Part shown: positions 1 to 64,000 of the stretch, piece after piece
How the letters are laid out: each line of letters opens with the position of its first letter
How positions within the stretch are numbered: the stretch's first letter is position 1
DNA from: Alphaproteobacteria bacterium
GTDB lineage: Bacteria; Pseudomonadota; Alphaproteobacteria; Rhodospirillales; Casp-alpha2
Direction: 5' to 3'
Assembly (NCBI GenBank): GCA_024279135.1
Contig: JAJRRU010000008.1
Span: 62,001 to 126,000 of the forward strand
DNA: 64,000 nt
Made by a program: the position numbers and the translations under genes
The notes under the pieces: generated by a model
Database searches by the model: none
Told to the model about the DNA's origin: nothing
What the model saw: only the letters and a program-made list of their open reading frames with translations

Positions 1-161
1 ATCTGATTACCCGACTGGCCGGTCTAGCAACGCTTGATCGCTGGCTCGCAGTATGGGACAACACCAACGAGTTGATCACCCGGTGCGAAACGGCAAACCT
101 TGATCGCAAACAGGTGACCCTGAATATCTTCCAGGCGCTGGCCAAAGCCGTTACGCCTTAA
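1..161 (+). CDS. holB: DNA polymerase III delta' subunit, C-terminal end (partial)
   Basis: Only the last 52 codons are in the window, read in the frame ending with TAA at 159-161. The translated end has the LDRWL...W and ANLDRKQ pattern usual at the C-terminus of alphaproteobacterial HolB, the clamp-loader delta' subunit that helps load the sliding clamp at the replication fork. The gene lies 8 nt before the first possible metG start, matching the common alphaproteobacterial order tmk-holB-metG-tatD. The AAA+ core is outside the window, so the call rests on the short tail plus gene order. Confidence 0.75.
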   Translation, partial: LITRLAGLATLDRWLAVWDNTNELITRCETANLDRKQVTLNIFQALAKAVTP

Positions 162-169
162 TTAATCAA

Positions 170-1756
170 ATGGATAAAGCCTCGATGAGCACACCAAAGC
201 GGTATTACATAACAACACCGATCTATTATGTGAACGATGCGCCGCATATCGGCCATGCCTATACCACACTGGCCTGTGATGTCATGGCACGGTTTAAGCG
301 GCTGGACGGGTATGATGTGCATTTCCTGACCGGCACCGATGAGCATGGCCAGAAAGTAGAAAAATCAGCCGCCGCAGCCAATAGCGAACCCCAGGCTTTT
401 ACCGACAAGGTGTCACAGAATTTTCGCGACCTTGCCGGCTTTATGAATTATTCCAACGACGATTTCATCCGGACCACCGAGGCGCGCCACAAAAAATCCT
501 GTCAGGCCATATGGCAGCGGCTAGTCGACAACGATGAGATTTATCTAGGCTCCTACGCCGGTTGGTACGCCGTCCGTGACGAGGCCTATTACGCCGAGGA
601 AGAACTGATCACAAATGCTGATGGCAAGAAGATCGCCCCCTCGGGCGCCGAAGTGGAATGGGTCGAAGAGCCGAGCTATTTCTTCCGACTGTCCAACTGG
701 GGCGACAGGCTGCTGGAATATTATGACAATAAACCGGACGTTGTCTTGCCCAAGACCCGCCTGAACGAGGTGACCAGCTTCATCAAGGGCGGTTTGCGCG
801 ATCTGTCAGTCTCGCGGACCAGTTTCAACTGGGGTATCCCGGTCCCCGGCGATGATGATCATATTATGTACGTCTGGCTCGACGCCCTGACCAACTATAT
901 TACCGCAGCCGGGTTTCCCGATACCGATTGCGAAAAATATCAAAATTTCTGGCCGGCTGACCTGCACATGGTGGGCAAGGATATCCTGCGCTTTCACGCG
1001 GTTTACTGGCCTGCGTTCCTCATGGCCGCCGGACTGGAGCCACCGCGGCGGATATTTGCCCATGGCTGGTGGACCAACGAGGGTGAGAAGATTTCCAAAT
1101 CCCTGGGCAATGTGATCGACCCCATTGAGCTGGTCGAACACTATGGTCTGGATCAGGTCCGTTATTTCCTCATGCGTGAGGTTCCGTTTGGAAATGATGG
1201 GGATTTTTCGCACAGCTCCATCGTCAACCGAATGAATTCCGATCTGGCAAACGATCTGGGCAATCTGGTCCAGCGCGTGCTGTCCATGGTTCACAAAAAC
1301 TGTGAAGGCCGGGTGCCTGTGCTCGATACAGAGGGTTTTATCAGCCCTGACCAGAAATTACTGGATCAGGCAATAGCCATGCTGGATACGGTACGCCGGC
1401 AACTTGACGGGCAGTCCTTCCACGAAGCACTGGAAACCGTCTGGCTGGTGGTTCGCGCGGCCAATGCTTATGTGGACCATCAGGCTCCGTGGAAGCTGCG
1501 CAAGGAAGACCCGCAACGCATGGCGTATGTGCTGTACAGCCTGTGCGAGACCATCCGGTATCTGGGGTTGATCTTGCAGCCCTTCATGCCGGACTCCTGT
1601 CATAAAATACTGGACCAGCTTAACATCAACCATAACCAGCGCGATTTTGAGGCTTTTAGTGACGAATACGCCCTCAAAGGCGGCACGGTATTACCAAAAC
1701 CCGAAGGCATCTTCCCACGTTTCATAGAACTCGAATCTGCAGATAAAGCCTCGTAA
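170..1756 (+). CDS. metG: methionyl-tRNA synthetase
   Basis: Charges tRNA-Met with methionine in the cytoplasm. Class I synthetase signatures are clear: HIGH at residues 26-29 and KISKS at 307-311, with the anticodon-binding helical domain after about residue 370. At 528 aa it is the shorter form without the C-terminal dimerisation domain, and the connective peptide lacks the zinc-knuckle cysteines, as in the MetG type common in alphaproteobacteria. Two starts are possible, ATG at 170 or ATG at 185 (MSTPKRYY); neither has a good Shine-Dalgarno, and homologues usually begin close to the second. It sits directly behind holB, probably in one transcript. In related genomes tatD follows at once; here about 5 kb of broken genes intervene. 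Confidence 0.97.
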   Translation: MDKASMSTPKRYYITTPIYYVNDAPHIGHAYTTLACDVMARFKRLDGYDVHFLTGTDEHGQKVEKSAAAANSEPQAFTDKVSQNFRDLAGFMNYSNDDFIRTTEARHKKSCQAIWQRLVDNDEIYLGSYAGWYAVRDEAYYAEEELITNADGKKIAPSGAEVEWVEEPSYFFRLSNWGDRLLEYYDNKPDVVLPKTRLNEVTSFIKGGLRDLSVSRTSFNWGIPVPGDDDHIMYVWLDALTNYITAAGFPDTDCEKYQNFWPADLHMVGKDILRFHAVYWPAFLMAAGLEPPRRIFAHGWWTNEGEKISKSLGNVIDPIELVEHYGLDQVRYFLMREVPFGNDGDFSHSSIVNRMNSDLANDLGNLVQRVLSMVHKNCEGRVPVLDTEGFISPDQKLLDQAIAMLDTVRRQLDGQSFHEALETVWLVVRAANAYVDHQAPWKLRKEDPQRMAYVLYSLCETIRYLGLILQPFMPDSCHKILDQLNINHNQRDFEAFSDEYALKGGTVLPKPEGIFPRFIELESADKAS

Positions 1757-1763
1757 AGCCGGT

Positions 1764-2729
1764 ATGGATAAACACCAGAAACCACCCTTGAGCCGTGCGC
1801 CGGATTTTACGGAATTCTGGTAGGAAACCCAGGGTGATCTGGCGCGTGTTCCCAGGGATATAACCCGAAAACAAGTCAGCCAGACCAGCCATGCGGGTCT
1901 GGTTCTGGAAGATATCACCTTCGGCTCGCTGGGCGGTGGACGTATTCACGGCTATCTGTTGCATGACGGTGACGGTAACGGTGATGGCGGCGGCGGAGCA
2001 GGGCGGCCCCTGGTCATCCATAGTCATGGTTACACCTCGGATTGTGAAATCAAGTGGGGCTGGGCGGAAATGGGGCTCAACGTCGTGGGTGTGAACATCC
2101 GCGGATTTCAGGACTCCAAAGCAGCCCTGTCGGAACGCTCACCGTGTGGATATGTGCTCAGCGGGATCGACAGCCCCTATGACAGTGTCCTGCGCGGGGC
2201 GGTGTGTGACTATATTCGGGCCGTGGAAACCGGGCTTGAGCTTGTCGGCAGCAAACCAACCCGCACGGTATTTTATGGCTCCAGCTTTTCAGGTGGTCTG
2301 GCTCTGATGGCCGCGGCCCTGTTACAATCTGCCGATTTCCTGCCGCTCAGGGTACCGACCTTTGGCTGGGCCGAGGGACGGCGGAAATTGGTCAAGGCCG
2401 GTTCGGGGCAGGAAATAAACCGCTATCTGGCCGAGCACCCCGAACAAACCGAGCGGGTCATGACCGTATTGAGCTATTTTGACCCCATAAACTTCGCCGG
2501 ACTGATCAATTGTCCGACCCTGGTCGGTCTGGGCATCAAAGATGACATCGTTCCTGCTGAAACGGTTTACAGCATCATCAATCACCTGGATACGGCCTTA
2601 GAGGTTCTGGAATACCCGGTCAGCCACAGCGAGCTTCCGCAAGAATGCCTGTGGGATGATTTCGAAGCCCATTGGCTCAAGTTTGCCTGCCGGGGAATAC
2701 CCCCGGAATTTACCGCCCGTCAGGGCTGA
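1764..2729 (+). pseudogene. acetyl-xylan esterase/cephalosporin-C deacetylase-like hydrolase, interrupted by in-frame TAG
   Basis: One frame runs from ATG 1764 to TGA 2729 and is broken only by TAG at 1821-1823 (codon 20). The residues around it, DFTEFW-stop-ET, match the conserved N-terminal FWxET stretch of AXE1-family esterases, so the stop replaces a sense codon in a real gene. Downstream the alpha/beta-hydrolase features are intact: a nucleophile elbow GSSFSGG (a Ser where many homologues have Gly after the xSx), an acid site in GIKDDIVP and a late His in SHSE. The first ATG after the stop is at 1959 and would lose about 65 residues. Either a pseudogene, a read-through gene, or a sequencing error; the substrate is unknown. 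Confidence 0.75.
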
Positions 2730-2768
2730 ATATCCAGCTCTCCGGCAGCCTCTGCGGTGTCGATAATC

Positions 2769-4078
2769 TCACTCAGAACGAAACCACCCGGTTGGTCCAA
2801 CACCTGCCCGATCAGGTGGGGAAAACCCATATCGCGAAAAACCGTATGTGTAATATTTCATGGAATGACCGAAGTGCGAACCCAGCGGGTCAAACACCGG
2901 GTCTGTGGATTTATCACCAAAATATATGGTTCCTGGCACGTCCAGAACCACGGTAAAACTGTTGCTTCGCCCAGATACGTCGGGAATAAAGTTACGACCG
3001 GCTTTTTCCATGCGCGCGACCAGCGGTGCGATATGGTTACCCGATACGACAAATTCATCGTTTTTGTTAATCACCGAAATCACATTGGTGCGCTGGGGCG
3101 GTGCCAGGGTCATGGTCGGTCCCAAATTAACGATCAGGAACGCGCGCGCGGCTTCTTCGCGTACCACCTCACTAACCCCCAACTCAATCAGCAATTCATC
3201 GAGCCAGAAGGCCACCTGCAAGGTTATGATACAACCCACACTGGCCCCCACCAGGACAACCTTGCTGAGGTTTTTGATGATCAGCTCATCGGCCAGTGGT
3301 CGGCCAAGAATACGGCCCTCGCGCCTGACAATCATGCCCGTTGGATAAGTTTCCAGCTCGCCGATCAGGGGGCCGAAAATACGCTCGGCGGCCCGGATCG
3401 AGACCTGATGCTGAAAGCCTGGGTCAAGAATTGCCTGAATACGCAGCGCCGGGGTTTCCTCTTCACTGGTTACCATATCGTAGGCCATGGCGACCACCTG
3501 GGCATGAGCATCGTTTGGTACCAGACGGCTTCCTACCAGATAAACCTGGGCCGACATAACACCCCGGGCATTATCCGTGGCATCTTCCGGATCGATTGAT
3601 CCGAGGCGGGCATTTTTTTCAGCAAACGCCCGACCGGTGGCAAACACGATGACTTTCTTGTGCGCCGTATCGAGGGCCACCGGTACCAGCTTTTTTTCTT
3701 TTGCATCGCAGGCAAAATAGTCACTGTCATAGCCGATCCGCCGGTAATCAGCGGTCATCCATGGAAAATCCAACCGGTTTTTATCCGTCAGACCAAAGCC
3801 GTATTGCCGGGCAGCGTATGCCCCAAACGCCGCCATGCCCTGTGATTTGATGGCCAGAGCCTCGTCCCACAGCACCAGACGTTTGTCTTCCAGAATGGTA
3901 ATTTCATCGAGTGTGATGGAAGCGCCCGCCCTGAGGGACGCGATAGCCTGCAAAAGATGTTTGTATAGGCCGCTTCGGGAAACAGTGTGCCGAGCGGCAG
4001 ATCGGTGACCATCAACTCAACAGCACCCATCAGCAGAGATCCCCGGCCTGGGCGAACCTGTTTTGCCGGATATACCAC
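2769..4078 (-). pseudogene. alpha/beta-hydrolase-like protein, frameshifted
   Basis: The main frame (3953 down to 2769) encodes about 394 residues with no start of its own. A second frame begins at GTG 4078 and runs MVYPAKQ...FPEAAYTNI before going out of phase near the A4 run at 3952-3955 (T4 on the coding strand). Joining the frames there gives one protein of about 435 aa. A GASVG nucleophile-elbow-like motif follows a hydrophobic strand (KVVLVGASVG), with a later NKNDE acid candidate and a GSHFGHS histidine candidate, which suggests a lipase/esterase-type hydrolase. I do not recognise the subfamily. It lies head-on to the broken esterase gene upstream, and its 3' end is 39 bp from that gene's stop. 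Confidence 0.55.
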
Positions 4079-4250
4079 CGTGGGAATTCAACGCCAGACG
4101 GCAAAAGTTCTATACCAACCATGAACTAATCTCCGGTCTTTCCAGTTAAGGCAGCATCGGATGATAATGAGTTCCTCGCCTGATATTTGTATAGGTTCGC
4201 GGGGCCACGAACAAGATCGAAGAATACCAGGGTCAGGGGATGATAGGGCT

Positions 4251-6486
4251 TTATAATGTGCCACTAGGCAGAGAGACCACGACCCTGGTTCCCTCACCAA
4301 TTGTGCTCATGATCTTCAGCTTGCCCTCATGTAGTTCCACCAATGACTTCACGATTGCCAGACCCAGGCCGGTTCCTTCCTGGGTCTTGTATGGGTTATT
4401 TTCAGCCCTGACGAAGCTATCGGTGATATTGGGCAACATACTCTCGGATATACCGACGCCGGAATCAATGACTTCGATTACATGATGGTTATCTGAGGTC
4501 GATACAATAATTTTAATCCAACCCTCTGCCGATGTGAATTTTACGGCATTATCGAGGATATTAATCAATATCTGTTTCACCGCACGTCGATCGGCACAGA
4601 GCGGTTTTATATCCTTGGGAACATCGACTGTGTAGGTAATATTCTTATTATTAACACTGGCGGCAATAATGGGTGAACAATCCACGACTACATGCTTGAC
4701 GGTTAACAATTCTTTGTTCAGCGTATGTTTGCCTGCTTCGATGGTCGATAGATCGAGAATTTTGTTTATCAGGTGTAATAGGTGATTACTGCTGGTATGG
4801 ATATCATCCGCATATTCCTTATATTTCGGATGCCCTATCTCGCCGAATATCTCGCTGGTCAATATGCTCGAAAAACCGCTGATCGCATTCAATGGGGTTC
4901 TGAGCTCATGGCTCATGGTTGCCAGGAATTCTGATTTAGCCTGGTTGGCGATTTCCGCTTCCATCAGGGCATTGCGGCGACTTTCCTCGACCTGCCGACG
5001 TATGGAAATATCATGCAACACCACTGTAAATATCGTCTCGTCACCGATTTTAAGCCTGGATACCGATGCGGAAGCCGGGAATTTTTCACCATCGTTGCGA
5101 AGGCCCATGATCTCATCGCGTTTATCCATCAACCGGTAGGTATCGAGCGAAGAGGAGAACTCCGTAATGTACTTCTGATGGTTCCGACGCAAACACTCGG
5201 GAATCAATAACTCTATGGAACGTCCCAGAACCTCTGCGGCTTTATAGCCGAAAATGCGCTCGGCCCCCTCATTGAACATCTGGATGTTCATGTCCTCACC
5301 GATGGTGATCACGGCCTCGGGGACGATGGCAATGATTTCCATCAACCGGGTCTCGGATTTTTTCAGCGCCTCTTCGGTTCTTTTGTGCTCGGTGAGGTCA
5401 ATATTCGTGGTACCCAGACCGATTACATCCCCCTTGGCCGAAATCACCGGGAACCGTGTACTTAATACAGTTCGGGTATAGCCATCAGGATAATACAGTT
5501 CCACTTCTTCTGAATGTGTATGACCGCTCGTGATAACCTTTTGATCCAGGTCGTTGAAGACGCCTGCCTGTTCATGACCATAGACCTCATGAACTGTCTT
5601 GTCCGATACCAACCCATTTTTCGAAACATTTATTGACAAAAAGATACCGTCCCTTGGTATCTTTGAGGCTGATAAATTCAGGTATATGATCGGCAAGAGC
5701 CCGCATGGTTTCCTGACTGTCCAGCAGAGCCTGATGAGCTTTGGTTCTTTCCCTGTCATGTTTCTGACTAAGCCGGACGATAAAACCAATTGTCAGCATT
5801 CCCATTAACCAGACCAGACCATGGAAGGAGAGCAGGGAAGCATTGATCTCTGCGGCGGCATCTAAAAAAGGTGTCAGCGGAATGGCAATACTAACGCCGC
5901 CCCGAATATCGCCGACCTTGAAACCAAGGTGACCATGACACATGACACAGCCTTTTGTCATGATCATGGGACGCATGAGGCGAATAAAGGGTTGGCCATC
6001 TATATTGGCTTGCTCAAAAACCTCCGCAATGCCCTGATCGAATTGTTTCAGGGCAGCCAGTTCCCAGGGATCGGCCTTGTTTTTAGGGTTAAGCAGGACT
6101 TGACCGGTGATTTTACTCTTAATACCGTACAAGATTTCAAATTCCGTGGCTATCTGGTTCATTATATAGGCCGGGTTCATCAAGGTCAGTTTCATGCCAT
6201 CCGTGGTGAATACATCACGGTTCGGCAAATGCTCCAGATAAGGGTTGGGTGGTGTTCGCTCGTCCGGTCTTACATAGACGCCGCCATGGCGCGTGGCCCA
6301 ACGGCGCAGGGTCTGATCTTTATTCCAGTTTGCTCTGGCTTCGTCTGTTGCCAGTTTCACAGCCTGATCATCAACATTGTCGATGTTCCAGATTGCTGAG
6401 ATTAAAACCAACCCGCTCAATGCTATTACGGCAAGAACGCTCAGTCGGCCGCCTAACGTATAGAGCCATGAGACAAAACCAGTCAT
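4251..6486 (-). pseudogene. heme-binding (DUF3365) PAS histidine kinase, frameshifted
   Basis: Two overlapping frames together encode one sensor kinase. The 5' part (6486-5587) has a transmembrane helix at about residues 10-30, a Tll0287/DUF3365-like periplasmic domain with a c-type heme motif CVMCH, a second transmembrane helix, and the start of a PAS domain. The 3' part (readable from about 5640 to 4251) completes that PAS domain, adds a second PAS domain, and ends with HisKA (phosphoacceptor in SHELRTP) and HATPase_c (N box NILDNAVKF, G1 DSGVGIS, G2 GTGLGLA). The frame changes inside the PAS core near the T5 run at 5617-5621. No response regulator is adjacent. As a normal gene it would sense redox or a small ligand; as read it is broken. 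Confidence 0.8.
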
Positions 6487-6765
6487 GGGTAAATATCAAA
6501 CCTTAAATTTACGGGCCTCAATCCTTAAGACCCCTCCAACATGGCTATACGCCGGGGAAAAAATGGCGCAATAACGATATCCACCATCAGCTTCAGAACA
6601 ATTCATCTTTCATTGAAAATAACGCTGCCACTATAACAGATGACAATCAAGCTACATTGATCTGGTCTGTATCTTTGCCTCAGGCTGCTGATTGCTGTAT
6701 AGGGCAGGGGAATAGGATATACTTGATGATAACACCTTCGCTGTCACAACAAGGACATTTCTAAG

Positions 6766-7590
6766 ATGCTGGTAGACAGTCATTGCCATCTTGATTTTGA
6801 TGATTTCAAGGATGATTTCGGTGAAATTCTGGCTCGTGCACACCAGGCCGGGGTTCAGACCATGGTATCAATTAATACCCGGTTAGCAACTTTTCCTGGG
6901 CTTTTAGCCATAGCGGAGGCCCATGAAGCCATATATTGCTCGGTCGGCGTGCACCCCCATTCGGCCGAATTAGAGCCCCATACGAAAACCGAAACCCTGG
7001 TCTCGCTTGCAGAGCACCCAAAGGTCATTGCCATCGGTGAAACCGGTCTCGATTTTTACTACGACAAAAGCCCCCGTGATATACAGGAAATCCTGTTTCG
7101 TAACCATATCGCGGCAGCCCGCGAGACCGGATTGCCGGTTATTGTTCATACCCGCGATGCCGACGATGACTGTATGCGTATTTTAGAGGATGAGCAGGCG
7201 AAAGGGGCTTTTACGGGCCTGATCCATTGTTTTACAGCCACGCCAAAACTGGCTGAACGGGCCTTGGCCATGGGTTTCTATATATCTTTGTCTGGCATTG
7301 TAACCTTCAAAAATGCCGCCAGTATCGCCCAGACAGTTAAAGATATCGTACCACTGGACCGAATTCTGGTAGAAACAGACGCGCCTTATCTGGCGCCTGC
7401 GCCATATCGTGGAAAGCGAAATGAGCCAGCCTATACGGCCCACACGGCAAGGTTCCTGGCAACATTGCTGGAGATGGAATACGAGAGCTTTGCCCACCAG
7501 AGCACCGAGAATTTCTATCGATTGTTCAGCAAGGCCCAAACGGTGGATATAAGGCATAAAAGGCATAAAAGGACAGAGACATGCGCCTGA
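6766..7590 (+). CDS. tatD: TatD family metal-dependent deoxyribonuclease
   Basis: TatD-family TIM-barrel hydrolase (274 aa) with 3'-5' exonuclease or DNA-repair roles in characterised members. Metal ligands are visible: SHCHLD near the N-terminus, the GETGLDF glutamate, histidines in IVHTRDA and IHCF, and the ETDAPYL aspartate. An AAGGA Shine-Dalgarno lies about 10 nt before ATG 6766. The last codons contain a short tandem (AAGGCATAAA twice) giving RHKRHKR, which also places the Shine-Dalgarno of the next gene. It overlaps the downstream metallo-beta-lactamase gene by 10 nt, so the two are probably co-translated. Confidence 0.95.
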   Translation: MLVDSHCHLDFDDFKDDFGEILARAHQAGVQTMVSINTRLATFPGLLAIAEAHEAIYCSVGVHPHSAELEPHTKTETLVSLAEHPKVIAIGETGLDFYYDKSPRDIQEILFRNHIAAARETGLPVIVHTRDADDDCMRILEDEQAKGAFTGLIHCFTATPKLAERALAMGFYISLSGIVTFKNAASIAQTVKDIVPLDRILVETDAPYLAPAPYRGKRNEPAYTAHTARFLATLLEMEYESFAHQSTENFYRLFSKAQTVDIRHKRHKRTETCA

Positions 7591-8372
7591 CGATCCTCGG
7601 TTCCGGCGGTTCGACCGGTGTTCCCGCCGTGGGTATTGGCTGGGGGAAATGCGACCCCGAGAACCCGAAAAATAATCGAACGCGCCCCTCTGTGCTGGTT
7701 GAAAACAACGGTACTGCGATCCTGGTTGATACAGCACCGGACATGCGCGAGCAGATGCTGGTTAATAACATCACCCGGATTGACGGACTGCTCCTGTCCC
7801 ACAGTCACGCCGATCACCTGCATGGACTGGATGATATTCGCGGGCTTAACAAAGCCATGAATTTGCCGATCGATCTGTATACCAGCCAAACGACACTTAA
7901 GGATGTGGAAAAACGATTTGGCTACACCCTGGAAGCCCTGCATGTGGATGAGGCAAATCCGATCGTGCATTATTATAAACCCGTCCTGATACCCCATGTG
8001 ATATCCGGTGGTGAGACAGTCTCCATCAAATCCATCGACGTTGAAATCATGGATCAGGACCATGGATATTCCAGATCACTGGGTTTTCGTTTTGGCCCCA
8101 TAGCCTATACCACCGATCTGAAGTACCTGTCAGAAGAAGCCATGGACATCCTGGACGGGGTTCACACCTGGATCATCGGTGCACCGGTCAGCTTTGTTCA
8201 CCCGACCCATATCCATGTGGATGGCGCACTGGAATGGATAAAATCCATCAAGCCCCAACGAGCCATCATTTCCCACCTTGGCATCGGGCTGGACTACGAA
8301 ACACTTTTAAATGATTTACCCGACAGGGTAGAACCGGCCTACGATGGCATGGTTATCGAGGTTGATGCCTGA
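7581..8372 (+). CDS. MBL-fold metallohydrolase, PhnP/phosphoribosyl cyclic phosphodiesterase-like
   Basis: Metallo-beta-lactamase fold protein of 263 aa. It has the N-terminal GSGGSTGVP strand-loop, the metal motif SHSHADHLHGLDD, a YTTDLKYL strand with the bridging Asp, and a late HTHIH pair. This pattern is that of the PhnP-like family, whose founding member hydrolyses 5-phosphoribosyl 1,2-cyclic phosphate. Most alphaproteobacterial copies next to tatD are outside phn operons and of unproven substrate. The start overlaps the tatD end by 10 nt and has an AGGACAGAG Shine-Dalgarno. Confidence 0.9.
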   Translation: MRLTILGSGGSTGVPAVGIGWGKCDPENPKNNRTRPSVLVENNGTAILVDTAPDMREQMLVNNITRIDGLLLSHSHADHLHGLDDIRGLNKAMNLPIDLYTSQTTLKDVEKRFGYTLEALHVDEANPIVHYYKPVLIPHVISGGETVSIKSIDVEIMDQDHGYSRSLGFRFGPIAYTTDLKYLSEEAMDILDGVHTWIIGAPVSFVHPTHIHVDGALEWIKSIKPQRAIISHLGIGLDYETLLNDLPDRVEPAYDGMVIEVDA

Positions 8373-8804
8373 CTAAGCAAACCGGCGAAAACCCCCTGAG
8401 CACGATTTTCCCTTTCGATCATTAAAGATTATACAAAACACCTAAGTGTATAATATCATAAATTTTTATCTAATTTGCCATAATATAAATTATGCGCGTT
8501 TAACAAAATCCATCCATGGCTTAGCCGCACACCCCGGTGCTGATTTTTTCGTTTATGTGGCCCCTGTTAAATGTCCTGTTGTGCCCGGTACATATCCGGA
8601 TATTTGTCCTGGGCCCAGTGGGTTTTTACCCCGTCACCCTTTAGAATTTTGTTTCGGCACCCTTGAAAAAACTTTTTAAAAAATAATTTCCGTTACCATT
8701 TCGATTTCAGATGGATGCGATCCTTGCAGCCATGGCCGCTTGGTGTCACAAAGAAATAACGGAAATCAATTTTGAATTATTAAAAATTACAGGACACCAT
8801 CATC
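8373..8804. other. intergenic region before mazG with an inverted repeat
   Basis: 432 bp without a supported gene; A+T-rich between about 8420 and 8520. At 8429-8453 the arms TTATAC and GTATAA surround a quasi-palindromic core ACACCTAAGTGT. The core CCTAAGTGTA recurs at 17898-17907 upstream of the hpnM/mlaC gene (see findings). A 77-codon open frame at 8446-8679 has no ribosome-binding site and no recognisable protein features. mazG itself has an AGGAC Shine-Dalgarno at about 8791. Confidence 0.5.
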
Positions 8805-9632
8805 ATGTCATCGAGTATAGACCGGCTTGTGGAAATCATGGTTCGGCTACGAGATCCGAAAACCGGGTGCCCATGGGACGTGAAACAGACCTTCGCCAGC
8901 ATCGCACCCTACACCATCGAAGAAGCCTACGAAGTCGCCGATACCATCGAAAAGGGCGACATGGACGAGCTGCGTGATGAACTTGGCGATCTGCTGTTAC
9001 AGGTAATCTTCCACAGTCGAATGGCGGAAGAATTAAATCTGTTCACCATCGACGATGTGGCCGATGGCATATCCGATAAAATGCTCCGGCGTCACCCCCA
9101 TGTGTTTGGCGACCAGAACATGCATGATGCCGACAGCCAGACCATCGCCTGGGAAGACATCAAGGCCCGCGAACGCGACGAGAAGGCCAGACGCCAAACA
9201 GGCTCAGATCACCCGGCCAGCATCCTGGAGGGCATTGCAAACGGCCTGCCCGCCCTGACCCGCGCCTTAAAACTTCAAAAACGCGCCGCACGGGTTGGTT
9301 TCGACTGGAAAGATGCCCGGCTGGTGATTGAAAAATTTCGTGAAGAGCTTGATGAACTTGAAGCCGAACTCAATGCCGACAATCGCAATGAGGACCGCGT
9401 GCAGGACGAAGTCGGTGATATGTTATTCACCTGCGTCAACATGGCCCGGCAACTGGGTATCGACCCGGAATCCGCCTTGCGACACGGCAATATCAAGTTT
9501 GAGAAACGCTTTCGAAAGCTCGAGGAAACCGTCAGGAATAATGCTCAACAACCCCAGGATATGACCCTGGAACAACTCGAGACGGCCTGGACACAGGCCA
9601 AGGCATCTCTGGCGGGTTTTGAGCCTGTCTGA
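8805..9632 (+). CDS. mazG: nucleoside triphosphate pyrophosphohydrolase MazG
   Basis: Hydrolyses (d)NTPs to the monophosphate and pyrophosphate, a house-cleaning enzyme that also affects (p)ppGpp levels in E. coli. At 275 aa it has the full two-domain layout. The N-terminal MazG domain shows GCPWD, the EEAYEV helix and DELGDLLLQVIFH; the C-terminal repeat shows EELDELEAEL followed by DEVGDMLF. The ExxE...ExxD magnesium motifs are intact in both halves. The gene stands alone between the tatD pair and rpoH, which is on the opposite strand. Confidence 0.95.
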   Translation: MSSSIDRLVEIMVRLRDPKTGCPWDVKQTFASIAPYTIEEAYEVADTIEKGDMDELRDELGDLLLQVIFHSRMAEELNLFTIDDVADGISDKMLRRHPHVFGDQNMHDADSQTIAWEDIKARERDEKARRQTGSDHPASILEGIANGLPALTRALKLQKRAARVGFDWKDARLVIEKFREELDELEAELNADNRNEDRVQDEVGDMLFTCVNMARQLGIDPESALRHGNIKFEKRFRKLEETVRNNAQQPQDMTLEQLETAWTQAKASLAGFEPV

Positions 9633-9659
9633 AGGGGTGCAGCAACGATCAGAACAGGT

Positions 9660-9687
9660 GGTAGGGAAGCCATCTGGCCCCCCTACC
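9660..9687. terminator. stem-loop between convergent mazG and rpoH
   Basis: GGTAGGG (9660-9666) pairs perfectly with CCCTACC (9681-9687) around a 14-nt loop. It lies between the two convergent stop codons, so it may end transcription in both directions, but no clear T-tract follows on either strand. Confidence 0.45.
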
Positions 9688-9703
9688 CCTTCATACCCTC
9701 TGC

Positions 9704-10603
9704 CTAGGTGCTGGGCAGCATATCAGCGGCCCCATCACCCCCGGCGGCTTGCAAGATAGCCTCCTTGACCTTGTTAAAGGCCCGGGCCTCTAACTGGCGG
9801 ATGCGTTCCCGGCTGACACCGAAGACCTTGCCAAGTTCTTCAAGGGTTTTAGGCTCATCGCTCAGGTAACGTTCGGTAATAATTTCGCGCTCGCGCTCAG
9901 GCAACTCGCTCAGGGCATTGCTCAGCATCTCGCTGCGCATGCTAGTTTGCTCGGAGCGGGACAAAGCGAGCTCAGGCGTTGGTCCGCCATCGACCAGAGT
10001 ATCGATGTACTCGCTGGAGCCTTCCTCATCGGACACCGTGGCATTCAGGGAAAAATCACGGCTGGATAACCGCCGGTTCATGCTTTTGACATGCTCCACC
10101 GATACATTGGTGGCGTCCGAGATTTGATTGGCCTGACCGTCGGTCAGCTCTCCTCCATCCAAAATATTCAGGCGGGACTTGATACCGCGCAGGCTGAAAA
10201 ACAGCTTCTTTTGGGAGGCTACCGTGCCGAGCTTGACCAGTGACCAGGATTTCAGCACATACTCCGTGATAGCGGCCTTGATCCACCACATGGCATAGGT
10301 CGATAGCCGGAAGCCCCGTTCGGGTTCAAATTTCTTGACCGCCTTCATAAGTCCTATATTGCCTTCGGAGACCAGATCGGCCATGGGCAGTCCATAGCCC
10401 TTGTATTTCATGGCAATCTTGGCCACCAGACGCAGGTGCGAAGTCACCAGCATGTGCGCCGCATCCACATCGCCCGATTGACGATACTGATTCGCATAGC
10501 TGTACTCTTCCTCGGCACTCAGGATCGGATACGTCCAGACTTCCTGAAAATAATGGGACAAGCCGCCTTCAACAGTTAGGGCCGGTAAATTTTTCTTAAT
10601 CAT
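9704..10603 (-). CDS. rpoH: RNA polymerase heat-shock sigma factor RpoH (sigma-32)
   Basis: Directs RNA polymerase to heat-shock promoters. Sigma-70 regions are in order: region 2 (HLRLVAKIAMKY, the GNIGLMKAV helix, STYAMWWIKAAI), the RpoH-specific box QKKLFFSLR, region 3, and region 4 with the helix-turn-helix near GVSRERIRQLE. Length (about 300 aa) is typical. I prefer ATG 10603 (MIKKNLPAL) because GGAGAG lies 7 nt upstream; the in-frame ATG at 10618 would place that Shine-Dalgarno inside the coding sequence. The gene is monocistronic and convergent with mazG. Alphaproteobacteria often carry two rpoH paralogues, and this could be either. Confidence 0.95.
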   Translation of the reverse strand: MIKKNLPALTVEGGLSHYFQEVWTYPILSAEEEYSYANQYRQSGDVDAAHMLVTSHLRLVAKIAMKYKGYGLPMADLVSEGNIGLMKAVKKFEPERGFRLSTYAMWWIKAAITEYVLKSWSLVKLGTVASQKKLFFSLRGIKSRLNILDGGELTDGQANQISDATNVSVEHVKSMNRRLSSRDFSLNATVSDEEGSSEYIDTLVDGGPTPELALSRSEQTSMRSEMLSNALSELPEREREIITERYLSDEPKTLEELGKVFGVSRERIRQLEARAFNKVKEAILQAAGGDGAADMLPST

Positions 10604-10618
10604 TGGAATACTCTCCAT

Positions 10619-11053
10619 AATTTATGCAGTTCACCTGACGATGGTTGCAGAACATGACGTCAAATAATGTCCACATAATGGCAGTCGGTGAAAAACTTAA
10701 AAAACGACGACGATCATCTACGCCGAACGCACGCGTGTACATTCACAATCGCGACATCGACTTTTCCACGTTCATGGGGAGTGTTAATTTCGGTATTACC
10801 ATCGATCGCATAATCTTATCCTCCTAAAGCAATAAGTATAAACAGCGATTTTAATTTTCGGAAAACAGACCGCTATGGCTCCGCCTTCCCTCGTGTTGGC
10901 CCACCAGTGGCACCAACGGTGTTTAATATAGGTAATTTTTGAGATTACGTCAATACAAAACGTAATGTTGCCTTTTAAATCAGTATTTTAGAGAAAATTT
11001 ATAATGCAAAGCATTATTTTTAGATGGCCATAATCCCGACTACAGATCAGGAA
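10619..11053. other. rpoH leader/intergenic region with a Shine-Dalgarno-led micro-ORF
   Basis: 435 bp between rpoH and the mlaA stop. On the minus strand AGGAGG (10820-10825) stands 8 nt before an ATG (10809-10811) opening a 22-codon frame MRSMVIPKLTLPMNVEKSMSRL that ends in TGA. This is about 130 nt ahead of rpoH and could be a leader peptide, a decayed gene, or chance. The remaining part toward 11053 is A+T-rich and probably holds the rpoH promoter; I could not identify a sigma-32-type or housekeeping promoter with confidence. Confidence 0.35.
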
Positions 11054-12325
11054 TTAATCGCGAAGGACTGTCGGTTTGCGAGGTGACATCGGCATGGAAT
11101 TCCAGTCATCGGCCAGAGTGCTCACACCATCTGGTGCTTTACCGTCAGATGCTTTACCATCCAAGGCATCGAAGCGGATGGCAAACGGGTCAACGAGAGA
11201 CATGTCCCCCCTGCCCAACTGAGGCAGACTGAAATAAGATACCTGGTCATCGAGTGCTTCATCACTGGTTTGACCCAGCGACGGATCGCTCTGCGTGTCA
11301 TCGATATAATCGCCGAACGTAAAATCGGGGATTTCCGGTAAATCCATTTCTTCGCCATTGGAAATAGCAATACGGCGTTTCTGGCGGTACAGGCTGCGAA
11401 CGGCCGCATAGTAGTCGACCGATACATTATCGAGTTGCTCCAGATCATCGCGGACCTCAGAGAACTCGTGAACCAGGGTGGTGCCATAACGCACCCAGAT
11501 CCATTCATCATGGCCTTGGTTATCCAGATAGTGGGTAACGGGATCGGCCCAGGGATCGACGACGTAGCGGCCAAGCAAATCTCGCGGATTACTGGGGCCA
11601 AGGATTGGCAAGACCAGATAAAAACCTTCCCCTACACCCCAAACGGCCAGAGTCTGACCAAAATCCTCGTTATGTTTGTCCAGACCAAGTTCCGTGGCCA
11701 CATCAAAAATACCGGCAATTCCAAATATAGAGTTAACAATAAAACGGCCAACGGTGGTCATGGCACGTTCAATTTCACCCTGTAGAACATCGTTCATAAA
11801 AACAACAGGTTCCGACAAGTTCGACAGCACGCCGCCTATCATGGAACGAACTTGTGATGGCAGAATGGTATAAACATCCGATACCGGCCCCAGGAATATA
11901 TCGTAAAATCCCTGATTGAAGCTGAATATGGCACGATTAAAACCTTCGAGCGGGTCGTTCACGTCTTCTTCTGTCTGGGCCAGTTGGGGCCGCATGTGTT
12001 GCAGACGATAGACATAGCTGGCATCGGATAACTGTGAGTTAACGATGTAGTCACTGCCAAAACCGGAAACACTGGATGTTACTTGGGTGTCAGATGCGCC
12101 CGCTTTAATCCCGCCAAGCTCATCATCGAGCAGCCCGGCTGATGCGCCGCCGACGCCATTAACCAACAGGCAACCAACCAGTACCGACAGACAAAGCCCC
12201 CGGCCTATTTTAGCAGGAAATTTTCTATCTGGCCCGTTTAGCGTTACTACATCACTGCCAAAATCAACACCCTGCTTGGCCACAACATTCTTCATTAAGG
12301 CTACTTTCTTATTCTTGGTATCCAT
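11054..12325 (-). CDS. mlaA: MlaA (VacJ) family outer-membrane phospholipid removal protein
   Basis: MlaA sits in the outer membrane and pulls mislocalised phospholipids from the outer leaflet for return by MlaC/MlaFEDB. Family hallmarks begin near residue 125: DPLEGFNRAIFSFNQ, then LSNLSEPV, GRFIVNSIFGIAG, DFGQTLAVWG and LPILGPSNPRD. The protein is 423 aa against about 250 in E. coli, with a longer N-terminal part and an acidic 120-residue C-terminal extension after the MlaA domain. A hydrophobic export signal lies at about residues 42-62, late for a signal peptide, so the true start may be internal (next Met at residue 11). LVGC could act as a lipobox, but the hydrophobic stretch continues past it, so cleavage at ASA is equally possible. 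Confidence 0.9.
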   Translation of the reverse strand: MDTKNKKVALMKNVVAKQGVDFGSDVVTLNGPDRKFPAKIGRGLCLSVLVGCLLVNGVGGASAGLLDDELGGIKAGASDTQVTSSVSGFGSDYIVNSQLSDASYVYRLQHMRPQLAQTEEDVNDPLEGFNRAIFSFNQGFYDIFLGPVSDVYTILPSQVRSMIGGVLSNLSEPVVFMNDVLQGEIERAMTTVGRFIVNSIFGIAGIFDVATELGLDKHNEDFGQTLAVWGVGEGFYLVLPILGPSNPRDLLGRYVVDPWADPVTHYLDNQGHDEWIWVRYGTTLVHEFSEVRDDLEQLDNVSVDYYAAVRSLYRQKRRIAISNGEEMDLPEIPDFTFGDYIDDTQSDPSLGQTSDEALDDQVSYFSLPQLGRGDMSLVDPFAIRFDALDGKASDGKAPDGVSTLADDWNSMPMSPRKPTVLRD

Positions 12326-12824
12326 TTAAATTTGATATTCCCATAACATACGATGCGGGGAAAGCATCAATCAACGTTCAAAAATCGTACCCGCTCAATT
12401 TTGTCACATATGGCTATCCCGCCAATTTTTCTTCCACACGTTCTAAAAGATCGCCAACTGACCGCCAGGAATTAACTAAATCCCATAGTTTCTGCTGTTT
12501 ACAAACCCATTCACTATGTCTCCATAGGATTGCTAAATCAGTCGCAATGCATGTGAAACCATAATGAATACTCGTCACTGTTACACCATTGCAATATATG
12601 GTTAACAATTTATTACACTAACGTTGCAAAATTATCACACTTTACGAGGCACAGAGTCGCCAATATTGCGGAAATAAAGGCAGCCACAGAATCAAAATGA
12701 ATTTTTGAAATATAAAGACTGGATAATATAGTGACCATGGGTCACATACTGGATACAGCAATTATCACAAACTGATATCTGGCTGATATATGACGGATAT
12801 CCGACTTCATTCAACCCAGAGGAC
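12326..12824. other. intergenic region between divergent mlaA and ispH
   Basis: 499 bp. A minus-strand open frame at 12414-12608 (64 codons) has no ribosome-binding site and no recognised family, so I do not call it. At 12731-12745 a perfect 6-bp inverted repeat GTGACC-ATG-GGTCAC lies 80 bp ahead of ispH and could be an operator. The ispH Shine-Dalgarno AGAGGA directly precedes its ATG. Confidence 0.4.
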
Positions 12825-13802
12825 ATGGCCACCTTGAACGAACTTCAGCCCCCTGCCGAGGCCCCTCGCCTGCAGGTTCTGCTCGCCCGGCCCAGAGGGT
12901 TCTGCGCCGGGGTTGAACGGGCCATTGAAATTGTCGAACGCGCACTGGAACGGTATGGTGCGCCGGTATATGTGCGTCACGAAATTGTCCACAATAAATA
13001 CGTGGTGAATTCCCTGAAGAACAAGGGCGCAATTTTTGTCGGCGAAATCGACGAAATCCCAGACGGTGCCATTACCATATTCAGTGCCCACGGTGTTTCT
13101 AATGACGTCGAGGATAATGCCAAACGCCGCAACCTGCCCTACATCGATGCGACTTGTCCTCTGGTTTCCAAGGTTCATAAAGAAGGTCAGAAACAAGCGG
13201 CGAATGATCGACAGGTTATTCTGATCGGCCACGCCGGACATCCGGAAGTCGAAGGCACCCAGGGCCGCATCCCCGGCGGTGTGTTGCTGATCAATTGTAA
13301 AAAAGATATCGATAAACTTCAGGTCAAAGATTCGAAAAAAATGGCCTATATCACCCAGACCACCCTCAGTGTGGATGAAACACGCGACATCATCTCGGCC
13401 TTGAAAAAACGCTACCCGAATATATCCGGACCGGATGTGAACGATATTTGTTATGCCACCCAAAATCGCCAGACCATGGCGCGAACACTGGCTGAACGTG
13501 TCGACTTGTTGCTCGTGATCGGTGCCCAAAACAGCTCTAATTCCAACCGGTTATGTGAAATTGGCAAAGAACTTGGCACCACCAGTCACCTTATCGATGA
13601 CGCCTCCATGCTCAAGACGGACTGGCTTGATGGCATCGCTTCCATTGGTATAACAGCCGGTGCTTCGGCCCCCGAAGAGCTTGTCGTGGAACTGATTGAT
13701 ACCATCAGGAGCTATCAGCCTATCGATCTGATCGAGCTTACCGGCGCGGAGGAAAACATTACCTTCAAACTGCCCCGTTTACTGCGCTCACCAGCAAGCT
13801 AG
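12825..13802 (+). CDS. ispH: 4-hydroxy-3-methylbut-2-enyl diphosphate reductase
   Basis: Last step of the MEP pathway, making IPP and DMAPP with a [4Fe-4S] cluster. The three cluster cysteines are present in PRGFCAGV (about residue 28), DATCPLV (about 109) and NDICYATQ (about 207). Other conserved sites are HNKYVV, SAHGVS, GHAGHPEVEGT, and GAQNSSNSNRL near the substrate pocket. Length 325 aa is normal. It faces hpnE tail to tail, so isoprenoid supply sits beside squalene/hopanoid synthesis. Its stop codon TAG (13800-13802) is the first three bases of an inverted-repeat element. Confidence 0.97.
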   Translation: MATLNELQPPAEAPRLQVLLARPRGFCAGVERAIEIVERALERYGAPVYVRHEIVHNKYVVNSLKNKGAIFVGEIDEIPDGAITIFSAHGVSNDVEDNAKRRNLPYIDATCPLVSKVHKEGQKQAANDRQVILIGHAGHPEVEGTQGRIPGGVLLINCKKDIDKLQVKDSKKMAYITQTTLSVDETRDIISALKKRYPNISGPDVNDICYATQNRQTMARTLAERVDLLLVIGAQNSSNSNRLCEIGKELGTTSHLIDDASMLKTDWLDGIASIGITAGASAPEELVVELIDTIRSYQPIDLIELTGAEENITFKLPRLLRSPAS

Positions 13803-14067
13803 AGCATTTCCGGGATATTATGAACCATTCTGATGGGGTAGATCGGCTTGTTCGGATAGGCGCGGTCCGCCGCGCGATGCTGTCGCATCGGGCAAGGGCC
13901 GCAACGAAGTCGACGGGCCGATATACCCCACCGGAGGCCCTGTTCTTTTATCCCGTGACAGCGTTGCACATCTGACCCGATACGCAAGCATCGCGTTGCG
14001 ATGCGCTCCTCGTCACAAAACAAAATAACAGGGTCAGAATGGGTCAGAATATCCCGGAAGTGCTCTA
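13800..14067. mobile_element. 268-bp MITE-like element with 34-bp terminal inverted repeats
   Basis: The left end (13800-13833) and the reverse complement of the right end (14034-14067) match at 31 of 34 positions, both beginning TAGAGCAnTTCCGGGATATT. Each end starts with TA, as expected for the TA target duplication of IS630/Tc1-mariner-type elements. There is no transposase; the interior has short hairpins (for example GCATCGC-GTT-GCGATGC) and no credible reading frame. The TAG at each tip is the stop codon of the flanking gene, ispH on the plus strand and hpnE on the minus strand. The MITE class is inferred from structure only. Confidence 0.75.
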
Positions 14068-15399
14068 ACGCATTTCCACAACGGCTTGTGCCGCCACATG
14101 TCCCGACTGAATGGCCCCTTCTATAGTGGCGGGCAATCCTGTGGCCGTCCAGTCGCCCGCCAGGAACAGATTTGCCGCCCCCGGCACAAGGCAGGGTGGC
14201 CGCAAAGCTTCTTGGGACGGCGTCTGGGCGATGGTCGCGCGTTTTTCGCGAATAATCCGGTAGGCTCCGAGCGGGACGTCTCCAAGACCGAGCACGGCGA
14301 CAATTTCCGACCACAAACGCCCGGCAATATGCTGCGATGTCAGATCCATATAAGGCCCCGCCGCGCTGATGGTCACCGAGGCCAGGTCGCCGCGAACAAA
14401 AATCCATTGTGACAAGGCATTAGTTAACCCAATAATAGTTAATTTATCCAGTTTTCGTGGCAAAACTAAGTGTCCATTGATAATCGGACGGTACTCTGAG
14501 GGCATTTTTCCCGGCTCTGCCTCGTCCGTTCCCGGCCCCGCCCCATCTGACAGGGTAGCCGAAGTCATGCCCCCGATCATATCTGAGACCATACCGGGCG
14601 GCACGGCGAAAATCACCGCGTCATCCGGTTCCACACGAACCCGGTGTGATTTGAACGACAAGGCCTGAACGCGCCCCCCATTACAATCAACCGAAACCAG
14701 CCGGTGCTGGAAATGGAGGGTGGCCCCACGGTGTTGCAGGTATTCAATGGCCGGTGTTATGAGGGCGTCGCTCAAGCTTTCACGGGCAATCAGGGGACGA
14801 CAGGATTTGGCACCGCGGGCAAACGCCTGCCTGAAAACCGGCCACAGAGAAGCGGCCCGGGCCTCTGCAGGGTCGGTGTTGAGGATGGCTGTCGCCAGCG
14901 GGTGCCACAGGCGTTCATACATTTTTGAGGATATACCACCGGTTTGCCTGTTCAAACATGCCTCGACGCTGGTTTTCGGGCCTGCCCATACCGTGCGAAG
15001 TCCTGCCAGATATTCGCTCAAACCACTGGCGGGCACCCTGTTTGCGCCCTTCATCAAAGACCAGGGAATGACACCGGACCCTAAATCCAGCACCCAGCTT
15101 TCCCGGCTTGCATAGTCATAAAAGTCAAACCGCGCACTGGCCGGGCCATCCAGACGGCCCACGGCCCCGATGCGTGACAGATATTTGGCCAGGGCACGAT
15201 TACCACTGAGCATCAAGTGGTTACCATTATCGATAACCCGCCCCAGACGATCATCATGGAATGAGCGGCAGCGCCCACCGGCCTGGGAAGTGCTTTCGTA
15301 CAAACTGACGTTCCGACCGTTCTGACTCTTGGCAAGCAATGCCACAGCGGCCGCCAGCCCCGCCAGACCGGCCCCGACGATATGAACCCTGCCCGTCAC
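14065..15399 (-). CDS. hpnE: hydroxysqualene dehydroxylase / squalene-associated FAD desaturase HpnE
   Basis: With HpnC and HpnD converts farnesyl diphosphate to squalene, HpnE reducing hydroxysqualene. It is an FAD amine-oxidase-fold protein (444 aa): N-terminal dinucleotide motif VHIVGAGLAGLAAA, an LYESTSQAGGRCRS continuation, NGNHLMLS characteristic of HpnE, and a C-terminal FAD-binding FLAGDWTATGLPATIEGA-type segment. The GTG start at 15399 is 1 nt past the hpnD stop, so translation is probably coupled. Its stop TAG lies in the terminal repeat of the adjacent MITE-like element. Confidence 0.92.
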   Translation of the reverse strand: MTGRVHIVGAGLAGLAAAVALLAKSQNGRNVSLYESTSQAGGRCRSFHDDRLGRVIDNGNHLMLSGNRALAKYLSRIGAVGRLDGPASARFDFYDYASRESWVLDLGSGVIPWSLMKGANRVPASGLSEYLAGLRTVWAGPKTSVEACLNRQTGGISSKMYERLWHPLATAILNTDPAEARAASLWPVFRQAFARGAKSCRPLIARESLSDALITPAIEYLQHRGATLHFQHRLVSVDCNGGRVQALSFKSHRVRVEPDDAVIFAVPPGMVSDMIGGMTSATLSDGAGPGTDEAEPGKMPSEYRPIINGHLVLPRKLDKLTIIGLTNALSQWIFVRGDLASVTISAAGPYMDLTSQHIAGRLWSEIVAVLGLGDVPLGAYRIIREKRATIAQTPSQEALRPPCLVPGAANLFLAGDWTATGLPATIEGAIQSGHVAAQAVVEMR

Positions 15400-15400
15400 C

Positions 15401-16267
15401 TCACAACAGCCCGTAACGCAACAACAGCCATAATTTTTCAGGCTTGGACAAGCTCAGTCGCGATTGTGTGGACTGCGAGAATTGCCAGCCCCGGGCCTTG
15501 AGCTTTTTGAATAGCCTGTGATACATGACCATCATGACAACAGCCGGTCGGGCCTGACCACGGTTGCATTGCGACAGGATCGCGTCTGCCTCTGCGAATC
15601 GATGTTCTGCGATACCTTGCAATATACCACAGACTTTTTCGACCGCCGGGTTATTGAGAATGGCCGGTACGTCATCATGCTCACCACAAACCAGGTCATT
15701 TTCGGCAAGCAGATCAGCAGGCAGGTACAATCGGTTTGCCTGCGCGTCTTCGCAGACATCGCGCAGGATATTGGTTAATTGCAGGGCTTCACCAAGCGCC
15801 TTGGAAACCGCCCTGCCGTGGGGCTCTTCGATACCGAATATACGGGTCGATAATCGGCCTACGGCGCACGCCACCCTGTCCATATAAAGCTCAAGTTCCG
15901 CCAGATCTGCGATCCGCACCCCGGGTGCTGCATCGCTGGCCATACCATCGATGACAGAACGGAAATCCTCATGCTGGAGCTGGAATTTCTCGACCGGATT
16001 ACGCAAGGCAAAACCCAGCGTCATGGTCGGCTCGCCATTGAACAGATTATCAATTTCAGTGCGCCAGAGATCCAGCCGCCTGAGTTTTTGTTCGATCTCA
16101 CCCGGCTCATCAACGATATCATCCACATCACGGCAGAAAGCGTACAAGCCATACATGGCATGACGCTTTTCCAGATCGAGAATTCGCATGGCCCAGTAAA
16201 ATGACGTGCCAGACTTCCGCACGATGGCGCTGGCGTGATCGGCGGCCTGACGGGCTGACATGGTCAT
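15401..16267 (-). CDS. hpnD: presqualene diphosphate synthase HpnD
   Basis: Condenses two farnesyl diphosphates to presqualene diphosphate. It is a squalene/phytoene-synthase fold of 288 aa with both aspartate-rich motifs: first YAFCRDVDDIVDE (about residues 42-54), second TNILRDVCEDAQ (about 165-176), followed by RLYLPADLL. YMDRVACAVG is also typical. The start ATG 16267 overlaps the hpnC stop in ATGA, giving a tight hpnC-hpnD-hpnE operon. Confidence 0.93.
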   Translation of the reverse strand: MTMSARQAADHASAIVRKSGTSFYWAMRILDLEKRHAMYGLYAFCRDVDDIVDEPGEIEQKLRRLDLWRTEIDNLFNGEPTMTLGFALRNPVEKFQLQHEDFRSVIDGMASDAAPGVRIADLAELELYMDRVACAVGRLSTRIFGIEEPHGRAVSKALGEALQLTNILRDVCEDAQANRLYLPADLLAENDLVCGEHDDVPAILNNPAVEKVCGILQGIAEHRFAEADAILSQCNRGQARPAVVMMVMYHRLFKKLKARGWQFSQSTQSRLSLSKPEKLWLLLRYGLL

Positions 16268-17187
16268 GAATGATGAGCCCCGTTATCTGGTTTTCCACGT
16301 CTGACCATGCTTGTGACGCCCCCCCGCAAGCCACACCATACCAGTGCGTAGCGTGACAACACAATGCGCCTTTCCAGTGGATCATAGCGGCGGAGCTTAC
16401 GACACAATGCCATCGCAATATGCCAGATAACAGACGTTTCCATGGCCAGCCTGCGATCAGAAATGGCCGACGACAACCCGCCCGCCTCAACCAGTAATGT
16501 CTCTGTTGCGTCCAGCATACGGTCAAATACCCGCCTCAGGGCAGCCGGTGAATGAGCCTGGTCCAGCACCGTACAGTCGAGCTTTTCCTCGGCCATCCAG
16601 TCGCCCGGCAGATACACCCGATCAAGGCTCTGATAGTCATCCTGACAGTCTTGCAGGTGATTGATGACTTGCAAGGCGATGCACAGGGCATCACTGGCCC
16701 CATAACCGGGTCGCGCCCTGTCGCCTTGTTTACCGCCCGAGAACCCGCCATGAAGATCGATCAGATAACGGCCAACCGGCGCCGCAGAAAGCTGGCAATA
16801 GGCCACCAGATCAGCCCAGTCGTCGTACCGGTTTTTCACGGCGTCCTGCCTGAACGCCGCGATTAAATCCAGCCCATGGGACAGGCTCACCCCGGTTTCC
16901 AGCAAACTTTCACGAAGCAGGGTCGCCTTGACATAATCTGACTGGTTTCCCGGCGGATTGCCTTGCAGGGCATCGGCGAAACCATCAAGCCGCAGCAGCT
17001 TTTCTGTGGCACTGAGTTTCGCTGAGTCTGCGATATCATCGATGGCACGGGCAAAGTCATAATAAATCCCGATGTGGGGACGCAAGTGCTTGGCAATAAG
17101 CCATGAGCCGACAGGAAAATTTTCAGTTTTTGCAGTCTTGCCCGAGGGGTTTTCAACGGGCTGTATATCAGCAGAAGGAAGCGTCAC
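16264..17187 (-). CDS. hpnC: hydroxysqualene synthase HpnC
   Basis: Converts presqualene diphosphate to hydroxysqualene. Squalene-synthase fold with the HpnC N-terminal signature SGKTAKTENFPVGSW, a first aspartate motif YYDFARAIDDIAD, and a second motif LQDCQDDYQSLDRVYLP. The start is uncertain. GTG 17187 lies 7 nt past the upstream hpnM/mlaC stop and gives a typical N-terminus; ATG 17238 would overlap that gene by 44 nt. The open frame goes back to 17379, but that part is antiphase to the upstream gene and looks like shadow. The order hpnM-hpnC-hpnD-hpnE reads as one operon. Confidence 0.9.
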   Translation of the reverse strand: MTLPSADIQPVENPSGKTAKTENFPVGSWLIAKHLRPHIGIYYDFARAIDDIADSAKLSATEKLLRLDGFADALQGNPPGNQSDYVKATLLRESLLETGVSLSHGLDLIAAFRQDAVKNRYDDWADLVAYCQLSAAPVGRYLIDLHGGFSGGKQGDRARPGYGASDALCIALQVINHLQDCQDDYQSLDRVYLPGDWMAEEKLDCTVLDQAHSPAALRRVFDRMLDATETLLVEAGGLSSAISDRRLAMETSVIWHIAMALCRKLRRYDPLERRIVLSRYALVWCGLRGGVTSMVRRGKPDNGAHHS

Positions 17188-17194
17188 TGTCTCA

Positions 17195-17854
17195 TCAGGA
17201 GCCTGAACTGGCGCTTGATACCCGAATGCGCAATTCATCAAGGAACTTGCTGATATCACCATCATTATGGCGGATCGCAGAAGCAAACTCGGAACGCTGG
17301 GTCTGGCCCATGCTGATACCTTCAACCATGATATCGATGATTTTGTAGACCCCGTGATCGACACGGACACGCCATTCAAGTTGTAGGGGCGAGGTCATTT
17401 CCGGACGTTCCAGCGACGATGAAACGACGGCATCGCGCTTGTTGCGCACGTCGGTTTTAATAATTTGCAGGGTCATGTTGTCATAGCGGGCGAATTTATC
17501 CACATAGGATTCGATAAGCAACCGCTCAAACAAAGAGAGATAGTCTTCGCGTTCTTCCGCCGAGGCCTGTCGCCAGAATCGGCCAAGCACCCATTGGGCG
17601 ATTCCGGGTACATGAAAGTATTTATTCAATAACTTTTTCATGAGGTTTTTGCGTTCATCGCGGGAAATATCAGAAGCCGTCAGCTTCTTCATAACCGTAT
17701 CGGCCATATCCTGGACCAGTCTCTCTGCATCAACGGCCAGCTCAGCTGAAAGGGCTACGCGTGGTATCATCATCGTTGAAAACAACAGGACCAAACACCC
17801 TGCACTCAGGGATACTATCAATCTCCTGCCCATGAAGCGGCATAACTTACTCAT
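17195..17854 (-). CDS. hpnM: MlaC/Ttg2D-family periplasmic lipid-binding protein (HpnM-like)
   Basis: Soluble periplasmic lipid carrier of the toluene-tolerance Ttg2D/MlaC family (219 aa). A signal peptide with a long hydrophobic core covers residues 10-36. The mature part has the helical start AERLVQDMADTV, then YFHVPGIAQWVLGRFWRQAS and the RVRVDHGVYKIIDIMVEGISM strand region usual for the family. In hopanoid clusters this protein is named HpnM and is proposed to move hopanoids or phospholipids; an mlaA gene lies 5 kb away, so MlaC is an equally good name. It leads the squalene operon. A promoter-like inverted motif lies 35-56 bp upstream. Confidence 0.88.
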   Translation of the reverse strand: MSKLCRFMGRRLIVSLSAGCLVLLFSTMMIPRVALSAELAVDAERLVQDMADTVMKKLTASDISRDERKNLMKKLLNKYFHVPGIAQWVLGRFWRQASAEEREDYLSLFERLLIESYVDKFARYDNMTLQIIKTDVRNKRDAVVSSSLERPEMTSPLQLEWRVRVDHGVYKIIDIMVEGISMGQTQRSEFASAIRHNDGDISKFLDELRIRVSSASSGS

Positions 17855-17888
17855 CCAAAAATATTCCCTGATAATTATTGCCTATATA

Positions 17889-17910
17889 TTATACAACCTA
17901 AGTGTAGAAT
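17889..17910 (-). promoter_or_regulatory. motif shared with the region upstream of mazG
   Basis: TTATACAACCTAAGTGTAGAAT, ending 35 bp before the hpnM start. Its core CCTAAGTGTA is identical to 8441-8450, where the same TTATAC half is spaced by four extra bases. On the minus strand the TTATAC half reads GTATAA and could act as a -10 element. Role inferred only. Confidence 0.3.
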
Positions 17911-18131
17911 GACAGGCGAAAAGTAAATGCCCTTTTGTTGTCTGTCAATAGGAACGCCTGAACTGGTACGGCACACCAACGTAATATTATTTCAAGGCAC
18001 GCTTTAATTCATTGTGGCTTGTTATTATCTATTGGATTTAACCTATAATCGCCGTATGGCGATACTAAATCTTGTACAATTTATGTTGATGATGTTTTTT
18101 TCGATCCTTTTACCCTCATAGTCTTATTAAC
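17911..18131. other. intergenic spacer upstream of the hpnM operon
   Basis: A+T-rich spacer between the hpnM promoter region and a truncated lysE gene. I see no RNA gene, terminator or supported reading frame in it. Confidence 0.4.
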
Positions 18132-18305
18132 ATGATTATTGATCCGAACCAGTTATTAATCATTATACCGGCTTCACTGGCGCTGAATTTAACACCCGGC
18201 AGCGACATGATGTTCTGTCTCGGCCAGGGTCTGAAATCAGGCCCCAGGGAAGGCATCGCCGGCACAATCTTTCTCGGCCTGGCTGGCAAACTGGCATTTA
18301 AATAG
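18132..18305 (+). pseudogene. LysE/RhtB-family exporter, N-terminal fragment
   Basis: ATG 18132 opens 57 codons ending at TAG 18303. The peptide has the hallmark first helix and loop of LysE-type exporters: SLALNLTPGSDMMFCLGQGLKSG, broken here as ALNLTPGSDMM and GQGLKSGPREG. Then it reads GTIFLGLAGKLAF and stops, whereas intact members have about 205 residues and six membrane helices. No continuation is found in other frames before the binding-protein gene whose 3' end begins 27 bp on. A deletion remnant is the simplest reading. Confidence 0.7.
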
Positions 18306-18332
18306 GGCATGGATAAATATGCCAAGGGTTTT

Positions 18333-19502
18333 TCAGGCCGCCAGGAACTTATCGCGGTATTCTGATTTAATCTCGGCGTACCAGCGCGGCTCGGAAGGCC
18401 ACCACCAGAGTTTTTCCATGGCTTGGCTGGGATAGACCTCTGCCATAATATTTTTGGCAAAGTCACTCATATAATCCTCGGCGCCTTTGATGGTTGAATT
18501 GGCACCTGCGTAGGTCGCCTGCTCGCCGGCGAATTCAGGGTCATAACATAATTTGACCAATTCATACGCCTGTTCAGCGTTGGTCACACCCACGGGCATG
18601 GCAAAACCATCCATATGGGCGAAGGCGCCTTCGCGCGGGGCCATGAAGTTCACCGGCTCACCCGCTTTTTTCATGGCCAGGATCGGGCTGTCCAGGGTTT
18701 GACCGATGACCACACCGTTTTTGCGCAACCCGGACTGTTGAGATGACGAATCGTTCCAGAACAACTTGATCCAGTCTTTGTGCCGGATGGCATAATCGGT
18801 CACCACCGACCAGATATCACGCATGGTGTCTTCATCATTGTAACCATTTTCAAACGGCTGAATGCCGTCGATCGAGGCCAGGTATCGGCCAATACCTTCT
18901 AACAGGGATTGCGGACGGCCCATGATCTTGCCTTTGACATCATCGCTCCACAAATCCCCCAGACTGAGGTCGCCATACCGGGCTTGATACATGTCCGTAC
19001 GATAACCAATGGCTTCGGTGCCCCACAGATTAGGCAGATGGTATAATTCGTAATTCCAGATCCAGTATTGTTCGGATTTCTTGATATAGCGCTGGTGCAC
19101 ATTCTGCATGGGCAACCGGTCCAGGTCCCAGGGCTTCAGAAGGTCTCGGCCCTTCCACAATTCGGCAAAAGAAAGGGTCGGCGTGATCAAATCAAATCCG
19201 CGCCCCCGGGTTGATTGTAACTTATTGAGAAGTTGCTCATTGGAATGAATTTCCGTGATGTGGATCTTGATGCCCGTTTTATCGCTCAGGCGATCACGGA
19301 TGATCTCGGGAAATTTTCCCGGCCAGACAAAAAGATTGCATTGACCAGAAGAAGAAAAAGCATCTTTTACAATCCACGGGCCATACGCCGCCACCGAGGC
19401 GACCGTCGCAACCCCAGCCCGCAACAAGGTACGTCGGGTAAAACAACGTGCCGCCTGTGCTGTTTTACGAGACATCACTTTGACTTGAGATTTTGTTTTC
19501 AT
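18333..19502 (-). CDS. PotD-like extracellular solute-binding protein with Tat signal
   Basis: Periplasmic substrate-binding protein of the spermidine/putrescine (PotD/PotF) type for an ABC importer. A twin-arginine signal TRRTLLRAGV followed by a hydrophobic stretch indicates Tat export. Then NLFVWPGKFPEIIRDRLSD and the strand-loop patterns of type 2 binding proteins follow, with a C-terminal EPRWYAEIKSEYRDK. ATG 19502 (MKTKSQVK) is my preferred start; the open frame extends to 19577 without support, and ATG 19475 is an alternative. No permease or ATPase genes are adjacent, so it is an orphan that must pair with a transporter elsewhere. The substrate is unknown; a polyamine or similar amine is a guess. 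Confidence 0.85.
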   Translation of the reverse strand: MKTKSQVKVMSRKTAQAARCFTRRTLLRAGVATVASVAAYGPWIVKDAFSSSGQCNLFVWPGKFPEIIRDRLSDKTGIKIHITEIHSNEQLLNKLQSTRGRGFDLITPTLSFAELWKGRDLLKPWDLDRLPMQNVHQRYIKKSEQYWIWNYELYHLPNLWGTEAIGYRTDMYQARYGDLSLGDLWSDDVKGKIMGRPQSLLEGIGRYLASIDGIQPFENGYNDEDTMRDIWSVVTDYAIRHKDWIKLFWNDSSSQQSGLRKNGVVIGQTLDSPILAMKKAGEPVNFMAPREGAFAHMDGFAMPVGVTNAEQAYELVKLCYDPEFAGEQATYAGANSTIKGAEDYMSDFAKNIMAEVYPSQAMEKLWWWPSEPRWYAEIKSEYRDKFLAA

Positions 19503-19712
19503 TTTATGGGCCTGAATGAATTCTTTAATCTGGCATGTAATAATATAAGCTACCAAACCGTTCAACCACATAACCATACACGATAATTGTGTTTAGAATG
19601 TGAATTTTTCCACAAATCAAGCGACAAATTTCAACCACCATCATTGTACCTTGGTATTGCCACCTCACCATCGTAGAGTAAGTCGTCAAATAGTGCAGAG
19701 CAGGGTCTGGAT

Positions 19713-20906
19713 ATGCGTCAAATTCACTTACCAGTCTGGCTTCACGCCTTCAACCGTCCGACAACCTCCACCTTTGTCAGCCTCTACACTCTGGAACATT
19801 TAACCCGGGCCTCGCTGGTCGCGGTTATCCCCCTTGCGGCCTATGACCATTTGCAGGATGTGACCCTGGTCAGTGTGTTGTATTTCAGCATCGGGTTCAT
19901 AGGCTTGTTATCCAGTGGCACCGTGCCGTGGCTGGTCTCGGTCATTACCCGCCGGGGCGTGCTCAGCCTGGGGGTTGGCTGTCTCATAGCGGCCATGTTC
20001 CTGTTGTCATGGGGGACTTTGCCGACCTTCATTGCGGGCATGGCCTTGCATCTGTTTGCCGGGGCCTGTCTGGAAATTGGTATCAATTTGTTCATGATGG
20101 ATCATGTACCCCGTCAGGAACTGGGTAAATTCGAGCCTATCCGGATTTTTTATAGCGGTATTGCCTGGGTTATCGGCCCGTGGGTCGGGATCATGCTGAA
20201 AAATCAGGTCGCGCCCTGGGCGCCGTTCGTTCTGAGCGGTGGTGCCGGATTGATCTTTATTACCTATTTCTGGTACTTGCGATTATCCGAAAACCCGGCC
20301 GTTACCACCCGGCGCAAGCCGGTCATCAATCCCCTGCGCTATGGCAAACGGTTTTTTTCCCAGCCGCGTCTGGTCATCGCCTGGGTGCTGGCCATCGGAC
20401 GGTCTGGCTGGTGGGGCATGTTTTTTGTCTATACGCCGATCTATGTTGTCAGTGTGGGGCTGGGTGAAAACATTGCCGGGGCCATGTCTTCCACCGGCGC
20501 GCTGTTCATGTTTGCCATCCCCCTCATGGCACCGGTTAACCAGCGTTATGGTGCTAGATCGTCGCTGATTGCCGGTTATACCTTGTGTGGCATTGCCACC
20601 ATACTCACCGCCCTGGTGTTCGGTTCTCCCTGGCTGGGCATGGGCGTCCTGTTAATGGCGGCGTTGTTTGCCATGCCAATCGATTCCGTTGGCAACGTAG
20701 CTTTCCTGCGCGCCGTACACCCCTATGAGCGAGCCGAAATGACCACGGTTTTTTCCACTTACCGCAATGTTCAGCAGTTGGTCTTGCCAGCATTATTTTC
20801 CGGCATTTTATTGATATTCCCATTGCAAGGCGTGTTTATCGCCAGCGGCAGCATCATGATCGCCCTCGGCGGGTTGAGCCGATATATCCCGAAAAAATTG
20901 AAATAG
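19713..20906 (+). CDS. major facilitator superfamily transporter
   Basis: 397-aa membrane protein with about 12 hydrophobic helices, an NRPTTSTFVSLYTLEHLTRASL amphipathic start (quoted in part: LEHLTRASL), VITRRGVLSLG as the loop 2-3 basic motif, and a long central loop near TTRRKPVINPLRYGKRF splitting two six-helix halves. The YERAEMTTVFSTYRNVQQ segment is a charged loop between late helices. Substrate cannot be told. Its last codons (from about 20881) are duplicated, with indels, at 22115-22155 beyond the neighbouring gene, which suggests that the following gene was inserted here. Confidence 0.85.
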   Translation: MRQIHLPVWLHAFNRPTTSTFVSLYTLEHLTRASLVAVIPLAAYDHLQDVTLVSVLYFSIGFIGLLSSGTVPWLVSVITRRGVLSLGVGCLIAAMFLLSWGTLPTFIAGMALHLFAGACLEIGINLFMMDHVPRQELGKFEPIRIFYSGIAWVIGPWVGIMLKNQVAPWAPFVLSGGAGLIFITYFWYLRLSENPAVTTRRKPVINPLRYGKRFFSQPRLVIAWVLAIGRSGWWGMFFVYTPIYVVSVGLGENIAGAMSSTGALFMFAIPLMAPVNQRYGARSSLIAGYTLCGIATILTALVFGSPWLGMGVLLMAALFAMPIDSVGNVAFLRAVHPYERAEMTTVFSTYRNVQQLVLPALFSGILLIFPLQGVFIASGSIMIALGGLSRYIPKKLK

Positions 20907-20922
20907 CCTCAAACCGTCAGGA
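20881..20922 (+). repeat. direct repeat copy A (end of MFS gene)
   Basis: 42 bp starting GATATATCCCGAAAAAATTG, containing the last MFS codons and TAG, then CTCAAACCGTCAGGA. Copy B at 22115-22155 differs by one indel and one substitution. The tail TCAAACCGTCAGGA equals the reverse complement of the quinone oxidoreductase 3' end. Confidence 0.85.
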
Positions 20923-20937
20923 CGGCTAGAATAATTA

Positions 20938-21978
20938 ATGACTGAAAGCAAAAAAAAGAAAAAAAAGCTGGGCTGGTGGGCCGTCGGCGGTGCCGTGGGC
21001 TGCATCCTGATACTCGGCTGGATACTGTGGCGCATCGACGTTGATCGTCTGCGGCAAGTCGTCGTCGAAGCTGATTCCCGATACATTTTCATTATCCTGT
21101 TTACCCTCGCAGCCGAACAACTGTTGCGTGGCTGGAAGTGGCGACAACTATTGTTCCAGATCAAGCCTATCCCCACGTTACGCCTGTTCGGGGCCATTAT
21201 GGCTGGCTACTTCGCCAACATTGTTATCCCTTTGGGCATCAGCCCACTCGTCCGCTCATGGCTGGTTGCCCGTCAGGAAAATTTGCGGGTAGGGACGGTC
21301 CTGGCGACGGCAGCCATTGACCGTCTCGTCGATGGCGTGGTTTTCGCCGGATTTGTCGCGCTGGCCCTGGGTTTTACTACGTTTCCCGATCCTGACGGAA
21401 ACCTTCGTACCGGCCTTATGGTCGGCGGCCTCGGCAGCCTTGTTTTGTTCGCATTTATTTTATTCGCGCTCGCTCGCTGGAAGCAGAAGAAGAATTACCA
21501 CGACAATTGGACGATACGCTTTGTCGGGCTCTTTGCCGATCGCCTCACCGCCCCCCTGGGTCGCTTTCTTGGCTCTTTCAATGCAGGTATCGTTTGGCCC
21601 GAAAAAATTTGGAGAAGTACCGGTATCATTTTCGCCAGTATCGGGATCAAGCTGATTGCCACCACTCATTTCCTGTGGGCAGGGCTGGCCTTCGGGGTCG
21701 TGCTTCGGCCCGCCGAATATGTATTCTTGCTCGTGTTCCTCGGGTTCCTCATTATTCTCACCAGAGCCGCACGAGTTCCAGGCGGGTTTCTGGTTGGCGG
21801 GGTTTTTGCTCTTGATCTCCTCAATGTTGCCGAAGAACAGGCGTTGGCGATGGTGCTTCTCGTTCATTTCGCAACCCTGATAACGGTATCATGCATCGGC
21901 GCGTTCACATTTTGGCGAAACGGTATTGCCATCACCGATCTGCGTTCGTTCAGGGAGAATAGCGATAAACACCCATAA
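20938..21978 (+). CDS. flippase-like integral membrane protein (LPG synthase TM-domain family)
   Basis: 346-aa polytopic protein of the lysylphosphatidylglycerol synthase transmembrane / UPF0104 family, homologous to the MprF flippase half and to AglD. It starts with a lysine run (ESKKKKKKLGWW) and a first helix. Family features are AEQLLRGWKWRQLL, GYFANIVIPLGISPLVRSWLV, and VLATAAIDRLVDG, then several helices ending in CIGAFTFWRNG. No catalytic synthase domain follows, so a lipid or glycolipid flippase-like role is the usual inference. The gene lies between two copies of a 41-42-bp direct repeat. Confidence 0.82.
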   Translation: MTESKKKKKKLGWWAVGGAVGCILILGWILWRIDVDRLRQVVVEADSRYIFIILFTLAAEQLLRGWKWRQLLFQIKPIPTLRLFGAIMAGYFANIVIPLGISPLVRSWLVARQENLRVGTVLATAAIDRLVDGVVFAGFVALALGFTTFPDPDGNLRTGLMVGGLGSLVLFAFILFALARWKQKKNYHDNWTIRFVGLFADRLTAPLGRFLGSFNAGIVWPEKIWRSTGIIFASIGIKLIATTHFLWAGLAFGVVLRPAEYVFLLVFLGFLIILTRAARVPGGFLVGGVFALDLLNVAEEQALAMVLLVHFATLITVSCIGAFTFWRNGIAITDLRSFRENSDKHP

Positions 21979-22114
21979 ACCGGAAAACCGGTTGCGGGGC
22001 TTGTCGAGGGAAAACCAGAATGCAGAACCCATGCTGGGCATTATGTCCGGTTACTCGAAAATGTAGTGCACACTGTTATATTTACACTACAGCCGTGAAG
22101 CGGGATGGCTGAAT

Positions 22115-22155
22115 GATATATCCCGAAAAACTGAAATAGCCTCAAACCGTCAGGA
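22115..22155 (+). repeat. direct repeat copy B (end of quinone oxidoreductase gene)
   Basis: 41-bp partner of 20881-20922. It includes a shadow of the MFS 3' end (PEKLK-stop in one frame) and runs into the antisense end of the quinone oxidoreductase gene, whose stop is at 22142. The similarity may extend upstream, GCGGGnTG being shared before both copies. Confidence 0.85.
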
Positions 22156-23155
22156 TGATTTTTCCAATATGGGCACTGCTTTCCATCAGATGATGGGCCT
22201 GGGCAGCCTGCTCCAGAGGGTACGTTGCGTGAACCACAGGCATGACATCCCCGCGCTCAATAAGCGGCCAGACTTTGGTACGCAGGTTCTCGGCAATGGC
22301 CGCCTTGTACGGCACGGGCATAGCCCGCAGGGTTGATCCGGTCAGAGTCAGGCGTTTCAGCATCATGGACATCAGGTTGATGGTCACTTTCGAGCCTTGC
22401 AGGAAGGCGATATTACACAACCGCCCATCGGGTGCCAGCGCCTTGATGTTGCGCGCTACATAGTCGCCGCCAACCATATCGAGGATGACATTGACGCCGC
22501 CTCCGGTGATATCCTTGATAATGGCGACAAAATCTTCATCCCGGTAATTGATGGCACGTTCTGCACCGAGTTCCTCACAGGCCCGGCATTTCTCATCCGA
22601 ACCGGCGGTCACAAATACCCGCGACCCCAATGAGTTGGCCAGCTGAATAGCCGTGGTCCCGATGCCCGACGAACCGCCGTGTACCAGCAAACTCTCGCCA
22701 GGCTGCAAGGCGGAACGATCAAACACGTTATTCCACACTGTAAAGAAGGTTTCCGGAATAGCCGCGCCCTGGACCATTGAAAGGCCGTTCGGAACAGGCA
22801 GGCACTGGACCGCCGGAGCGGTACAGTACTGGGCATATCCGCCCCCGGTCACCAAGGCCATGACCTGATCACCCACAGTAATCCCGCCAACCCCGGATAC
22901 ATCATCGCTCACGGCGACAACAGTTCCGGCGACCTCCAGACCGGGAATATCCGATGCGCCGGGCGGTGGCGGATAAGCGCCTTGACGTTGCAAAATATCA
23001 GGCCGGTTTACCCCGGCGGCGGCGACCTGGATCAACACTTCGCCGGGGGCCATTTCCGGCACAGGCCGAACGGCTGGCTGTAACACATCCGGCCCCCCGG
23101 CAGTGGTGATCTCGATCACCATCATGGTCGGGGGGATGTTGTGCGGACTGGTCAT
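22142..23155 (-). CDS. NAD(P)H-quinone oxidoreductase, zinc-independent MDR family (PIG3-like)
   Basis: Medium-chain reductase/dehydrogenase of 337 aa. The N-terminal GroES-like half has AAAGVNRPDILQRQG and GLEVAGTVVAV and lacks zinc ligands; the Rossmann half has LLVHGGSSGIGTTAIQLA (the NADPH-binding loop) and NYRDEDF. Close relatives reduce quinones or act as enoyl reductases in cytosol. ATG 23155 lies 2 nt after the fhs stop; the open frame continues to 23377 only as shadow of fhs. Co-transcription with fhs is likely, though no metabolic link is evident. Confidence 0.9.
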   Translation of the reverse strand: MTSPHNIPPTMMVIEITTAGGPDVLQPAVRPVPEMAPGEVLIQVAAAGVNRPDILQRQGAYPPPPGASDIPGLEVAGTVVAVSDDVSGVGGITVGDQVMALVTGGGYAQYCTAPAVQCLPVPNGLSMVQGAAIPETFFTVWNNVFDRSALQPGESLLVHGGSSGIGTTAIQLANSLGSRVFVTAGSDEKCRACEELGAERAINYRDEDFVAIIKDITGGGVNVILDMVGGDYVARNIKALAPDGRLCNIAFLQGSKVTINLMSMMLKRLTLTGSTLRAMPVPYKAAIAENLRTKVWPLIERGDVMPVVHATYPLEQAAQAHHLMESSAHIGKIILTV

Positions 23156-23157
23156 CC

Positions 23158-24831
23158 CTAGAAAAGTCCTTCGATCTGCCCATCCTTGTTGAGATAGATA
23201 CTGTTGGCCGATGGAACACGCGGCAAGCCCGGCATGGTCATGATATTGCCGGTAACCACGACGATAAACTCCGCACCTGCGGAAAGCCGCAGTTCGCGAA
23301 TCCCCACAATATGACCTTTTGGCGCGCCTTTGGCCGTGGGGTCGGTGGAGAAACTGTACTGGGTTTTCGCCATACAAACCGGGAAATTTCCATACCCGGC
23401 GGCTTGCAGATCATCAAACTGTTTGGCGATTGAGGCATCGAAGGAAATATCCTTGGCGCCATAAAGTTTTTTGGCAATGGTACGGATTTTATTTTCCAGC
23501 GACATATTGTCGGGGTACAGGGGCTTGAACTTGGCTTTTCCGCTATCGGCCAGTTTGACCACGTGTTTGGCCAGTTCTTCGGTCCCGGCACCGCCATGGG
23601 CCCAATGGCTGGCGACAATTGCCTCGGCACCCAGTTTTTTCGATACGGTCCGAACGGTCGCCAGTTCTTTTTTGGTATCAGCATCGAACTGGTTAATGGC
23701 TACAACCACCGGCACACCGAAGGCTTTAATATTCTTGATATGACGAGCCAGATTGTCACAGCCCTTCTTGACCGCAGCGACGTTTTCCTTGCCAAGATCT
23801 TCCTTGCCAACACCGCCATGCATCTTCAGGGCACGAACCGTGGCCACCAGAACCGTAACGGCGGGTTTCAGGCCAGCCTTACGACATTTGATATTAAAGA
23901 ATTTCTCGGCACCCAGATCGGCCCCGAAGCCGGCTTCGGTAACCACATAATCGGCCAGCTTCAGTGCCGCCTTGGTGGCAATAACGGAATTACAGCCATG
24001 GGCGATATTGGCGAACGGGCCGCCATGAATAAATGCCGGGTTGTTTTCCAGAGTCTGTACCAGATTGGGGCTCAGGGCATCTTTCAGCAGAACCGACATG
24101 GGACCGGCGGCCTTTAACTGTGACGCGACGATGGGTTTGCGTTCACGAGTATAGGCAACCACAATCTTGCCCAGTCGTTTGGTCAGATCGTTTAAATCCG
24201 TCGACAGACAGAAGATCGCCATAATCTCGGAAGCAACGGTAATATCAAATCCATCCTGACGAGGGAAGCCGTTGGCGATACCACCCAGCGAATTTGTTAT
24301 CTGGCGCAACGCACGGTCATTCATATCGACCACTCGGCGGAACGCTATCCGGCGCGTATCAATACCCAGTTTATTGCCCCAGTAAACATGATTGTCCAAC
24401 AAGGCTGCCAGTAAATTGTGGGCGACTCCGATGGCGTGAAAATCACCGGTGAAATGCAGGTTTATGTCTTCCATGGGCACGACCTGGGCATATCCACCAC
24501 CGGCGGCTCCGCCCTTGATACCGAAACACGGACCGAGCGAGGGTTCGCGAAGGGCAACGATGGTATTTACACCGATGCGGTTCATGCCATCGCTCAGGCC
24601 GACCGATGTGGTGGTCTTGCCTTCACCAGCCGGGGTTGGGCTGATGGCGGTCACCAAGATCAGCTTACCATCGCGTTTGCGTTTGAGCGTATTTAAAAAT
24701 TCAGAAGAAATTTTCGCCTTGGTCTGACCATACTGGATCAGGGCGTCTTCCGGAATTCCCGCTTTTATACCAATTTCTTTAATTGGCAGCATTTCCGCTT
24801 TGCGGGCGATCTCAATATCGCTCATTGGCAT
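23158..24831 (-). CDS. fhs: formate-tetrahydrofolate ligase
   Basis: ATP-dependent ligation of formate to tetrahydrofolate giving 10-formyl-THF, the entry of formate into C1 metabolism. 557 aa, full length. Conserved features: the P-loop [15 protein letters not shown] (about residues 65-79), [66 protein letters not shown] and the C-terminal MPGLP. An AGGGGA Shine-Dalgarno lies 6 nt before ATG 24831. It is divergent from the formate dehydrogenase genes across a 391-bp spacer, so both uses of formate are encoded side by side. Confidence 0.97.
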
Positions 24832-25222
24832 AGTTATTCCCCTCTGTGGATTAATGAAAAATTACAATTAGAACCAGACCATGTGTATCAACACGAGTTT
24901 AGGATAAATCGCTTGTTTCTGCACGACATATACGGGCTCACAGGCGTCATAAAAGATAAATATTTGTGATTGTCCCCTGTTGTGAGCAAACCAACTATAC
25001 CGTTAGTGAGTCCAGTGGACAAGGTGGCATCAGACAATAGGCTGCTCGGGTATATAATATAGCGTGATCAAATAATAGGCCTTGGAATTATGCACGTATT
25101 AACTATATAGGACGTTGAAAGAATACTATACGTCGGCAATAGCCATGCAGTGCGAAGCACGATGTTTATGAAGAATAAATCTTTGTCCAAAATCGACTTA
25201 ATAATCAGGAAAAAAATTTGGC
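24832..25222. promoter_or_regulatory. divergent promoter region between fhs and formate dehydrogenase genes
   Basis: 391 bp, A+T-rich, which must hold both promoters. A short inverted repeat GTGT-ATCA-ACAC (24883-24894) lies about 50 bp ahead of fhs. A+T-rich hexamers around 25050-25110 could serve the formate dehydrogenase side, but I cannot pick a promoter with confidence. I see no riboswitch and no small gene. Confidence 0.4.
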
Positions 25223-26962
25223 ATGACTGATCGTACTGACGCAAATAGCAAAACAGCCAGCAAGGGCAAGTATAAAGGCAATAAGATACACCCTGGCTCT
25301 GGCCGCCGCAAAGCGCCGTCATTTAACAAGGGCCGACACCCTGCCCCGCAGGCTCTGGATGAAATAAATCAGCTGCTTGGTACGCGCTCACGCCAGCCCG
25401 ATTTGCTGATCGAACATCTCCACCTGATCCAGGATACCTATGGCCATTTATCGGCCGACCATTTACAGGCTCTGGCAGTTGAAATGGATGTTTCCATGAC
25501 CGAGGTTTATGAAGTTGCCTCGTTCTATGCTCATTTTGACATTGTGCTGGACGGCGAAACACCACCGGCCCCGCTGACCATCCGGGTCTGCGACTCCTTG
25601 AGCTGCCAGCTTGCCGGGGCGGAAGAATTAAAAGAAAATCTTGAAAATACCGTTGATGGTGCAAAAGTCAGAATCGTCCGCGCACCCTGCATGGGTCGGT
25701 GCGATGCGGCCCCGGTGGTTGAGGTCGGCCACAATCATCTGGGCCACGCCAATACCCAGGCAGTGGTTGCTGCCATGGAAAACCATGATACCCATGCTAT
25801 AGAACCAGACTACACCGGGCTGGATGAGTATCTGCAAGACGGCGGCTATGATTTGCTTAAAGCCTGTTATGCCGAGACCAGAAAACCTGAAGATATTGTC
25901 CAGATTATGCAGGATTCAGGCCTTCGCGGCCTGGGCGGCGCGGGTTTCCCGTCCGGCCTTAAATGGAAGATTGTCCGCGACCAGCCCAAACCCCGACTGT
26001 TTGCCATCAACGGGGACGAAGGCGAACCCGGCACCTTCAAGGACCGCTATCATCTGGAGAACGATCCCCACCGTTTCCTCGAAGGCGTGCTGATTGCCGC
26101 ATGGACTTGCGAGATTGATAAAACCTACATCTATATTCGCGACGAATACCCGGCCATTATCACCTTGCTGCGCCGTGAAATCGGCAAACTGGAAGACAGC
26201 GGGTTGACCGGCTCAACCAAGCTGGAAGTGCGCCGGGGCGCCGGGGCTTATATCTGTGGTGAAGAATCTGCCATGATCGAGTCTATCGAAGGCAAGCGCG
26301 GGCTGCCGCGCAACCGCCCCCCCTTCCCATCCGAACGGGGGTTATTCGGGCGACCCACCCTGACCCACAATGTAGAAACCCTCTATTGGGTGCGTGATAT
26401 CATTGAAAAAGGCCCGGACTGGTTTTCCGCACAAGGCATGAACGGCGGCAAGGGGTTCCGCTCATACTCGGTTTCTGGACGGGTCAAAAATCCCGGCGTT
26501 AAACTGGCCCCGGCAGGCATTACTGTCAGTGAGCTGATCGAACAATACTGCGGGGGCATGGCTGACGGACACACCTTCAAGGCTTACCTGCCCGGCGGCG
26601 CGTCCGGCGGTATTCTACCGGCCAGGCTTTCCGATATCGCCCTGGATTTTGGCGAGGCTTTATTCCAGCACGGCTGTTTTATCGGCTCTCACGCGGTAAT
26701 TATACTGTCTGATCAGGACAACATGAAAGACGTGGCCCTCAATTTGATGAAATTCTTCGAGGACGAGAGCTGCGGCCAGTGCACTCCGTGTCGCACGGGA
26801 ACGTCCAAAGCGGTTAAACTGATGTCTGAGGATAAATGGGATACCGACCTGTTGAACGATCTGCAAACGGTTATGGCTGACGCGTCGATCTGCGGGTTGG
26901 GACAAGCCGCCCCCAACCCCATGGCCTGTGTCATGAAATTTTTTCCGGAAGAAGTATCATGA
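25223..26962 (+). CDS. fdsB: NAD-dependent formate dehydrogenase, fused gamma-beta (NuoE-NuoF-like) subunit
   Basis: Diaphorase part of a soluble NAD-linked formate dehydrogenase. Residues about 45-190 are NuoE/FdsG-like, with a thioredoxin-fold [2Fe-2S] site (CDSLSCQ...CMGRCD). Residues about 200-579 are NuoF/FdsB-like, with the NADH/FMN region GLRGLGGAGFPSG and NGDEGEPGTFKDR, GAYICGEESAMIES, and a [4Fe-4S] site ESCGQCTPCRTG plus a later Cys. The fusion of FdsG and FdsB resembles Fdh1B of Methylobacterium; many bacteria keep them separate. The basic N-terminal 45 residues have no clear domain. The stop overlaps the next ATG (ATGA). Confidence 0.93.
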   Translation: MTDRTDANSKTASKGKYKGNKIHPGSGRRKAPSFNKGRHPAPQALDEINQLLGTRSRQPDLLIEHLHLIQDTYGHLSADHLQALAVEMDVSMTEVYEVASFYAHFDIVLDGETPPAPLTIRVCDSLSCQLAGAEELKENLENTVDGAKVRIVRAPCMGRCDAAPVVEVGHNHLGHANTQAVVAAMENHDTHAIEPDYTGLDEYLQDGGYDLLKACYAETRKPEDIVQIMQDSGLRGLGGAGFPSGLKWKIVRDQPKPRLFAINGDEGEPGTFKDRYHLENDPHRFLEGVLIAAWTCEIDKTYIYIRDEYPAIITLLRREIGKLEDSGLTGSTKLEVRRGAGAYICGEESAMIESIEGKRGLPRNRPPFPSERGLFGRPTLTHNVETLYWVRDIIEKGPDWFSAQGMNGGKGFRSYSVSGRVKNPGVKLAPAGITVSELIEQYCGGMADGHTFKAYLPGGASGGILPARLSDIALDFGEALFQHGCFIGSHAVIILSDQDNMKDVALNLMKFFEDESCGQCTPCRTGTSKAVKLMSEDKWDTDLLNDLQTVMADASICGLGQAAPNPMACVMKFFPEEVS

Positions 26963-29706
26963 ATACGACAACAACCTTCACCCTGAATGGCAATACCGTC
27001 GAGGCCAGAGACGGCGAAACAATCTGGCAGGTAGCCCAGCGCGAGAATATAGATATTCCTCACCTGTGTTACGCCGATGAGCCCGGCTACCGGCCCGATG
27101 GCAACTGTCGGGTCTGTGTGGTCGAGGTCGAAGGCGAACGGGCCCTGGCCGCGTCATGCCTGCGCAAACCAAGCGATGGCATGGTGGTCAACACGCTCTC
27201 CCAGCGGGCCAAAAAATCCCAGGAAATGGTCTTCGAGCTGCTGATTGCCGACCAGCCGGAACGCAGCACCGCTCATAACCCCAATTCGAAATTCTGGCAG
27301 CAAGCCGACAAAGCCGGGATCAGCACCTCGCGTTATCCGGCGTCCGCCAAACCACAGGCCGACAATTCGCACATTGCCATGGCGGTCAATCTGGATGCCT
27401 GCATTAACTGTACCTTGTGCGTGCGGGCGTGTCGCGAGGTCCAGGTCAACGATGTTATCGGCATGTCTTACCGGGGCAGCGGCGCGAAGGTTACCTTTGA
27501 TTTTGATACGGCCATGGGCTCAAGCACCTGTGTGGCCTGTGGCGAGTGTGTCCAGGCGTGCCCGACCGGCGCGTTGATGCCCGCCAGCGTGCTCGATGAC
27601 AATGGGACTTTGGCCCACGTTGCCGATACCATCGTCAACACCCTATGCCCGTTTTGCGGAGTCGGCTGTCAGACCGCCGTTCATGTTAAAGACGATAAAA
27701 TCATCCGGGTCGAAGGACGGCCCGGCCCATCCAACGAGAACCGCATGTGCGTCAAGGGTCGCTTTGGGTACGATTATATCCATCACCCCCACCGCCTGAC
27801 CAAACCGTTGATCCGGCGCGAGGATGCACCCAAGGCCTGGGATATTGAAATTCCCGACAGCGACTGGTCATCTGTTTTCCGCGAAGCCACCTGGGAAGAA
27901 GCCCTGGACGCGGCGGCAGGCGGATTGAAAAAAGTACACGAGGCCGGTGGCCCCAAATCCATTGCCGGGTTCGGTTCGGCCAAGGGCAGCAACGAAGAAG
28001 CCTACCTGTTGCAAAAACTCATCCGGACGGGATTTCATACCAATAACATTGACCACTGTACCCGGCTTTGCCATGCCTCATCGGTGGCAGCTCTCATGGA
28101 ATGTGTGGCTTCAGGGGCCGTGAGTGCCCCGTTTATGGACGCCGAGAAAGCCGACTGCATCATCGCCATCGGCTGCAACCCGGCCCAGAACCACCCCGTT
28201 GCCGCAACCTATTTCAAACAGGCGGCAAAACGCGGTGCCAAGATGTATATCATTGACCCGCGCGGCCAGCCTATGTCGCGCTATGCAACCCGGCACCTGA
28301 ATTTCACACCGCGCTCTGACGTTGCCATGCTCAATGCCATGATCCATGTTATCATTGAGGAAAACTTGTATGACAGCGCCTACGTGACGGAACACACCGA
28401 AGGTTTCGCCGAGCTTACGGAACACATCAAGGACTATTGCCCGGAAAAAATGTCGGCGGTTTGCGGTATCTCTGCCGATGATCTGCGAGAAGTGGCACGC
28501 ACATACGCCACATCTGATGCCTCTATCATCTTCTGGGGCATGGGCATTTCACAGCACATCCACGGCACGGACAATGCCCGATGTCTGATCACCCTGGCGC
28601 TGATCACCGGCCAGATTGGCCGACCCGGCACCGGGCTGCACCCCTTGCGCGGCCAGAATAATGTGCAAGGTGCCTCCGATGTGGGCCTGATTCCCCATAT
28701 GTATCCTGACTATAAGTCCGTCGAGGACCCAGACACCATTGCCCGGTATGAAGAGTTCTGGGGCACCTCTCTGAACCAAAACAAAGGCCTCACCGTGGTC
28801 GAAATTATCGACGCCATCGCCGACGGAGAGATCCGGGCCATGTATATTCAAGGTGAAAACCCGGCCATGTCGGACCCGGACCAGACCCACGCTCGAAAAT
28901 CTCTGGCCAAGCTGGAACACCTGGTGGTTCAGGATATTTTCCTGACCGAAACCGCCTGGCACGCCGATGTTATCCTGCCGGCCTCCGCGCATGCGGAGAA
29001 ATCCGGCACCTATACCAATACCAATCGCCAGGTCCAGTTGGGTCGGCCTTGTGTACCCATGCCCGGCGATGCCAGACAGGATTTATGGATTATCACCGAG
29101 ATTGGCAAACGCGTCGGTCTGGACTGGTCCTACGATGGTCCGCAAGCCGTCTTCGAGGAAATGAAACAGATCATGGCCTCCTTGAACAACATCACCTGGC
29201 AACGACTGGAAAACGAAGGATCGGTAACTTTCCCTTGCGACGCACCCGACAAACCGGGCAATGCGGTGATCTTTACCGATGGTTTTCCCACAGCCTCGGG
29301 TCGCGGCAAGATCGTCCCGGCCAGCATTATCCCGCCCGATGATCAGCAGAACGACGAATATCCCATGATCCTGACAACCGGGCGCATGCTGGAACACTGG
29401 CACACCGGGGCCATGACCCGGCGCTCGAGCGTGCTCGACAGCCTGGAACCGGGCGCCGTGGTCTCCATGAACGCTGCCGATATGGACCGTATGGGGCTTG
29501 AAGCGGGCGAAATGGCTCATGTGCACACTCGCCGTGGCACCATTACCCTGGCGATCCGCCAGAACCCCAATCAGCCGGAAGGCATGTTGTTCATTCCGTT
29601 TTGTTTCGCCGAAGCCCCGGCAAATGTGCTGACCAACCCGAAACTTGATCCCTTCGGCAAAATACCGGAATTCAAGTTTTCCGCTGCCCGCATTGAACGG
29701 GCCTGA
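26959..29706 (+). CDS. fdsA: NAD-dependent formate dehydrogenase, molybdenum/tungsten catalytic alpha subunit
   Basis: Oxidises formate to CO2 at a bis-pterin Mo/W centre. 915 aa. Residues 1-80 form a [2Fe-2S] ferredoxin domain (HLCYADEPGYRPDGNCRVC). A NuoG-like His-Cys cluster and two [4Fe-4S] sites follow (CINCTLCVRACREVQ; CVACGECVQACPTG), then the catalytic [4Fe-4S] site CPFCGVGCQT. The metal-ligand cysteine is in HCTRLCHASS, so it is the Cys form, not selenocysteine. QGENPAMSDPDQTH and the C-terminal GRMLEHWHTGAMTRRS are typical. No fdsC/fdhD or fdsD accessory gene is next to it; these must be elsewhere. Confidence 0.95.
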   Translation: MNTTTTFTLNGNTVEARDGETIWQVAQRENIDIPHLCYADEPGYRPDGNCRVCVVEVEGERALAASCLRKPSDGMVVNTLSQRAKKSQEMVFELLIADQPERSTAHNPNSKFWQQADKAGISTSRYPASAKPQADNSHIAMAVNLDACINCTLCVRACREVQVNDVIGMSYRGSGAKVTFDFDTAMGSSTCVACGECVQACPTGALMPASVLDDNGTLAHVADTIVNTLCPFCGVGCQTAVHVKDDKIIRVEGRPGPSNENRMCVKGRFGYDYIHHPHRLTKPLIRREDAPKAWDIEIPDSDWSSVFREATWEEALDAAAGGLKKVHEAGGPKSIAGFGSAKGSNEEAYLLQKLIRTGFHTNNIDHCTRLCHASSVAALMECVASGAVSAPFMDAEKADCIIAIGCNPAQNHPVAATYFKQAAKRGAKMYIIDPRGQPMSRYATRHLNFTPRSDVAMLNAMIHVIIEENLYDSAYVTEHTEGFAELTEHIKDYCPEKMSAVCGISADDLREVARTYATSDASIIFWGMGISQHIHGTDNARCLITLALITGQIGRPGTGLHPLRGQNNVQGASDVGLIPHMYPDYKSVEDPDTIARYEEFWGTSLNQNKGLTVVEIIDAIADGEIRAMYIQGENPAMSDPDQTHARKSLAKLEHLVVQDIFLTETAWHADVILPASAHAEKSGTYTNTNRQVQLGRPCVPMPGDARQDLWIITEIGKRVGLDWSYDGPQAVFEEMKQIMASLNNITWQRLENEGSVTFPCDAPDKPGNAVIFTDGFPTASGRGKIVPASIIPPDDQQNDEYPMILTTGRMLEHWHTGAMTRRSSVLDSLEPGAVVSMNAADMDRMGLEAGEMAHVHTRRGTITLAIRQNPNQPEGMLFIPFCFAEAPANVLTNPKLDPFGKIPEFKFSAARIERA

Positions 29707-29707
29707 G

Positions 29708-29734
29708 CTAGAGTGTATTAACAATACACTCTAG
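29708..29734. terminator. perfect 12-bp stem palindrome after fdsA
   Basis: CTAGAGTGTATT pairs perfectly with AATACACTCTAG around the 3-nt loop AAC, 2 bp past the fdsA stop. It would fold as a strong hairpin but has no T-tract, so it may stabilise the 3' end or be an attenuator between fdsA and the methyltransferase gene. Confidence 0.5.
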
Positions 29735-29810
29735 ACAATGGAACCCAGCTATCGCAAAACCTGAAACACCACAAGAAAGCCTGATTTTTGGTCATCCTGC
29801 AATTTACCGG

Positions 29811-30413
29811 GTGAAGTGTTTCATTATTGAAACCGTTATCTGGAAGTGGCTTTTATCGGGGTTATTCAGGCTGGAACCCAGACCGATACCCGAGCGTCTG
29901 GAAAATACCCATAACAAACGGGTGCTGCTGGTAGGTTGTGGTCCCGGCCATGTATCCACCGGACCGTCTATCAGGGATGGCGCGCAAATCACCGCCACTG
30001 ATCTGTCATTTCCGTTTGTGCAATCGTGCCAAAAATATCACCCGGACTGGTCGATTTATTGTGGTGATCTGACGCAACTGCCGCACGGTGAAAACCAATT
30101 TGATATGGTGGTAATCTATTCGACCCTGCACCATATTCCATTAGATGCGATTGAGGTGTTCAGGGAACTGGCACGGGTCAGCAAACACAGGCTTGTCATC
30201 CTGGAAGGCATCATCCCGCAACACGGAATTTTACGCCGGGCCTTGCTGATCTGGTATGGCCTGGTCGATGGTGGTCACCATTATTATACCCGAAGCGAAC
30301 TGGAAGATCGATTCTCAGAGCTTGGCTTTAAACTTGAACGGCAGGACTTTTACAGCCCCATCGCCCATATGATGCTGTGCGTTCTGGATGTCAGCAATTT
30401 CAGAGCCAACTGA
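29811..30413 (+). CDS. class I SAM-dependent methyltransferase
   Basis: 200-aa Methyltransf_11-type protein. SAM-binding motif I is RVLLVGCGPGHVS, with TATDLS as motif II and the YSTLHHIPLD segment after motif IV. The GTG start at 29811 has only a weak ribosome-binding site, and the first 25 residues are hydrophobic. Substrate unknown. It follows the formate dehydrogenase genes after a hairpin and converges on the DAO-type oxidase gene. Confidence 0.8.
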   Translation: MKCFIIETVIWKWLLSGLFRLEPRPIPERLENTHNKRVLLVGCGPGHVSTGPSIRDGAQITATDLSFPFVQSCQKYHPDWSIYCGDLTQLPHGENQFDMVVIYSTLHHIPLDAIEVFRELARVSKHRLVILEGIIPQHGILRRALLIWYGLVDGGHHYYTRSELEDRFSELGFKLERQDFYSPIAHMMLCVLDVSNFRAN

Positions 30414-30446
30414 GCGGGCCCTTCTTGTTATCCACACCCGGCCCGC
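30414..30446. terminator. GC-rich stem-loop across convergent gene ends
   Basis: GCGGGCC (30414-30420) pairs with GGCCCGC (30440-30446), loop 19 nt. It directly follows the methyltransferase stop and includes the end of the oppositely oriented oxidase gene. Possibly bidirectional; no T-tract. Confidence 0.35.
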
Positions 30447-31561
30447 GATGGGCTCAGGTCGGCTTCGGACAAACCGCAATCTGCAACACTTTGCGGGAAG
30501 TCCTTGCCACGAGCCAGTTGACCAGTGATCAGGGACATGGCGGGCGATGTCTTGATGCCAAAACCGCCCTGCCCGACCAACCAGAAAAACCCGTCCACCT
30601 GGGCATCAAATCCGGCCACCATCATCTCGTCGGCTACGAAGGAGCGCAGTCCCGCCCAGGTATGTTCAGGACGCCTGATCGATACAGTTGTGGCACGCTC
30701 AAAACGGTCGATGGCATAGGCAATATCAATGTCTTCCGGGCGGGCGTCACAGGGCGCTGACGGATGGCTGTCTTCCGGTGAAATCATAAGACGCCCTGCA
30801 TCGGGTTTGAAATAAAATGACGGGTCCAGCCCCATGACAAGCGGCCAGTCGCGGATATCATATTGCTGAGGAAGGCTGGCCAGCAGGGCACACCGTCGTC
30901 GCGGTTCCAGACCGATAGGTTTGACCCCGGCCATGACGGCTATTTCATCGGCCCAGGCACCGGACGCATTGATAATCACCGGGCTGGAGAACCGGCCGGA
31001 CCGTGTGGTGACCGTCCAGTCTTCGGTTCGTGAAATTTCCCTGACCTCGGCATTGACCTGCACCTTACCGCCTAGGGCTTTCATGGCCCTGAGGTAGCCT
31101 TGATGCAGACCATGCACATCAATGTCTTTGGCCTCATCGCTATAGATCGCCCGGTGGTAATAATCCGGGTTCAGGATCGGCACCCGTTTTAGGGCCTGGC
31201 CGGCATCCAGTTTCTCGAAACCGGAGCCTATCGAACCCAATATATCCATGAATTCGTCATATTCCGAACCCTGATTTTCCCGAAACAGGGTCATCATGCC
31301 CCGTGGGCTTAAAATGGCAGTATCCATAAAACCCGTTGGCGGATGATCCAAAAACGGCTTGCTGGCCTTGATCAGACGCAGGACTTTTTCCGGGCCGTAG
31401 GATGGTTCATAGGTGGCCGCAGAACGCCCCGTGGCATGGTATCCGGGTTGAGATTCCCGTTCCAGCAACACAACACTGCCATATTCCGATAGCCGCATGG
31501 ACGCCGACGCCCCGGCGATTCCCGCACCGATGATGATAAAATCAAAATGTTCCATGGTCAT
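30428..31561 (-). CDS. FAD-dependent amino-acid/amine oxidase (DAO family)
   Basis: 377-aa flavoprotein of the DAO (glycine oxidase/sarcosine oxidase/D-amino-acid dehydrogenase) superfamily. FAD Rossmann motif IIIGAGIAGASAS at residues 9-21, then LLERESQPGYHATGRSAA; VIINASGAWADEIA in the middle; a C-terminal GLRSFVADEMM and FWLVGQGGFGIKTSPA, which in relatives forms the flavin site. N-methyl amines, sarcosine or D-amino acids are possible substrates. The start is 7 nt past the choline-dehydrogenase-like stop, so the two form an operon, which fits an amine or betaine catabolic role by inference. Confidence 0.88.
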   Translation of the reverse strand: MTMEHFDFIIIGAGIAGASASMRLSEYGSVVLLERESQPGYHATGRSAATYEPSYGPEKVLRLIKASKPFLDHPPTGFMDTAILSPRGMMTLFRENQGSEYDEFMDILGSIGSGFEKLDAGQALKRVPILNPDYYHRAIYSDEAKDIDVHGLHQGYLRAMKALGGKVQVNAEVREISRTEDWTVTTRSGRFSSPVIINASGAWADEIAVMAGVKPIGLEPRRRCALLASLPQQYDIRDWPLVMGLDPSFYFKPDAGRLMISPEDSHPSAPCDARPEDIDIAYAIDRFERATTVSIRRPEHTWAGLRSFVADEMMVAGFDAQVDGFFWLVGQGGFGIKTSPAMSLITGQLARGKDFPQSVADCGLSEADLSPSRAGCG

Positions 31562-31567
31562 GTGGTT

Positions 31568-33244
31568 TTACCGTTCCGGATCGCCGGTCCGCTGAGTGTT
31601 TTCAACATCGGGTGTAATGTATACAGGTGCATTGGATGGGGCCAAAGGTTGTTTACCAAGAATGATGTCAGCAGCCTTCTCGCCAATCATGATTGTCGGG
31701 GCGTTCAGATTACCGTTTGTAATAGTGGGCATAATAGAAGAATCCACGATCCGCAAGCATTCCATGCCGTGAACTTTTGTTTCAGCATCGACCACGGCCA
31801 TTGGATCGTTTCCCATCTTGCAGGCACAGCTTGGATGGAGCGCCGTTTCGGCCGTATCGGCGACCCAGTTATCGATCTCATCGTCGCTCTGAATATGTTT
31901 TCCGGGTGCTATTTCCTCACCCCGATACGGATCAAACGGCGATTGTGCGTAAATCTCGCGGCTCAGACGCACACAGGCCCGAAAGCCTTCCCGGTCGTCT
32001 TCATGGGACAAATAATTAAAAAATAAACGTGGTTTTTCTGCCGGGTCTTTACTGCGCAAGGTAATGCGCCCCCGGCTCTTGGGTTTGTTGTGGCCCACAT
32101 GGACCTGAAAGCCCTGCTTGGTTTCCTGGGATGATCCGTCATAGGACATGGCCGCTGGCAGGAAATGATACTGGATATCAGGATAGGCAATGCCCGGTTT
32201 GGATCGTATGAACGCGCACGATTCGAAGTGATTGGTGGCACCAAGCCCGGTCTTTGAAAAGAACCACCGTGCCCCTATAAACAATTTCGATACAGGGTTC
32301 ATGACGCTTGCCAGGGTTATGGGCTGGGTGCAGGCCTGCTGTACCCAGACTTCCAGATGGTCTTGCAGGTTCTCGCCCACACCGGGCAGATCATGATGGA
32401 CTGTGATATCCATGTCCTTCAGGTGCGCCCCCGGACCGATGCCCGACAGCATCATAATATGCGGTGAACCGATGGCCCCGGCCGACAGGATGACCTCTTT
32501 TGTCGCCTTGACCTGGTGAACGTTCTCACCAAGTCGGTATTCCACCCCCACGGCCCGTTTGCCTTCCAGCAGAATACGGGTCGTCAGGGCATGGGTCTGG
32601 ACATGCAGATTGTTGCGTAACAAGGCGGGTTTCAGATAGGCGTTGGCCGTTGAGCAGCGCACACCGTCCCGCACGGTCATATCCATGCGGCCAAAGCCTT
32701 CCTGCTGATAACCGTTACTATCACCGGTTTTCAGATAACCGGCTTTGTGACCGGCTTCGATAAAAGCCCGGTACAGGGGATTTTTCATCTCGTTTCCATT
32801 ACACGTGGATAATGGCCCGTCTACGCCGCGATATTCATCACCGCCATAGAGACACCCTTCGGCGCGGCGGAAATAAGGTAAACAGTTCCGATAGCCCCAT
32901 CCGGAAGCGCCATTTTGTTCCCACTCGTCGAAGTCACTGCCGTGACCGCGCACATAGACCATGCCGTTAATGGACGAAGAGCCGCCGAGCACCTTGCCAC
33001 GAGCCTGATGGATCTTCCGACCATTCAGCCCCGGCTCGGGTTCGGTATAGAAACCCCAGTCGTATTTAGGCGAATTCATAGGGATCGACAGGGCCGTGGG
33101 CATCTGGATGAAGATGGAATTATCCTTGCCGCCGTATTCCAGCACACAAACCGTATTTTTGCCATCTGCCGAAAGATGATCGGCCAGCACACACCCGGCT
33201 GAGCCAGCCCCGATAATGACATAATCAAATTCCTGGTTCGCCAT
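31568..33244 (-). CDS. GMC family oxidoreductase, choline dehydrogenase-like
   Basis: FAD alcohol dehydrogenase of the glucose-methanol-choline family (558 aa). FAD motif [14 protein letters not shown] near residue 10, GMC signature 1 around [18 protein letters not shown], signature 2 [16 protein letters not shown], and the catalytic His in [11 protein letters not shown] with Asn in [17 protein letters not shown]. BetA and related alcohol dehydrogenases share this layout; choline itself is not proven. I chose ATG 33244 (MANQEF) because GGCAGG precedes it; the frame extends to 33292 without need. A neighbour of the DAO oxidase and of MttB-type methyltransferases. Confidence 0.9.
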
Positions 33245-33380
33245 GATCCTGCCTTTCGCTTGTCCCGTTTTAACCCAAGAAGACAATGTCATATTCTAGC
33301 ATCTTTTATCAATGATATAACGACTGTCTTTAGCAGATTTGTGTATTGATTTTGTTCATATCCCGTGTCATGTCAAAATC

Positions 33381-34115
33381 ATGAACAAATCCCGCCCCGC
33401 AAGACCGGCCATCAAAGGCATCCTGTTTGACAAAGACGGTACCTTGTTTGACTACACCGCAACCTGGATGCCGCTCAATCATCGCGCCGCCCTGATGGCT
33501 GCACGGGGAAATCAGGAACGGGCCCATGAACTGATGGAATTGGGTGGCTGGCAATCGCAAACCAACACGATTCGTTCCGGCAGTCTGCTCGCCGCCCACA
33601 CAAATTATGAAATCGCCACCGCATGGTCGGATGCCCTGGAGGACTGGACCACCGACGAGCTATACCAGGCCATCACCCACATCTTTAATACCTATGGTCT
33701 GCAAAGTGCCACCCCGGTTACCGACCTGCCCGAATTACTGAGCCGGTTAGCCGGTCTGGGTTATACGCTGGGGGTGGCCACCAGTGACAACGAGGCCAGT
33801 ACTCGGGCCATGCTGGACCGGTTCCATGTTGAAACCCGGTTTGATTTCATCGCCGGTTACGACAGCGGATACGGCGTCAAACCCGGCCCCGGTATGGTGC
33901 ACGCTTTTTGCAAGCAATGTGATCTGGATGTGAGCGAGGTTATTGTGGTCGGCGACAATTATCATGATATGGAAATGGGTGATAAAGCCGGGGTCGCTTT
34001 TTCCGTCGGTGTGCTGAGCGGCAACAGCACCCGAGCCGATCTTAGCGCCCATACGGACTATATCCTCGAAGATGTCACCGGGCTGGCAGAATTCCTGAAT
34101 AATTTATCAGGTTAA
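33381..34115 (+). CDS. HAD-family hydrolase, phosphoglycolate phosphatase-like
   Basis: 244-aa haloacid-dehalogenase-fold phosphatase. Motif I LFDKDGTLFDY (nucleophile Asp followed by acid/base Asp), motif II around GVATSDN, motif III Lys in YGVKPGPGM, motif IV VVGDNYHDMEMG. The helical cap lies between motifs I and II, as in Gph-type enzymes. ATG 33381 is preferred to upstream in-frame codons back to 33339. The last 9 bp overlap the convergent mttB-family gene. Substrate unknown. Confidence 0.88.
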   Translation: MNKSRPARPAIKGILFDKDGTLFDYTATWMPLNHRAALMAARGNQERAHELMELGGWQSQTNTIRSGSLLAAHTNYEIATAWSDALEDWTTDELYQAITHIFNTYGLQSATPVTDLPELLSRLAGLGYTLGVATSDNEASTRAMLDRFHVETRFDFIAGYDSGYGVKPGPGMVHAFCKQCDLDVSEVIVVGDNYHDMEMGDKAGVAFSVGVLSGNSTRADLSAHTDYILEDVTGLAEFLNNLSG

Positions 34116-35675
34116 TTTAAGGTCAGGACCCATTATCTGGGCGGGCAATCTGATATCGTGATTTTCCCTGATCAGGATGTCTTGCTGGGCTGTAATATGG
34201 GTTGGGTGGGGGCTGTCGAGGATTTCTTTCACCTTGCGACGTGCACCATCCATAATGGATTCTGAACCGGCCTCGATCCATTCCTTGGGGCTCATGCGAT
34301 TACCGATTTCCGGGTAGACATATTCGGTTTTCATGCGTTTGATAGTTTGCTCGTGGCCCAGATAATGTCCCGGACCATCCAGACAGACACTGCGCAGGGT
34401 TTCCACCGAAAGACTGTCTTCGGTGATCTCGATGCCGCGCACGGTACGCAGAATACCGCCGATCATATCGTTATCGATGATCAGCGCTTCTTTTGAAAAA
34501 CCCAGCAAACTGGCCTGCATCCCGGCAGCCTCGTAAATCAGATTACCCCCGGCGTGGGCCAGCAACGCCTCGGTATAACCCTTCTCATAACCATGCTGGG
34601 CATCGGGTGTCTTGGCATCTGTCATGCCAGCGGGCATGCTGCCGCACAGGTCATAATAATTGGCCATCTGGGCGCACGCCGCACTGAGCAGGGCCTGTTC
34701 GCCCGAACCACCGGACATGGCCCCGGTCCGCAGATCGGAAACAAACGGCCAGGCACCAAAGATCGCCGGATGTCCGGGTTTTATCAGATTAACGTAGACC
34801 AGCCCGGCCAGCACCTCGGCGACTTCCTGCATGATGGAACCGGCAAGGGCTGCCGGTCCGGTCGCCCCGGCTTGGCCGGCGGCGATCAGTAAAATCGGCA
34901 TACCGCCTTGTACCGCGACCTCCAGACAATGGCAGGCATCCTCGGCAAACGCCAATGGTGGCACCACGAAGCAGCTTGACTGGCTGACAAACGGACGGGC
35001 CCGCCATTTATCCTCACCCCCGGCTACCACGTGCAGCATCTCAAGTATTTTCGTAACACTTTCCGGGTTGCCCATGGATGTTCCCACATGTTTGGTAGTA
35101 CCGGATATGCAGGCGTAGGCCGTATTGATATCCATGACATCGGGTTCGACGATATCGCGGGCTACGATGGGACGCTGGAAAAAATGGATATTATCCAGAT
35201 TATCCACCAGACGGGCTATATCGTACAGGTCGCTAATGGTCGATTCGCGGTATTCATTTGTTTCAGATTCATATATATGGACGGCCGCCCCGCCCGTACC
35301 GAAATGCACATTATTTCCCCAAGGTTCCAGATCACGACTGGGGTCCTGGCCATAAAGCGGAAAATTCCGGGCTGCATTGGCAATGGTATCTTCCACCAGG
35401 GCGCGCGGAAACAACAACCGGCCATCGTGTGTGAGCGTGCCACCGGCGGCCACAACCCGCTCGATGCAAGACGGTATGGCATTGGAAAATCCAATGGTTT
35501 CCAGGACAGTCAGGGCGGCTTGATGAATACGTTCCAGATCGGCTTGTTGTAGCGGCTGGAACAATCCACCTACCATGCCGGGACGGATGGCGCGGTCCGC
35601 ATCAGGAACCGGCGCATCGTGCAGGGCTTTGCGGGCGGCCCGACCACCTCGACGGCTTTTAATATCGGTCGGCAT
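34107..35675 (-). CDS. MttB-family (COG5598) trimethylamine/betaine methyltransferase homologue 1, non-pyrrolysine
   Basis: 522-aa TIM-barrel methyltransferase homologous to MttB but with no internal TAG, so it belongs to the non-pyrrolysine group. Characterised members (for example MtgB, MtpB) demethylate glycine betaine or proline betaine to a corrinoid protein. Conserved stretches include GLFQPLQQADLERIHQAAL, HVGTSMGNPESV, GAWPFVSDLRTGAMSGGSGE and MTDAKTPDAQHGYEKGYT. AAGGATG precedes ATG 35675. The first 25 residues are basic and disordered-looking. It diverges from the ferredoxin-AOR operon. No corrinoid protein gene is in the window, so partner and substrate are open. Confidence 0.9.
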   Translation of the reverse strand: MPTDIKSRRGGRAARKALHDAPVPDADRAIRPGMVGGLFQPLQQADLERIHQAALTVLETIGFSNAIPSCIERVVAAGGTLTHDGRLLFPRALVEDTIANAARNFPLYGQDPSRDLEPWGNNVHFGTGGAAVHIYESETNEYRESTISDLYDIARLVDNLDNIHFFQRPIVARDIVEPDVMDINTAYACISGTTKHVGTSMGNPESVTKILEMLHVVAGGEDKWRARPFVSQSSCFVVPPLAFAEDACHCLEVAVQGGMPILLIAAGQAGATGPAALAGSIMQEVAEVLAGLVYVNLIKPGHPAIFGAWPFVSDLRTGAMSGGSGEQALLSAACAQMANYYDLCGSMPAGMTDAKTPDAQHGYEKGYTEALLAHAGGNLIYEAAGMQASLLGFSKEALIIDNDMIGGILRTVRGIEITEDSLSVETLRSVCLDGPGHYLGHEQTIKRMKTEYVYPEIGNRMSPKEWIEAGSESIMDGARRKVKEILDSPHPTHITAQQDILIRENHDIRLPAQIMGPDLKLT

Positions 35676-35882
35676 GATATTTCATCCTTATACCCGTCAT
35701 CACGTGAAGCACTAATTATCATATGTGCTTTAAAGTTTTTCTTGCAAACAAGAAAAAGTAAGTTCAAGCGATAAAAAAATTTGCTGACAGTTGAAATATA
35801 TCCAAATGTTTGGCTTTCCCAGTGGATCATTTAGTCATTATAATGTGCCCGAAATCAGATATAGCCAGGGAGCAATTAAACT

Positions 35883-36362
35883 ATGCACAAGTCACTTATC
35901 ATCGACGCTGGAAAATGCACCAGTTGTCTGCAATGTGAGATGGCATGTTCCTATGAACATACCGGAGCATTTAACCCATCGCGCTCGCGAATCAAGATTA
36001 TCGAGGTCGGTCACGGTGAACGATCCATTCCCTATACCTGCACCCAGTGCGCCGATGCCTGGTGCCAGAAGGCCTGTCCCACAGGCGCCATTACCGTCAA
36101 TCTGGCAACCGGAGCCAAGGTGGTCAATAATTCGACTTGCGTCGGCTGCAAGGTGTGCACCATCGCCTGTCCCTTTGGCACCATCAATTTCGACCAGATC
36201 AGCGGCAAGGTTGTGAAATGTAATCTGTGCGATGGAGACCCGGCGTGTGCCAAGGTTTGCCCAACAGATGCGATTACCTACGGCGATGCCAACTGGACCG
36301 GAATGGATAAATTACGAGCCTCGGCAATCAAAACAGATAGTGGAAACCAGGCGACTGCCTGA
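35883..36362 (+). CDS. four-cluster [4Fe-4S] electron-transfer protein (AorA-like)
   Basis: 159-aa polyferredoxin of the HycB/DmsB type. Sixteen cysteines fall into four groups: CTSCLQCEMAC near residue 12, CTQC...CQKACP, CVGCKVCTIACP, and CNLC...CAKVCP, enough for four [4Fe-4S] clusters. It lies 30 bp ahead of the aldehyde oxidoreductase gene and matches the small Fe-S subunit of the aor operon of aromatic-degrading Betaproteobacteria by size and place. It probably takes electrons from the tungsten subunit in the cytoplasm. A loose GGGAG sequence precedes ATG 35883. Confidence 0.88.
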   Translation: MHKSLIIDAGKCTSCLQCEMACSYEHTGAFNPSRSRIKIIEVGHGERSIPYTCTQCADAWCQKACPTGAITVNLATGAKVVNNSTCVGCKVCTIACPFGTINFDQISGKVVKCNLCDGDPACAKVCPTDAITYGDANWTGMDKLRASAIKTDSGNQATA

Positions 36363-36392
36363 TAGAAATTTTACCAGTTACGGAGAAACATC

Positions 36393-38216
36393 ATGGCTTG
36401 GGCGAATAATGTCTTACGAGTTAATCTGACTAAGGGAACCTGCATCAGCGAACCGCTGAATATGGAGTGGGCCGAAGCGTATATGGGCGAACGCGGTCTG
36501 GGCACCAAATACCTGTGGGAAAACATGGACCCTCAGGCTGATCCCCTGGGGCCAGACAATGTGCTGATTTTTGCCACCGGCCCGCTAACCGGCACCATGG
36601 CACCGACCAGTGGCCGCTACGCCGTGCTGTGCAAAGGCCCGCTGACCGGTGCCATTGCGTGTTCCAATTCCGGCGGTAAGTTTGGTGCAGAACTGAAGTT
36701 CGCAGGCTACGATCTTGTGCTCATCGAGGGTCGCTCCGAAAGCCCGGTTTACCTGAACATCGTCGACGACAAGGTCGAGCTGCTGGCGGCTACCGATATC
36801 TGGGGCACCACGGTGTGGCACACCGAAGCATGGATCAAGAAAACCCACAATGATCCGTTGATCAGGGTGGCGTCCTGTGGCGAGGCCGGTGAAAACCTGT
36901 GCCGGTATGCCTGTATTGTCAATGACCTGCACCGCGCCGCCGGGCGCTCCGGGGTCGGCGCGGTCATGGGGTCCAAGAACCTGAAGGCCATTTCGGTACG
37001 CGGCACCAAAGGTGTCACGGCAACCCACCCGGAGAAATTTATGGACGTGGTGCACGAATGCCACAGGGTTCTGGCCGAAAGCGAAGGTCGCAAGGCACTG
37101 ACCGAGCTCGGCACCAATGACATGATCGACATGATGCAGGAATTCGGCGGTCTGCCGACCCGGAATTTCGACGATGTGCAGTTTGCAGGCACCGACAAGA
37201 TCAATCCCTCGGCCATGTTTGAAGTCAAGGCCAACGGCCACCGCAACATGGTCACCAACAAGGCCTGTTTTGGCTGTACTATCGCGTGTGGTCGCATTGC
37301 CCACATCGACGAGAATCACTTTTCCATTGTAAACAAACCGGAATACCGCATGGCTTCGGGCGGGCTGGAATATGAAACCGCCTATGCCTTCGGCCCCCTG
37401 CTGGGCGTGGACGACATCGACGCGCTGACCTACGCCGGATATATGACCAACGAACACGGGTACGATCCGATTTCCTTCGGTGGCACCCTGGCCGCGGCCA
37501 TGGAACTTTATGAAATGGGGGTCATTACCGATGCCGATACGGACGGCGTGGCGCTGAATTTCGGCAGTGCCGAGGCACTGACCATCATGTCTGAAAAAAC
37601 CGGCAAGGGTGAGGGATTCGGTAAGATACTCGCCATGGGATCACGTTTGATGTGTGAAAAATACGGCCACCCGGAAATCGCCATGCACGTCAAGGGCCAG
37701 GAATTTGCCGGTTATGACAGCCGGGTGCTGCAAGGTATGGGTCTGGGGTATGCCACCTCCAACCGGGGAGCGTGTCATCTGAAACATGCCGTCTTCGACG
37801 AGGACATGGAAGACATCAGCGGCAATGGCAAGGCCGAACCCTGCAAGACCAGTCAGGACCACGTGGCGGCCATGGATTCCACCGGGCTGTGCCTGTTTGT
37901 CGAGGGCGCGGGCATGAACATTGGCCATTTTGTCGATCTGCTGAGCGCCGATCTTCCGACCTCGTGGAGCCAAGAGCGTATGATGGAGACCGGCGAGCGG
38001 GTCTGGAACCTTGAACGACGGTTTAATCTGGCAGCCGGTCTGACGGCTGCCGATGACACCCTGCCCAAGCGGTTGCTGGAAGTCCCTGCCCCGTCAGGCA
38101 GTGGCAAGGGCAAGGTCAGTGAACTGGCCCAGATGCTGCCCGAATATTACAAGGCCCGGGGCTGGACCGAAGATGGCAGGCTAACCAACGAGTTGATTGA
38201 GCGACTCGGATTATAA
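36393..38216 (+). CDS. aor: tungsten-dependent aldehyde ferredoxin oxidoreductase (AorB-like)
   Basis: Oxidises aldehydes to acids (or acids to aldehydes in reverse) at a W bis-pterin centre. 607 aa, the full family length. The N-terminal domain shows RVNLTKGTCISEPL, GERGLGTKYLW, FATGPLTGT and SNSGGKFGAELKFAGYD. The [4Fe-4S] cluster ligands lie in ACFGCTIACGRIAH, with a later Cys in STGLCLF. The GGLEYETAYAFGPLLGVDD and GKGEGF segments contact the pterin in relatives. GGAG lies 10 nt before ATG. It sits in an operon with the polyferredoxin before it and a MoaD-like protein after it. Confidence 0.93.
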   Translation: MAWANNVLRVNLTKGTCISEPLNMEWAEAYMGERGLGTKYLWENMDPQADPLGPDNVLIFATGPLTGTMAPTSGRYAVLCKGPLTGAIACSNSGGKFGAELKFAGYDLVLIEGRSESPVYLNIVDDKVELLAATDIWGTTVWHTEAWIKKTHNDPLIRVASCGEAGENLCRYACIVNDLHRAAGRSGVGAVMGSKNLKAISVRGTKGVTATHPEKFMDVVHECHRVLAESEGRKALTELGTNDMIDMMQEFGGLPTRNFDDVQFAGTDKINPSAMFEVKANGHRNMVTNKACFGCTIACGRIAHIDENHFSIVNKPEYRMASGGLEYETAYAFGPLLGVDDIDALTYAGYMTNEHGYDPISFGGTLAAAMELYEMGVITDADTDGVALNFGSAEALTIMSEKTGKGEGFGKILAMGSRLMCEKYGHPEIAMHVKGQEFAGYDSRVLQGMGLGYATSNRGACHLKHAVFDEDMEDISGNGKAEPCKTSQDHVAAMDSTGLCLFVEGAGMNIGHFVDLLSADLPTSWSQERMMETGERVWNLERRFNLAAGLTAADDTLPKRLLEVPAPSGSGKGKVSELAQMLPEYYKARGWTEDGRLTNELIERLGL

Positions 38217-38220
38217 GGCG

Positions 38221-38472
38221 GTGAAAATTACCCTGAAAACTGGCGGGCTGTTCGCTCGGTTTCTGCCCGCCGGAACGTCAGGGAAAGTTGCCGAACTGGA
38301 GGTTCCCGACGGTACCACACCGCTGGGTGTAGTCCGCCAGATCGGCGCACCGGCAGACGGACGTTGTCTGATTGTGGTCAACGGCAAGGCGGTGCCACCA
38401 TCACAGCACGACAGCCATATTCTGAACCATGGCGACAACATGTCCTATATGCCACCGCTCAAGGGCGGCTGA
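38221..38472 (+). CDS. MoaD/ThiS-like sulfur-carrier protein (AorD-like)
   Basis: 83-residue ubiquitin-like protein ending in PLKGG; the C-terminal Gly-Gly is the thiocarboxylate site of MoaD/ThiS carriers. In aor operons a MoaD-like protein supports pterin cofactor assembly for the tungsten enzyme. I take GTG 38221, 4 nt past the AOR stop, as start. A TTG at 38197 is open but would lie inside the AOR gene. A small gene easily missed because the next gene's frame overlaps it as an open reading frame from 38364. Confidence 0.82.
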   Translation: MKITLKTGGLFARFLPAGTSGKVAELEVPDGTTPLGVVRQIGAPADGRCLIVVNGKAVPPSQHDSHILNHGDNMSYMPPLKGG

Positions 38473-38510
38473 CACGCAGGCAATCAGGGCATTATGGAAC
38501 GGTGCGCGGC

Positions 38511-40070
38511 ATGAGAGAAAATACATCGGGTGAACTGGATCACAAACCCAGACGACGGGGCCGGAAAACTGCCAGCGGCCCGGCCTCGGGTTTCCGACAA
38601 TTGCCGTGGCAAACCATCCGCAACCCGTTCCCACCATTTAAATTTATTTCCGATGATCAGGTGGAAGATATCCACCACGCATCCCTGAAAGTGCTGGAGA
38701 ATACCGGCATCAACTTTCTGTTGCCCGAGGCCCGCGAAATTCTTCGCCAGGCTGGCGCGGACGTTGATGAAGCCACCACACGGGTTCGGTTCCCACCCGG
38801 TCTGATCGAGCAATATCTGGCCATGGCCCCGGCAGAATTTACCATGCATGCCCGCAACAAAGATCATAACCTGATGATCGGTGGCAATGTGATCAACGTC
38901 GCCATGGTCGCCAGCCCGCCCCATGTCTCGGCCCTGGATATCCCCCGGCGAGCCGGAACCTTCGATGATTTTTGTGATTTCCTGAAACTGGCGCAAAGCC
39001 TCAATATCATTCACCTGATCCCCGGATACCCGGTTGAGCCTACCGATATCCCCCCGCGCGTCCGTCATCTGGATACCTTTCAGGGCACGACCAGACTGAC
39101 AGACAAGCTCTTCATGATCTATGCACTGGGTGGAGAGCGAATCCGCGACGGCCTGAAAATGACACAGATTTCCCATGGCCTGAGCGCGGATCAGCTTCGA
39201 AATCAGCCTTGTGTCTTCACCATCGTCAACGCCAATTCACCCTTGCAGTATGACCAGTCTATGCTGGAAGGCACCATTGAGATGGCGCGCTTCAACCAGC
39301 CGGTCATTATCACACCGTTCACCCTGGCCGGGGCCATGGCACCGATCACCCTGGCCGGGGCACTGGTTCAGCAAAACGCCGAAGCCCTGGCCGGGATTGG
39401 CTTTATCCAGATGGTCAACCCGGGCGCTCCGGCGATCTATGGCGGGTTTACCTCCAACGTGGACATGAAAACCGGCTCACCGGCGTTTGGCACACCCGAA
39501 CAAGCCAAAGCCACCATTATCGGCGGCCAGCTGGCGCGTTATTACAAGCTGCCCTACAGGGCTTCCAACGTGAACGCCTCAAATGCCCCGGACGCCCAGG
39601 CGGCTTATGAGTCCCAGATGAACATCTGGTCGTGTATCCTGGCTCACTGTAACACCATCATCCACGGTGCCGGGTGGATCGAGGGCGGGCTGTGCGCGTC
39701 TTTTGAGAAAGTCATTATAGATGCAGAAATGCTGCAAATGATGGCTGAATTCCTGCAACCTCTGGATACGGACCCAGAAGCGCTGGCCATCGATGTCATA
39801 GACGAGGTCGGCCCCGGCGGACATTTTTTTGGCACCCAGCATACTCTGGATCGTTATGAAAATGCCTTTTATGCGCCCATGTTGTCAGACTGGAACAACT
39901 TCGAGAACTGGACCGACAAGGGCTCGCAAGATGCCACCCAGCGCGCCCATCATATCTACAAGGAACTGATCAATGACTATCAGGCCCCACCCCTTGATCA
40001 GGCCATCGATGAAGAACTCGATGCATTCATAAAACACCGCAAGGAACAAGGCGGTGTGGCACAAGATTGA
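38511..40070 (+). CDS. MttB-family (COG5598) methyltransferase homologue 2, non-pyrrolysine
   Basis: 519-aa second MttB-type protein. The barrel begins at about residue 45 (FKFISDDQVEDIHHASLKVLE, N-terminal MttB pattern). It continues with PPHVSALDIPRRAG, RNQPCVFTIVNANSPLQYDQ, MVNPGAPAIYGGFTSNVDMKTG and GPGGHFFGTQHTL. It has no internal TAG. It differs clearly from homologue 1 (NANSPL and FTSNVDMKTG are the variant of another subgroup), so the two are not a recent duplication. The start is ATG 38511; GTG 38502 is possible. It follows the MoaD-like gene in the AOR operon, in the place of aorC. Substrate unknown. Confidence 0.9.
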   Translation: MRENTSGELDHKPRRRGRKTASGPASGFRQLPWQTIRNPFPPFKFISDDQVEDIHHASLKVLENTGINFLLPEAREILRQAGADVDEATTRVRFPPGLIEQYLAMAPAEFTMHARNKDHNLMIGGNVINVAMVASPPHVSALDIPRRAGTFDDFCDFLKLAQSLNIIHLIPGYPVEPTDIPPRVRHLDTFQGTTRLTDKLFMIYALGGERIRDGLKMTQISHGLSADQLRNQPCVFTIVNANSPLQYDQSMLEGTIEMARFNQPVIITPFTLAGAMAPITLAGALVQQNAEALAGIGFIQMVNPGAPAIYGGFTSNVDMKTGSPAFGTPEQAKATIIGGQLARYYKLPYRASNVNASNAPDAQAAYESQMNIWSCILAHCNTIIHGAGWIEGGLCASFEKVIIDAEMLQMMAEFLQPLDTDPEALAIDVIDEVGPGGHFFGTQHTLDRYENAFYAPMLSDWNNFENWTDKGSQDATQRAHHIYKELINDYQAPPLDQAIDEELDAFIKHRKEQGGVAQD

Positions 40071-40427
40071 TAACAGAAACATCAACCATGACACAGTCCA
40101 GTTCGCTTCGATCTGAAATACATTGAATATACGGTTTCCATGGGCTTTTGTTCGCGAATCCGGGTCATAAACCAGGACTGAAGTTTTAGTGTATTGGGAT
40201 AATTTTCTTATTTATTTACTGCTATAAGGACTTGTTAGACATTTATATTATTGTATAAAGTGTGTTAATTTAGAAGCATATCTTTAAATTATGCCGGTCC
40301 TTTGCCGTGCAAGCCTATTGACATCTGCGCTTAGTTTTGTCAGGGTTATGTGAGTGGTCAATCTAATTATTAATATTAGAGCCGGAGCGAAGTGGTCCGG
40401 GCTGATAAAAACAGGAGTACTATCCCG
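40071..40427. promoter_or_regulatory. promoter/leader region of the flp pilin gene
   Basis: 357 bp, A+T-rich. A consensus -35 TTGACA stands at 40318-40323, but the -10 at normal spacing is poor. Near the gene are short inverted repeats (CTAAT...ATTAG around 40363-40379), then ACAGGAG 11 nt ahead of ATG 40428. I see no coding frame or RNA gene. A strong promoter is expected because pilin is abundant. Confidence 0.4.
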
Positions 40428-40604
40428 ATGTTGAAAATCGCTATTTTCGCTAGCGCCCTGCGAAGCAATAAAGAAGGCGCAACTGCCATTGAATATGGCC
40501 TGATTGCCGCACTTGTTGCGGTCGCCATCATTGGGGCTATTACATTGCTCGGCACGGATATCGGCAATACCTTCAACAACGTTGGTAACAGCCTCGCCGG
40601 TTAA
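40428..40604 (+). CDS. flp: Flp/Fap-type IVb prepilin
   Basis: 58-aa major pilin of the Tad pilus. A short basic leader ends in NKEG, and the processed pilin starts ATAIEYGLIAALVAVAII, with Glu +5 and the Tyr of the Flp motif. Hydrophobic helix of about 20 residues, then a short polar tail (GNTFNNVGNSLAG). CpaA, encoded next, would cut after the Gly. An ACAGGAG ribosome-binding site precedes the start. A transcription terminator follows, which is common for pilin genes and lowers expression of the genes behind. Confidence 0.95.
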   Translation: MLKIAIFASALRSNKEGATAIEYGLIAALVAVAIIGAITLLGTDIGNTFNNVGNSLAG

Positions 40605-40636
40605 TACGGAATTCCGGTTTCAAACAGTTAGTCAGT

Positions 40637-40673
40637 CCCGGCGGTTTACCCAAACTGCCGGGATTGTGTTTTT
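40637..40673 (+). terminator. rho-independent terminator after flp
   Basis: CCCGGCGGTTT (40637-40647) pairs with AAACTGCCGGG (40652-40662), one mismatch, loop ACCC, followed by ATTGTGTTTTT. Placed 32 bp behind the pilin stop. Confidence 0.8.
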
Positions 40674-40717
40674 ATGGCTGTGCTATTGAGGCTTTTGGTA
40701 CGAAGGTAGATTCGCCA

Positions 40718-41245
40718 ATGTCAATTTTGCAGATATTGGTTATCGTATTATTCGTGGCCACGCTGGTCTATGCCGCTAATACAGATTTCAGGCGTCTTGA
40801 AATTTCCAACATGACTTCCCTGTTCATCGCCCTGCTCTTTATCCCGGCCGCGATCATGGCTGAAATATCCTTTACAAACATTGTGTTACATTACGCCTGG
40901 GCTTTTGGTATATTAGCCATTGGTGCCGCTGTCTTTGCCCTTGGCCTGATGGGTGGGGGTGATGTAAAGCTGCTGGCCGCGATAGCGGTATGGTTTGAGG
41001 TTAGTGAGTTGAGTAATCTTGTAATGTACATAGCCCTGTTGGGCGGCGCGCTGTCGGTGATCATGCTGTGTGCCAAAAAAATGCCTGCCCTTGCCCGTCT
41101 GCTGGGCTCACCGGTCTGGCTCGAAAACAATCAGGATTTACAACAACCCATTCCCTACGGCATAGCCATAACTGGTGCGACCATCATGCTGATTGGCCGG
41201 TTGCCGGTTCTGCCGGAAAACCTGCACCGGTTGCTCAATGGATAA
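40718..41245 (+). CDS. cpaA: prepilin peptidase CpaA/TadV
   Basis: Aspartic membrane peptidase (175 aa) that processes Flp prepilin. Catalytic Asp residues are expected in the NTDFRRLEISN loop after the first helix and in GLMGGGDVKLLAA (GxGD motif) after the third; both are present. Six hydrophobic helices. Start chosen at ATG 40718 (MSILQILV) with GAAGGTAG upstream. It overlaps the following glycosyltransferase gene by 8 nt. Confidence 0.93.
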   Translation: MSILQILVIVLFVATLVYAANTDFRRLEISNMTSLFIALLFIPAAIMAEISFTNIVLHYAWAFGILAIGAAVFALGLMGGGDVKLLAAIAVWFEVSELSNLVMYIALLGGALSVIMLCAKKMPALARLLGSPVWLENNQDLQQPIPYGIAITGATIMLIGRLPVLPENLHRLLNG

Positions 41246-42533
41246 CCCCGCAATGGAAAGCCCAGCACAAAAAATGCATAACGAAATCACCTTCCCCGAT
41301 GATCCGGGATTGATCCTGCTGATCCCGCAAGACGATGTTGCGGAGCCCGAATTATCCATCGTAATACCCGCCATGAACGAAGAATCGGTGATTACAGAAT
41401 TCATGAACTGGTGCCACGAAGGTATTGCCGCTGCCGGAGTTCGGGCTGAAATTCTCATCCTGGACAGTTCGACCGACAAGACACCTGACATCGCCCTGGC
41501 AATGGGTGCGCGGGTCTTGAAAATGCCCAGACGCGGACTGGGCCGGGCCTATATCGACTCCCTCGGGGTCATACGCGGTAAATATGTTATCCTCGGTGAC
41601 GCGGACTGCACCTATGATTTTCGCAAAATTCAGCCATTCATGGAGCATTTCCACGAAGATTTTGAGTTCATCATCGGCTCGCGTTTTGCCGGTTCCATCG
41701 AAGATGGTGCCATGCCTGCCCTGCACCGTTATTTTGGCACACCCTTGACCATATTTATTCTCAACGTGATCTACGGGACTAATTTTTCAGACATTCACTG
41801 TGGTATGCGCGGGGTAACCCTTGACGCATTCAAACGTATGAACCTGCGTTCCCAGTCATGGGAATATGCCTCGGAGATGATCGTTAAATCCGTCCGGCTG
41901 AAGCTGCGCACCATCGAGGCTCCGGTTCATTTCTACAAAGATCGCGAAGGCCGCGAGAGCCATCATAAACGCATCGGCTGGTTTTCACCCTGGCATGCGG
42001 GCTGGATCAATCTGCGCGCCATGTTGATCTTCGGGGCCGACTTTTTTGTCCTGAAACCGGGCATTATCCTGTTCCTGCTGGGTTTGATCATTACCGTACC
42101 ATTGAGCATGGGACCACTTACCGTGGGCGGCGTCACCCTGTCGCTCAACACCATGTTTCTGGGTGCCACATTTTCCATCGTCGGATTACAAAGCTTCTTT
42201 TTGGGCTGCATGGCACAAGGGTTATATGACCCGTCCGGGGTAACCAAGAAACACTGGGCTGAAAAATTCGCCTACACACCCATGATGATTATTTCGGGAT
42301 TTGTCATGGGTTTTGGTCTGTTGTTGTGTCTTAATTTTGCCAGTGCCTATGCTCAGGCCGGTTTTACCCTGTTCGACGACATGATCAGCACCAATCATCT
42401 GGCTGTCAGCGGGCTGCTCGCCATTGTGCTGTCATTTATTACCTTTACCTCCACGTTGCTGCTGCACGCCATTAACGCAACCATGCCGGCGAACCCGAAA
42501 AACCCGGCCACCATGGCAGATCATGACGGATGA
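41238..42533 (+). CDS. GT2-family membrane glycosyltransferase (dolichyl-phosphate-mannose-synthase-like)
   Basis: 431 aa. The N-terminal GT-A domain has LSIVIPAMNEESVI, the DSSTDKT loop, the DxD-like VILGDADCTYDF and GSRFAGSIEDG; relatives transfer a sugar from NDP-sugar to a polyprenyl phosphate. Four to five C-terminal transmembrane helices start at about residue 275. The YKDREGRESHHKR loop is typical of this branch. ATG 41238 overlaps the end of cpaA, and its stop overlaps the next methyltransferase, so the pilin-processing gene and the glycosylation genes are translationally coupled. Confidence 0.88.
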   Translation: MDNPAMESPAQKMHNEITFPDDPGLILLIPQDDVAEPELSIVIPAMNEESVITEFMNWCHEGIAAAGVRAEILILDSSTDKTPDIALAMGARVLKMPRRGLGRAYIDSLGVIRGKYVILGDADCTYDFRKIQPFMEHFHEDFEFIIGSRFAGSIEDGAMPALHRYFGTPLTIFILNVIYGTNFSDIHCGMRGVTLDAFKRMNLRSQSWEYASEMIVKSVRLKLRTIEAPVHFYKDREGRESHHKRIGWFSPWHAGWINLRAMLIFGADFFVLKPGIILFLLGLIITVPLSMGPLTVGGVTLSLNTMFLGATFSIVGLQSFFLGCMAQGLYDPSGVTKKHWAEKFAYTPMMIISGFVMGFGLLLCLNFASAYAQAGFTLFDDMISTNHLAVSGLLAIVLSFITFTSTLLLHAINATMPANPKNPATMADHDG

Positions 42534-43338
42534 CCCCACCATTCAGGCCCAGGACGCGCAATACTGGGAAGAACACTGGGATAAATACAGCCAAGCCACG
42601 CGACTGAACCCGGCGCAGATTTTCCGGGGTTCTCTGGTTCTGCGGCTGCTTGAGCGCACCATGTCACCGTCTGGAAGTATGCCTGAGCCCGTGCAGATCC
42701 TCGACGTAGGGTGCGGCTCGGGTGATATGCTGGTGGCCCTGCGGCAGCACTTCACAACCGCCCGGCTGGCCGGTGTGGATCACGCCCAAAGCGGGCTGGA
42801 TGTAACACAACAAAAAATTCCGGACGCCCTGCTGGTTTCAGCCGATCTGACTGCCGGTTCAACACCGGCCAGTGAATTCAGAAACTGGGCCAGCCATGCG
42901 GTGTGCTCGGAAGTTCTCGAACACATGGCTGACCCCGTGGATATGCTGAAAAACCTGCAAGATTATTTACAGCCCGGCGGGAAACTGATTATTACCGTGC
43001 CGGGCGGACCCAAGTCTGCCTTTGACCGCTCCATCGGTCATATCAGACACTACACCCCTGCTTTAATAACCCGCCAGCTCGAACAGGCCGGATACACGGT
43101 GGATCTGGCCGTGGGGGCGGGTTTTCCAACCTTCAACTTTTACCGCCTGGTTGTCATAGCCCGGGCAGAGAAACTGAGCGATGATATAAAAGGCAAACCC
43201 AGCATGTTGGCACGCCTGGCCATGGGAATTTTCCGCGTGCTGCTGCGGTTCAGTTTGTTTAACACGCCCTGGGGTTGGCAGATCGTCGCCATCGCCCACA
43301 AACCAGAACACAACCGAGAACACCACACGGAGAAATGA
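42523..43338 (+). CDS. class I SAM-dependent methyltransferase
   Basis: 271 aa. SAM motif I ILDVGCGSGDML, GVDHAQSGLDV next, then CSEVLEHMADP and LQPGGKLIITVPG: the Methyltransf_11 pattern. A C-terminal hydrophobic, amphipathic part after residue 200 may bind membrane. ATG 42523 overlaps the GT2 stop and its stop overlaps the next start (ATGA). A sugar or polyprenyl-linked glycan methylation is a guess from context. Confidence 0.85.
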   Translation: MTDDPTIQAQDAQYWEEHWDKYSQATRLNPAQIFRGSLVLRLLERTMSPSGSMPEPVQILDVGCGSGDMLVALRQHFTTARLAGVDHAQSGLDVTQQKIPDALLVSADLTAGSTPASEFRNWASHAVCSEVLEHMADPVDMLKNLQDYLQPGGKLIITVPGGPKSAFDRSIGHIRHYTPALITRQLEQAGYTVDLAVGAGFPTFNFYRLVVIARAEKLSDDIKGKPSMLARLAMGIFRVLLRFSLFNTPWGWQIVAIAHKPEHNREHHTEK

Positions 43339-44783
43339 TCGTGCCGAACCCCGCAGGCCGAACCATTTATTTATATTACATACCCATCGCGGTGATAGCG
43401 GTAGCGCTGCGGTTATGGTCAGCCAGCGGGGACTTCTGGATCGATGAAATCTGGTCACTGGATCAATTAAATATTGCCCTTCGATCGGGCTCGGCTGCGG
43501 ATGTGGCGGCACTTTTTTTCCATGCCAATACCCACGGCCTGAACACCTTGTATATGGCTGTCGTCCAGTCTATGACCGGCGGGGATGCCAGCGACTATGC
43601 CTATCGAAGCCTGTCGGTAGCAGCCGGTATTTTTTCGGTATTTATTGCCGCTCGTATTGGTAATCGCCAGAGCCCGGCAGGTGGTCTGATCGCCGCGTTA
43701 CTTATTAGTTTGAGCTATCCGCTGGTCCATTATGCCGGTGAGGCCAGGGGATATTCCCTGATGGTTTTTGCCGGGCTGAGCTGTTTTCACCTCATGAGCC
43801 GGTATATAAAGACCCCTTCGCCGGTTATTGCCGTGGCTTTTGTCGCAGTTTCCATGGTCGGGCTAATGTCCCATCTGACGTTCGTGGTTATGCAGGCCGG
43901 ATTGGGCCTGTGGGCGCTGTCTGAACTGCACCAGCGGCAGCAATCCATCATCAGCATGGCGGCAAAACTGGTGCCTCTGTTCGGCCTTCAGATTATCGCG
44001 CTGGTGGCCTATGGCGCTGTGGCCATGGATAACATGGTGCGCGGCGGGGATTGCTGTCCTGAGCTGGCACTCAGTTCCATTGGCATCATGGCCGGGGCGG
44101 CTCTGGGCTTTGATGCCTTCGCCCATAACACTGACGGGCTGTTAATTTTAGTCGCCCTGGCTTGCGCAGGGGCGATCATCTGGCTGGTCATGCAGCGTGA
44201 CAAAACCTGGGTCCTGTATGGTGTTGTGGTTTTGGCCTTCCCGCTTGCCGTGTGGGCCATGGAAAACAAACCGGATGTGATCCACCGGTATTTCCTGATC
44301 AGTGTGGTGTTCATGCTGATCCTGCTGGCCCGCGTCATGGCGGCCCTGTGGCAGGCCGGGGGCTGGCAGAAATGGACCGCCGCTGTGATACTGGTATTTT
44401 ATGTGGCGGGCAATAGTTCCCTGCTGGTACAATTCAGCGATGGTGGGCGCGGACAGTACAAGGCGGTCTTAAATCATATTCTGGAGAATTCGCAATCGCC
44501 TCAGCGTATCACCTATTTCCCCACTTTCAGCGTGGGCAAGACACTGGGCCACCATATCCGCGCATTGCAACAAAGCGAGCGTTTGTTACTGGTGCCAAGG
44601 ACGCGCGAAAGCGGCGAACCGGCAGACTGGTATATCGATGGTTATCTTTATGGCAAACCGCCGAAACCCGTTATCACCCGCACCATCGAGGGTTTTGGTG
44701 ATGTACGCTATAACCTGAGCCAGACATTTGCCCAGTGGGGGTTATCGGGCGATACCTACGCGCTCTACCGGCTTGAGGATTAA
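43335..44783 (+). CDS. GT-C-fold membrane glycosyltransferase (GT39/ArnT-like)
   Basis: 482-aa polytopic protein with about 10-12 helices and a C-terminal soluble part. The first periplasmic loop holds FWIDEIWSLDQL with the acidic DE pair of polyprenyl-phosphate-sugar-dependent GT-C enzymes, and HYAGEARGYSLMV lies after helix 4, as in the PMT/ArnT relatives. It probably uses a lipid-linked sugar made by the upstream GT2. ATG 43335 overlaps the methyltransferase stop. It ends 7 bp before the convergent STT3-like gene. Confidence 0.8.
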   Translation: MIVPNPAGRTIYLYYIPIAVIAVALRLWSASGDFWIDEIWSLDQLNIALRSGSAADVAALFFHANTHGLNTLYMAVVQSMTGGDASDYAYRSLSVAAGIFSVFIAARIGNRQSPAGGLIAALLISLSYPLVHYAGEARGYSLMVFAGLSCFHLMSRYIKTPSPVIAVAFVAVSMVGLMSHLTFVVMQAGLGLWALSELHQRQQSIISMAAKLVPLFGLQIIALVAYGAVAMDNMVRGGDCCPELALSSIGIMAGAALGFDAFAHNTDGLLILVALACAGAIIWLVMQRDKTWVLYGVVVLAFPLAVWAMENKPDVIHRYFLISVVFMLILLARVMAALWQAGGWQKWTAAVILVFYVAGNSSLLVQFSDGGRGQYKAVLNHILENSQSPQRITYFPTFSVGKTLGHHIRALQQSERLLLVPRTRESGEPADWYIDGYLYGKPPKPVITRTIEGFGDVRYNLSQTFAQWGLSGDTYALYRLED

Positions 44784-44789
44784 TCGGGT

Positions 44790-46598
44790 TTAGTGAACCC
44801 TGTAGATGAGAAATTTACCCGCCAGATTTCCAGACACAGGAACGCTTTCAAGCCATGGCGGGGGCGAGCCCTTTTCCAGCCGCCGGTATAATGAATTTTC
44901 ATCACCACCGAGCAGGAAATATCCATCATTGCCGGTGCCCGGACACAGGATCAACAAATCGACCCGGCGTTTCTCGATGATCTCGATGATGGCGCCATCG
45001 TCGCTAGTGCTCATGATACGAAAGCCATCCAGAATGCCGCTGGCACCCCGGTGATGGACTGTGGCGACAACCGCGTGACCGGTTCGATAGACCAACTCGG
45101 GACCAAAATTTGCCGAGGCCACGATAATTTTCGGGCTTTTTGCCATTTCCGGGCCATTGAGAAAGTCGCTGAGTTCTGTAACGGGACAGGCGCTAATCTT
45201 TTCAGCGGCGCGCTGTTCCGGGGTTTTAGCGGCATTCAGCAACCCGGCACCGAGCACCAGAGGGCCGACGGCAACACCGAAAACAACAACAGTTTTAAGC
45301 AAAACCCGCGACAGGAAACCGGCCCGCCGGGATACCTTTTTATCCAGTGTGGCAATAAAATCGCCCAGGATAATGCTCATGAACAAAGCGGCATAGAGGC
45401 TCCAGCGCAGCCAGTTGATGGCAAATGCGCTGTAGAACACCAACCCGATGGCCAGCAATAACCAACCCCAGCTATATTTTCCTGACCAGTTCTGCCGGGT
45501 TCGCCAGAGCACCCAGGGCAGCGCGAAAACCCCACCACCAAAATAAATCAACAAGCGGGGGAAATCCGATACGGCGCGATATTCCGATATCATGGCATAA
45601 ATCGGCAAGATCGCCGCATCGCCGCTGTTGAGCGGGTTGCTCAGGACTTCGGGGAAAATCGTGACCATGGTGGCGCCGCACACAGCAGCGCCTGCCACGC
45701 CTGTCATCAGGCGACCCGCCGGTTTGTCAGGCATACGCACCATGCCCGTCACCATCCAGAACAACAGGTATAAAACGGCAAACGTTACATGCACCACGGA
45801 GAGTTTGTCGTATTCCACGTCCCCGTAGCCGCTGATCCCCCGTTCAATCAGAACCATCACAACCAGCCCGCAAGTCAATCCCCATGCCATGGCCAGATTG
45901 AATTTACGGCTATGATCATCATAAGCCACAACCCAGGCCAGTCCGCTCAGGGTCATCACTAACAGGGCAAAGCTCAGAAATTCTGGTCCGACCCAAATCC
46001 CGGCGGCCAGTATAACCCCCAGCATGACACCGGTCCTGATTTGCCTGTCGTGGCCCGCATGCCCCCTGCCCCCCCCCGTTCCGCGAATAAAATACCCAGT
46101 TGCCAGGGCGCCGATGAGCATGAACATCATGTGGTGATCGGCACGACCTACCACGGCGAAGGCCAGAATACCCGCCTGGGCCGCACTGGCCGCACCGGCA
46201 AAGTACGCACCCCGGTTGCCCAACATAGGTTTTACGGCCCAGATTATGGCCGCAGCCGTCAGCAAATGAATAACCGGGCTAACCACCAACCCAGCCCCAT
46301 AGAGGGCCAACGAGACATCAGTGAATGGCATTACCGGCAGGGCAAGAGCCAGCATGACCAGATCAAACAACCGGGTCCAGTGGACCGACCCGCCAAACGG
46401 CGCGTTGGTTCCGGGGATGGAAATGTCCAGCCAGTCTCCGCTTGCCAGCAACTGTTCCAGACGCAACAGGCGCAGATAGCTGTCACCATCGCCAAATACC
46501 CCGTAACCGGTACCCAACAGCCACCACGCGCCATGGATGATGGCAACGAATGCCAACACCCCGATAAAGGCCGGGCTGAATAATTTACCCATCGCCAT
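44790..46598 (-). CDS. STT3/PglB-like GT-C membrane protein, putative oligosaccharyltransferase
   Basis: 602 aa with about 12 helices and a C-terminal soluble domain. The first loop has FGDGDSYLRLLRLEQLL, the DxD-type motif of STT3 proteins, then PFGGSVHWTR. VVGRADHHMMFML carries the GxxDHH motif after helices 4-5. The soluble part contains NFGPELVYRTGHAVVATVHHR but no WWDYG motif, so classical oligosaccharyltransferase activity is uncertain. Start ATG 46598 (or 46592) overlaps the nucleotidyltransferase stop; the frame extends to 46673 as shadow. It ends the minus-strand block epimerase-kinase-nucleotidyltransferase-STT3-like. Confidence 0.75.
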   Translation of the reverse strand: MAMGKLFSPAFIGVLAFVAIIHGAWWLLGTGYGVFGDGDSYLRLLRLEQLLASGDWLDISIPGTNAPFGGSVHWTRLFDLVMLALALPVMPFTDVSLALYGAGLVVSPVIHLLTAAAIIWAVKPMLGNRGAYFAGAASAAQAGILAFAVVGRADHHMMFMLIGALATGYFIRGTGGGRGHAGHDRQIRTGVMLGVILAAGIWVGPEFLSFALLVMTLSGLAWVVAYDDHSRKFNLAMAWGLTCGLVVMVLIERGISGYGDVEYDKLSVVHVTFAVLYLLFWMVTGMVRMPDKPAGRLMTGVAGAAVCGATMVTIFPEVLSNPLNSGDAAILPIYAMISEYRAVSDFPRLLIYFGGGVFALPWVLWRTRQNWSGKYSWGWLLLAIGLVFYSAFAINWLRWSLYAALFMSIILGDFIATLDKKVSRRAGFLSRVLLKTVVVFGVAVGPLVLGAGLLNAAKTPEQRAAEKISACPVTELSDFLNGPEMAKSPKIIVASANFGPELVYRTGHAVVATVHHRGASGILDGFRIMSTSDDGAIIEIIEKRRVDLLILCPGTGNDGYFLLGGDENSLYRRLEKGSPPPWLESVPVSGNLAGKFLIYRVH

Positions 46599-47301
46599 TA
46601 CCCGCAAGATGGTGCTCAAGATCGGACATACCCTGTGGTGAGCCAATCTCGTAGAACCGCTCAAAAACCTCAAAACCTATAAGTTTACCCTCAAGGCTCA
46701 GTTGGTGGTAAACATCGGCCAGATCACACACTTGCCCGGCGGCAACAATGCCACAGATAACATCACGGCTCAAAACCGACAGGCCGTAATCAATATGGTG
46801 CATGGTGGCTTTGATGGCCGGTGACGCGTCTTTCTGGTACAACGACAACTGGTCGTCTTCCATCAACACATTGCCGGTGTCCCATTGCCCTTCGTTGCGG
46901 TAAACCGTCATGACGGGGCGAGAACCGTTGTCTGAAGCCCGCCAAATATGGCCCAATTCCGCGTTCAGGTACGAGTCACCATACAGGATAAAAAAGCCGT
47001 CCTGCAACACACCCAGATCGGCTGCATTGCGAATAGCCCCGGCGGTCCCCAGTGCGGTGTCGCCATCCTCGACGCAGGCAATATCCAGCCCCCAACGGGC
47101 ACCATCACCCAGATAGTCACGGATCATCCCGGCTTTAAACCCAAGCGACATGACGACGCTGGTAACCCCCTGTCCGACCAGCCATGCCAGTTGATAGTCA
47201 ACAAAAGGTTTACCGAGCACCGGCAGCAGGGATTTAGGCAGACCATGACTGACGGCTTCCATGCGGGTACCAAATCCACCGGCTAGAATGAGGCACTGCA
47301 T
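46585..47301 (-). CDS. sugar-1-phosphate nucleotidyltransferase (HddC-like)
   Basis: 238 aa. Rossmann-like nucleotidyltransferase with signature LILAGGFGTRMEAVSHGLPKSLLPV, GKPFVDYQL and LYGDSYLN (metal-binding Asp). Size and neighbours (a GHMP kinase of the heptose/fucose type and an epimerase) match the D-glycero-D-manno-heptose-1-phosphate guanylyltransferase group, but mannose or other sugars are possible. Starts 6 nt after the kinase stop. Confidence 0.82.
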   Translation of the reverse strand: MQCLILAGGFGTRMEAVSHGLPKSLLPVLGKPFVDYQLAWLVGQGVTSVVMSLGFKAGMIRDYLGDGARWGLDIACVEDGDTALGTAGAIRNAADLGVLQDGFFILYGDSYLNAELGHIWRASDNGSRPVMTVYRNEGQWDTGNVLMEDDQLSLYQKDASPAIKATMHHIDYGLSVLSRDVICGIVAAGQVCDLADVYHQLSLEGKLIGFEVFERFYEIGSPQGMSDLEHHLAGNGDG

Positions 47302-47307
47302 ATCAGG

Positions 47308-48288
47308 CTAATTCCGTAACTGGATAATGGAACCATCGAAATCAAAAGCAAATTCCATTTCCTGCAAGCCGCTGTCCGTCATGGCCCTGCGCAGACGGTT
47401 GCGGTCTTGCGTATAGAATAACAGGAACCCGCCGCCACCCGCACCCACCAGCTTGCCGCCCACCGCGCCATTATCCATAGCCGTTTGATAAAGTGCGTCA
47501 ATCCGGGAATTGGACATTTTATCCGTGCGCTGGCGTTTATGCTGCCAGTGTTCATGCATCAGCGCGGCAAAATCCGCCAGATTTCCATTCTCAAGTGATT
47601 CTTTAATTTGTACTCCTAAATCTTTGATATAATGCAAATTATCAAGAATAGATTTATCGCGTGCTTCGGTTTTTGTTTTTTGTACCTGTAATAAATCAGA
47701 GGCCGTACGGCTGTAACCGGTAAAAAACAGCATCAGGCATTCACGCAGGCCGCACAGGGTCGCATCACTGATATTCAGCGGCGTGATCTCTACATCTCCA
47801 TTGGGGCTATAGGTCTGGCACATGATGCCGCCATAGGCCGCACTGTAGTGATCCTGCTTGCCGCACGGCTCGCCCAAAACGGTCATTTCCATATGATTGG
47901 CCGCTCTGGCCAGCTTACCCGTACTGATGTGCTGGCGTTTATAGGCCTTCAGGGCATTGAGCAGTCCCACCGTAAAAGCCCCTGATGAGCCCATGCCTGT
48001 ACCGGCGGGAACATCGGCGATGCTGACGATCTCGGTGCCCAATTCAATTTTCTGGCTGCGCAGCATTTCGCGAAATATCTGATGGTTGATGTCATCATAG
48101 TTCTGCACGGTTTCAATTTTGGAATACTTCAGGAAATAGCCTTCCCGGAAAGACCTGTTTACCGTGATGTAGATATATTTATTGATCGCCGCAGAAATGA
48201 CAAAACCACCGAATTGCTCGTAATAAGACGGCAGGTCTGTGCCCCCGCCGCCAATGGATATTCGCAAAGGTGTGCGCGTGATAATCAA
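47308..48288 (-). CDS. GHMP-family sugar kinase (HddA-like)
   Basis: 326 aa. GHMP kinase signatures: N-terminal RTPLRISIGGGGTDLPSYY, ATP-binding PAGTGMGSSGAFTVG, and C-terminal KLVGAGGGGFLLF. This arrangement is that of D-glycero-alpha-D-manno-heptose-7-phosphate kinase and relatives. The start codon is TTG (48288), overlapping the epimerase stop TGA, so translation is coupled. A sugar-nucleotide pathway with the next gene is likely. Confidence 0.87.
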   Translation of the reverse strand: MIITRTPLRISIGGGGTDLPSYYEQFGGFVISAAINKYIYITVNRSFREGYFLKYSKIETVQNYDDINHQIFREMLRSQKIELGTEIVSIADVPAGTGMGSSGAFTVGLLNALKAYKRQHISTGKLARAANHMEMTVLGEPCGKQDHYSAAYGGIMCQTYSPNGDVEITPLNISDATLCGLRECLMLFFTGYSRTASDLLQVQKTKTEARDKSILDNLHYIKDLGVQIKESLENGNLADFAALMHEHWQHKRQRTDKMSNSRIDALYQTAMDNGAVGGKLVGAGGGGFLLFYTQDRNRLRRAMTDSGLQEMEFAFDFDGSIIQLRN

Positions 48289-49289
48289 GGTTTCCGTCCT
48301 TCTTCTCGTTCAAGATCATCCAGCAAGGCAACCAGTGATCGTTTCAGGGCCTCGGCAGTTGAGGACTGGCAGGACCAGCCCAGGGCCTGAATGCGATCCG
48401 TATTAAGCCGCACGATGGGCACATCACCCTTCCAGCCCCGATCACCACCGGTATAATTATATTTCACACAGGAAGCATCCAGCCCCAGGGCGGAAGCCGC
48501 CAGATCGGCTATTTCGGTGACCGTGATGTAATCGCCGGTGGCAACATTAAAAACCTCAAACTCCCTGGCGGACCGGTCATGAGCCAGCAAGACTGCGGCC
48601 ACTGTATCGCTCACATGGATATAGGATTTACTCTGCTGGCCATCACCCAGAATGGTTAATTGTCCCGCGTCATGGCGCAGCTTACGGACAAAATCAAAGC
48701 CCACGCCGTGGGTCTGGCGCGGGCCGACAACATTGCCGAACCGAAAGCAGCAGGCGGTCAGCCCAAACATGAAACAATAGGCCGAAATCAGGTGCTCGCT
48801 GGCGTATTTGCTGGCACCGTATGTGGAAACCGGCCGCATTCCCGGTTGATCCTCGATCACTTCGGTCGTACCAAAATCGCCATAAACACCGCTGCCCGAG
48901 GCATAGAGAATGCGTTTACAATCGGTTTGTCGCATGGCTTCAACCACATAACGGGTCAGCATGGTGCCTTCGCGAAAATCGATATCCGGATCATTGACGG
49001 CGGCGGCTATGTCGGGGTTGGATGCAAGATGGATAACCACCTGATGCCCGCCCATGGCCGCGTTTAAACGCTCGCTGTCATGGATCTCGGCGCGCACCAC
49101 CGTCAACCGCGGATCGTTCAGGTGGTGGGCGATGTGCCAGTCTTGACCGGACGAAAAATTATCATAGATTGTAACGCCCCGGGTTGCCTCATCGCCCAGC
49201 AATTCATCGGTAAAGTGCGAACCGATAAAGCCCGCCCCGCCAATAATGAAATATCGGCTGGTGGCCGTTTTGTCTGGAATATTGTGCAT
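48285..49289 (-). CDS. NAD-dependent nucleotide-sugar epimerase/dehydratase (extended SDR)
   Basis: 334 aa. Rossmann motif FIIGGAGFIGSHF, IYDNFSSG, and catalytic YGASKYASEH (YxxxK) with the upstream SGSGVYG serine; GNVVGPRQTHGV and GDRGWKGDVP fit GalE/UDP-glucuronate-epimerase-like enzymes. Likely modifies the nucleotide sugar made by the kinase and nucleotidyltransferase. Its start is 3 nt past the tadC stop, so the glycan genes are fused to the Tad operon transcript. Confidence 0.87.
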   Translation of the reverse strand: MHNIPDKTATSRYFIIGGAGFIGSHFTDELLGDEATRGVTIYDNFSSGQDWHIAHHLNDPRLTVVRAEIHDSERLNAAMGGHQVVIHLASNPDIAAAVNDPDIDFREGTMLTRYVVEAMRQTDCKRILYASGSGVYGDFGTTEVIEDQPGMRPVSTYGASKYASEHLISAYCFMFGLTACCFRFGNVVGPRQTHGVGFDFVRKLRHDAGQLTILGDGQQSKSYIHVSDTVAAVLLAHDRSAREFEVFNVATGDYITVTEIADLAASALGLDASCVKYNYTGGDRGWKGDVPIVRLNTDRIQALGWSCQSSTAEALKRSLVALLDDLEREEGRKP

Positions 49290-49292
49290 CAG

Positions 49293-50264
49293 TTAACCGG
49301 CATTAAGGGAACAGGCAGCCGGGCCGATCACCACGATAAAGATAACCGGCAGAAAAAATATAATCATCGGCACTGTCAGCTTGGCGGGCAGGGCCGCGGC
49401 TTTTTTCTCCGCCGCCGACATGCGCTCGTCCCGCTTTTCCTGGGCCAGCACCCGAAGGGCCGATCCCACAGGCGTGCCGTATTGTTCGGACTGGATCAGC
49501 GTGGTGGCCAGTGCCTTTGCCACCGGAAGTCCGGTGCGAAGGTGGAAATTCTCATAGGCCTGGCGACGATCCCCAAGAAAGGTCAGTTCAGCCGACGTCA
49601 GGCCGATTTCCTGGGCCAGCACCGGGTGGCCTTCCATGATTTCTTCCGTGACCCGGCTGAACGCCGCCTCGATACCCAGCCCGGATTCAACGCAGATCAA
49701 CAGCAGGTCGAGGGCATCGGGAAAGGATTCGGTCATTTGCTCCTGACGGTTCTGGACTTTGTTTTGCAGCATGATCTTGGGAAAATAGAAGCCAGCCAGT
49801 CCGCCGATGCCATAAAACAGGAATTTAACCGTTTCGGGATACGGAAACTCTTCCATCAGGCCGATAAATATGAACGTGCCCACGACCCCCACAGCGCCGC
49901 CCACAAGGCGTGAGACAATATAATATGTCAGTGCCGAATTACCACGCAAACCGGCGTTAGCCAGCGACATACGGATTTCTTTTGAGGACATATATTCCCG
50001 AAGATTCAAAGCAGCGACGATCCTGTGAGCCAGATCCCTGTCACCCTTACGCCGGCTGCGAACGGCGGCACCCTTGCTCAGTTCCTGCATTTGCACTGAG
50101 CTCATGTCACCCCGATGGCGAGTGATTACTTGGCGGATACGTTTTGTGCGTTTGTCAGACACAGCGTATGAGAAAATAAATACCAGCACAGCCACGCCCG
50201 CCCCTATGGCGAGCAGCCATACAATCATCGTCGCAAAATCCATCCGGGCCAGATAGGTCATCAT
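49293..50264 (-). CDS. tadC: Tad pilus inner-membrane platform protein TadC
   Basis: 323 aa, GspF/T2SF-domain protein that with TadB forms the inner-membrane platform of the Tad machine. Helices at about residues 12-35, 105-150 and 290-315. Central cytoplasmic T2SF segment with FPDALDLLLICVESGLGIEAAF, TSAELTFLGDRRQAYENF and GTPVGSALRVLAQEKR, the standard TadC/GspF pattern. ATG 50264 lies 4 nt past the tadB stop. Confidence 0.93.
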   Translation of the reverse strand: MMTYLARMDFATMIVWLLAIGAGVAVLVFIFSYAVSDKRTKRIRQVITRHRGDMSSVQMQELSKGAAVRSRRKGDRDLAHRIVAALNLREYMSSKEIRMSLANAGLRGNSALTYYIVSRLVGGAVGVVGTFIFIGLMEEFPYPETVKFLFYGIGGLAGFYFPKIMLQNKVQNRQEQMTESFPDALDLLLICVESGLGIEAAFSRVTEEIMEGHPVLAQEIGLTSAELTFLGDRRQAYENFHLRTGLPVAKALATTLIQSEQYGTPVGSALRVLAQEKRDERMSAAEKKAAALPAKLTVPMIIFFLPVIFIVVIGPAACSLNAG

Positions 50265-50268
50265 ATCA

Positions 50269-51252
50269 TCACATCTTAAAGTTAATCATCTTGCGCATGA
50301 CGGTTGCCCCCAGGGTCATCCAGAACAAGCCGAAATAAACCGCGTAATTGCCGCGCTCATCATAATACAGAACCATCAGATATTCCGGGTTCACCACGGA
50401 TAACAAAATAGCCACGGCAAACGGCAGCGAGCCGATAATACCCGCCGAGGCCATAGCCTCACTGGCCATGGCACGGGCTTTGTCACGCATTTTCTTGCGA
50501 TCGCGCAGCACGGTGGACAGGTTGGCCAGGGTATCGGCCAGGTTACCGCCGGTCTGGCGTTGAATTTGCAGGACGATGGCAAAAAACTTGTATTCCGAAG
50601 TGGGAATTCTCTCGATACCTTTGGCCAACAGGTTGTCGATGGTCATGCCAAGGTTCTGGCCTTCCACCAACAAGCGGAATTCTTCACCCAGCGGGGCCTC
50701 GAATTCCCGGGCAATCACATTGAAACATTCATTGACCGGCAGGCCCGATCGAATGCCACGTACCACCAGATCCGTGGCATTGGCAAAGTCCGCCGTAAAG
50801 GCTTTTTGTCGGCTGCCTGCCTTCATGGAAAGAAATACCCTGGGCAACAGCAGCCCGGCAATGGGCAGCACACCCAGGGCACCCATTGGAGGCATATCAA
50901 GCACCAGATAGACTAACGTGGCCACAAGGGCAAAAATACCGCTGAACATGAAAAATACACCAGGCGAGATATCAATCCCGGCCTGCAGAATGCTGATCCG
51001 CACCCCTTCCAGGAAGCTGCGCTTCTGGTTTCGCCCCTCCAGTTGTTTGATTTTGTCCGCAATCCGTTTGGCACGACGCGACTCGGCTCTGTCAGTGCCG
51101 GTATTCTCACCAATGGTGCCAATTTGCTGAAGTCGTTTATTGAGTAGAATACGGGGCCGCTTCCAGATGGTAATGACAATAAAAAAGGTGCCCATCACGA
51201 ACATAAAAATACCAGAGACAATAATTATCATGACGACTTGTTCTTTTATCAT
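50269..51252 (-). CDS. tadB: Tad pilus inner-membrane platform protein TadB
   Basis: 327 aa, the paired GspF-domain protein. An N-terminal helix (residues 6-28), two central helices at about 90-130, then NATDLVVRGIRSGLPVNECF and QIQRQTGGNLADTLANLSTVLRDRKKMR, diagnostic for TadB, and a last helix. It starts 2 nt after the cpaF stop and runs on to tadC; a single transcript is evident. Confidence 0.94.
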   Translation of the reverse strand: MIKEQVVMIIIVSGIFMFVMGTFFIVITIWKRPRILLNKRLQQIGTIGENTGTDRAESRRAKRIADKIKQLEGRNQKRSFLEGVRISILQAGIDISPGVFFMFSGIFALVATLVYLVLDMPPMGALGVLPIAGLLLPRVFLSMKAGSRQKAFTADFANATDLVVRGIRSGLPVNECFNVIAREFEAPLGEEFRLLVEGQNLGMTIDNLLAKGIERIPTSEYKFFAIVLQIQRQTGGNLADTLANLSTVLRDRKKMRDKARAMASEAMASAGIIGSLPFAVAILLSVVNPEYLMVLYYDERGNYAVYFGLFWMTLGATVMRKMINFKM

Positions 51253-51254
51253 GG

Positions 51255-52847
51255 TCAGGCACCATACATATTCAGTGCAGACGCCAGTTTCTGTTCCAGG
51301 CCATAATAACGTGCCTTGTCCCAGAAGTACGGCCGGATGCCGGTAAATTTATGGTGTCCGATCAACTTACCATTGTCATCTTCACCCTCAATTTCAAACA
51401 GGCATAGATCCTGCAAGGTAATGATATCACCTTCCATGCCGATGATTTCCGTCACATGGGTAATCTTGCGCGATCCATCGCGTAGACGCTGAGCCTGGAT
51501 AATAACATTAATGGCCGCGGCGATTTGCTCTCGCACGGCTTTCTGGGGCAGATTATAGCCACCCATGGCGATCATATTCTCAACCCGGCTGAGCGACTCG
51601 CGCGGGCTGTTGGAGTGAATGGTTCCCATGGAACCATCATGACCGGTATTCATGGCCTGCAACAAATCAAACGCTTCGGGACCACGGACCTCGCCAACCA
51701 CAATGCGTTCGGGGCGCATACGCAGGCAGTTTTTCACCAGATCACGCATGGTGACCTCACCGGCACCTTCCAGGTTGGGCGGTCGGGTTTCGAGCCGGAC
51801 CACATGGGGTTGTTGCAGTTGCAGTTCCGCGGAATCCTCGCACGTGATGATGCGTTCATCGGAATCGATGTGGGCTGTCATCAAATTTAACAACGTGGTC
51901 TTGCCAGATCCCGTACCACCGGAAATCAGAATGTTGCACCGGATGGCCGAAATGACCTCAAGCAACTGACCCAGTTCCGGGGTGATGCTCTTGAATTCGA
52001 TCAAATTCTTGAAGGTGAGCTTTTCCTTGGAGAATTTACGGATGGTCATGGCCGCGCCATCAATAGCAAGGGGCGGCGCGATGACGTTCACGCGCGAACC
52101 GTCCATGAGACGCGCATCACAGATCGGGCTGGAACTGTCGACACGCCTGCCAACGGCGGTCACAATGCGCTGGCAGATATTCATCAACTGGGCATTGTCG
52201 CGAAATTTTATATCGGTCAACTCGATCTTGCCGCCGACCTCGATATAGACCTGATCGGGACCGTTGACCATAATATCGGCGATGCCTTCCTGTTCGATCA
52301 ACGGTTCGAGCGGGCCCAGCCCCAGAATGTCGTTACAGATATCCTTGACCACCTGCTGTTGTTCGGCAACGCTCAGAACAAGACGGCGCATACTGATAAT
52401 CTCGGCCGTCATGTCGGAAATTTCCTCACGCACGGCTTCCGGTTCCAGCTTGGTCAGTTCCGCCAGGTCAACAGCTTCCAGCAGGTCATTGAATACGGTG
52501 ATTTTAATATCGGCAAGACGAGCATTTTCCTCGTCGGTTGGCTTGTATTCATCATCATCTTCAAAATCATCGACCGGTTGTTCGGCAAACATAACCGCCG
52601 CGGTTACCGCAGGCTCGGGTGAAGGCTCGGGTGAAGGCTCGGGGGCGGGTTTGGCTGCCGGTTCGGGCGCTGTCTCTTGGCTCTCGGCAACGCCGTCATC
52701 TGGCTCAATGGGGATTGATGGAGATGTATCTGCTTGTTGGGGCACAGCAACAGGTTCTTCTACCGGGTCCGGTACTTTTTTCAGAGCCGGGGCAGGTGAT
52801 TGTTCTGGAATTGCCTTTGGTGGATGGGCGCCACGCCGTCCGAACAT
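51255..52847 (-). CDS. cpaF: Tad pilus assembly/retraction ATPase CpaF/TadA
   Basis: 530-aa secretion ATPase that powers Flp pilus extension and retraction. Residues 1-110 are Pro/Glu-rich and low-complexity (PEPSPEPSPEP), longer than usual. The GspE-like core includes the Walker A NILISGGTGSGKTTLLN, Asp box ITCEDSAELQL, Walker B RIVVGEVRGPEAFDLL, and His box TGHDGSMGTIHSNS. Shine-Dalgarno and start ATG 52847 are close behind the cpaE stop. Confidence 0.96.
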   Translation of the reverse strand: MFGRRGAHPPKAIPEQSPAPALKKVPDPVEEPVAVPQQADTSPSIPIEPDDGVAESQETAPEPAAKPAPEPSPEPSPEPAVTAAVMFAEQPVDDFEDDDEYKPTDEENARLADIKITVFNDLLEAVDLAELTKLEPEAVREEISDMTAEIISMRRLVLSVAEQQQVVKDICNDILGLGPLEPLIEQEGIADIMVNGPDQVYIEVGGKIELTDIKFRDNAQLMNICQRIVTAVGRRVDSSSPICDARLMDGSRVNVIAPPLAIDGAAMTIRKFSKEKLTFKNLIEFKSITPELGQLLEVISAIRCNILISGGTGSGKTTLLNLMTAHIDSDERIITCEDSAELQLQQPHVVRLETRPPNLEGAGEVTMRDLVKNCLRMRPERIVVGEVRGPEAFDLLQAMNTGHDGSMGTIHSNSPRESLSRVENMIAMGGYNLPQKAVREQIAAAINVIIQAQRLRDGSRKITHVTEIIGMEGDIITLQDLCLFEIEGEDDNGKLIGHHKFTGIRPYFWDKARYYGLEQKLASALNMYGA

Positions 52848-52871
52848 TATTTATTTCCTAATCTACGTAAT

Positions 52872-54050
52872 TTACTTAAATCGCGAGAAAATTGATGTTT
52901 TCTCCTCTTCCTGACCACGCTCTCCACCGATTACCTGGGCCAGTTCAATAATCGACAGGACCGACTTGCTCTTGGCTGAGACCTTTGACAACATTTCACC
53001 ATTGTTCAAAGACCGGCCAAACAGGTCTGCATCGTAGGCGATCATGGTAGTCGGGGTCATGGCGACGGCTTCCATGAATTCCTTTTCGGAAAGATCAGCC
53101 TTCTTCGATGCACCGACCTGATTAAGCACCAAACGTGTCGGTGCATCAACACCGCGTTTGGGTCCCAGATATTCTACCATATTTTTTGCATTTCGCAGAT
53201 TAGTAAGATCAGGCTTGCCAATCAGGATAACTTCATCCGCCGCGGCAATACCATCACTGATCCACGGTGCCCACAGATGCGGCATATCGAGAATGACAAA
53301 ATCAGCCATGGGTTTAACCGCCCGCAGCAACTGGTCGAAAATCTTGTGGGTAATGGTAATATTGGAACTCAATGAAGCCGGAGAGGCCAGAATGGAAACA
53401 TTGTCACCGACCGAAACAAGGTATTGATCCAGCAGGTCTGACTCAATCTTAGCCGACTGAGACAGGGCATCGATGACGGTTTGTCGCGGCTGCACATTAA
53501 AATTCAAGGCCGCCGTGCCAAAACAGATATCCATATCAATCACGAGGGATTTCTTATCGTACAGCTTAGCCAGTTCGCTGGCCGTATTATGGGCTATTAC
53601 ACTGTTGCCCACTCCGCCAGACAAACCGTAGAAGGCCACCAGTTTTCCATCCGTATCGGCATCATGACCGGCATAAACCCGCGCGATTGACTCGCGTAAC
53701 CGTGGTCCATCGACCGGGCCAACCAGATAGTCACTCACCCCATTTTTGATCAATTCCTGAAACAGGTCGATATCGTTGTGGGTCGAGATCAAAATCAACC
53801 GGGTGTCCGGATCACACACATTTGCCAGATTTTCCAGTTCGGCAAAAAAGCTTTCGCGGTCTTCATCCATTTCCACGATCAGCAAATTTGGTGTCTTACG
53901 TTCCAGCAAAGCGGCAGTCGCAGTGGCCAATCCGCCGGGCTGAATTTCGAATTCACAGCGAAACAACAGGCGATCATCGAGCAATGACTGCATGGCCTCT
54001 GCCGTGCCCTGAGATGAGGGAAATCCTCCAATTGAAATTCTGAGTATCAC
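52872..54050 (-). CDS. cpaE: Tad pilus localisation ATPase CpaE/TadZ
   Basis: 392 aa. An N-terminal response-regulator-like (ARD) domain (residues about 1-125) precedes a MinD/ParA-type ATPase whose P-loop is the atypical AFYGLSGGVGNSVIAHN: the canonical GK[ST] Lys is replaced by Asn, as in several TadZ proteins. VIDMDICFGTAALNFN is the switch region. It directs the pilus machine to a pole in Caulobacter. The start codon is GTG 54050, 17 nt past the cpaD stop. Confidence 0.92.
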   Translation of the reverse strand: MILRISIGGFPSSQGTAEAMQSLLDDRLLFRCEFEIQPGGLATATAALLERKTPNLLIVEMDEDRESFFAELENLANVCDPDTRLILISTHNDIDLFQELIKNGVSDYLVGPVDGPRLRESIARVYAGHDADTDGKLVAFYGLSGGVGNSVIAHNTASELAKLYDKKSLVIDMDICFGTAALNFNVQPRQTVIDALSQSAKIESDLLDQYLVSVGDNVSILASPASLSSNITITHKIFDQLLRAVKPMADFVILDMPHLWAPWISDGIAAADEVILIGKPDLTNLRNAKNMVEYLGPKRGVDAPTRLVLNQVGASKKADLSEKEFMEAVAMTPTTMIAYDADLFGRSLNNGEMLSKVSAKSKSVLSIIELAQVIGGERGQEEEKTSIFSRFK

Positions 54051-54067
54051 CGTTTTCCCACCATTGT

Positions 54068-54745
54068 CTATTCTGTCGCGATTGCTTCTGCGGCACCGGC
54101 CTCAGCTTCAGCCGGAGCAGCCGTACCAAGTACCGAGCGAACGATCGTTGCCCCCCGGTTGCCTGACATATTGCTCATGGTTTGAGCGGATTTGAGATCA
54201 CCCGGATTTGCAATCATCAATCCTAAATTACGTTGTGTGGAACAGCCAAAATTACCCTGCGGCACATTGGCCAAGTTATAGGTGCCGCTGGTCGACCAGT
54301 CACCACAATCGGGCACGTTGATCATATTGGCTGTAAAGGAAATGACCGCATTCAGATCATCGCCAGCCGGTGTTGGCAGGACGATTATATTGTCATCACT
54401 AACACCGGCATGGTGCAGGGCTTCCAGGATGTTTGTTATGTTTCTGGCGATCTCTTCTTCCGTCAGGTCCGTGCGCCTGACTTCAATGGCCAGGGGGCCT
54501 TTGGCACGCATGTGGAATTCTCGCATCAAATACTGGAATGCCGGCCCGGTCATTTCATGATCCAAACCACCGGCTATTTCCAGGCTCAGTGTTTCTGCAC
54601 TCAGGGTGTTTTGATGTACCGCGCTATAGTTCGAGCTCGTTTTGACTGGTGAACATGCCATCAATACCAAAGCCATAAAACACATGAGTGATGCCGTAGC
54701 CTGCGCCTGCCAATTGGGTGATTTTTCAATCAACTGTACATTCAT
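54068..54745 (-). CDS. cpaD: Tad pilus assembly lipoprotein CpaD
   Basis: 225 aa. A signal peptide with lipobox LVLMAC at about residues 27-32 marks an outer-membrane lipoprotein. The CpaD domain shows a periplasmic peptide pattern DWSTSGTYNLANVPQGNFGCSTQRNLGLMIANPGDL (quoted in part: NFGCSTQRNLG, MIANPGDL), highly typical. In Tad systems it helps the secretin CpaC. The C-terminal tail is Ala/Glu-rich. Lies between cpaC and cpaE. Confidence 0.92.
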   Translation of the reverse strand: MNVQLIEKSPNWQAQATASLMCFMALVLMACSPVKTSSNYSAVHQNTLSAETLSLEIAGGLDHEMTGPAFQYLMREFHMRAKGPLAIEVRRTDLTEEEIARNITNILEALHHAGVSDDNIIVLPTPAGDDLNAVISFTANMINVPDCGDWSTSGTYNLANVPQGNFGCSTQRNLGLMIANPGDLKSAQTMSNMSGNRGATIVRSVLGTAAPAEAEAGAAEAIATE

Positions 54746-54752
54746 AACATCA

Positions 54753-56210
54753 TCACTTCATAATATATCCAAAGGGGCCTTTGACGGAATCTGACCAAAA
54801 AGGACGTTCTCCCACACCATATTGGCGGTGCAAGCGGCCAAGCAGGAATAAATCAAAATCACTGGCCGCCTCAAACCCATCGGTTGGAATCGCCAGAGGC
54901 GTATCATTTCCAACCGGATTAGCAAGATAGACAGTAACAGTTATGACAAGTTCTGTCTCGTCGCGCTGGAATTCCGTACTGCGGAACAAAGCCCCCAGAA
55001 TGGGTATATCTTTCAGATAGGGCACGCCGGAAATACTGTTGCTATTGTTGTTTTGGAGCAGGCCGGAAATCATCATGGAACTGCCGGATGGCATATCGAC
55101 CGTTGTTTCCGTGGTCTTTGTCTTGAACCCCGGAACATCCAGACCCGAAATTGTCGTTGTCAGGGTGGTATCAATTTCGCTGATCTGGGTGGAAATTTCC
55201 AACCTGATCCGGCCCTTGTTAATAACCACCGGTGTGAAATTCAGTTGAATTCCAAACTCCCGAAACGCATAAACGATACCATCTTCCGTAACGCCGGTCG
55301 GCACCAATATCTCGCCGCCGGAAACAAATGATGCGGTCTCGCCCGACAAAGCGGTCAATGTGGGTTCAGCCAGTGTCTTGATCAGGCTGTCTCGTTCCAG
55401 TGCCTCAAACGTAACATTACCCAGACCGGTAAAAACCCGCGTCCCTGTACCGGCTATGAAGGCGGTCAAATCCGTACTTGGGCTGGTTGTGGTAAAACCA
55501 ATAGTACGGGTTTTGCCATAAGACCCCGTCAAATTAACCGAAAGGTTTTTATTGATCGCCCGGTCCATTTCAGCGACCCGCACCATGATAATAACCTGTT
55601 GGGAACCTGTAATACTGAGCATGCTTTCAACCGTGGCCGTTTCGCCCAGAAATTTTTGCGCAATGGACATGGCCTTTTCAACCGCCGGTGCCGATTGCAC
55701 ATTGCCCGCCAGGAAGATGCTGTTGCCATAGACGATTACTTTAATATTTTCGTTGGGCAGAAACTGTTTCAAGGCGGCATTAAGTTCGGTGATATCCATG
55801 CTGACCCGCACTTCGATCTGGTTGATCAAATCACCGGTTTCGTTCATAAAGCTGATATTTGTGGTGCCGATCCCGTTGGGCACGATATAGACTTGGCGGG
55901 CATTACTCTGATTTACCCTGACGTCTGCAATATTTTCATTATCGACTTCTATTCTTTTGACCGGTTCTGACAGGTTGTATGTCTGGCGTTTGTTCAGCGT
56001 AGCCTGAATTTTCACGGTGTTTCCACGCGCACTGAGCGCGTTCGATGAGGTTGTATCGCCTGTTGAAAAAGTCTGCCCCACCGGGGAGCTTTCCGATTGC
56101 GAAGTCGCCGACCATTGCGGTACTTCCTGAGCAAAGGCATCCGAAAGCCAGAACAATCCGCTCAGCAGTAAAACAGCAATAGTGCTGCGAATGGGTAATA
56201 GTGCGCTCAT
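54753..56210 (-). CDS. cpaC: Tad pilus outer-membrane secretin CpaC/RcpA
   Basis: 485-aa secretin that forms the outer-membrane channel. It has a signal peptide (about residues 10-27), a BON/pilus-secretin N-domain with VKRIEVDNENIADVRV and NGIGTTNISFMNETG, and a secretin core VPTGVTEDGIVYAFREFGIQLNFTPVV. The end contains MISGLLQNNNSNSISGVPYLKDIPILGALFRS, the hallmark lip-domain pattern. The start ATG overlaps the cpaB stop (ATGA). Confidence 0.95.
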   Translation of the reverse strand: MSALLPIRSTIAVLLLSGLFWLSDAFAQEVPQWSATSQSESSPVGQTFSTGDTTSSNALSARGNTVKIQATLNKRQTYNLSEPVKRIEVDNENIADVRVNQSNARQVYIVPNGIGTTNISFMNETGDLINQIEVRVSMDITELNAALKQFLPNENIKVIVYGNSIFLAGNVQSAPAVEKAMSIAQKFLGETATVESMLSITGSQQVIIMVRVAEMDRAINKNLSVNLTGSYGKTRTIGFTTTSPSTDLTAFIAGTGTRVFTGLGNVTFEALERDSLIKTLAEPTLTALSGETASFVSGGEILVPTGVTEDGIVYAFREFGIQLNFTPVVINKGRIRLEISTQISEIDTTLTTTISGLDVPGFKTKTTETTVDMPSGSSMMISGLLQNNNSNSISGVPYLKDIPILGALFRSTEFQRDETELVITVTVYLANPVGNDTPLAIPTDGFEAASDFDLFLLGRLHRQYGVGERPFWSDSVKGPFGYIMK

Positions 56211-57361
56211 TTCAGTTCGATCACTTCAGTTTCTTCCGCACCGGCACGGTAAATCTCAATAATCTTCTTAACTTTTTTCTTCTTAGGGGCCGTGGTCACA
56301 GGCTTGACCTTTTTCTGGGCAGCGGCCCTGATCTGGGCTGCTTTGACGGTGGCTTTATCTGCGGCGGCTATGGCGGCAGCTTCATCTGCGGCGGCTTTGG
56401 CGGCGACTTCATCTGCGGCGGTCTGTTGCTCTTTTTGCTTTTTCAAAGCAGCCGCCTTTTCACTGATCATTTTTGCCTGCGCACGCCCCCTTGTGACCGC
56501 TTTCGATACAATTTCAGCGATAAACGGGCTGACTTCCACATCGTTTGTGTAGGTTCCAATACCAGCTTCGTCCAGACCTTCACCCTGTGTAGACCTTAAG
56601 TCACGCAACGCAACGGTCACCTTACCCAGGGTTTTGAGGGTCATGAACACCTCGACCTCCTTGGGCGTCATTTGCATGGTCAGTGTTTTAGCCGTTATGG
56701 TCTGGCCCTCAACGTCGCCCAGAGTCTGGTTAACCGCCAAAACCAGAATGTTGCGCATAATGGTTTCGGTTGTCGTGCGAAGCACCTTCAACTGTTCACT
56801 AGCTGGCGGTGCAGCCGGGCCGGCATTGAGGGCATTGGCACCGACGGTTTGGGTTCGCTGTATTGCTTCGCGGCCCTGATTATGAACCACAAGAATATCA
56901 ATCCGGTCGCCCGGCAGAATAAATCCGGCAACACCGTTGTTGGCTGTGATCGCCATTGATACCGCACGCATACCCCTGTCCAGAACACCGGCCATGAAAC
57001 CGGGCTGGTCGGATTTGAATATTTTTGATGCCAGCACAGGCTCTCCGGCCTGAATTTGACGGCGAACCACACTGCCGATGACATCCGTCAGTCGCGCCTC
57101 GCGCTCGGCATCTTCTTCGACGGTGATGTAGTGCTCGTTCAGCCCTTCGTCAGGCCAGGCACGCCATTGTACGTTATCTGCCGACAACACATCGCCCGGC
57201 TGTAATTTTATATCGGCAACCAGGGTATGATAGGTCGGGATGCGAGCTTGTTTTTCCAACTCACCCAGTGCCTCAGGCGTCGAGAAACTCTGAATCAGAT
57301 AAGTGCTGATCCCCGCTACACTCAACGCTAAAACGACCATGCCTATAATCAATATCCGCAT
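56207..57361 (-). CDS. cpaB: Tad pilus assembly protein CpaB/RcpC
   Basis: 384 aa, periplasmic protein anchored by an N-terminal helix (residues 3-22). The SAF domain begins at DIKLQPGDVLSADNVQWRAWP and continues with RRQIQAGEPVLASKIF and ANNGVAGFILPGDRIDILV, the RcpC pattern. The last 90 residues are an unusual Ala/Lys-rich, probably coiled-coil tail (KAAADEAAAIAAADKATVKAA) ending in a basic KKKKVKK patch, absent from short homologues. First gene of the tad operon on this strand; an inverted repeat precedes it. Confidence 0.92.
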   Translation of the reverse strand: MRILIIGMVVLALSVAGISTYLIQSFSTPEALGELEKQARIPTYHTLVADIKLQPGDVLSADNVQWRAWPDEGLNEHYITVEEDAEREARLTDVIGSVVRRQIQAGEPVLASKIFKSDQPGFMAGVLDRGMRAVSMAITANNGVAGFILPGDRIDILVVHNQGREAIQRTQTVGANALNAGPAAPPASEQLKVLRTTTETIMRNILVLAVNQTLGDVEGQTITAKTLTMQMTPKEVEVFMTLKTLGKVTVALRDLRSTQGEGLDEAGIGTYTNDVEVSPFIAEIVSKAVTRGRAQAKMISEKAAALKKQKEQQTAADEVAAKAAADEAAAIAAADKATVKAAQIRAAAQKKVKPVTTAPKKKKVKKIIEIYRAGAEETEVIELK

Positions 57362-57383
57362 ACGTTGCTAATATCCCATAAGG

Positions 57384-57410
57384 GTATGTTACACCACCGT
57401 ATTAACATAC
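57384..57410 (-). promoter_or_regulatory. inverted repeat upstream of cpaB, putative operator
   Basis: GTATGTTA (57384-57391) and TAACATAC (57403-57410) are perfect 8-bp inverted arms with centres 19 bp apart, 22 bp ahead of the cpaB start. It could bind a dimeric regulator or form an mRNA hairpin in the leader. No known box is matched. Confidence 0.4.
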
Positions 57411-57580
57411 AAAATTTTCATAGAAACAATAACATTTTGTTACGGATTCCAAGCGGTTGTCATATTAAAGACTGATCTTATACTTTGCACGATCAATTGG
57501 TACTTATCACATAATTGTTTCATTTTATTTCGAGCTCCATAATCCTTGAATCTTTACCCGATGGTGTTTAACCTTTTGTC

Positions 57581-57889
57581 ATGACCGATAACCAACGTAA
57601 AAACATTCGCAGGAGAACCATCTTTGGTGGCGTGATTTATGATGACGCTGGTCGCTCATCTGAATGTTCTGTCAGCGACATCTCGCAAAGCGGGGCGAAA
57701 ATTCGCACCTCGATAGACCTGGAGATTGGCGTCGAGGTTGATTTAAAAATAAACAAATTCAATGACTTGCGAAGATGCACCGTAACCTGGACCAGAGAAA
57801 ACGAGGTTGGCCTCCATTTCCTGGTTCCCATTTCAACCAAAAATGAAGAAATGGCCAGGTTGTTCAAGTTCTCCCGGCCTGGTGTTTGA
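57581..57889 (+). CDS. PilZ-domain protein
   Basis: 102-aa single PilZ domain, a c-di-GMP receptor fold. The RxxxR motif is in NIRRRTIFGG and the (D/N)xSxxG motif is in DISQSGAKI, so ligand binding is likely. It lies alone on the plus strand, flanked by the tad operon and the DUF2336 gene, and suggests that c-di-GMP controls pilus function or attachment. Its 3' end is 13 bp from the convergent DUF2336 stop. Confidence 0.85.
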   Translation: MTDNQRKNIRRRTIFGGVIYDDAGRSSECSVSDISQSGAKIRTSIDLEIGVEVDLKINKFNDLRRCTVTWTRENEVGLHFLVPISTKNEEMARLFKFSRPGV

Positions 57890-57902
57890 GCATATCCATA
57901 GA

Positions 57903-59027
57903 TCACCATTTTTGTCTGGAATCGGTCGGTTTTACTTCGTGAATTTTCTTCTGAACCCCTGATCGTGTTTTCAAAAACCGTAACGCCCGCTGGGCTGCCT
58001 GAATAGTCATTCGGCCATAAACCCCTGCCATGGATTGCCTGTTTTCGCTGGTTCTGGAATTATCAAAATTTGTCAAATCATAGAAATCCATGAACATATC
58101 AACGGCTATTTCCTGTGATTTACAGATAATTGCCAGTTTTTCACCGGTTTTATCAAACACGGATTCGCGTGCAATGTCATGATTGATCGATGCCATTTGA
58201 GCGATACCAACAATAAATTTTTCAACTTCCGAAGTTTTCAGCATCCTTAATAACAGCTTGCCGTCGAGCAGACCGAGCTGATTTTTCCGGGAAATAAATG
58301 TGATCGCGGTTTCGCGCTGCTCTTTGACATTTTTCTTAACGGCCCATGATTGGGCCTTTTGCACGATATCGGAAATTTGCTCATCGGTTAATTCAGCCTT
58401 GTTCTCCTCCACGTATTTACGGGCCGAGCGGGAGATATGCTCGACCATTCTCTGAACCATCTGGGGCGCCATATCGGTCCTTGCGGCCAGGGTTTTTGCC
58501 AGATTGCCAGGGTTTGCCGACTTGTTGACCATGGTTTCCAGAGTCTGATCTGAAAGTTCGGCCCCTTCATTATCGGCAAGGGTATCGAGCACATCGTCAT
58601 CACCGCGTTCAACCAGTGCGTCGGCGACCATTTCGGGCACCTCCTGGCGTGTGGATATTGCCAGAAGATGGCCTTGTGATTGCTGTTTGATGATGGCCAC
58701 CAGGTCCTCACTGCTGAGCACCGTGCTCTTGCTCAAAATGGGGTTTGCAACCTCCAGATCATCATTGGCCAGGGTTTTTATCAAGTTGCTCGGGGCCGTT
58801 GGCACAACGGCGACCGATTGTGCCAGTTGCTGCCTGTCCTGGGTCGTTGCCAGGGGCATCAGCTTGCCCAGAATTTCACCGAAATAGGCATTCTCCTGAT
58901 CAGAATGACTGGCATGATTTTCCAGAAACAAATCCGTGATTTCATGCAGCAACTCAACCCGGCCTTCTGAAGACGTCTCCCGGCTCAGGCGGACCAGATT
59001 TTCAAGGGCTCCCATGTCACCGCTCAT
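57903..59027 (-). CDS. DUF2336 family helical-repeat protein
   Basis: 374 aa, almost all alpha-helical. Repeated segments such as LAISTRQEVPEMVADALVERGDDDVLDTLADN and LAKTLAARTDMAPQMVQRMVEH give a HEAT/ARM-like pattern typical of the DUF2336 group, which is largely confined to Alphaproteobacteria (quoted in part: ALVERGDDDVLDTLADN). Function unknown. The ATG at 59027 overlaps the tadG-like stop (TAATG), so its product is co-made with a Tad minor component. Confidence 0.85.
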   Translation of the reverse strand: MSGDMGALENLVRLSRETSSEGRVELLHEITDLFLENHASHSDQENAYFGEILGKLMPLATTQDRQQLAQSVAVVPTAPSNLIKTLANDDLEVANPILSKSTVLSSEDLVAIIKQQSQGHLLAISTRQEVPEMVADALVERGDDDVLDTLADNEGAELSDQTLETMVNKSANPGNLAKTLAARTDMAPQMVQRMVEHISRSARKYVEENKAELTDEQISDIVQKAQSWAVKKNVKEQRETAITFISRKNQLGLLDGKLLLRMLKTSEVEKFIVGIAQMASINHDIARESVFDKTGEKLAIICKSQEIAVDMFMDFYDLTNFDNSRTSENRQSMAGVYGRMTIQAAQRALRFLKTRSGVQKKIHEVKPTDSRQKW

Positions 59028-59989
59028 TACGTGCTCCGCGGCAGGCGTGATTTCACCGACAGCGTCACATCGGGAAACGGCACCAGGGGAACCAATGATG
59101 AAAAAGAATAACTGTCGGTTACCTGGATATAGGTTACCGTTCCGGAAACCATCAGGGTGACTGTAAAACTGGCCCCGGAAATCTGCATACCGCTGTTGCC
59201 CAGCGCCGTATCGGCATAGGTTTCAAGCTCCGCCGTGGTCACCTCGGAATAAGGATCGGTGATCGATGAAACGCCGGTTTTTGCGTCATTGCATTCGTCC
59301 ATGGCCACGGTGCCGTTAACATTGCCGACCGTGGCAATACAATCGACGCCCAGGGTTCCATTGTGACTTACGCTAATGGAATTGTTCGCTGCTGAATTGG
59401 TCGCGACCTCACACCCTTCCATGTCAACAACGGCAGAACCGGTCACATTATTGGCCCGTTGAGTCGAAGCATCAAATGCCTGCACACAAGCCTCCTCGCC
59501 CCCTGTGGTTGTCGTGGCGACAGCTCTGGCGGCAATTGTTATCGCATTGTCGAGAAACATATTTGCAAATATCAGGTTTACCGAGCTGCTTATATTTACC
59601 TCGACGGCTTCCCCATCACCGGTGTTCGACCCGGTAGAAGGCGGATTTACCGCTGTCAGGGTATCGCTACCGGCAACATATCCGTTCAGGGTTGCGGCGG
59701 CGGCGGCGGCATCGGCGGCGGTCTGGATATCACGTTTATTCTGAAACCACATGCCAGCCTCTACCCCCAGACCGATAAATCCGATCATGACCGGTAACAT
59801 CAATGCGAGCATAACCGTTATGACACCCCGGCGGTTTACACCGAGACTGGCCAAGACACCGACCAAGACCCCGGCCACCTTAACGCCTGTGCACCGCCTC
59901 ATGATTGATCCCGTGATTGATCTCATGATTTTATCCATAACCGGGTGAAATGCCTGTGATTTTTTAAATATGTTATCATCATAATCCAT
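59027..59989 (-). CDS. tadG: TadG-like pilus assembly protein (Flp pilus-assembly TadE/G-like)
   Basis: About 320 aa. After a basic leader comes NRRGVITVMLALMLPVMIGFIGLGVEAGMWFQNKRDIQTAADAAAAAA, quoted in part: MLPVMIGFIGLGVE and KRDIQTAADAAA. This is the hallmark helix plus TADxAA motif of the TadE/TadG N-terminal domain. The periplasmic part is Ser/Thr/Gly-rich with four or five cysteines; the vWA domain of long TadG proteins is missing. ATG 59989 is tentative; the open frame begins at TTG 60028, and ATG 59938 is possible. Confidence 0.85.
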   Translation of the reverse strand: MDYDDNIFKKSQAFHPVMDKIMRSITGSIMRRCTGVKVAGVLVGVLASLGVNRRGVITVMLALMLPVMIGFIGLGVEAGMWFQNKRDIQTAADAAAAAATLNGYVAGSDTLTAVNPPSTGSNTGDGEAVEVNISSSVNLIFANMFLDNAITIAARAVATTTTGGEEACVQAFDASTQRANNVTGSAVVDMEGCEVATNSAANNSISVSHNGTLGVDCIATVGNVNGTVAMDECNDAKTGVSSITDPYSEVTTAELETYADTALGNSGMQISGASFTVTLMVSGTVTYIQVTDSYSFSSLVPLVPFPDVTLSVKSRLPRST

Positions 59990-60174
59990 ATTATAGTATA
60001 AATCTGTTTTGACAGACTGTGTCGCCAATCACTTGTTGAAAATTTTTTTAATTCTATTGCCGCCCACCAAACCGGGTCTTGCACAAATCCCGGTTCTTGA
60101 ACCATACGGTTTACTCGATTACAGTTAACACCCTATTCAACCCTGTCAGTAACGGCTGAACGAATTTATATTTC

Positions 60175-60921
60175 ATGAAACCGACGTTCCCCAGCTTGGT
60201 TCTTATTTTATCCGTTCTTGCAACAGCAAGCTGTGGCACCGCACCGGTGGACAAAACCGATAGCGCCCTTACCAACACCTTGTATCAGGCGGCGTTTTCT
60301 GCTGAACAATCGACAGACTACAGATCGGCAATCCAGTATTACCAGAAACTGCGCCAGCGAAGCCCCGACGATCTGGACATCGTCCTGGCTCTGGCCCGCA
60401 ACCTGCGTTATGACGGCGCCGAACAGGAGGCTGTCAGTATCCTCGATACCGCCGAGAACCTTGATAAAAACTCCGCTACTTATCTGATCGAATACAGCAA
60501 GGCTAAAATTGCACTGGGCAAATTCGAGGAATCCATAACATTTCTGGACAAAGCGGTGCTGATCGATGGGGAAAACTGGGAAATTTATTCCATGCTGGGA
60601 ATCGCCCATGACCTGCTGGGTAATTTCCCCCTGGCCCGCAAAGCTTATGACACGGCCCTCTTCCTGTCACGGGACAACCCGGCGATTTATAATAACATGG
60701 CCATATCCGCCGCCCTGTCGGGCAACCTGGACAAGGCAATCTCTATCCTCAACGGTGTTCCCCGACTGACCCGTAACAATATGCATTTACGCCAAAATCT
60801 GGCGTTCTTTTATGGCATCAATGGGGATGTAAAGTCTGCCGAAGCCCTGGCACGAAAAGATCTGGACGAGGAGGCTGTCAGGAAAAACCTGAAATTATAT
60901 TCACAATTTCGTGCCTATTGA
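60175..60921 (+). CDS. tadD: TadD-like TPR lipoprotein
   Basis: 248 aa. Signal peptide with lipobox ATASC at residues 16-20. Four to five tetratricopeptide repeats follow from about residue 35 (IQYYQKLRQRSPDDLDIVLALAR; YSMLGIAHDLLGNFPLARKAYDTAL; quoted in part). TadD proteins sit at the inner side of the outer membrane and help pilus biogenesis. Divergent from the tadG-like gene. Confidence 0.87.
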   Translation: MKPTFPSLVLILSVLATASCGTAPVDKTDSALTNTLYQAAFSAEQSTDYRSAIQYYQKLRQRSPDDLDIVLALARNLRYDGAEQEAVSILDTAENLDKNSATYLIEYSKAKIALGKFEESITFLDKAVLIDGENWEIYSMLGIAHDLLGNFPLARKAYDTALFLSRDNPAIYNNMAISAALSGNLDKAISILNGVPRLTRNNMHLRQNLAFFYGINGDVKSAEALARKDLDEEAVRKNLKLYSQFRAY

Positions 60922-61036
60922 GGTTCGAGCAAATAATTGCTTACACCGGAAGGCACTTTACGCAATAATACACCATGCTGCACGATACCAATTTGCTTTA
61001 ATATCGTATTAACTGAGTAAAATTTGAGGAATCAAA

Positions 61037-61741
61037 GTGTCAGATCAATCAGCACAATCAGAGACAACTGAACAATCCCTGAATGGCATCGTCCTGTTTC
61101 AAGATGTATCAGACAAAGTCGTCAGTAATCTGGCCAGGAAATGCACATGGCGTGAATACCAGGGCGGCGATATTATTGTTGATCGAAATGATGTCTCCAG
61201 CAGCGTCTATTTTATCATTTCCGGACGATTACGGGTCATGGACTGTCTGACATCCAATGTGGAGGTCTTTCTCGCCGATCTTGATCAAGGCGAAATTTTC
61301 GGCGAACTATCGGCCATCGACCAGAAAATCCGCTCCGCCCAGGTAACCGCCCTTGATACCACAATACTGGCGGAAATGAGTGGCGATGATTTCCATGAAT
61401 ACGTTCTTAACAACAAAGAAATAGCCCTGAATTTATTAGTACATTTCACGACCATAATCCGCGACCTGAACTCCCGTGTTACGGTCATGAGTTCCCTGTC
61501 CCCGCACCAGCGGGTCTATAATGAACTGATACGCATTGCCGAACCCGATACCAGTGGATCCGGTGAATGGGTCATTTACAATGCACCAAATCATGCCGAA
61601 CTGGCATCGTTCGTCGGCTCGGACAAACAAATCGTCGCCCAGGCCATTGGTTCGCTGGCGCGAGACAGTGTCATTGAACGCAAACACCGAACCCTGATTA
61701 TCAAAGATTACAAGCGATTACAGCGTCTGGTTAGTTTGTAG
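61037..61741 (+). CDS. Crp/Fnr family transcriptional regulator
   Basis: 234 aa. N-terminal cyclic-nucleotide-binding fold (residues about 17-130) with GGDIIVDRNDVSSSVYFIISGRLRV and GEIFGELSAID, the phosphate-binding-cassette pattern. C-terminal winged helix with NHAELASFVGSDKQIVAQAIGSLARDSVIE as the HTH. No N-terminal cysteine set, so not an Fnr oxygen sensor. The start codon is GTG with GAGGA upstream. Its neighbours are pilus genes and gspAB, suggesting it controls surface structures. Confidence 0.9.
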   Translation: MSDQSAQSETTEQSLNGIVLFQDVSDKVVSNLARKCTWREYQGGDIIVDRNDVSSSVYFIISGRLRVMDCLTSNVEVFLADLDQGEIFGELSAIDQKIRSAQVTALDTTILAEMSGDDFHEYVLNNKEIALNLLVHFTTIIRDLNSRVTVMSSLSPHQRVYNELIRIAEPDTSGSGEWVIYNAPNHAELASFVGSDKQIVAQAIGSLARDSVIERKHRTLIIKDYKRLQRLVSL

Positions 61742-61789
61742 GTTCTATAGACGCCTTCGAGCGGATCGACAAACGGGACAAAGTTACAC

Positions 61790-63418
61790 ATGTATCGAGA
61801 TTTTTTCGGCATAAACGAAAACCCGTTTTCCAATAGCCCTGATCCAAAATATATCTTCATGAGCCAGCGCCATTCCGAGGCACTGGCCCATCTGATGTGG
61901 GGTGTGCAGGGCGACAACGGGTTTGTCATGCTGACCGGGGAAGTCGGGACCGGAAAAACCACCCTGTGCCGCTATCTGGCCGAACAACTGGACGACCATG
62001 TAAAGCTGGCCTTGTGTCTGAACCCGAAAATTTCAGATGTGGACCTGTTGACGACCATTTGTGAGGAACTGGGCATCGACATTACCGATGTGGTCCACAC
62101 AGTCAAAGACCTGACGTCGGTATTGAATACATTCCTTCTCGATCTCTATGCCAATGGCGGACGTGCCGTGCTGATGATTGACGAAGCCCAGAACCTGAGC
62201 TTCGAATTACTCGAACAAGTCCGTCTGCTGACCAATCTGGAAACCACCCATAACAAGCTGTTACAAGTCATTCTGGTTGGACAGACCGAATTGAAGGATC
62301 ATATAGATCAATTCAGCTTGCGCCAGTTATCGCAACGTATTTCAGCGCGCTATCATCTTGACCCGCTGAACGCCACTGAAACTGACCAGTATATCGCGCA
62401 CCGGATCGCCATAGCCGGACTGCCCCAGGCCCTGTTCAGTGCCAGTGCCCTGAACATAATCTATAAAAATTCCAGAGGCATACCCCGTCTGATCAACAGC
62501 ATCTGTGATCGCTGCCTGTTGGGTGCTTATGTGGCAGGCAAAAAAGTCGTCTCCAAAAGGCTTGCCACGAATGCCACTGATGAAGTGTTGGGCACAAAAG
62601 CACCATCGCTAAACAAACTAACGCCCATAACCGTGATGGCGGCCACGGTCCTGACCATATGGATCATCGCCTATGGCCTGTTTGGCCTGTTGAACCTGCC
62701 GTTGCCTTTCGGGCTAAACACGACCCATAATGCCGGCTCGCCGTCAGAACCCGGCCCTGCCATTTCAGGCCGCATTGATGAATACACCGAACAGACCACT
62801 CGCTTGTTAGCCGCCCTTGAGCCTGCCGATACGGTTGAGGCCGCTTTTTTGCGAATGATCGCCCTGTGGAAGACCAAAAAGGGTTTTCAGGGCGAAACGG
62901 TTTCCTGTCAGGATACCGCTAACGTCGGCTTGGCCTGCCTGAACTGGGAGGGCAGCTGGGATGAAGTCCGCCAACTCAACCGGCCTTTCATCATCGAGCT
63001 GGTCACGCCACAGGGCGATGCCCACAGCGTACTCGTCCGCACCCTTCAGGATGGCTCGGCCACCCTGGAGCTTTCCGCACGGCTAGTTCAGATACCCGAG
63101 CATATGTTGCGCGCCCTGCGGCCCGGTAATTTCCTGTTACTTTGGCAGCCGCCACCTTTTTACAACCGCACCCTGCGTCCCAACATGACGGGAAACGATG
63201 TGGCCTGGGTGCGCAAACGGCTTAACAAAGCCAGCCTGGGATTGCCTGTGGCGGTCAGCAATCCCGAATATTACGACGATAGCCTGCTCAAGGAAGTAAA
63301 CAGCTTTAACCGCCGCCACAACCGCCCTGATGATGGTCTGATAGATCCGGCGACCTTGATTCTCATGGATAACACCCTTGGCGATGTCATCGTACCTGTG
63401 TTGTACCAAAACCCGTAA
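61790..63418 (+). CDS. gspA: GspA/ExeA-like AAA ATPase with C-terminal peptidoglycan-binding domain
   Basis: 542 aa. AAA domain (residues 1-270): Walker A GEVGTGKTTLCR, Walker B RAVLMIDEAQNLS, sensor QRISARYHLDPL. A single membrane helix at about 283-303. The periplasmic part has the ExeA-like linker and a C-terminal PG_binding_1 module (RPNMTGNDVAWVRKRLN). GspA works with GspB to place the type II secretin through the cell wall. Followed by gspB. Confidence 0.92.
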   Translation: MYRDFFGINENPFSNSPDPKYIFMSQRHSEALAHLMWGVQGDNGFVMLTGEVGTGKTTLCRYLAEQLDDHVKLALCLNPKISDVDLLTTICEELGIDITDVVHTVKDLTSVLNTFLLDLYANGGRAVLMIDEAQNLSFELLEQVRLLTNLETTHNKLLQVILVGQTELKDHIDQFSLRQLSQRISARYHLDPLNATETDQYIAHRIAIAGLPQALFSASALNIIYKNSRGIPRLINSICDRCLLGAYVAGKKVVSKRLATNATDEVLGTKAPSLNKLTPITVMAATVLTIWIIAYGLFGLLNLPLPFGLNTTHNAGSPSEPGPAISGRIDEYTEQTTRLLAALEPADTVEAAFLRMIALWKTKKGFQGETVSCQDTANVGLACLNWEGSWDEVRQLNRPFIIELVTPQGDAHSVLVRTLQDGSATLELSARLVQIPEHMLRALRPGNFLLLWQPPPFYNRTLRPNMTGNDVAWVRKRLNKASLGLPVAVSNPEYYDDSLLKEVNSFNRRHNRPDDGLIDPATLILMDNTLGDVIVPVLYQNP

Positions 63419-63442
63419 CCAGATGCCCCGGAACTATTAACC

Positions 63443-64000
63443 ATGTCGATTATTCTTGATGCATTAAAAAAATCGGAGGCAGAACGGAAAGCCAATACGG
63501 GTGATACCAAAAATCATGCACGCCCCAGTCAGTCAGGTGAACCGCGTGAGCCGAGTGCACCGGGTTCGCCCAAAGGCCTGGCACCTTCAAAACTGACCAT
63601 CGTGTTAATCGCGGGCCTTGTGGTTACCATAGGCGGCATTGGGTATATGGCCTTATCCGTGGACGAGCCATCAACCCCAAAGATCACGCAAGCACCATCC
63701 GAAATAATCCAGGAACCGGAAACTGCTCCTGAAACTGCCCAGATAAAACCGGAACCCAAACCGCTACCAAAACCGGAACCTGCTATTCAAACCATGCAAA
63801 CTATGCAACCGGAAGCCGGGTCTGAACCGGCGCCCGCAGGGAAACCGGCTTCCCCGGTTGCGCCCGTCTCCCTTAATGCCCCAGATCCAGAACCCAAACC
63901 AGAGCCAGAACCGAAAATAGTTCCCGAACCCATGGCGGTTGCCGATCCCTTGATGCCGCCTGAACCGGAACCAGTGCCGGTACTCGAACCCGTGCCCGAT
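63443..64000 (+). CDS. gspB: GspB-like protein, N-terminal part (partial)
   Basis: 186 codons up to the window edge. MSIILDALKKSEAERK is the GspB/ExeB N-terminal signature; one membrane helix at about residues 50-70; then a long PEPxP-rich, proline/glutamate periplasmic stretch expected to span the periplasm. The partner of the GspA protein just upstream (24-bp gap). The C-terminal domain is outside the window. Confidence 0.88.
   Translation, partial: MSIILDALKKSEAERKANTGDTKNHARPSQSGEPREPSAPGSPKGLAPSKLTIVLIAGLVVTIGGIGYMALSVDEPSTPKITQAPSEIIQEPETAPETAQIKPEPKPLPKPEPAIQTMQTMQPEAGSEPAPAGKPASPVAPVSLNAPDPEPKPEPEPKIVPEPMAVADPLMPPEPEPVPVLEPVPD

Follow-up and report, generated by a model that had tools for sequence, protein, structure and literature searches.

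A tungsten aldehyde oxidoreductase module without AorC adjoins an uncharacterised MttB subgroup in a gene island that probably belongs to a shared corrinoid demethylation network

Results

The window, the 64-kb stretch of alphaproteobacterial DNA analysed here, carries between positions 30428 and 40070 an island of eight ORFs, whose coordinates and family names as given in a preliminary description were borne out by Pfam and NCBIfam profile matches. The minus strand encodes a DAO-type FAD oxidoreductase related to DauA (30428..31561; Pfam DAO; PDB 3nyc (DauA), E = 2.7e-103; 58% to its orthologue in genome G134) and a GMC oxidoreductase of the choline dehydrogenase (BetA) family (31568..33292; NCBIfam TIGR01810; choline dehydrogenase PDB 9lq0, 603 bits; G134 orthologue 69%). 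A HAD-family hydrolase on the plus strand (33339..34115, likelier start ATG 33381; Pfam HAD_2; G134 orthologue 53%) is followed on the minus strand by MttB-A, a non-pyrrolysine MttB of an uncharacterised subgroup (34107..35675; Pfam MTTB; active-site columns). Divergently from MttB-A, and separated from it by an AT-rich intergenic region of 207 bp (35676..35882), run the plus-strand genes for an AorA-like polyferredoxin with four CxxCxxCxxxC-type clusters (35883..36362; 8c0z_C, E = 6.6e-68), an AorB-like catalytic subunit of a tungsten aldehyde oxidoreductase (AOR) with AFOR_N and AFOR_C domains (36393..38216; 8c0z_A, 728 bits), an AorD/MoaD-like sulfur carrier (38197..38472, likelier start GTG 38221; Pfam ThiS) and MttB-B, a non-pyrrolysine MttB of an MtgB-like branch (38364..40070, likelier start ATG 38511; Pfam MTTB). 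The listed starts of the HAD, MoaD-like and MttB-B genes are TTG codons from a mechanical ORF list; with the revised starts, the four plus-strand genes from the polyferredoxin to MttB-B form a single tight run. The intergenic region contains a perfect 9+9 inverted repeat at 35736-35757, for which 0.01 matches are expected in the window at up to two mismatches. No relative's locus among those compared contains its core, and we rejected it as a conserved operator.

Among 46 window ORFs scanned with Pfam, none matched PF02607, PF14574 or Pterin_bind, in agreement with the earlier observation that the island encodes neither a corrinoid protein nor its activator. Candidate partners are nevertheless present in the genome, and the view that they are missing and the methyl acceptor unexplained found no support. 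Genome-wide, PF02607 and PF14574 matched on contig C12 only, and the only RamA found is encoded there, within a cluster at 10-23 kb that comprises, by Pfam, RACo/RamA, Pterin_bind, MTHFR, DUF5981, DUF1638, B12-binding, DAO-GcvT, ETF and MttB families. We read these genes as RamA, an MtgD-like methyltransferase, MetF/MetV-like proteins, DUF1638, an MtgC-like corrinoid protein, a DMGDH-like protein, ETF and a glycine-betaine-type MttB, so that MtgC-, MtgD-, RamA- and DUF1638-type genes, judged by Pfam families, all occur in this genome. The preliminary description had proposed a search for an MtxC-type corrinoid protein and RamA elsewhere in the genome, and had held that their location there together with joint induction would make this an ordinary betaine demethylation system; as to location, both lie on C12. 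In G134, the part of this hub from RamA to MtgC is also present, at 68-87% per gene. The apparent gap, demethylases without corrinoid machinery, is thus largely resolved by a hub on another contig. Instead, the picture is that of one shared corrinoid hub with many substrate-specific MttB genes around it: this genome has seven MttB genes, and the numbers of MttB matches, a few fragments included, in the four genomes bearing the MttB-AOR pair were 7, at least 12, 18 and 23, these counts being lower bounds where there were more than seven candidates (in G134, 7 of 14 were scored, and at least 12 is the union of two listings).

Across 199 genomes of the order, RamA was found in 20 of the 24 MttB genomes versus 16 of the 175 others (Fisher 3.7e-14). 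This strong co-occurrence, the hub in this genome and in G134, and the use of MtgC or MtqC by published systems all speak against a pathway without corrinoid protein, with the MttB proteins methylating tetrahydrofolate (THF) or free cobalamin directly. Such a pathway would accord with the lack of a corrinoid gene match in the 64-kb window and with the four MttB genomes of the order sample in which RamA was missing (G186, G017, G066 and G136, with the same outcome when searched again), yet we consider it very improbable, and corrinoid-independent chemistry was rejected as the default once the hub had been found. The same four genomes, together with G583, which has ten MttB matches and in which RamA was not found, also count against the shared-hub reading.

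Both island MttB proteins cover nearly the whole PF06253 profile (356 bits for MttB-A and 657 bits for MttB-B; gathering threshold 25), and both ORFs are free of in-frame stops and hence of a pyrrolysine codon. They are only 26% identical and accordingly belong to different subgroups, as had been proposed. In the alignment, Met351 of MttB-A stands in the column of the 7xcl pyrrolysine (Pyl334). Exactly at this codon, an ATG where pyrrolysine genes have TAG, begins an Rfam PYLIS_3 match on the minus strand (34526..34625; 47.4 bits against a gathering threshold of 38). Among 13 loci scanned, six further matches fell in five loci of the MttB-A subgroup, and none in L020, also of this subgroup, or in the genome's other six MttB loci. 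We rejected the match as a sign of pyrrolysine use, since it starts on ATG in an open frame and marks the coding similarity of one MttB subgroup; it is taken as shared coding sequence and not as a recoding element.

The substrate pockets were compared at active-site columns read from solved relatives, using the glycine-betaine-binding residues Y94, N199, R309 and H345 predicted by docking (PMC6855144). The hub MttB clade has the complete Y-N-R-H pocket in 12/12 members, and MttB-B, with A-N-R-H, retains three of the four residues, Tyr94 being replaced by Ala. MttB-A belongs to a subgroup distinct from this betaine-type hub MttB, and its pocket, G-F-S-E, departs from the predicted betaine-binding set of MtgB; its Glu382 occupies the column of DhMtgB His345 and MttB Tyr364, and Glu is found there in 9/9 members of its nearest clade and in 25 of the 36 rows of its subgroup. 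A subgroup that lacks the predicted betaine residues and mostly has Glu at one of them probably does not act on a simple betaine. Both proteins probably strip methyl groups from quaternary amines: the substrate of MttB-A is probably one with no carboxylate in that pocket, for example a choline-like compound, and that of MttB-B probably one that carries a carboxylate but is not glycine betaine. What stands out from the comparison is an uncharacterised MttB subgroup whose pocket differs.

The AOR has both an AorB and a four-cluster AorA of the Aromatoleum type. Searches by tblastn gave no AorC match in the window, and no AorC gene lies between AorB and AorD; AorC matched only once in the genome, at C12:84531, within an ordinary AorABCD, whose AorC could act in trans, a point against the shared-hub reading. 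The island AOR falls in a four-member clade (support 100/100) that keeps AorA, AorB and AorD, and tblastn found no AorC in the window, L052, L053, L057 or L219, compared with 9/9 sister loci bearing AorC. Within the AOR's 14-member clade, the loss of AorC coincides exactly with the MttB-linked part, where AorA and its clusters are retained. We considered and rejected the idea that this loss is unique within the AOR family: AorC was likewise missing from the 1.5 kb compared in a distant clade, mostly without AorA, and at the loci L028, L160 and L165, in which AorA is present, whereas contig ends truncate L041 and L156. In AorA, Phe42, a reported contact of AorC, is Phe in 12/12 AorC-bearing rows and V/L/I/V in the AorC-less ones (Val in the window); it is one of only two changes among 73 invariant AorA positions, and the chance of striking a named contact is about 0.08. 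The other named contacts show no such pattern, with AorA W60 and A95 and AorB V290 kept, AorB P287 variable, and AorA A9 seen in two AorC-bearing rows as well. The window AorA has a recognisable C-terminal segment.

One explanation for this pattern is that the AOR serves as a low-potential electron source: with AorC lost, the polyferredoxin would reduce ferredoxin or RamA, which would re-activate Co(II)-MtgC. The exact coincidence of AorC loss with the MttB-linked part of the clade, the retained AorA clusters and the replacement of Phe42 in AorC-less AorA only, among the rows aligned, would fit such a role. It is nonetheless unlikely, given that the remaining named contacts do not follow Phe42, that RamA and MttB occur together without this AOR type in 18 of 20 genomes of the order sample, that RamA is encoded in another cluster, that demethylation would be limited by aldehyde supply, and that a literature search for an AOR donating electrons to RamA gave no result.

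Each of the four AorC-less AORs (window, L052, L057 and G580, the adjacency in G580 being inferred across two contig ends) has a relative of MttB-A as its neighbour, with relatives of 65-76% identity adjoining the AOR in G134, G579 and G580. No MttB was found at the nine AorC-bearing sister loci, versus 4/4 AorC-less loci (Fisher 0.0014, tblastn re-check); these four loci form one clade, so that the neighbourhood they have in common amounts to about a single event. At L018-L021, tblastn found no AOR. The other island genes are less constant. MttB-B lies directly downstream of the AOR run in the window only; G580 has it at a distance of about 7 kb, and G134 and apparently G579 on a separate contig. 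The GMC, DAO and HAD genes are common to the window and G134 only, none being found on the examined G579 and G580 island contigs, which are short. The association of AOR with MttB given in the preliminary description accordingly stands for one of the two subgroups, in four genomes. A literature search found no published pairing of the two genes, and only two archaeal papers with both families.

Synteny could also be coincidental, with MttB-A, the AOR and the oxidases having independent functions and sharing a locus by descent. There are only four loci, from a single clade, the GMC, DAO, HAD and MttB-B partners differ among genomes, and characterised AOR is described, in the available parts of two papers, as a broad-spectrum enzyme that mainly detoxifies surplus aldehydes (PMC6365974, PMC10413684). 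We nevertheless find mere hitch-hiking rather unlikely, because the adjacency is kept at 65-85% identity although a LysR gene intervenes in two genomes and other neighbours differ.

The GMC oxidoreductase passes the equivalog cut-off of TIGR01810 (betA; 793 vs 732 bits). The DAO resembles DauA (PDB 3nyc) over its whole length and keeps Y53, R222, Y249, R305 and G332, but differs by Met for E87 (Met89 in the DAO), Thr for H48, Glu for T50, Pro for E246 and Lys for Q336. These positions were taken as the functional ones of DauA, with Glu87 as the residue for cationic side chains; owing to the replacements of Glu87 and His48, a preference of the DAO for D-Arg or D-Lys appears doubtful. The oxidases would admit a choline route, in which the HAD hydrolase would convert phosphocholine to choline, the BetA-like GMC enzyme would form betaine aldehyde, the AOR would replace betaine aldehyde dehydrogenase in producing glycine betaine, the hub MttB and DMGDH would finish demethylation, and MttB-A would take a choline-like or partly demethylated intermediate. 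We give this route a fairly low probability. It gains from the GMC score, from the full predicted betaine pocket of the hub MttB, from the lack of an aldehyde dehydrogenase above the BetB cut-off in all four island genomes (best 508 vs 668.6 bits) and from the statement, in the accessible part of a review, that the tungsten enzyme WOR5/ASOR oxidises betaine aldehyde (PMC12096430). However, that cut-off was passed by only 2 of 14 control genomes, and G000 has 14 BADH-profile matches, all below it, any of which may serve; moreover, the DAO is DauA-like and no dimethylglycine dehydrogenase, and the GMC gene is not on the examined G579 and G580 contigs. BetA-family GMC enzymes with other alcohol substrates exist.

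Next to the island lie fhs, encoding formate-tetrahydrofolate ligase (23158..24831, minus strand; Pfam FTHFS; an 82% relative lies beside oxalate genes in G134), and a formate dehydrogenase (25223..29706, plus strand; NuoEF-like beta subunit 25223-26962, alpha subunit 26959-29706; Pfam; TIGR01591, 743 bits vs cut-off 666). They had been suggested as part of a C1-yielding pathway. The adjacency is confirmed, but membership is weakened: in G134, both are on the island contig with oxalyl-CoA decarboxylase (oxc) and formyl-CoA transferase (frc) between them, which fits a formate/oxalate module. The pair is probably a separate module of this kind, and we rejected it as proof of a dedicated C1 branch. 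A further use for the neighbouring enzyme would be that AOR(AB) couples to its NuoEF-like subunit, so that NAD is still reduced, as WOR1 does with a HydABC-like module according to the available text of a review (PMC12096430). The beta subunit is indeed a NuoE-NuoF-like fusion, and formate dehydrogenase shares the island contig in G134 too; there, however, it is located about 15 kb from the island, beside the oxalate cluster. Formate dehydrogenases of this kind work with their own alpha subunit, and the coupling seems quite improbable.

Discussion

We consider it likely that the genome has a shared corrinoid/THF demethylation network with the island as one of its substrate-specific spokes, and propose the following hypothetical scheme, in which (i) MttB-A and MttB-B, each with a methylated amine of its own as donor, would methylate the MtgC-like corrinoid protein encoded on C12, the island spokes thus using the C12 hub; (ii) MtgD would hand the methyl group to THF, with RamA/DUF1638 keeping the cobalamin reduced; (iii) methyl-THF would be oxidised by MetF/MetV; (iv) the BetA-like GMC enzyme and the AOR would take an alcohol via the aldehyde to the acid, either in that substrate itself or in the product of its demethylation, while the DauA-like DAO may act on an amino-acid-like intermediate; and (v) the AOR electrons would pass to an acceptor other than AorC/NAD. 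What remains new is a clade of AorC-less AORs beside one MttB subgroup whose predicted betaine pocket is missing. A bolder and unlikely extension is that this AOR clade shed its NAD-reducing subunit on becoming tied to the non-betaine MttB subgroup and is now a dedicated low-potential electron source with which, via AorA, oxygen-respiring bacteria re-activate the corrinoid or drive another step in the demethylation of quaternary amines, the aldehyde from the substrate skeleton paying for active cobalamin. If the AOR did feed low-potential electrons to cobalamin chemistry, this would address how aerobes power corrinoid re-activation.

The AOR module shares AorA, AorB and AorD homologues with AorABC of Aromatoleum aromaticum (AorB, 728 bits to 8c0z), but differs in having no AorC beside it and in the lost Phe42 contact of AorA (PMC6365974, PMC10413684, as far as their accessible text goes). 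It departs from the statement, in the part of PMC6365974 available to us, that three subunits, the NAD subunit among them, are common to all bacterial AORs of this branch; a literature search for AORs lacking AorC gave no result in the text accessible. WOR1 (Wor1LS with a HydABC-like module) and the two-subunit WOR5/ASOR likewise combine a tungsten subunit with a polyferredoxin and have no AorC, but are from other clades of the family and from anaerobes, and the available review text describes no MttB link (PMC12096430). PDB 9mqx, an AOR with an Fe-S subunit, also belongs to another clade, and a link to MttB is not described for it. Brockarchaeota and Asgard genomes resemble the present case as non-methanogens with both MttB and AFOR; they are archaea, however, in which the role proposed for AFOR is in formaldehyde or general energy metabolism, and the accessible parts of the papers describe no gene pairing (PMC8065059, PMC11291895).

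For the shared hub, the available literature offers close parallels. In Eubacterium limosum, many MttB homologues (MtpB, MtcB, MtyB and MthB) work with MtqC-MtqA-RamQ (PMC8604678, PMC12155760), and MttB proteins from separate clusters share the one corrinoid protein, MtqC (PMC8604678). Their substrates include proline betaine, carnitine and gamma-butyrobetaine (PMC8604678, PMC12155760), as well as phosphocholine (PMC12478193); unlike the present organism's system, that of E. limosum is from an anaerobic acetogen, and pairing with an aldehyde oxidoreductase is not described in the portions available. The MtgBCD system of Ruegeria pomeroyi (Mausz et al. 2025, PMC12478193) is similar in coming from an aerobic alphaproteobacterium with several PF06253 genes and in transferring the methyl group to THF, whereas an AOR, DauA-like DAO or GMC island is not described in the accessible text. 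According to the same text, MtgB1/B2, MtgC, MtgD, RamA and DUF1638 are encoded apart in R. pomeroyi, and as many as seven pfam06253 ORFs are present in bacteria with mtgC/mtgD. The split layout is not universal, since the hub genes are found together with genes for later demethylation steps in many other marine bacteria (PMC12478193).

Gene content of the island

All eight genes that the preliminary description had placed at 30428-40070 were found there. A minus-strand pair at the left encodes a DauA-like DAO and then a BetA-like GMC oxidoreductase, followed to the right by a HAD hydrolase (plus strand) and MttB-A (minus strand). MttB-A is separated by a 207-bp AT-rich region from a divergent plus-strand run encoding an AorA-like ferredoxin, an AorB-like tungsten AOR, a MoaD-like carrier and MttB-B, which is 26% identical to MttB-A. 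Within the divergent region lies a perfect 9+9 inverted repeat with a 4-bp spacer (35736-35757), possibly an operator, the core of which did not occur in the relatives' loci searched. On sequence grounds, the island is best read as one spoke in a network for corrinoid demethylation, linked to an AOR without its NAD subunit. The preliminary description holds as an observation and is half right as an interpretation. The kind of system is already known, and what is new here, as a variant, is the attachment of such an AOR to a spoke.

A corrinoid hub and dispersed MttB genes

The corrinoid protein and its activator RamA, noted as absent from the island in the preliminary description, are both encoded outside the window, on contig C12 of the same genome (3.65 Mb, 98% complete). 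Genome-wide searches found seven MttB genes, a single RamA and two B12-binding_2 proteins, one MtgC-like (227 aa) and the other inside a 626-aa frame that is probably methionine synthase. The C12 cluster combines MtgC, RamA and one MttB with an MtgD-like pterin-binding protein, MTHFR, DUF5981, DUF1638, ETF and a DAO-GcvT protein of the dimethylglycine-dehydrogenase type. Its RamA-to-MtgC part also occurs in the related genome G134, where MtgC, MTHFR, MtgD and RamA are 82-87% identical to their counterparts here, and three small genes 68-73%. Two other MttB genes adjoin DAO-GcvT proteins (805 aa; 818 aa, 41% identical to that of the hub), another (C26:7302-8804, L016) an EF-G-like protein of 643 aa, and another an ornithine cyclodeaminase-family gene. 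Since MtgC, RamA and an MttB lie together on C12 and the other MttB genes lie apart, the genome is, judged by gene order, organised as one hub with several spokes. The MttB and EF-G-like pair is kept in G134 (L243; 67 and 69%).

A dispersed hub-and-spoke layout of demethylation genes has already been described for Ruegeria pomeroyi, in a paper which adds that such genes often lie together in other marine bacteria (PMC12478193); MtqC, MtqA and RamQ of Eubacterium limosum are common to MttB homologues of separate clusters (PMC8604678). In a sample of 199 genomes of the order to which the window belongs, MttB was found in 24, RamA in 36 and both in 20 (Fisher 3.7e-14; counts treated as one sample, as genome handles agree). 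RamA was absent despite MttB in G186, G017, G066 and G136, also in a second search, and G583 had ten MttB matches and no RamA; with G017 and G066 94% and 97% complete, incompleteness is not easily the reason. Relatives can be rich in MttB (PF06253 matches, some of them fragments), with 23 in G580, 18 in G579 and at least 12 in G134, accompanied by one, one and two RamA genes, respectively.

An AOR without AorC

The closest solved relative of the window AOR is the Aromatoleum AOR catalytic subunit (8c0z, 728 bits), and for the island ferredoxin the match is to AorA from that complex. The usual operon order in the loci inspected is AorA-AorB-AorC-AorD, with AorC as the subunit for FAD and NAD. 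A tree of 64 AORs places the window protein, with 100/100 support, together with those of L052 (G579; 85%), L053 (G580; 82%) and L057 (G134; 79% identity), nested within a 14-member clade; AorC adjoins AorB in all ten other members of this clade and in none of the four. The sole AorC match in the window's genome belongs to another AOR operon, of the ordinary kind, at C12:82605. Three subunits are stated in the literature for every bacterial AOR of this branch (PMC6365974), and anaerobes are known to have two-subunit tungsten enzymes (PMC12096430).

Of the 73 AorA positions invariant in AorC-bearing rows, two differ in all AorC-less rows covering them, one being Phe42, a reported contact with AorC (PMC10413684); four AorC-bearing loci taken as a control had no such change among invariant positions. 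The other reported contacts lend no support to a loss: AorA Trp60 and Ala95 and AorB Val290 are kept, AorB 287 is variable, and the Ala at AorA position 9 of the AorC-less rows recurs in two rows with AorC. With a probability of about 0.08 for a chance hit by one of two changes on one of the three invariant contacts named, the Phe42 change is no more than suggestive of a real AorC loss. AorC is also lacking in a more distant AOR group, mostly without AorA as well, and within 1.5 kb in L028, L160 and L165, where AorA is present. A separate AOR clade of the same order (L024-L027, L030-L033, L063 and others) has neither AorA nor AorC nearby.

Pairing of MttB-A with the AOR

An MttB-A relative adjoins AorA in all four AorC-less loci, directly in the window and in L052, whose stretch holds only the N-terminal 122 residues of the MttB (66%), and with an intervening LysR gene in G134 and G580 (75-76%); the G580 pairing is read from two unjoined contigs (L219, L053), one breaking off and the other starting within AorA. 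None of nine AorC-bearing sister loci (L054, L055, L205-L211) contains MttB in stretches of 9.5-21.8 kb (Fisher 0.0014, the four loci being one clade and not independent). The picture differs for plasmid-borne MttB-A relatives, of which four were inspected out of 192 matching records (Sinorhizobium 56%, Roseovarius 54%, Ruegeria 52%, Alisedimentitalea 48%). Other FAD oxidoreductases lie alongside these MttB genes or no more than about 3 kb away, LysR genes share the stretch, and no AOR occurs in it.

GMC, DAO and HAD also lie near the pair in G134 (69, 58 and 53%), and none was present on the island contigs examined of G579 and G580. MttB-B adjoins the AOR run in the window, lies about 7 kb off in G580 and, in G134, has a relative on another contig beside an old-yellow-enzyme-like protein. 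In L053 (5259-10854) and L244, MttB-B relatives adjoin an old-yellow-enzyme/trimethylamine-dehydrogenase-like protein of 703 aa, which could catalyse the following demethylation step. GMC-MttB pairing may recur, since in G580 (C384, L218) a relative (44%) of the GMC in the window directly adjoins a further member (50%) of the MttB-A subgroup.

Predicted substrates

A docking study names Y94, N199, R309 and H345 as likely betaine contacts of D. hafniense MtgB (PMC6855144). The hub MttB has all four, as do the 11 proteins nearest to it (12/12); the corresponding residues are Ala-Asn-Arg-His in MttB-B and Gly-Phe-Ser-Glu in MttB-A. The column of His345, Tyr364 in MttB, is Glu in 9/9 of MttB-A's nearest clade and, in the MttB-A subgroup (n = 36), Glu in 25, His in 5, Gln in 3, Leu in 2 and Ser in 1. 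The pyrrolysine column is Met in 25 of the 36. An Rfam PYLIS_3 match (34526-34625, minus strand) starts exactly at MttB-A codon 351 (ATG) in an open frame. Scanning 13 loci gave seven matches in six MttB-A-subgroup loci, the window gene included, which suggests that the model captures coding sequence; L020, of the same subgroup, and the other six MttB loci of the genome had no match. We read MttB-A as probably closer to trimethylamine methyltransferase in this segment, binding no carboxylate there, and MttB-B as a putative betaine-type enzyme for another substrate.

The DAO retains Tyr53, Arg222, Tyr249, Arg305 and Gly332 of DauA, and Met replaces Glu87; these are residues that we take to have roles in DauA. 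The island GMC scores above the betA cut-off, and no aldehyde dehydrogenase in the window's genome, G134, G579 or G580 passes that of BetB (0/4; 2/14 control genomes pass), so the AOR may, but need not, be the enzyme that oxidises betaine aldehyde.

Neighbouring and other window genes

In G134, fhs and FDH lie on the same contig (C21; L216, L258) as the MttB/AOR island, with oxalyl-CoA decarboxylase (oxc; 982 bits, cut-off 739) and formyl-CoA transferase (frc; 693, cut-off 504) between them. Together, fhs and FDH look like a formate/oxalate module, and may nonetheless oxidise C1 units from the hub. The G134 oxalate cluster also holds a 300-aa gene, formyltransferase-like by eye, with no NCBIfam match at 1e-60. 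Elsewhere in the window, LytB (IspH)-type, amine-oxidase-like and two squalene/phytoene synthase-like genes (12825-17379) form a likely hopanoid or isoprenoid cluster, and a Tad/Flp pilus cluster (49293-60028) encodes CpaB, a secretin, CpaD, a T2SSE ATPase, two T2SSF proteins and a Tad-domain protein.
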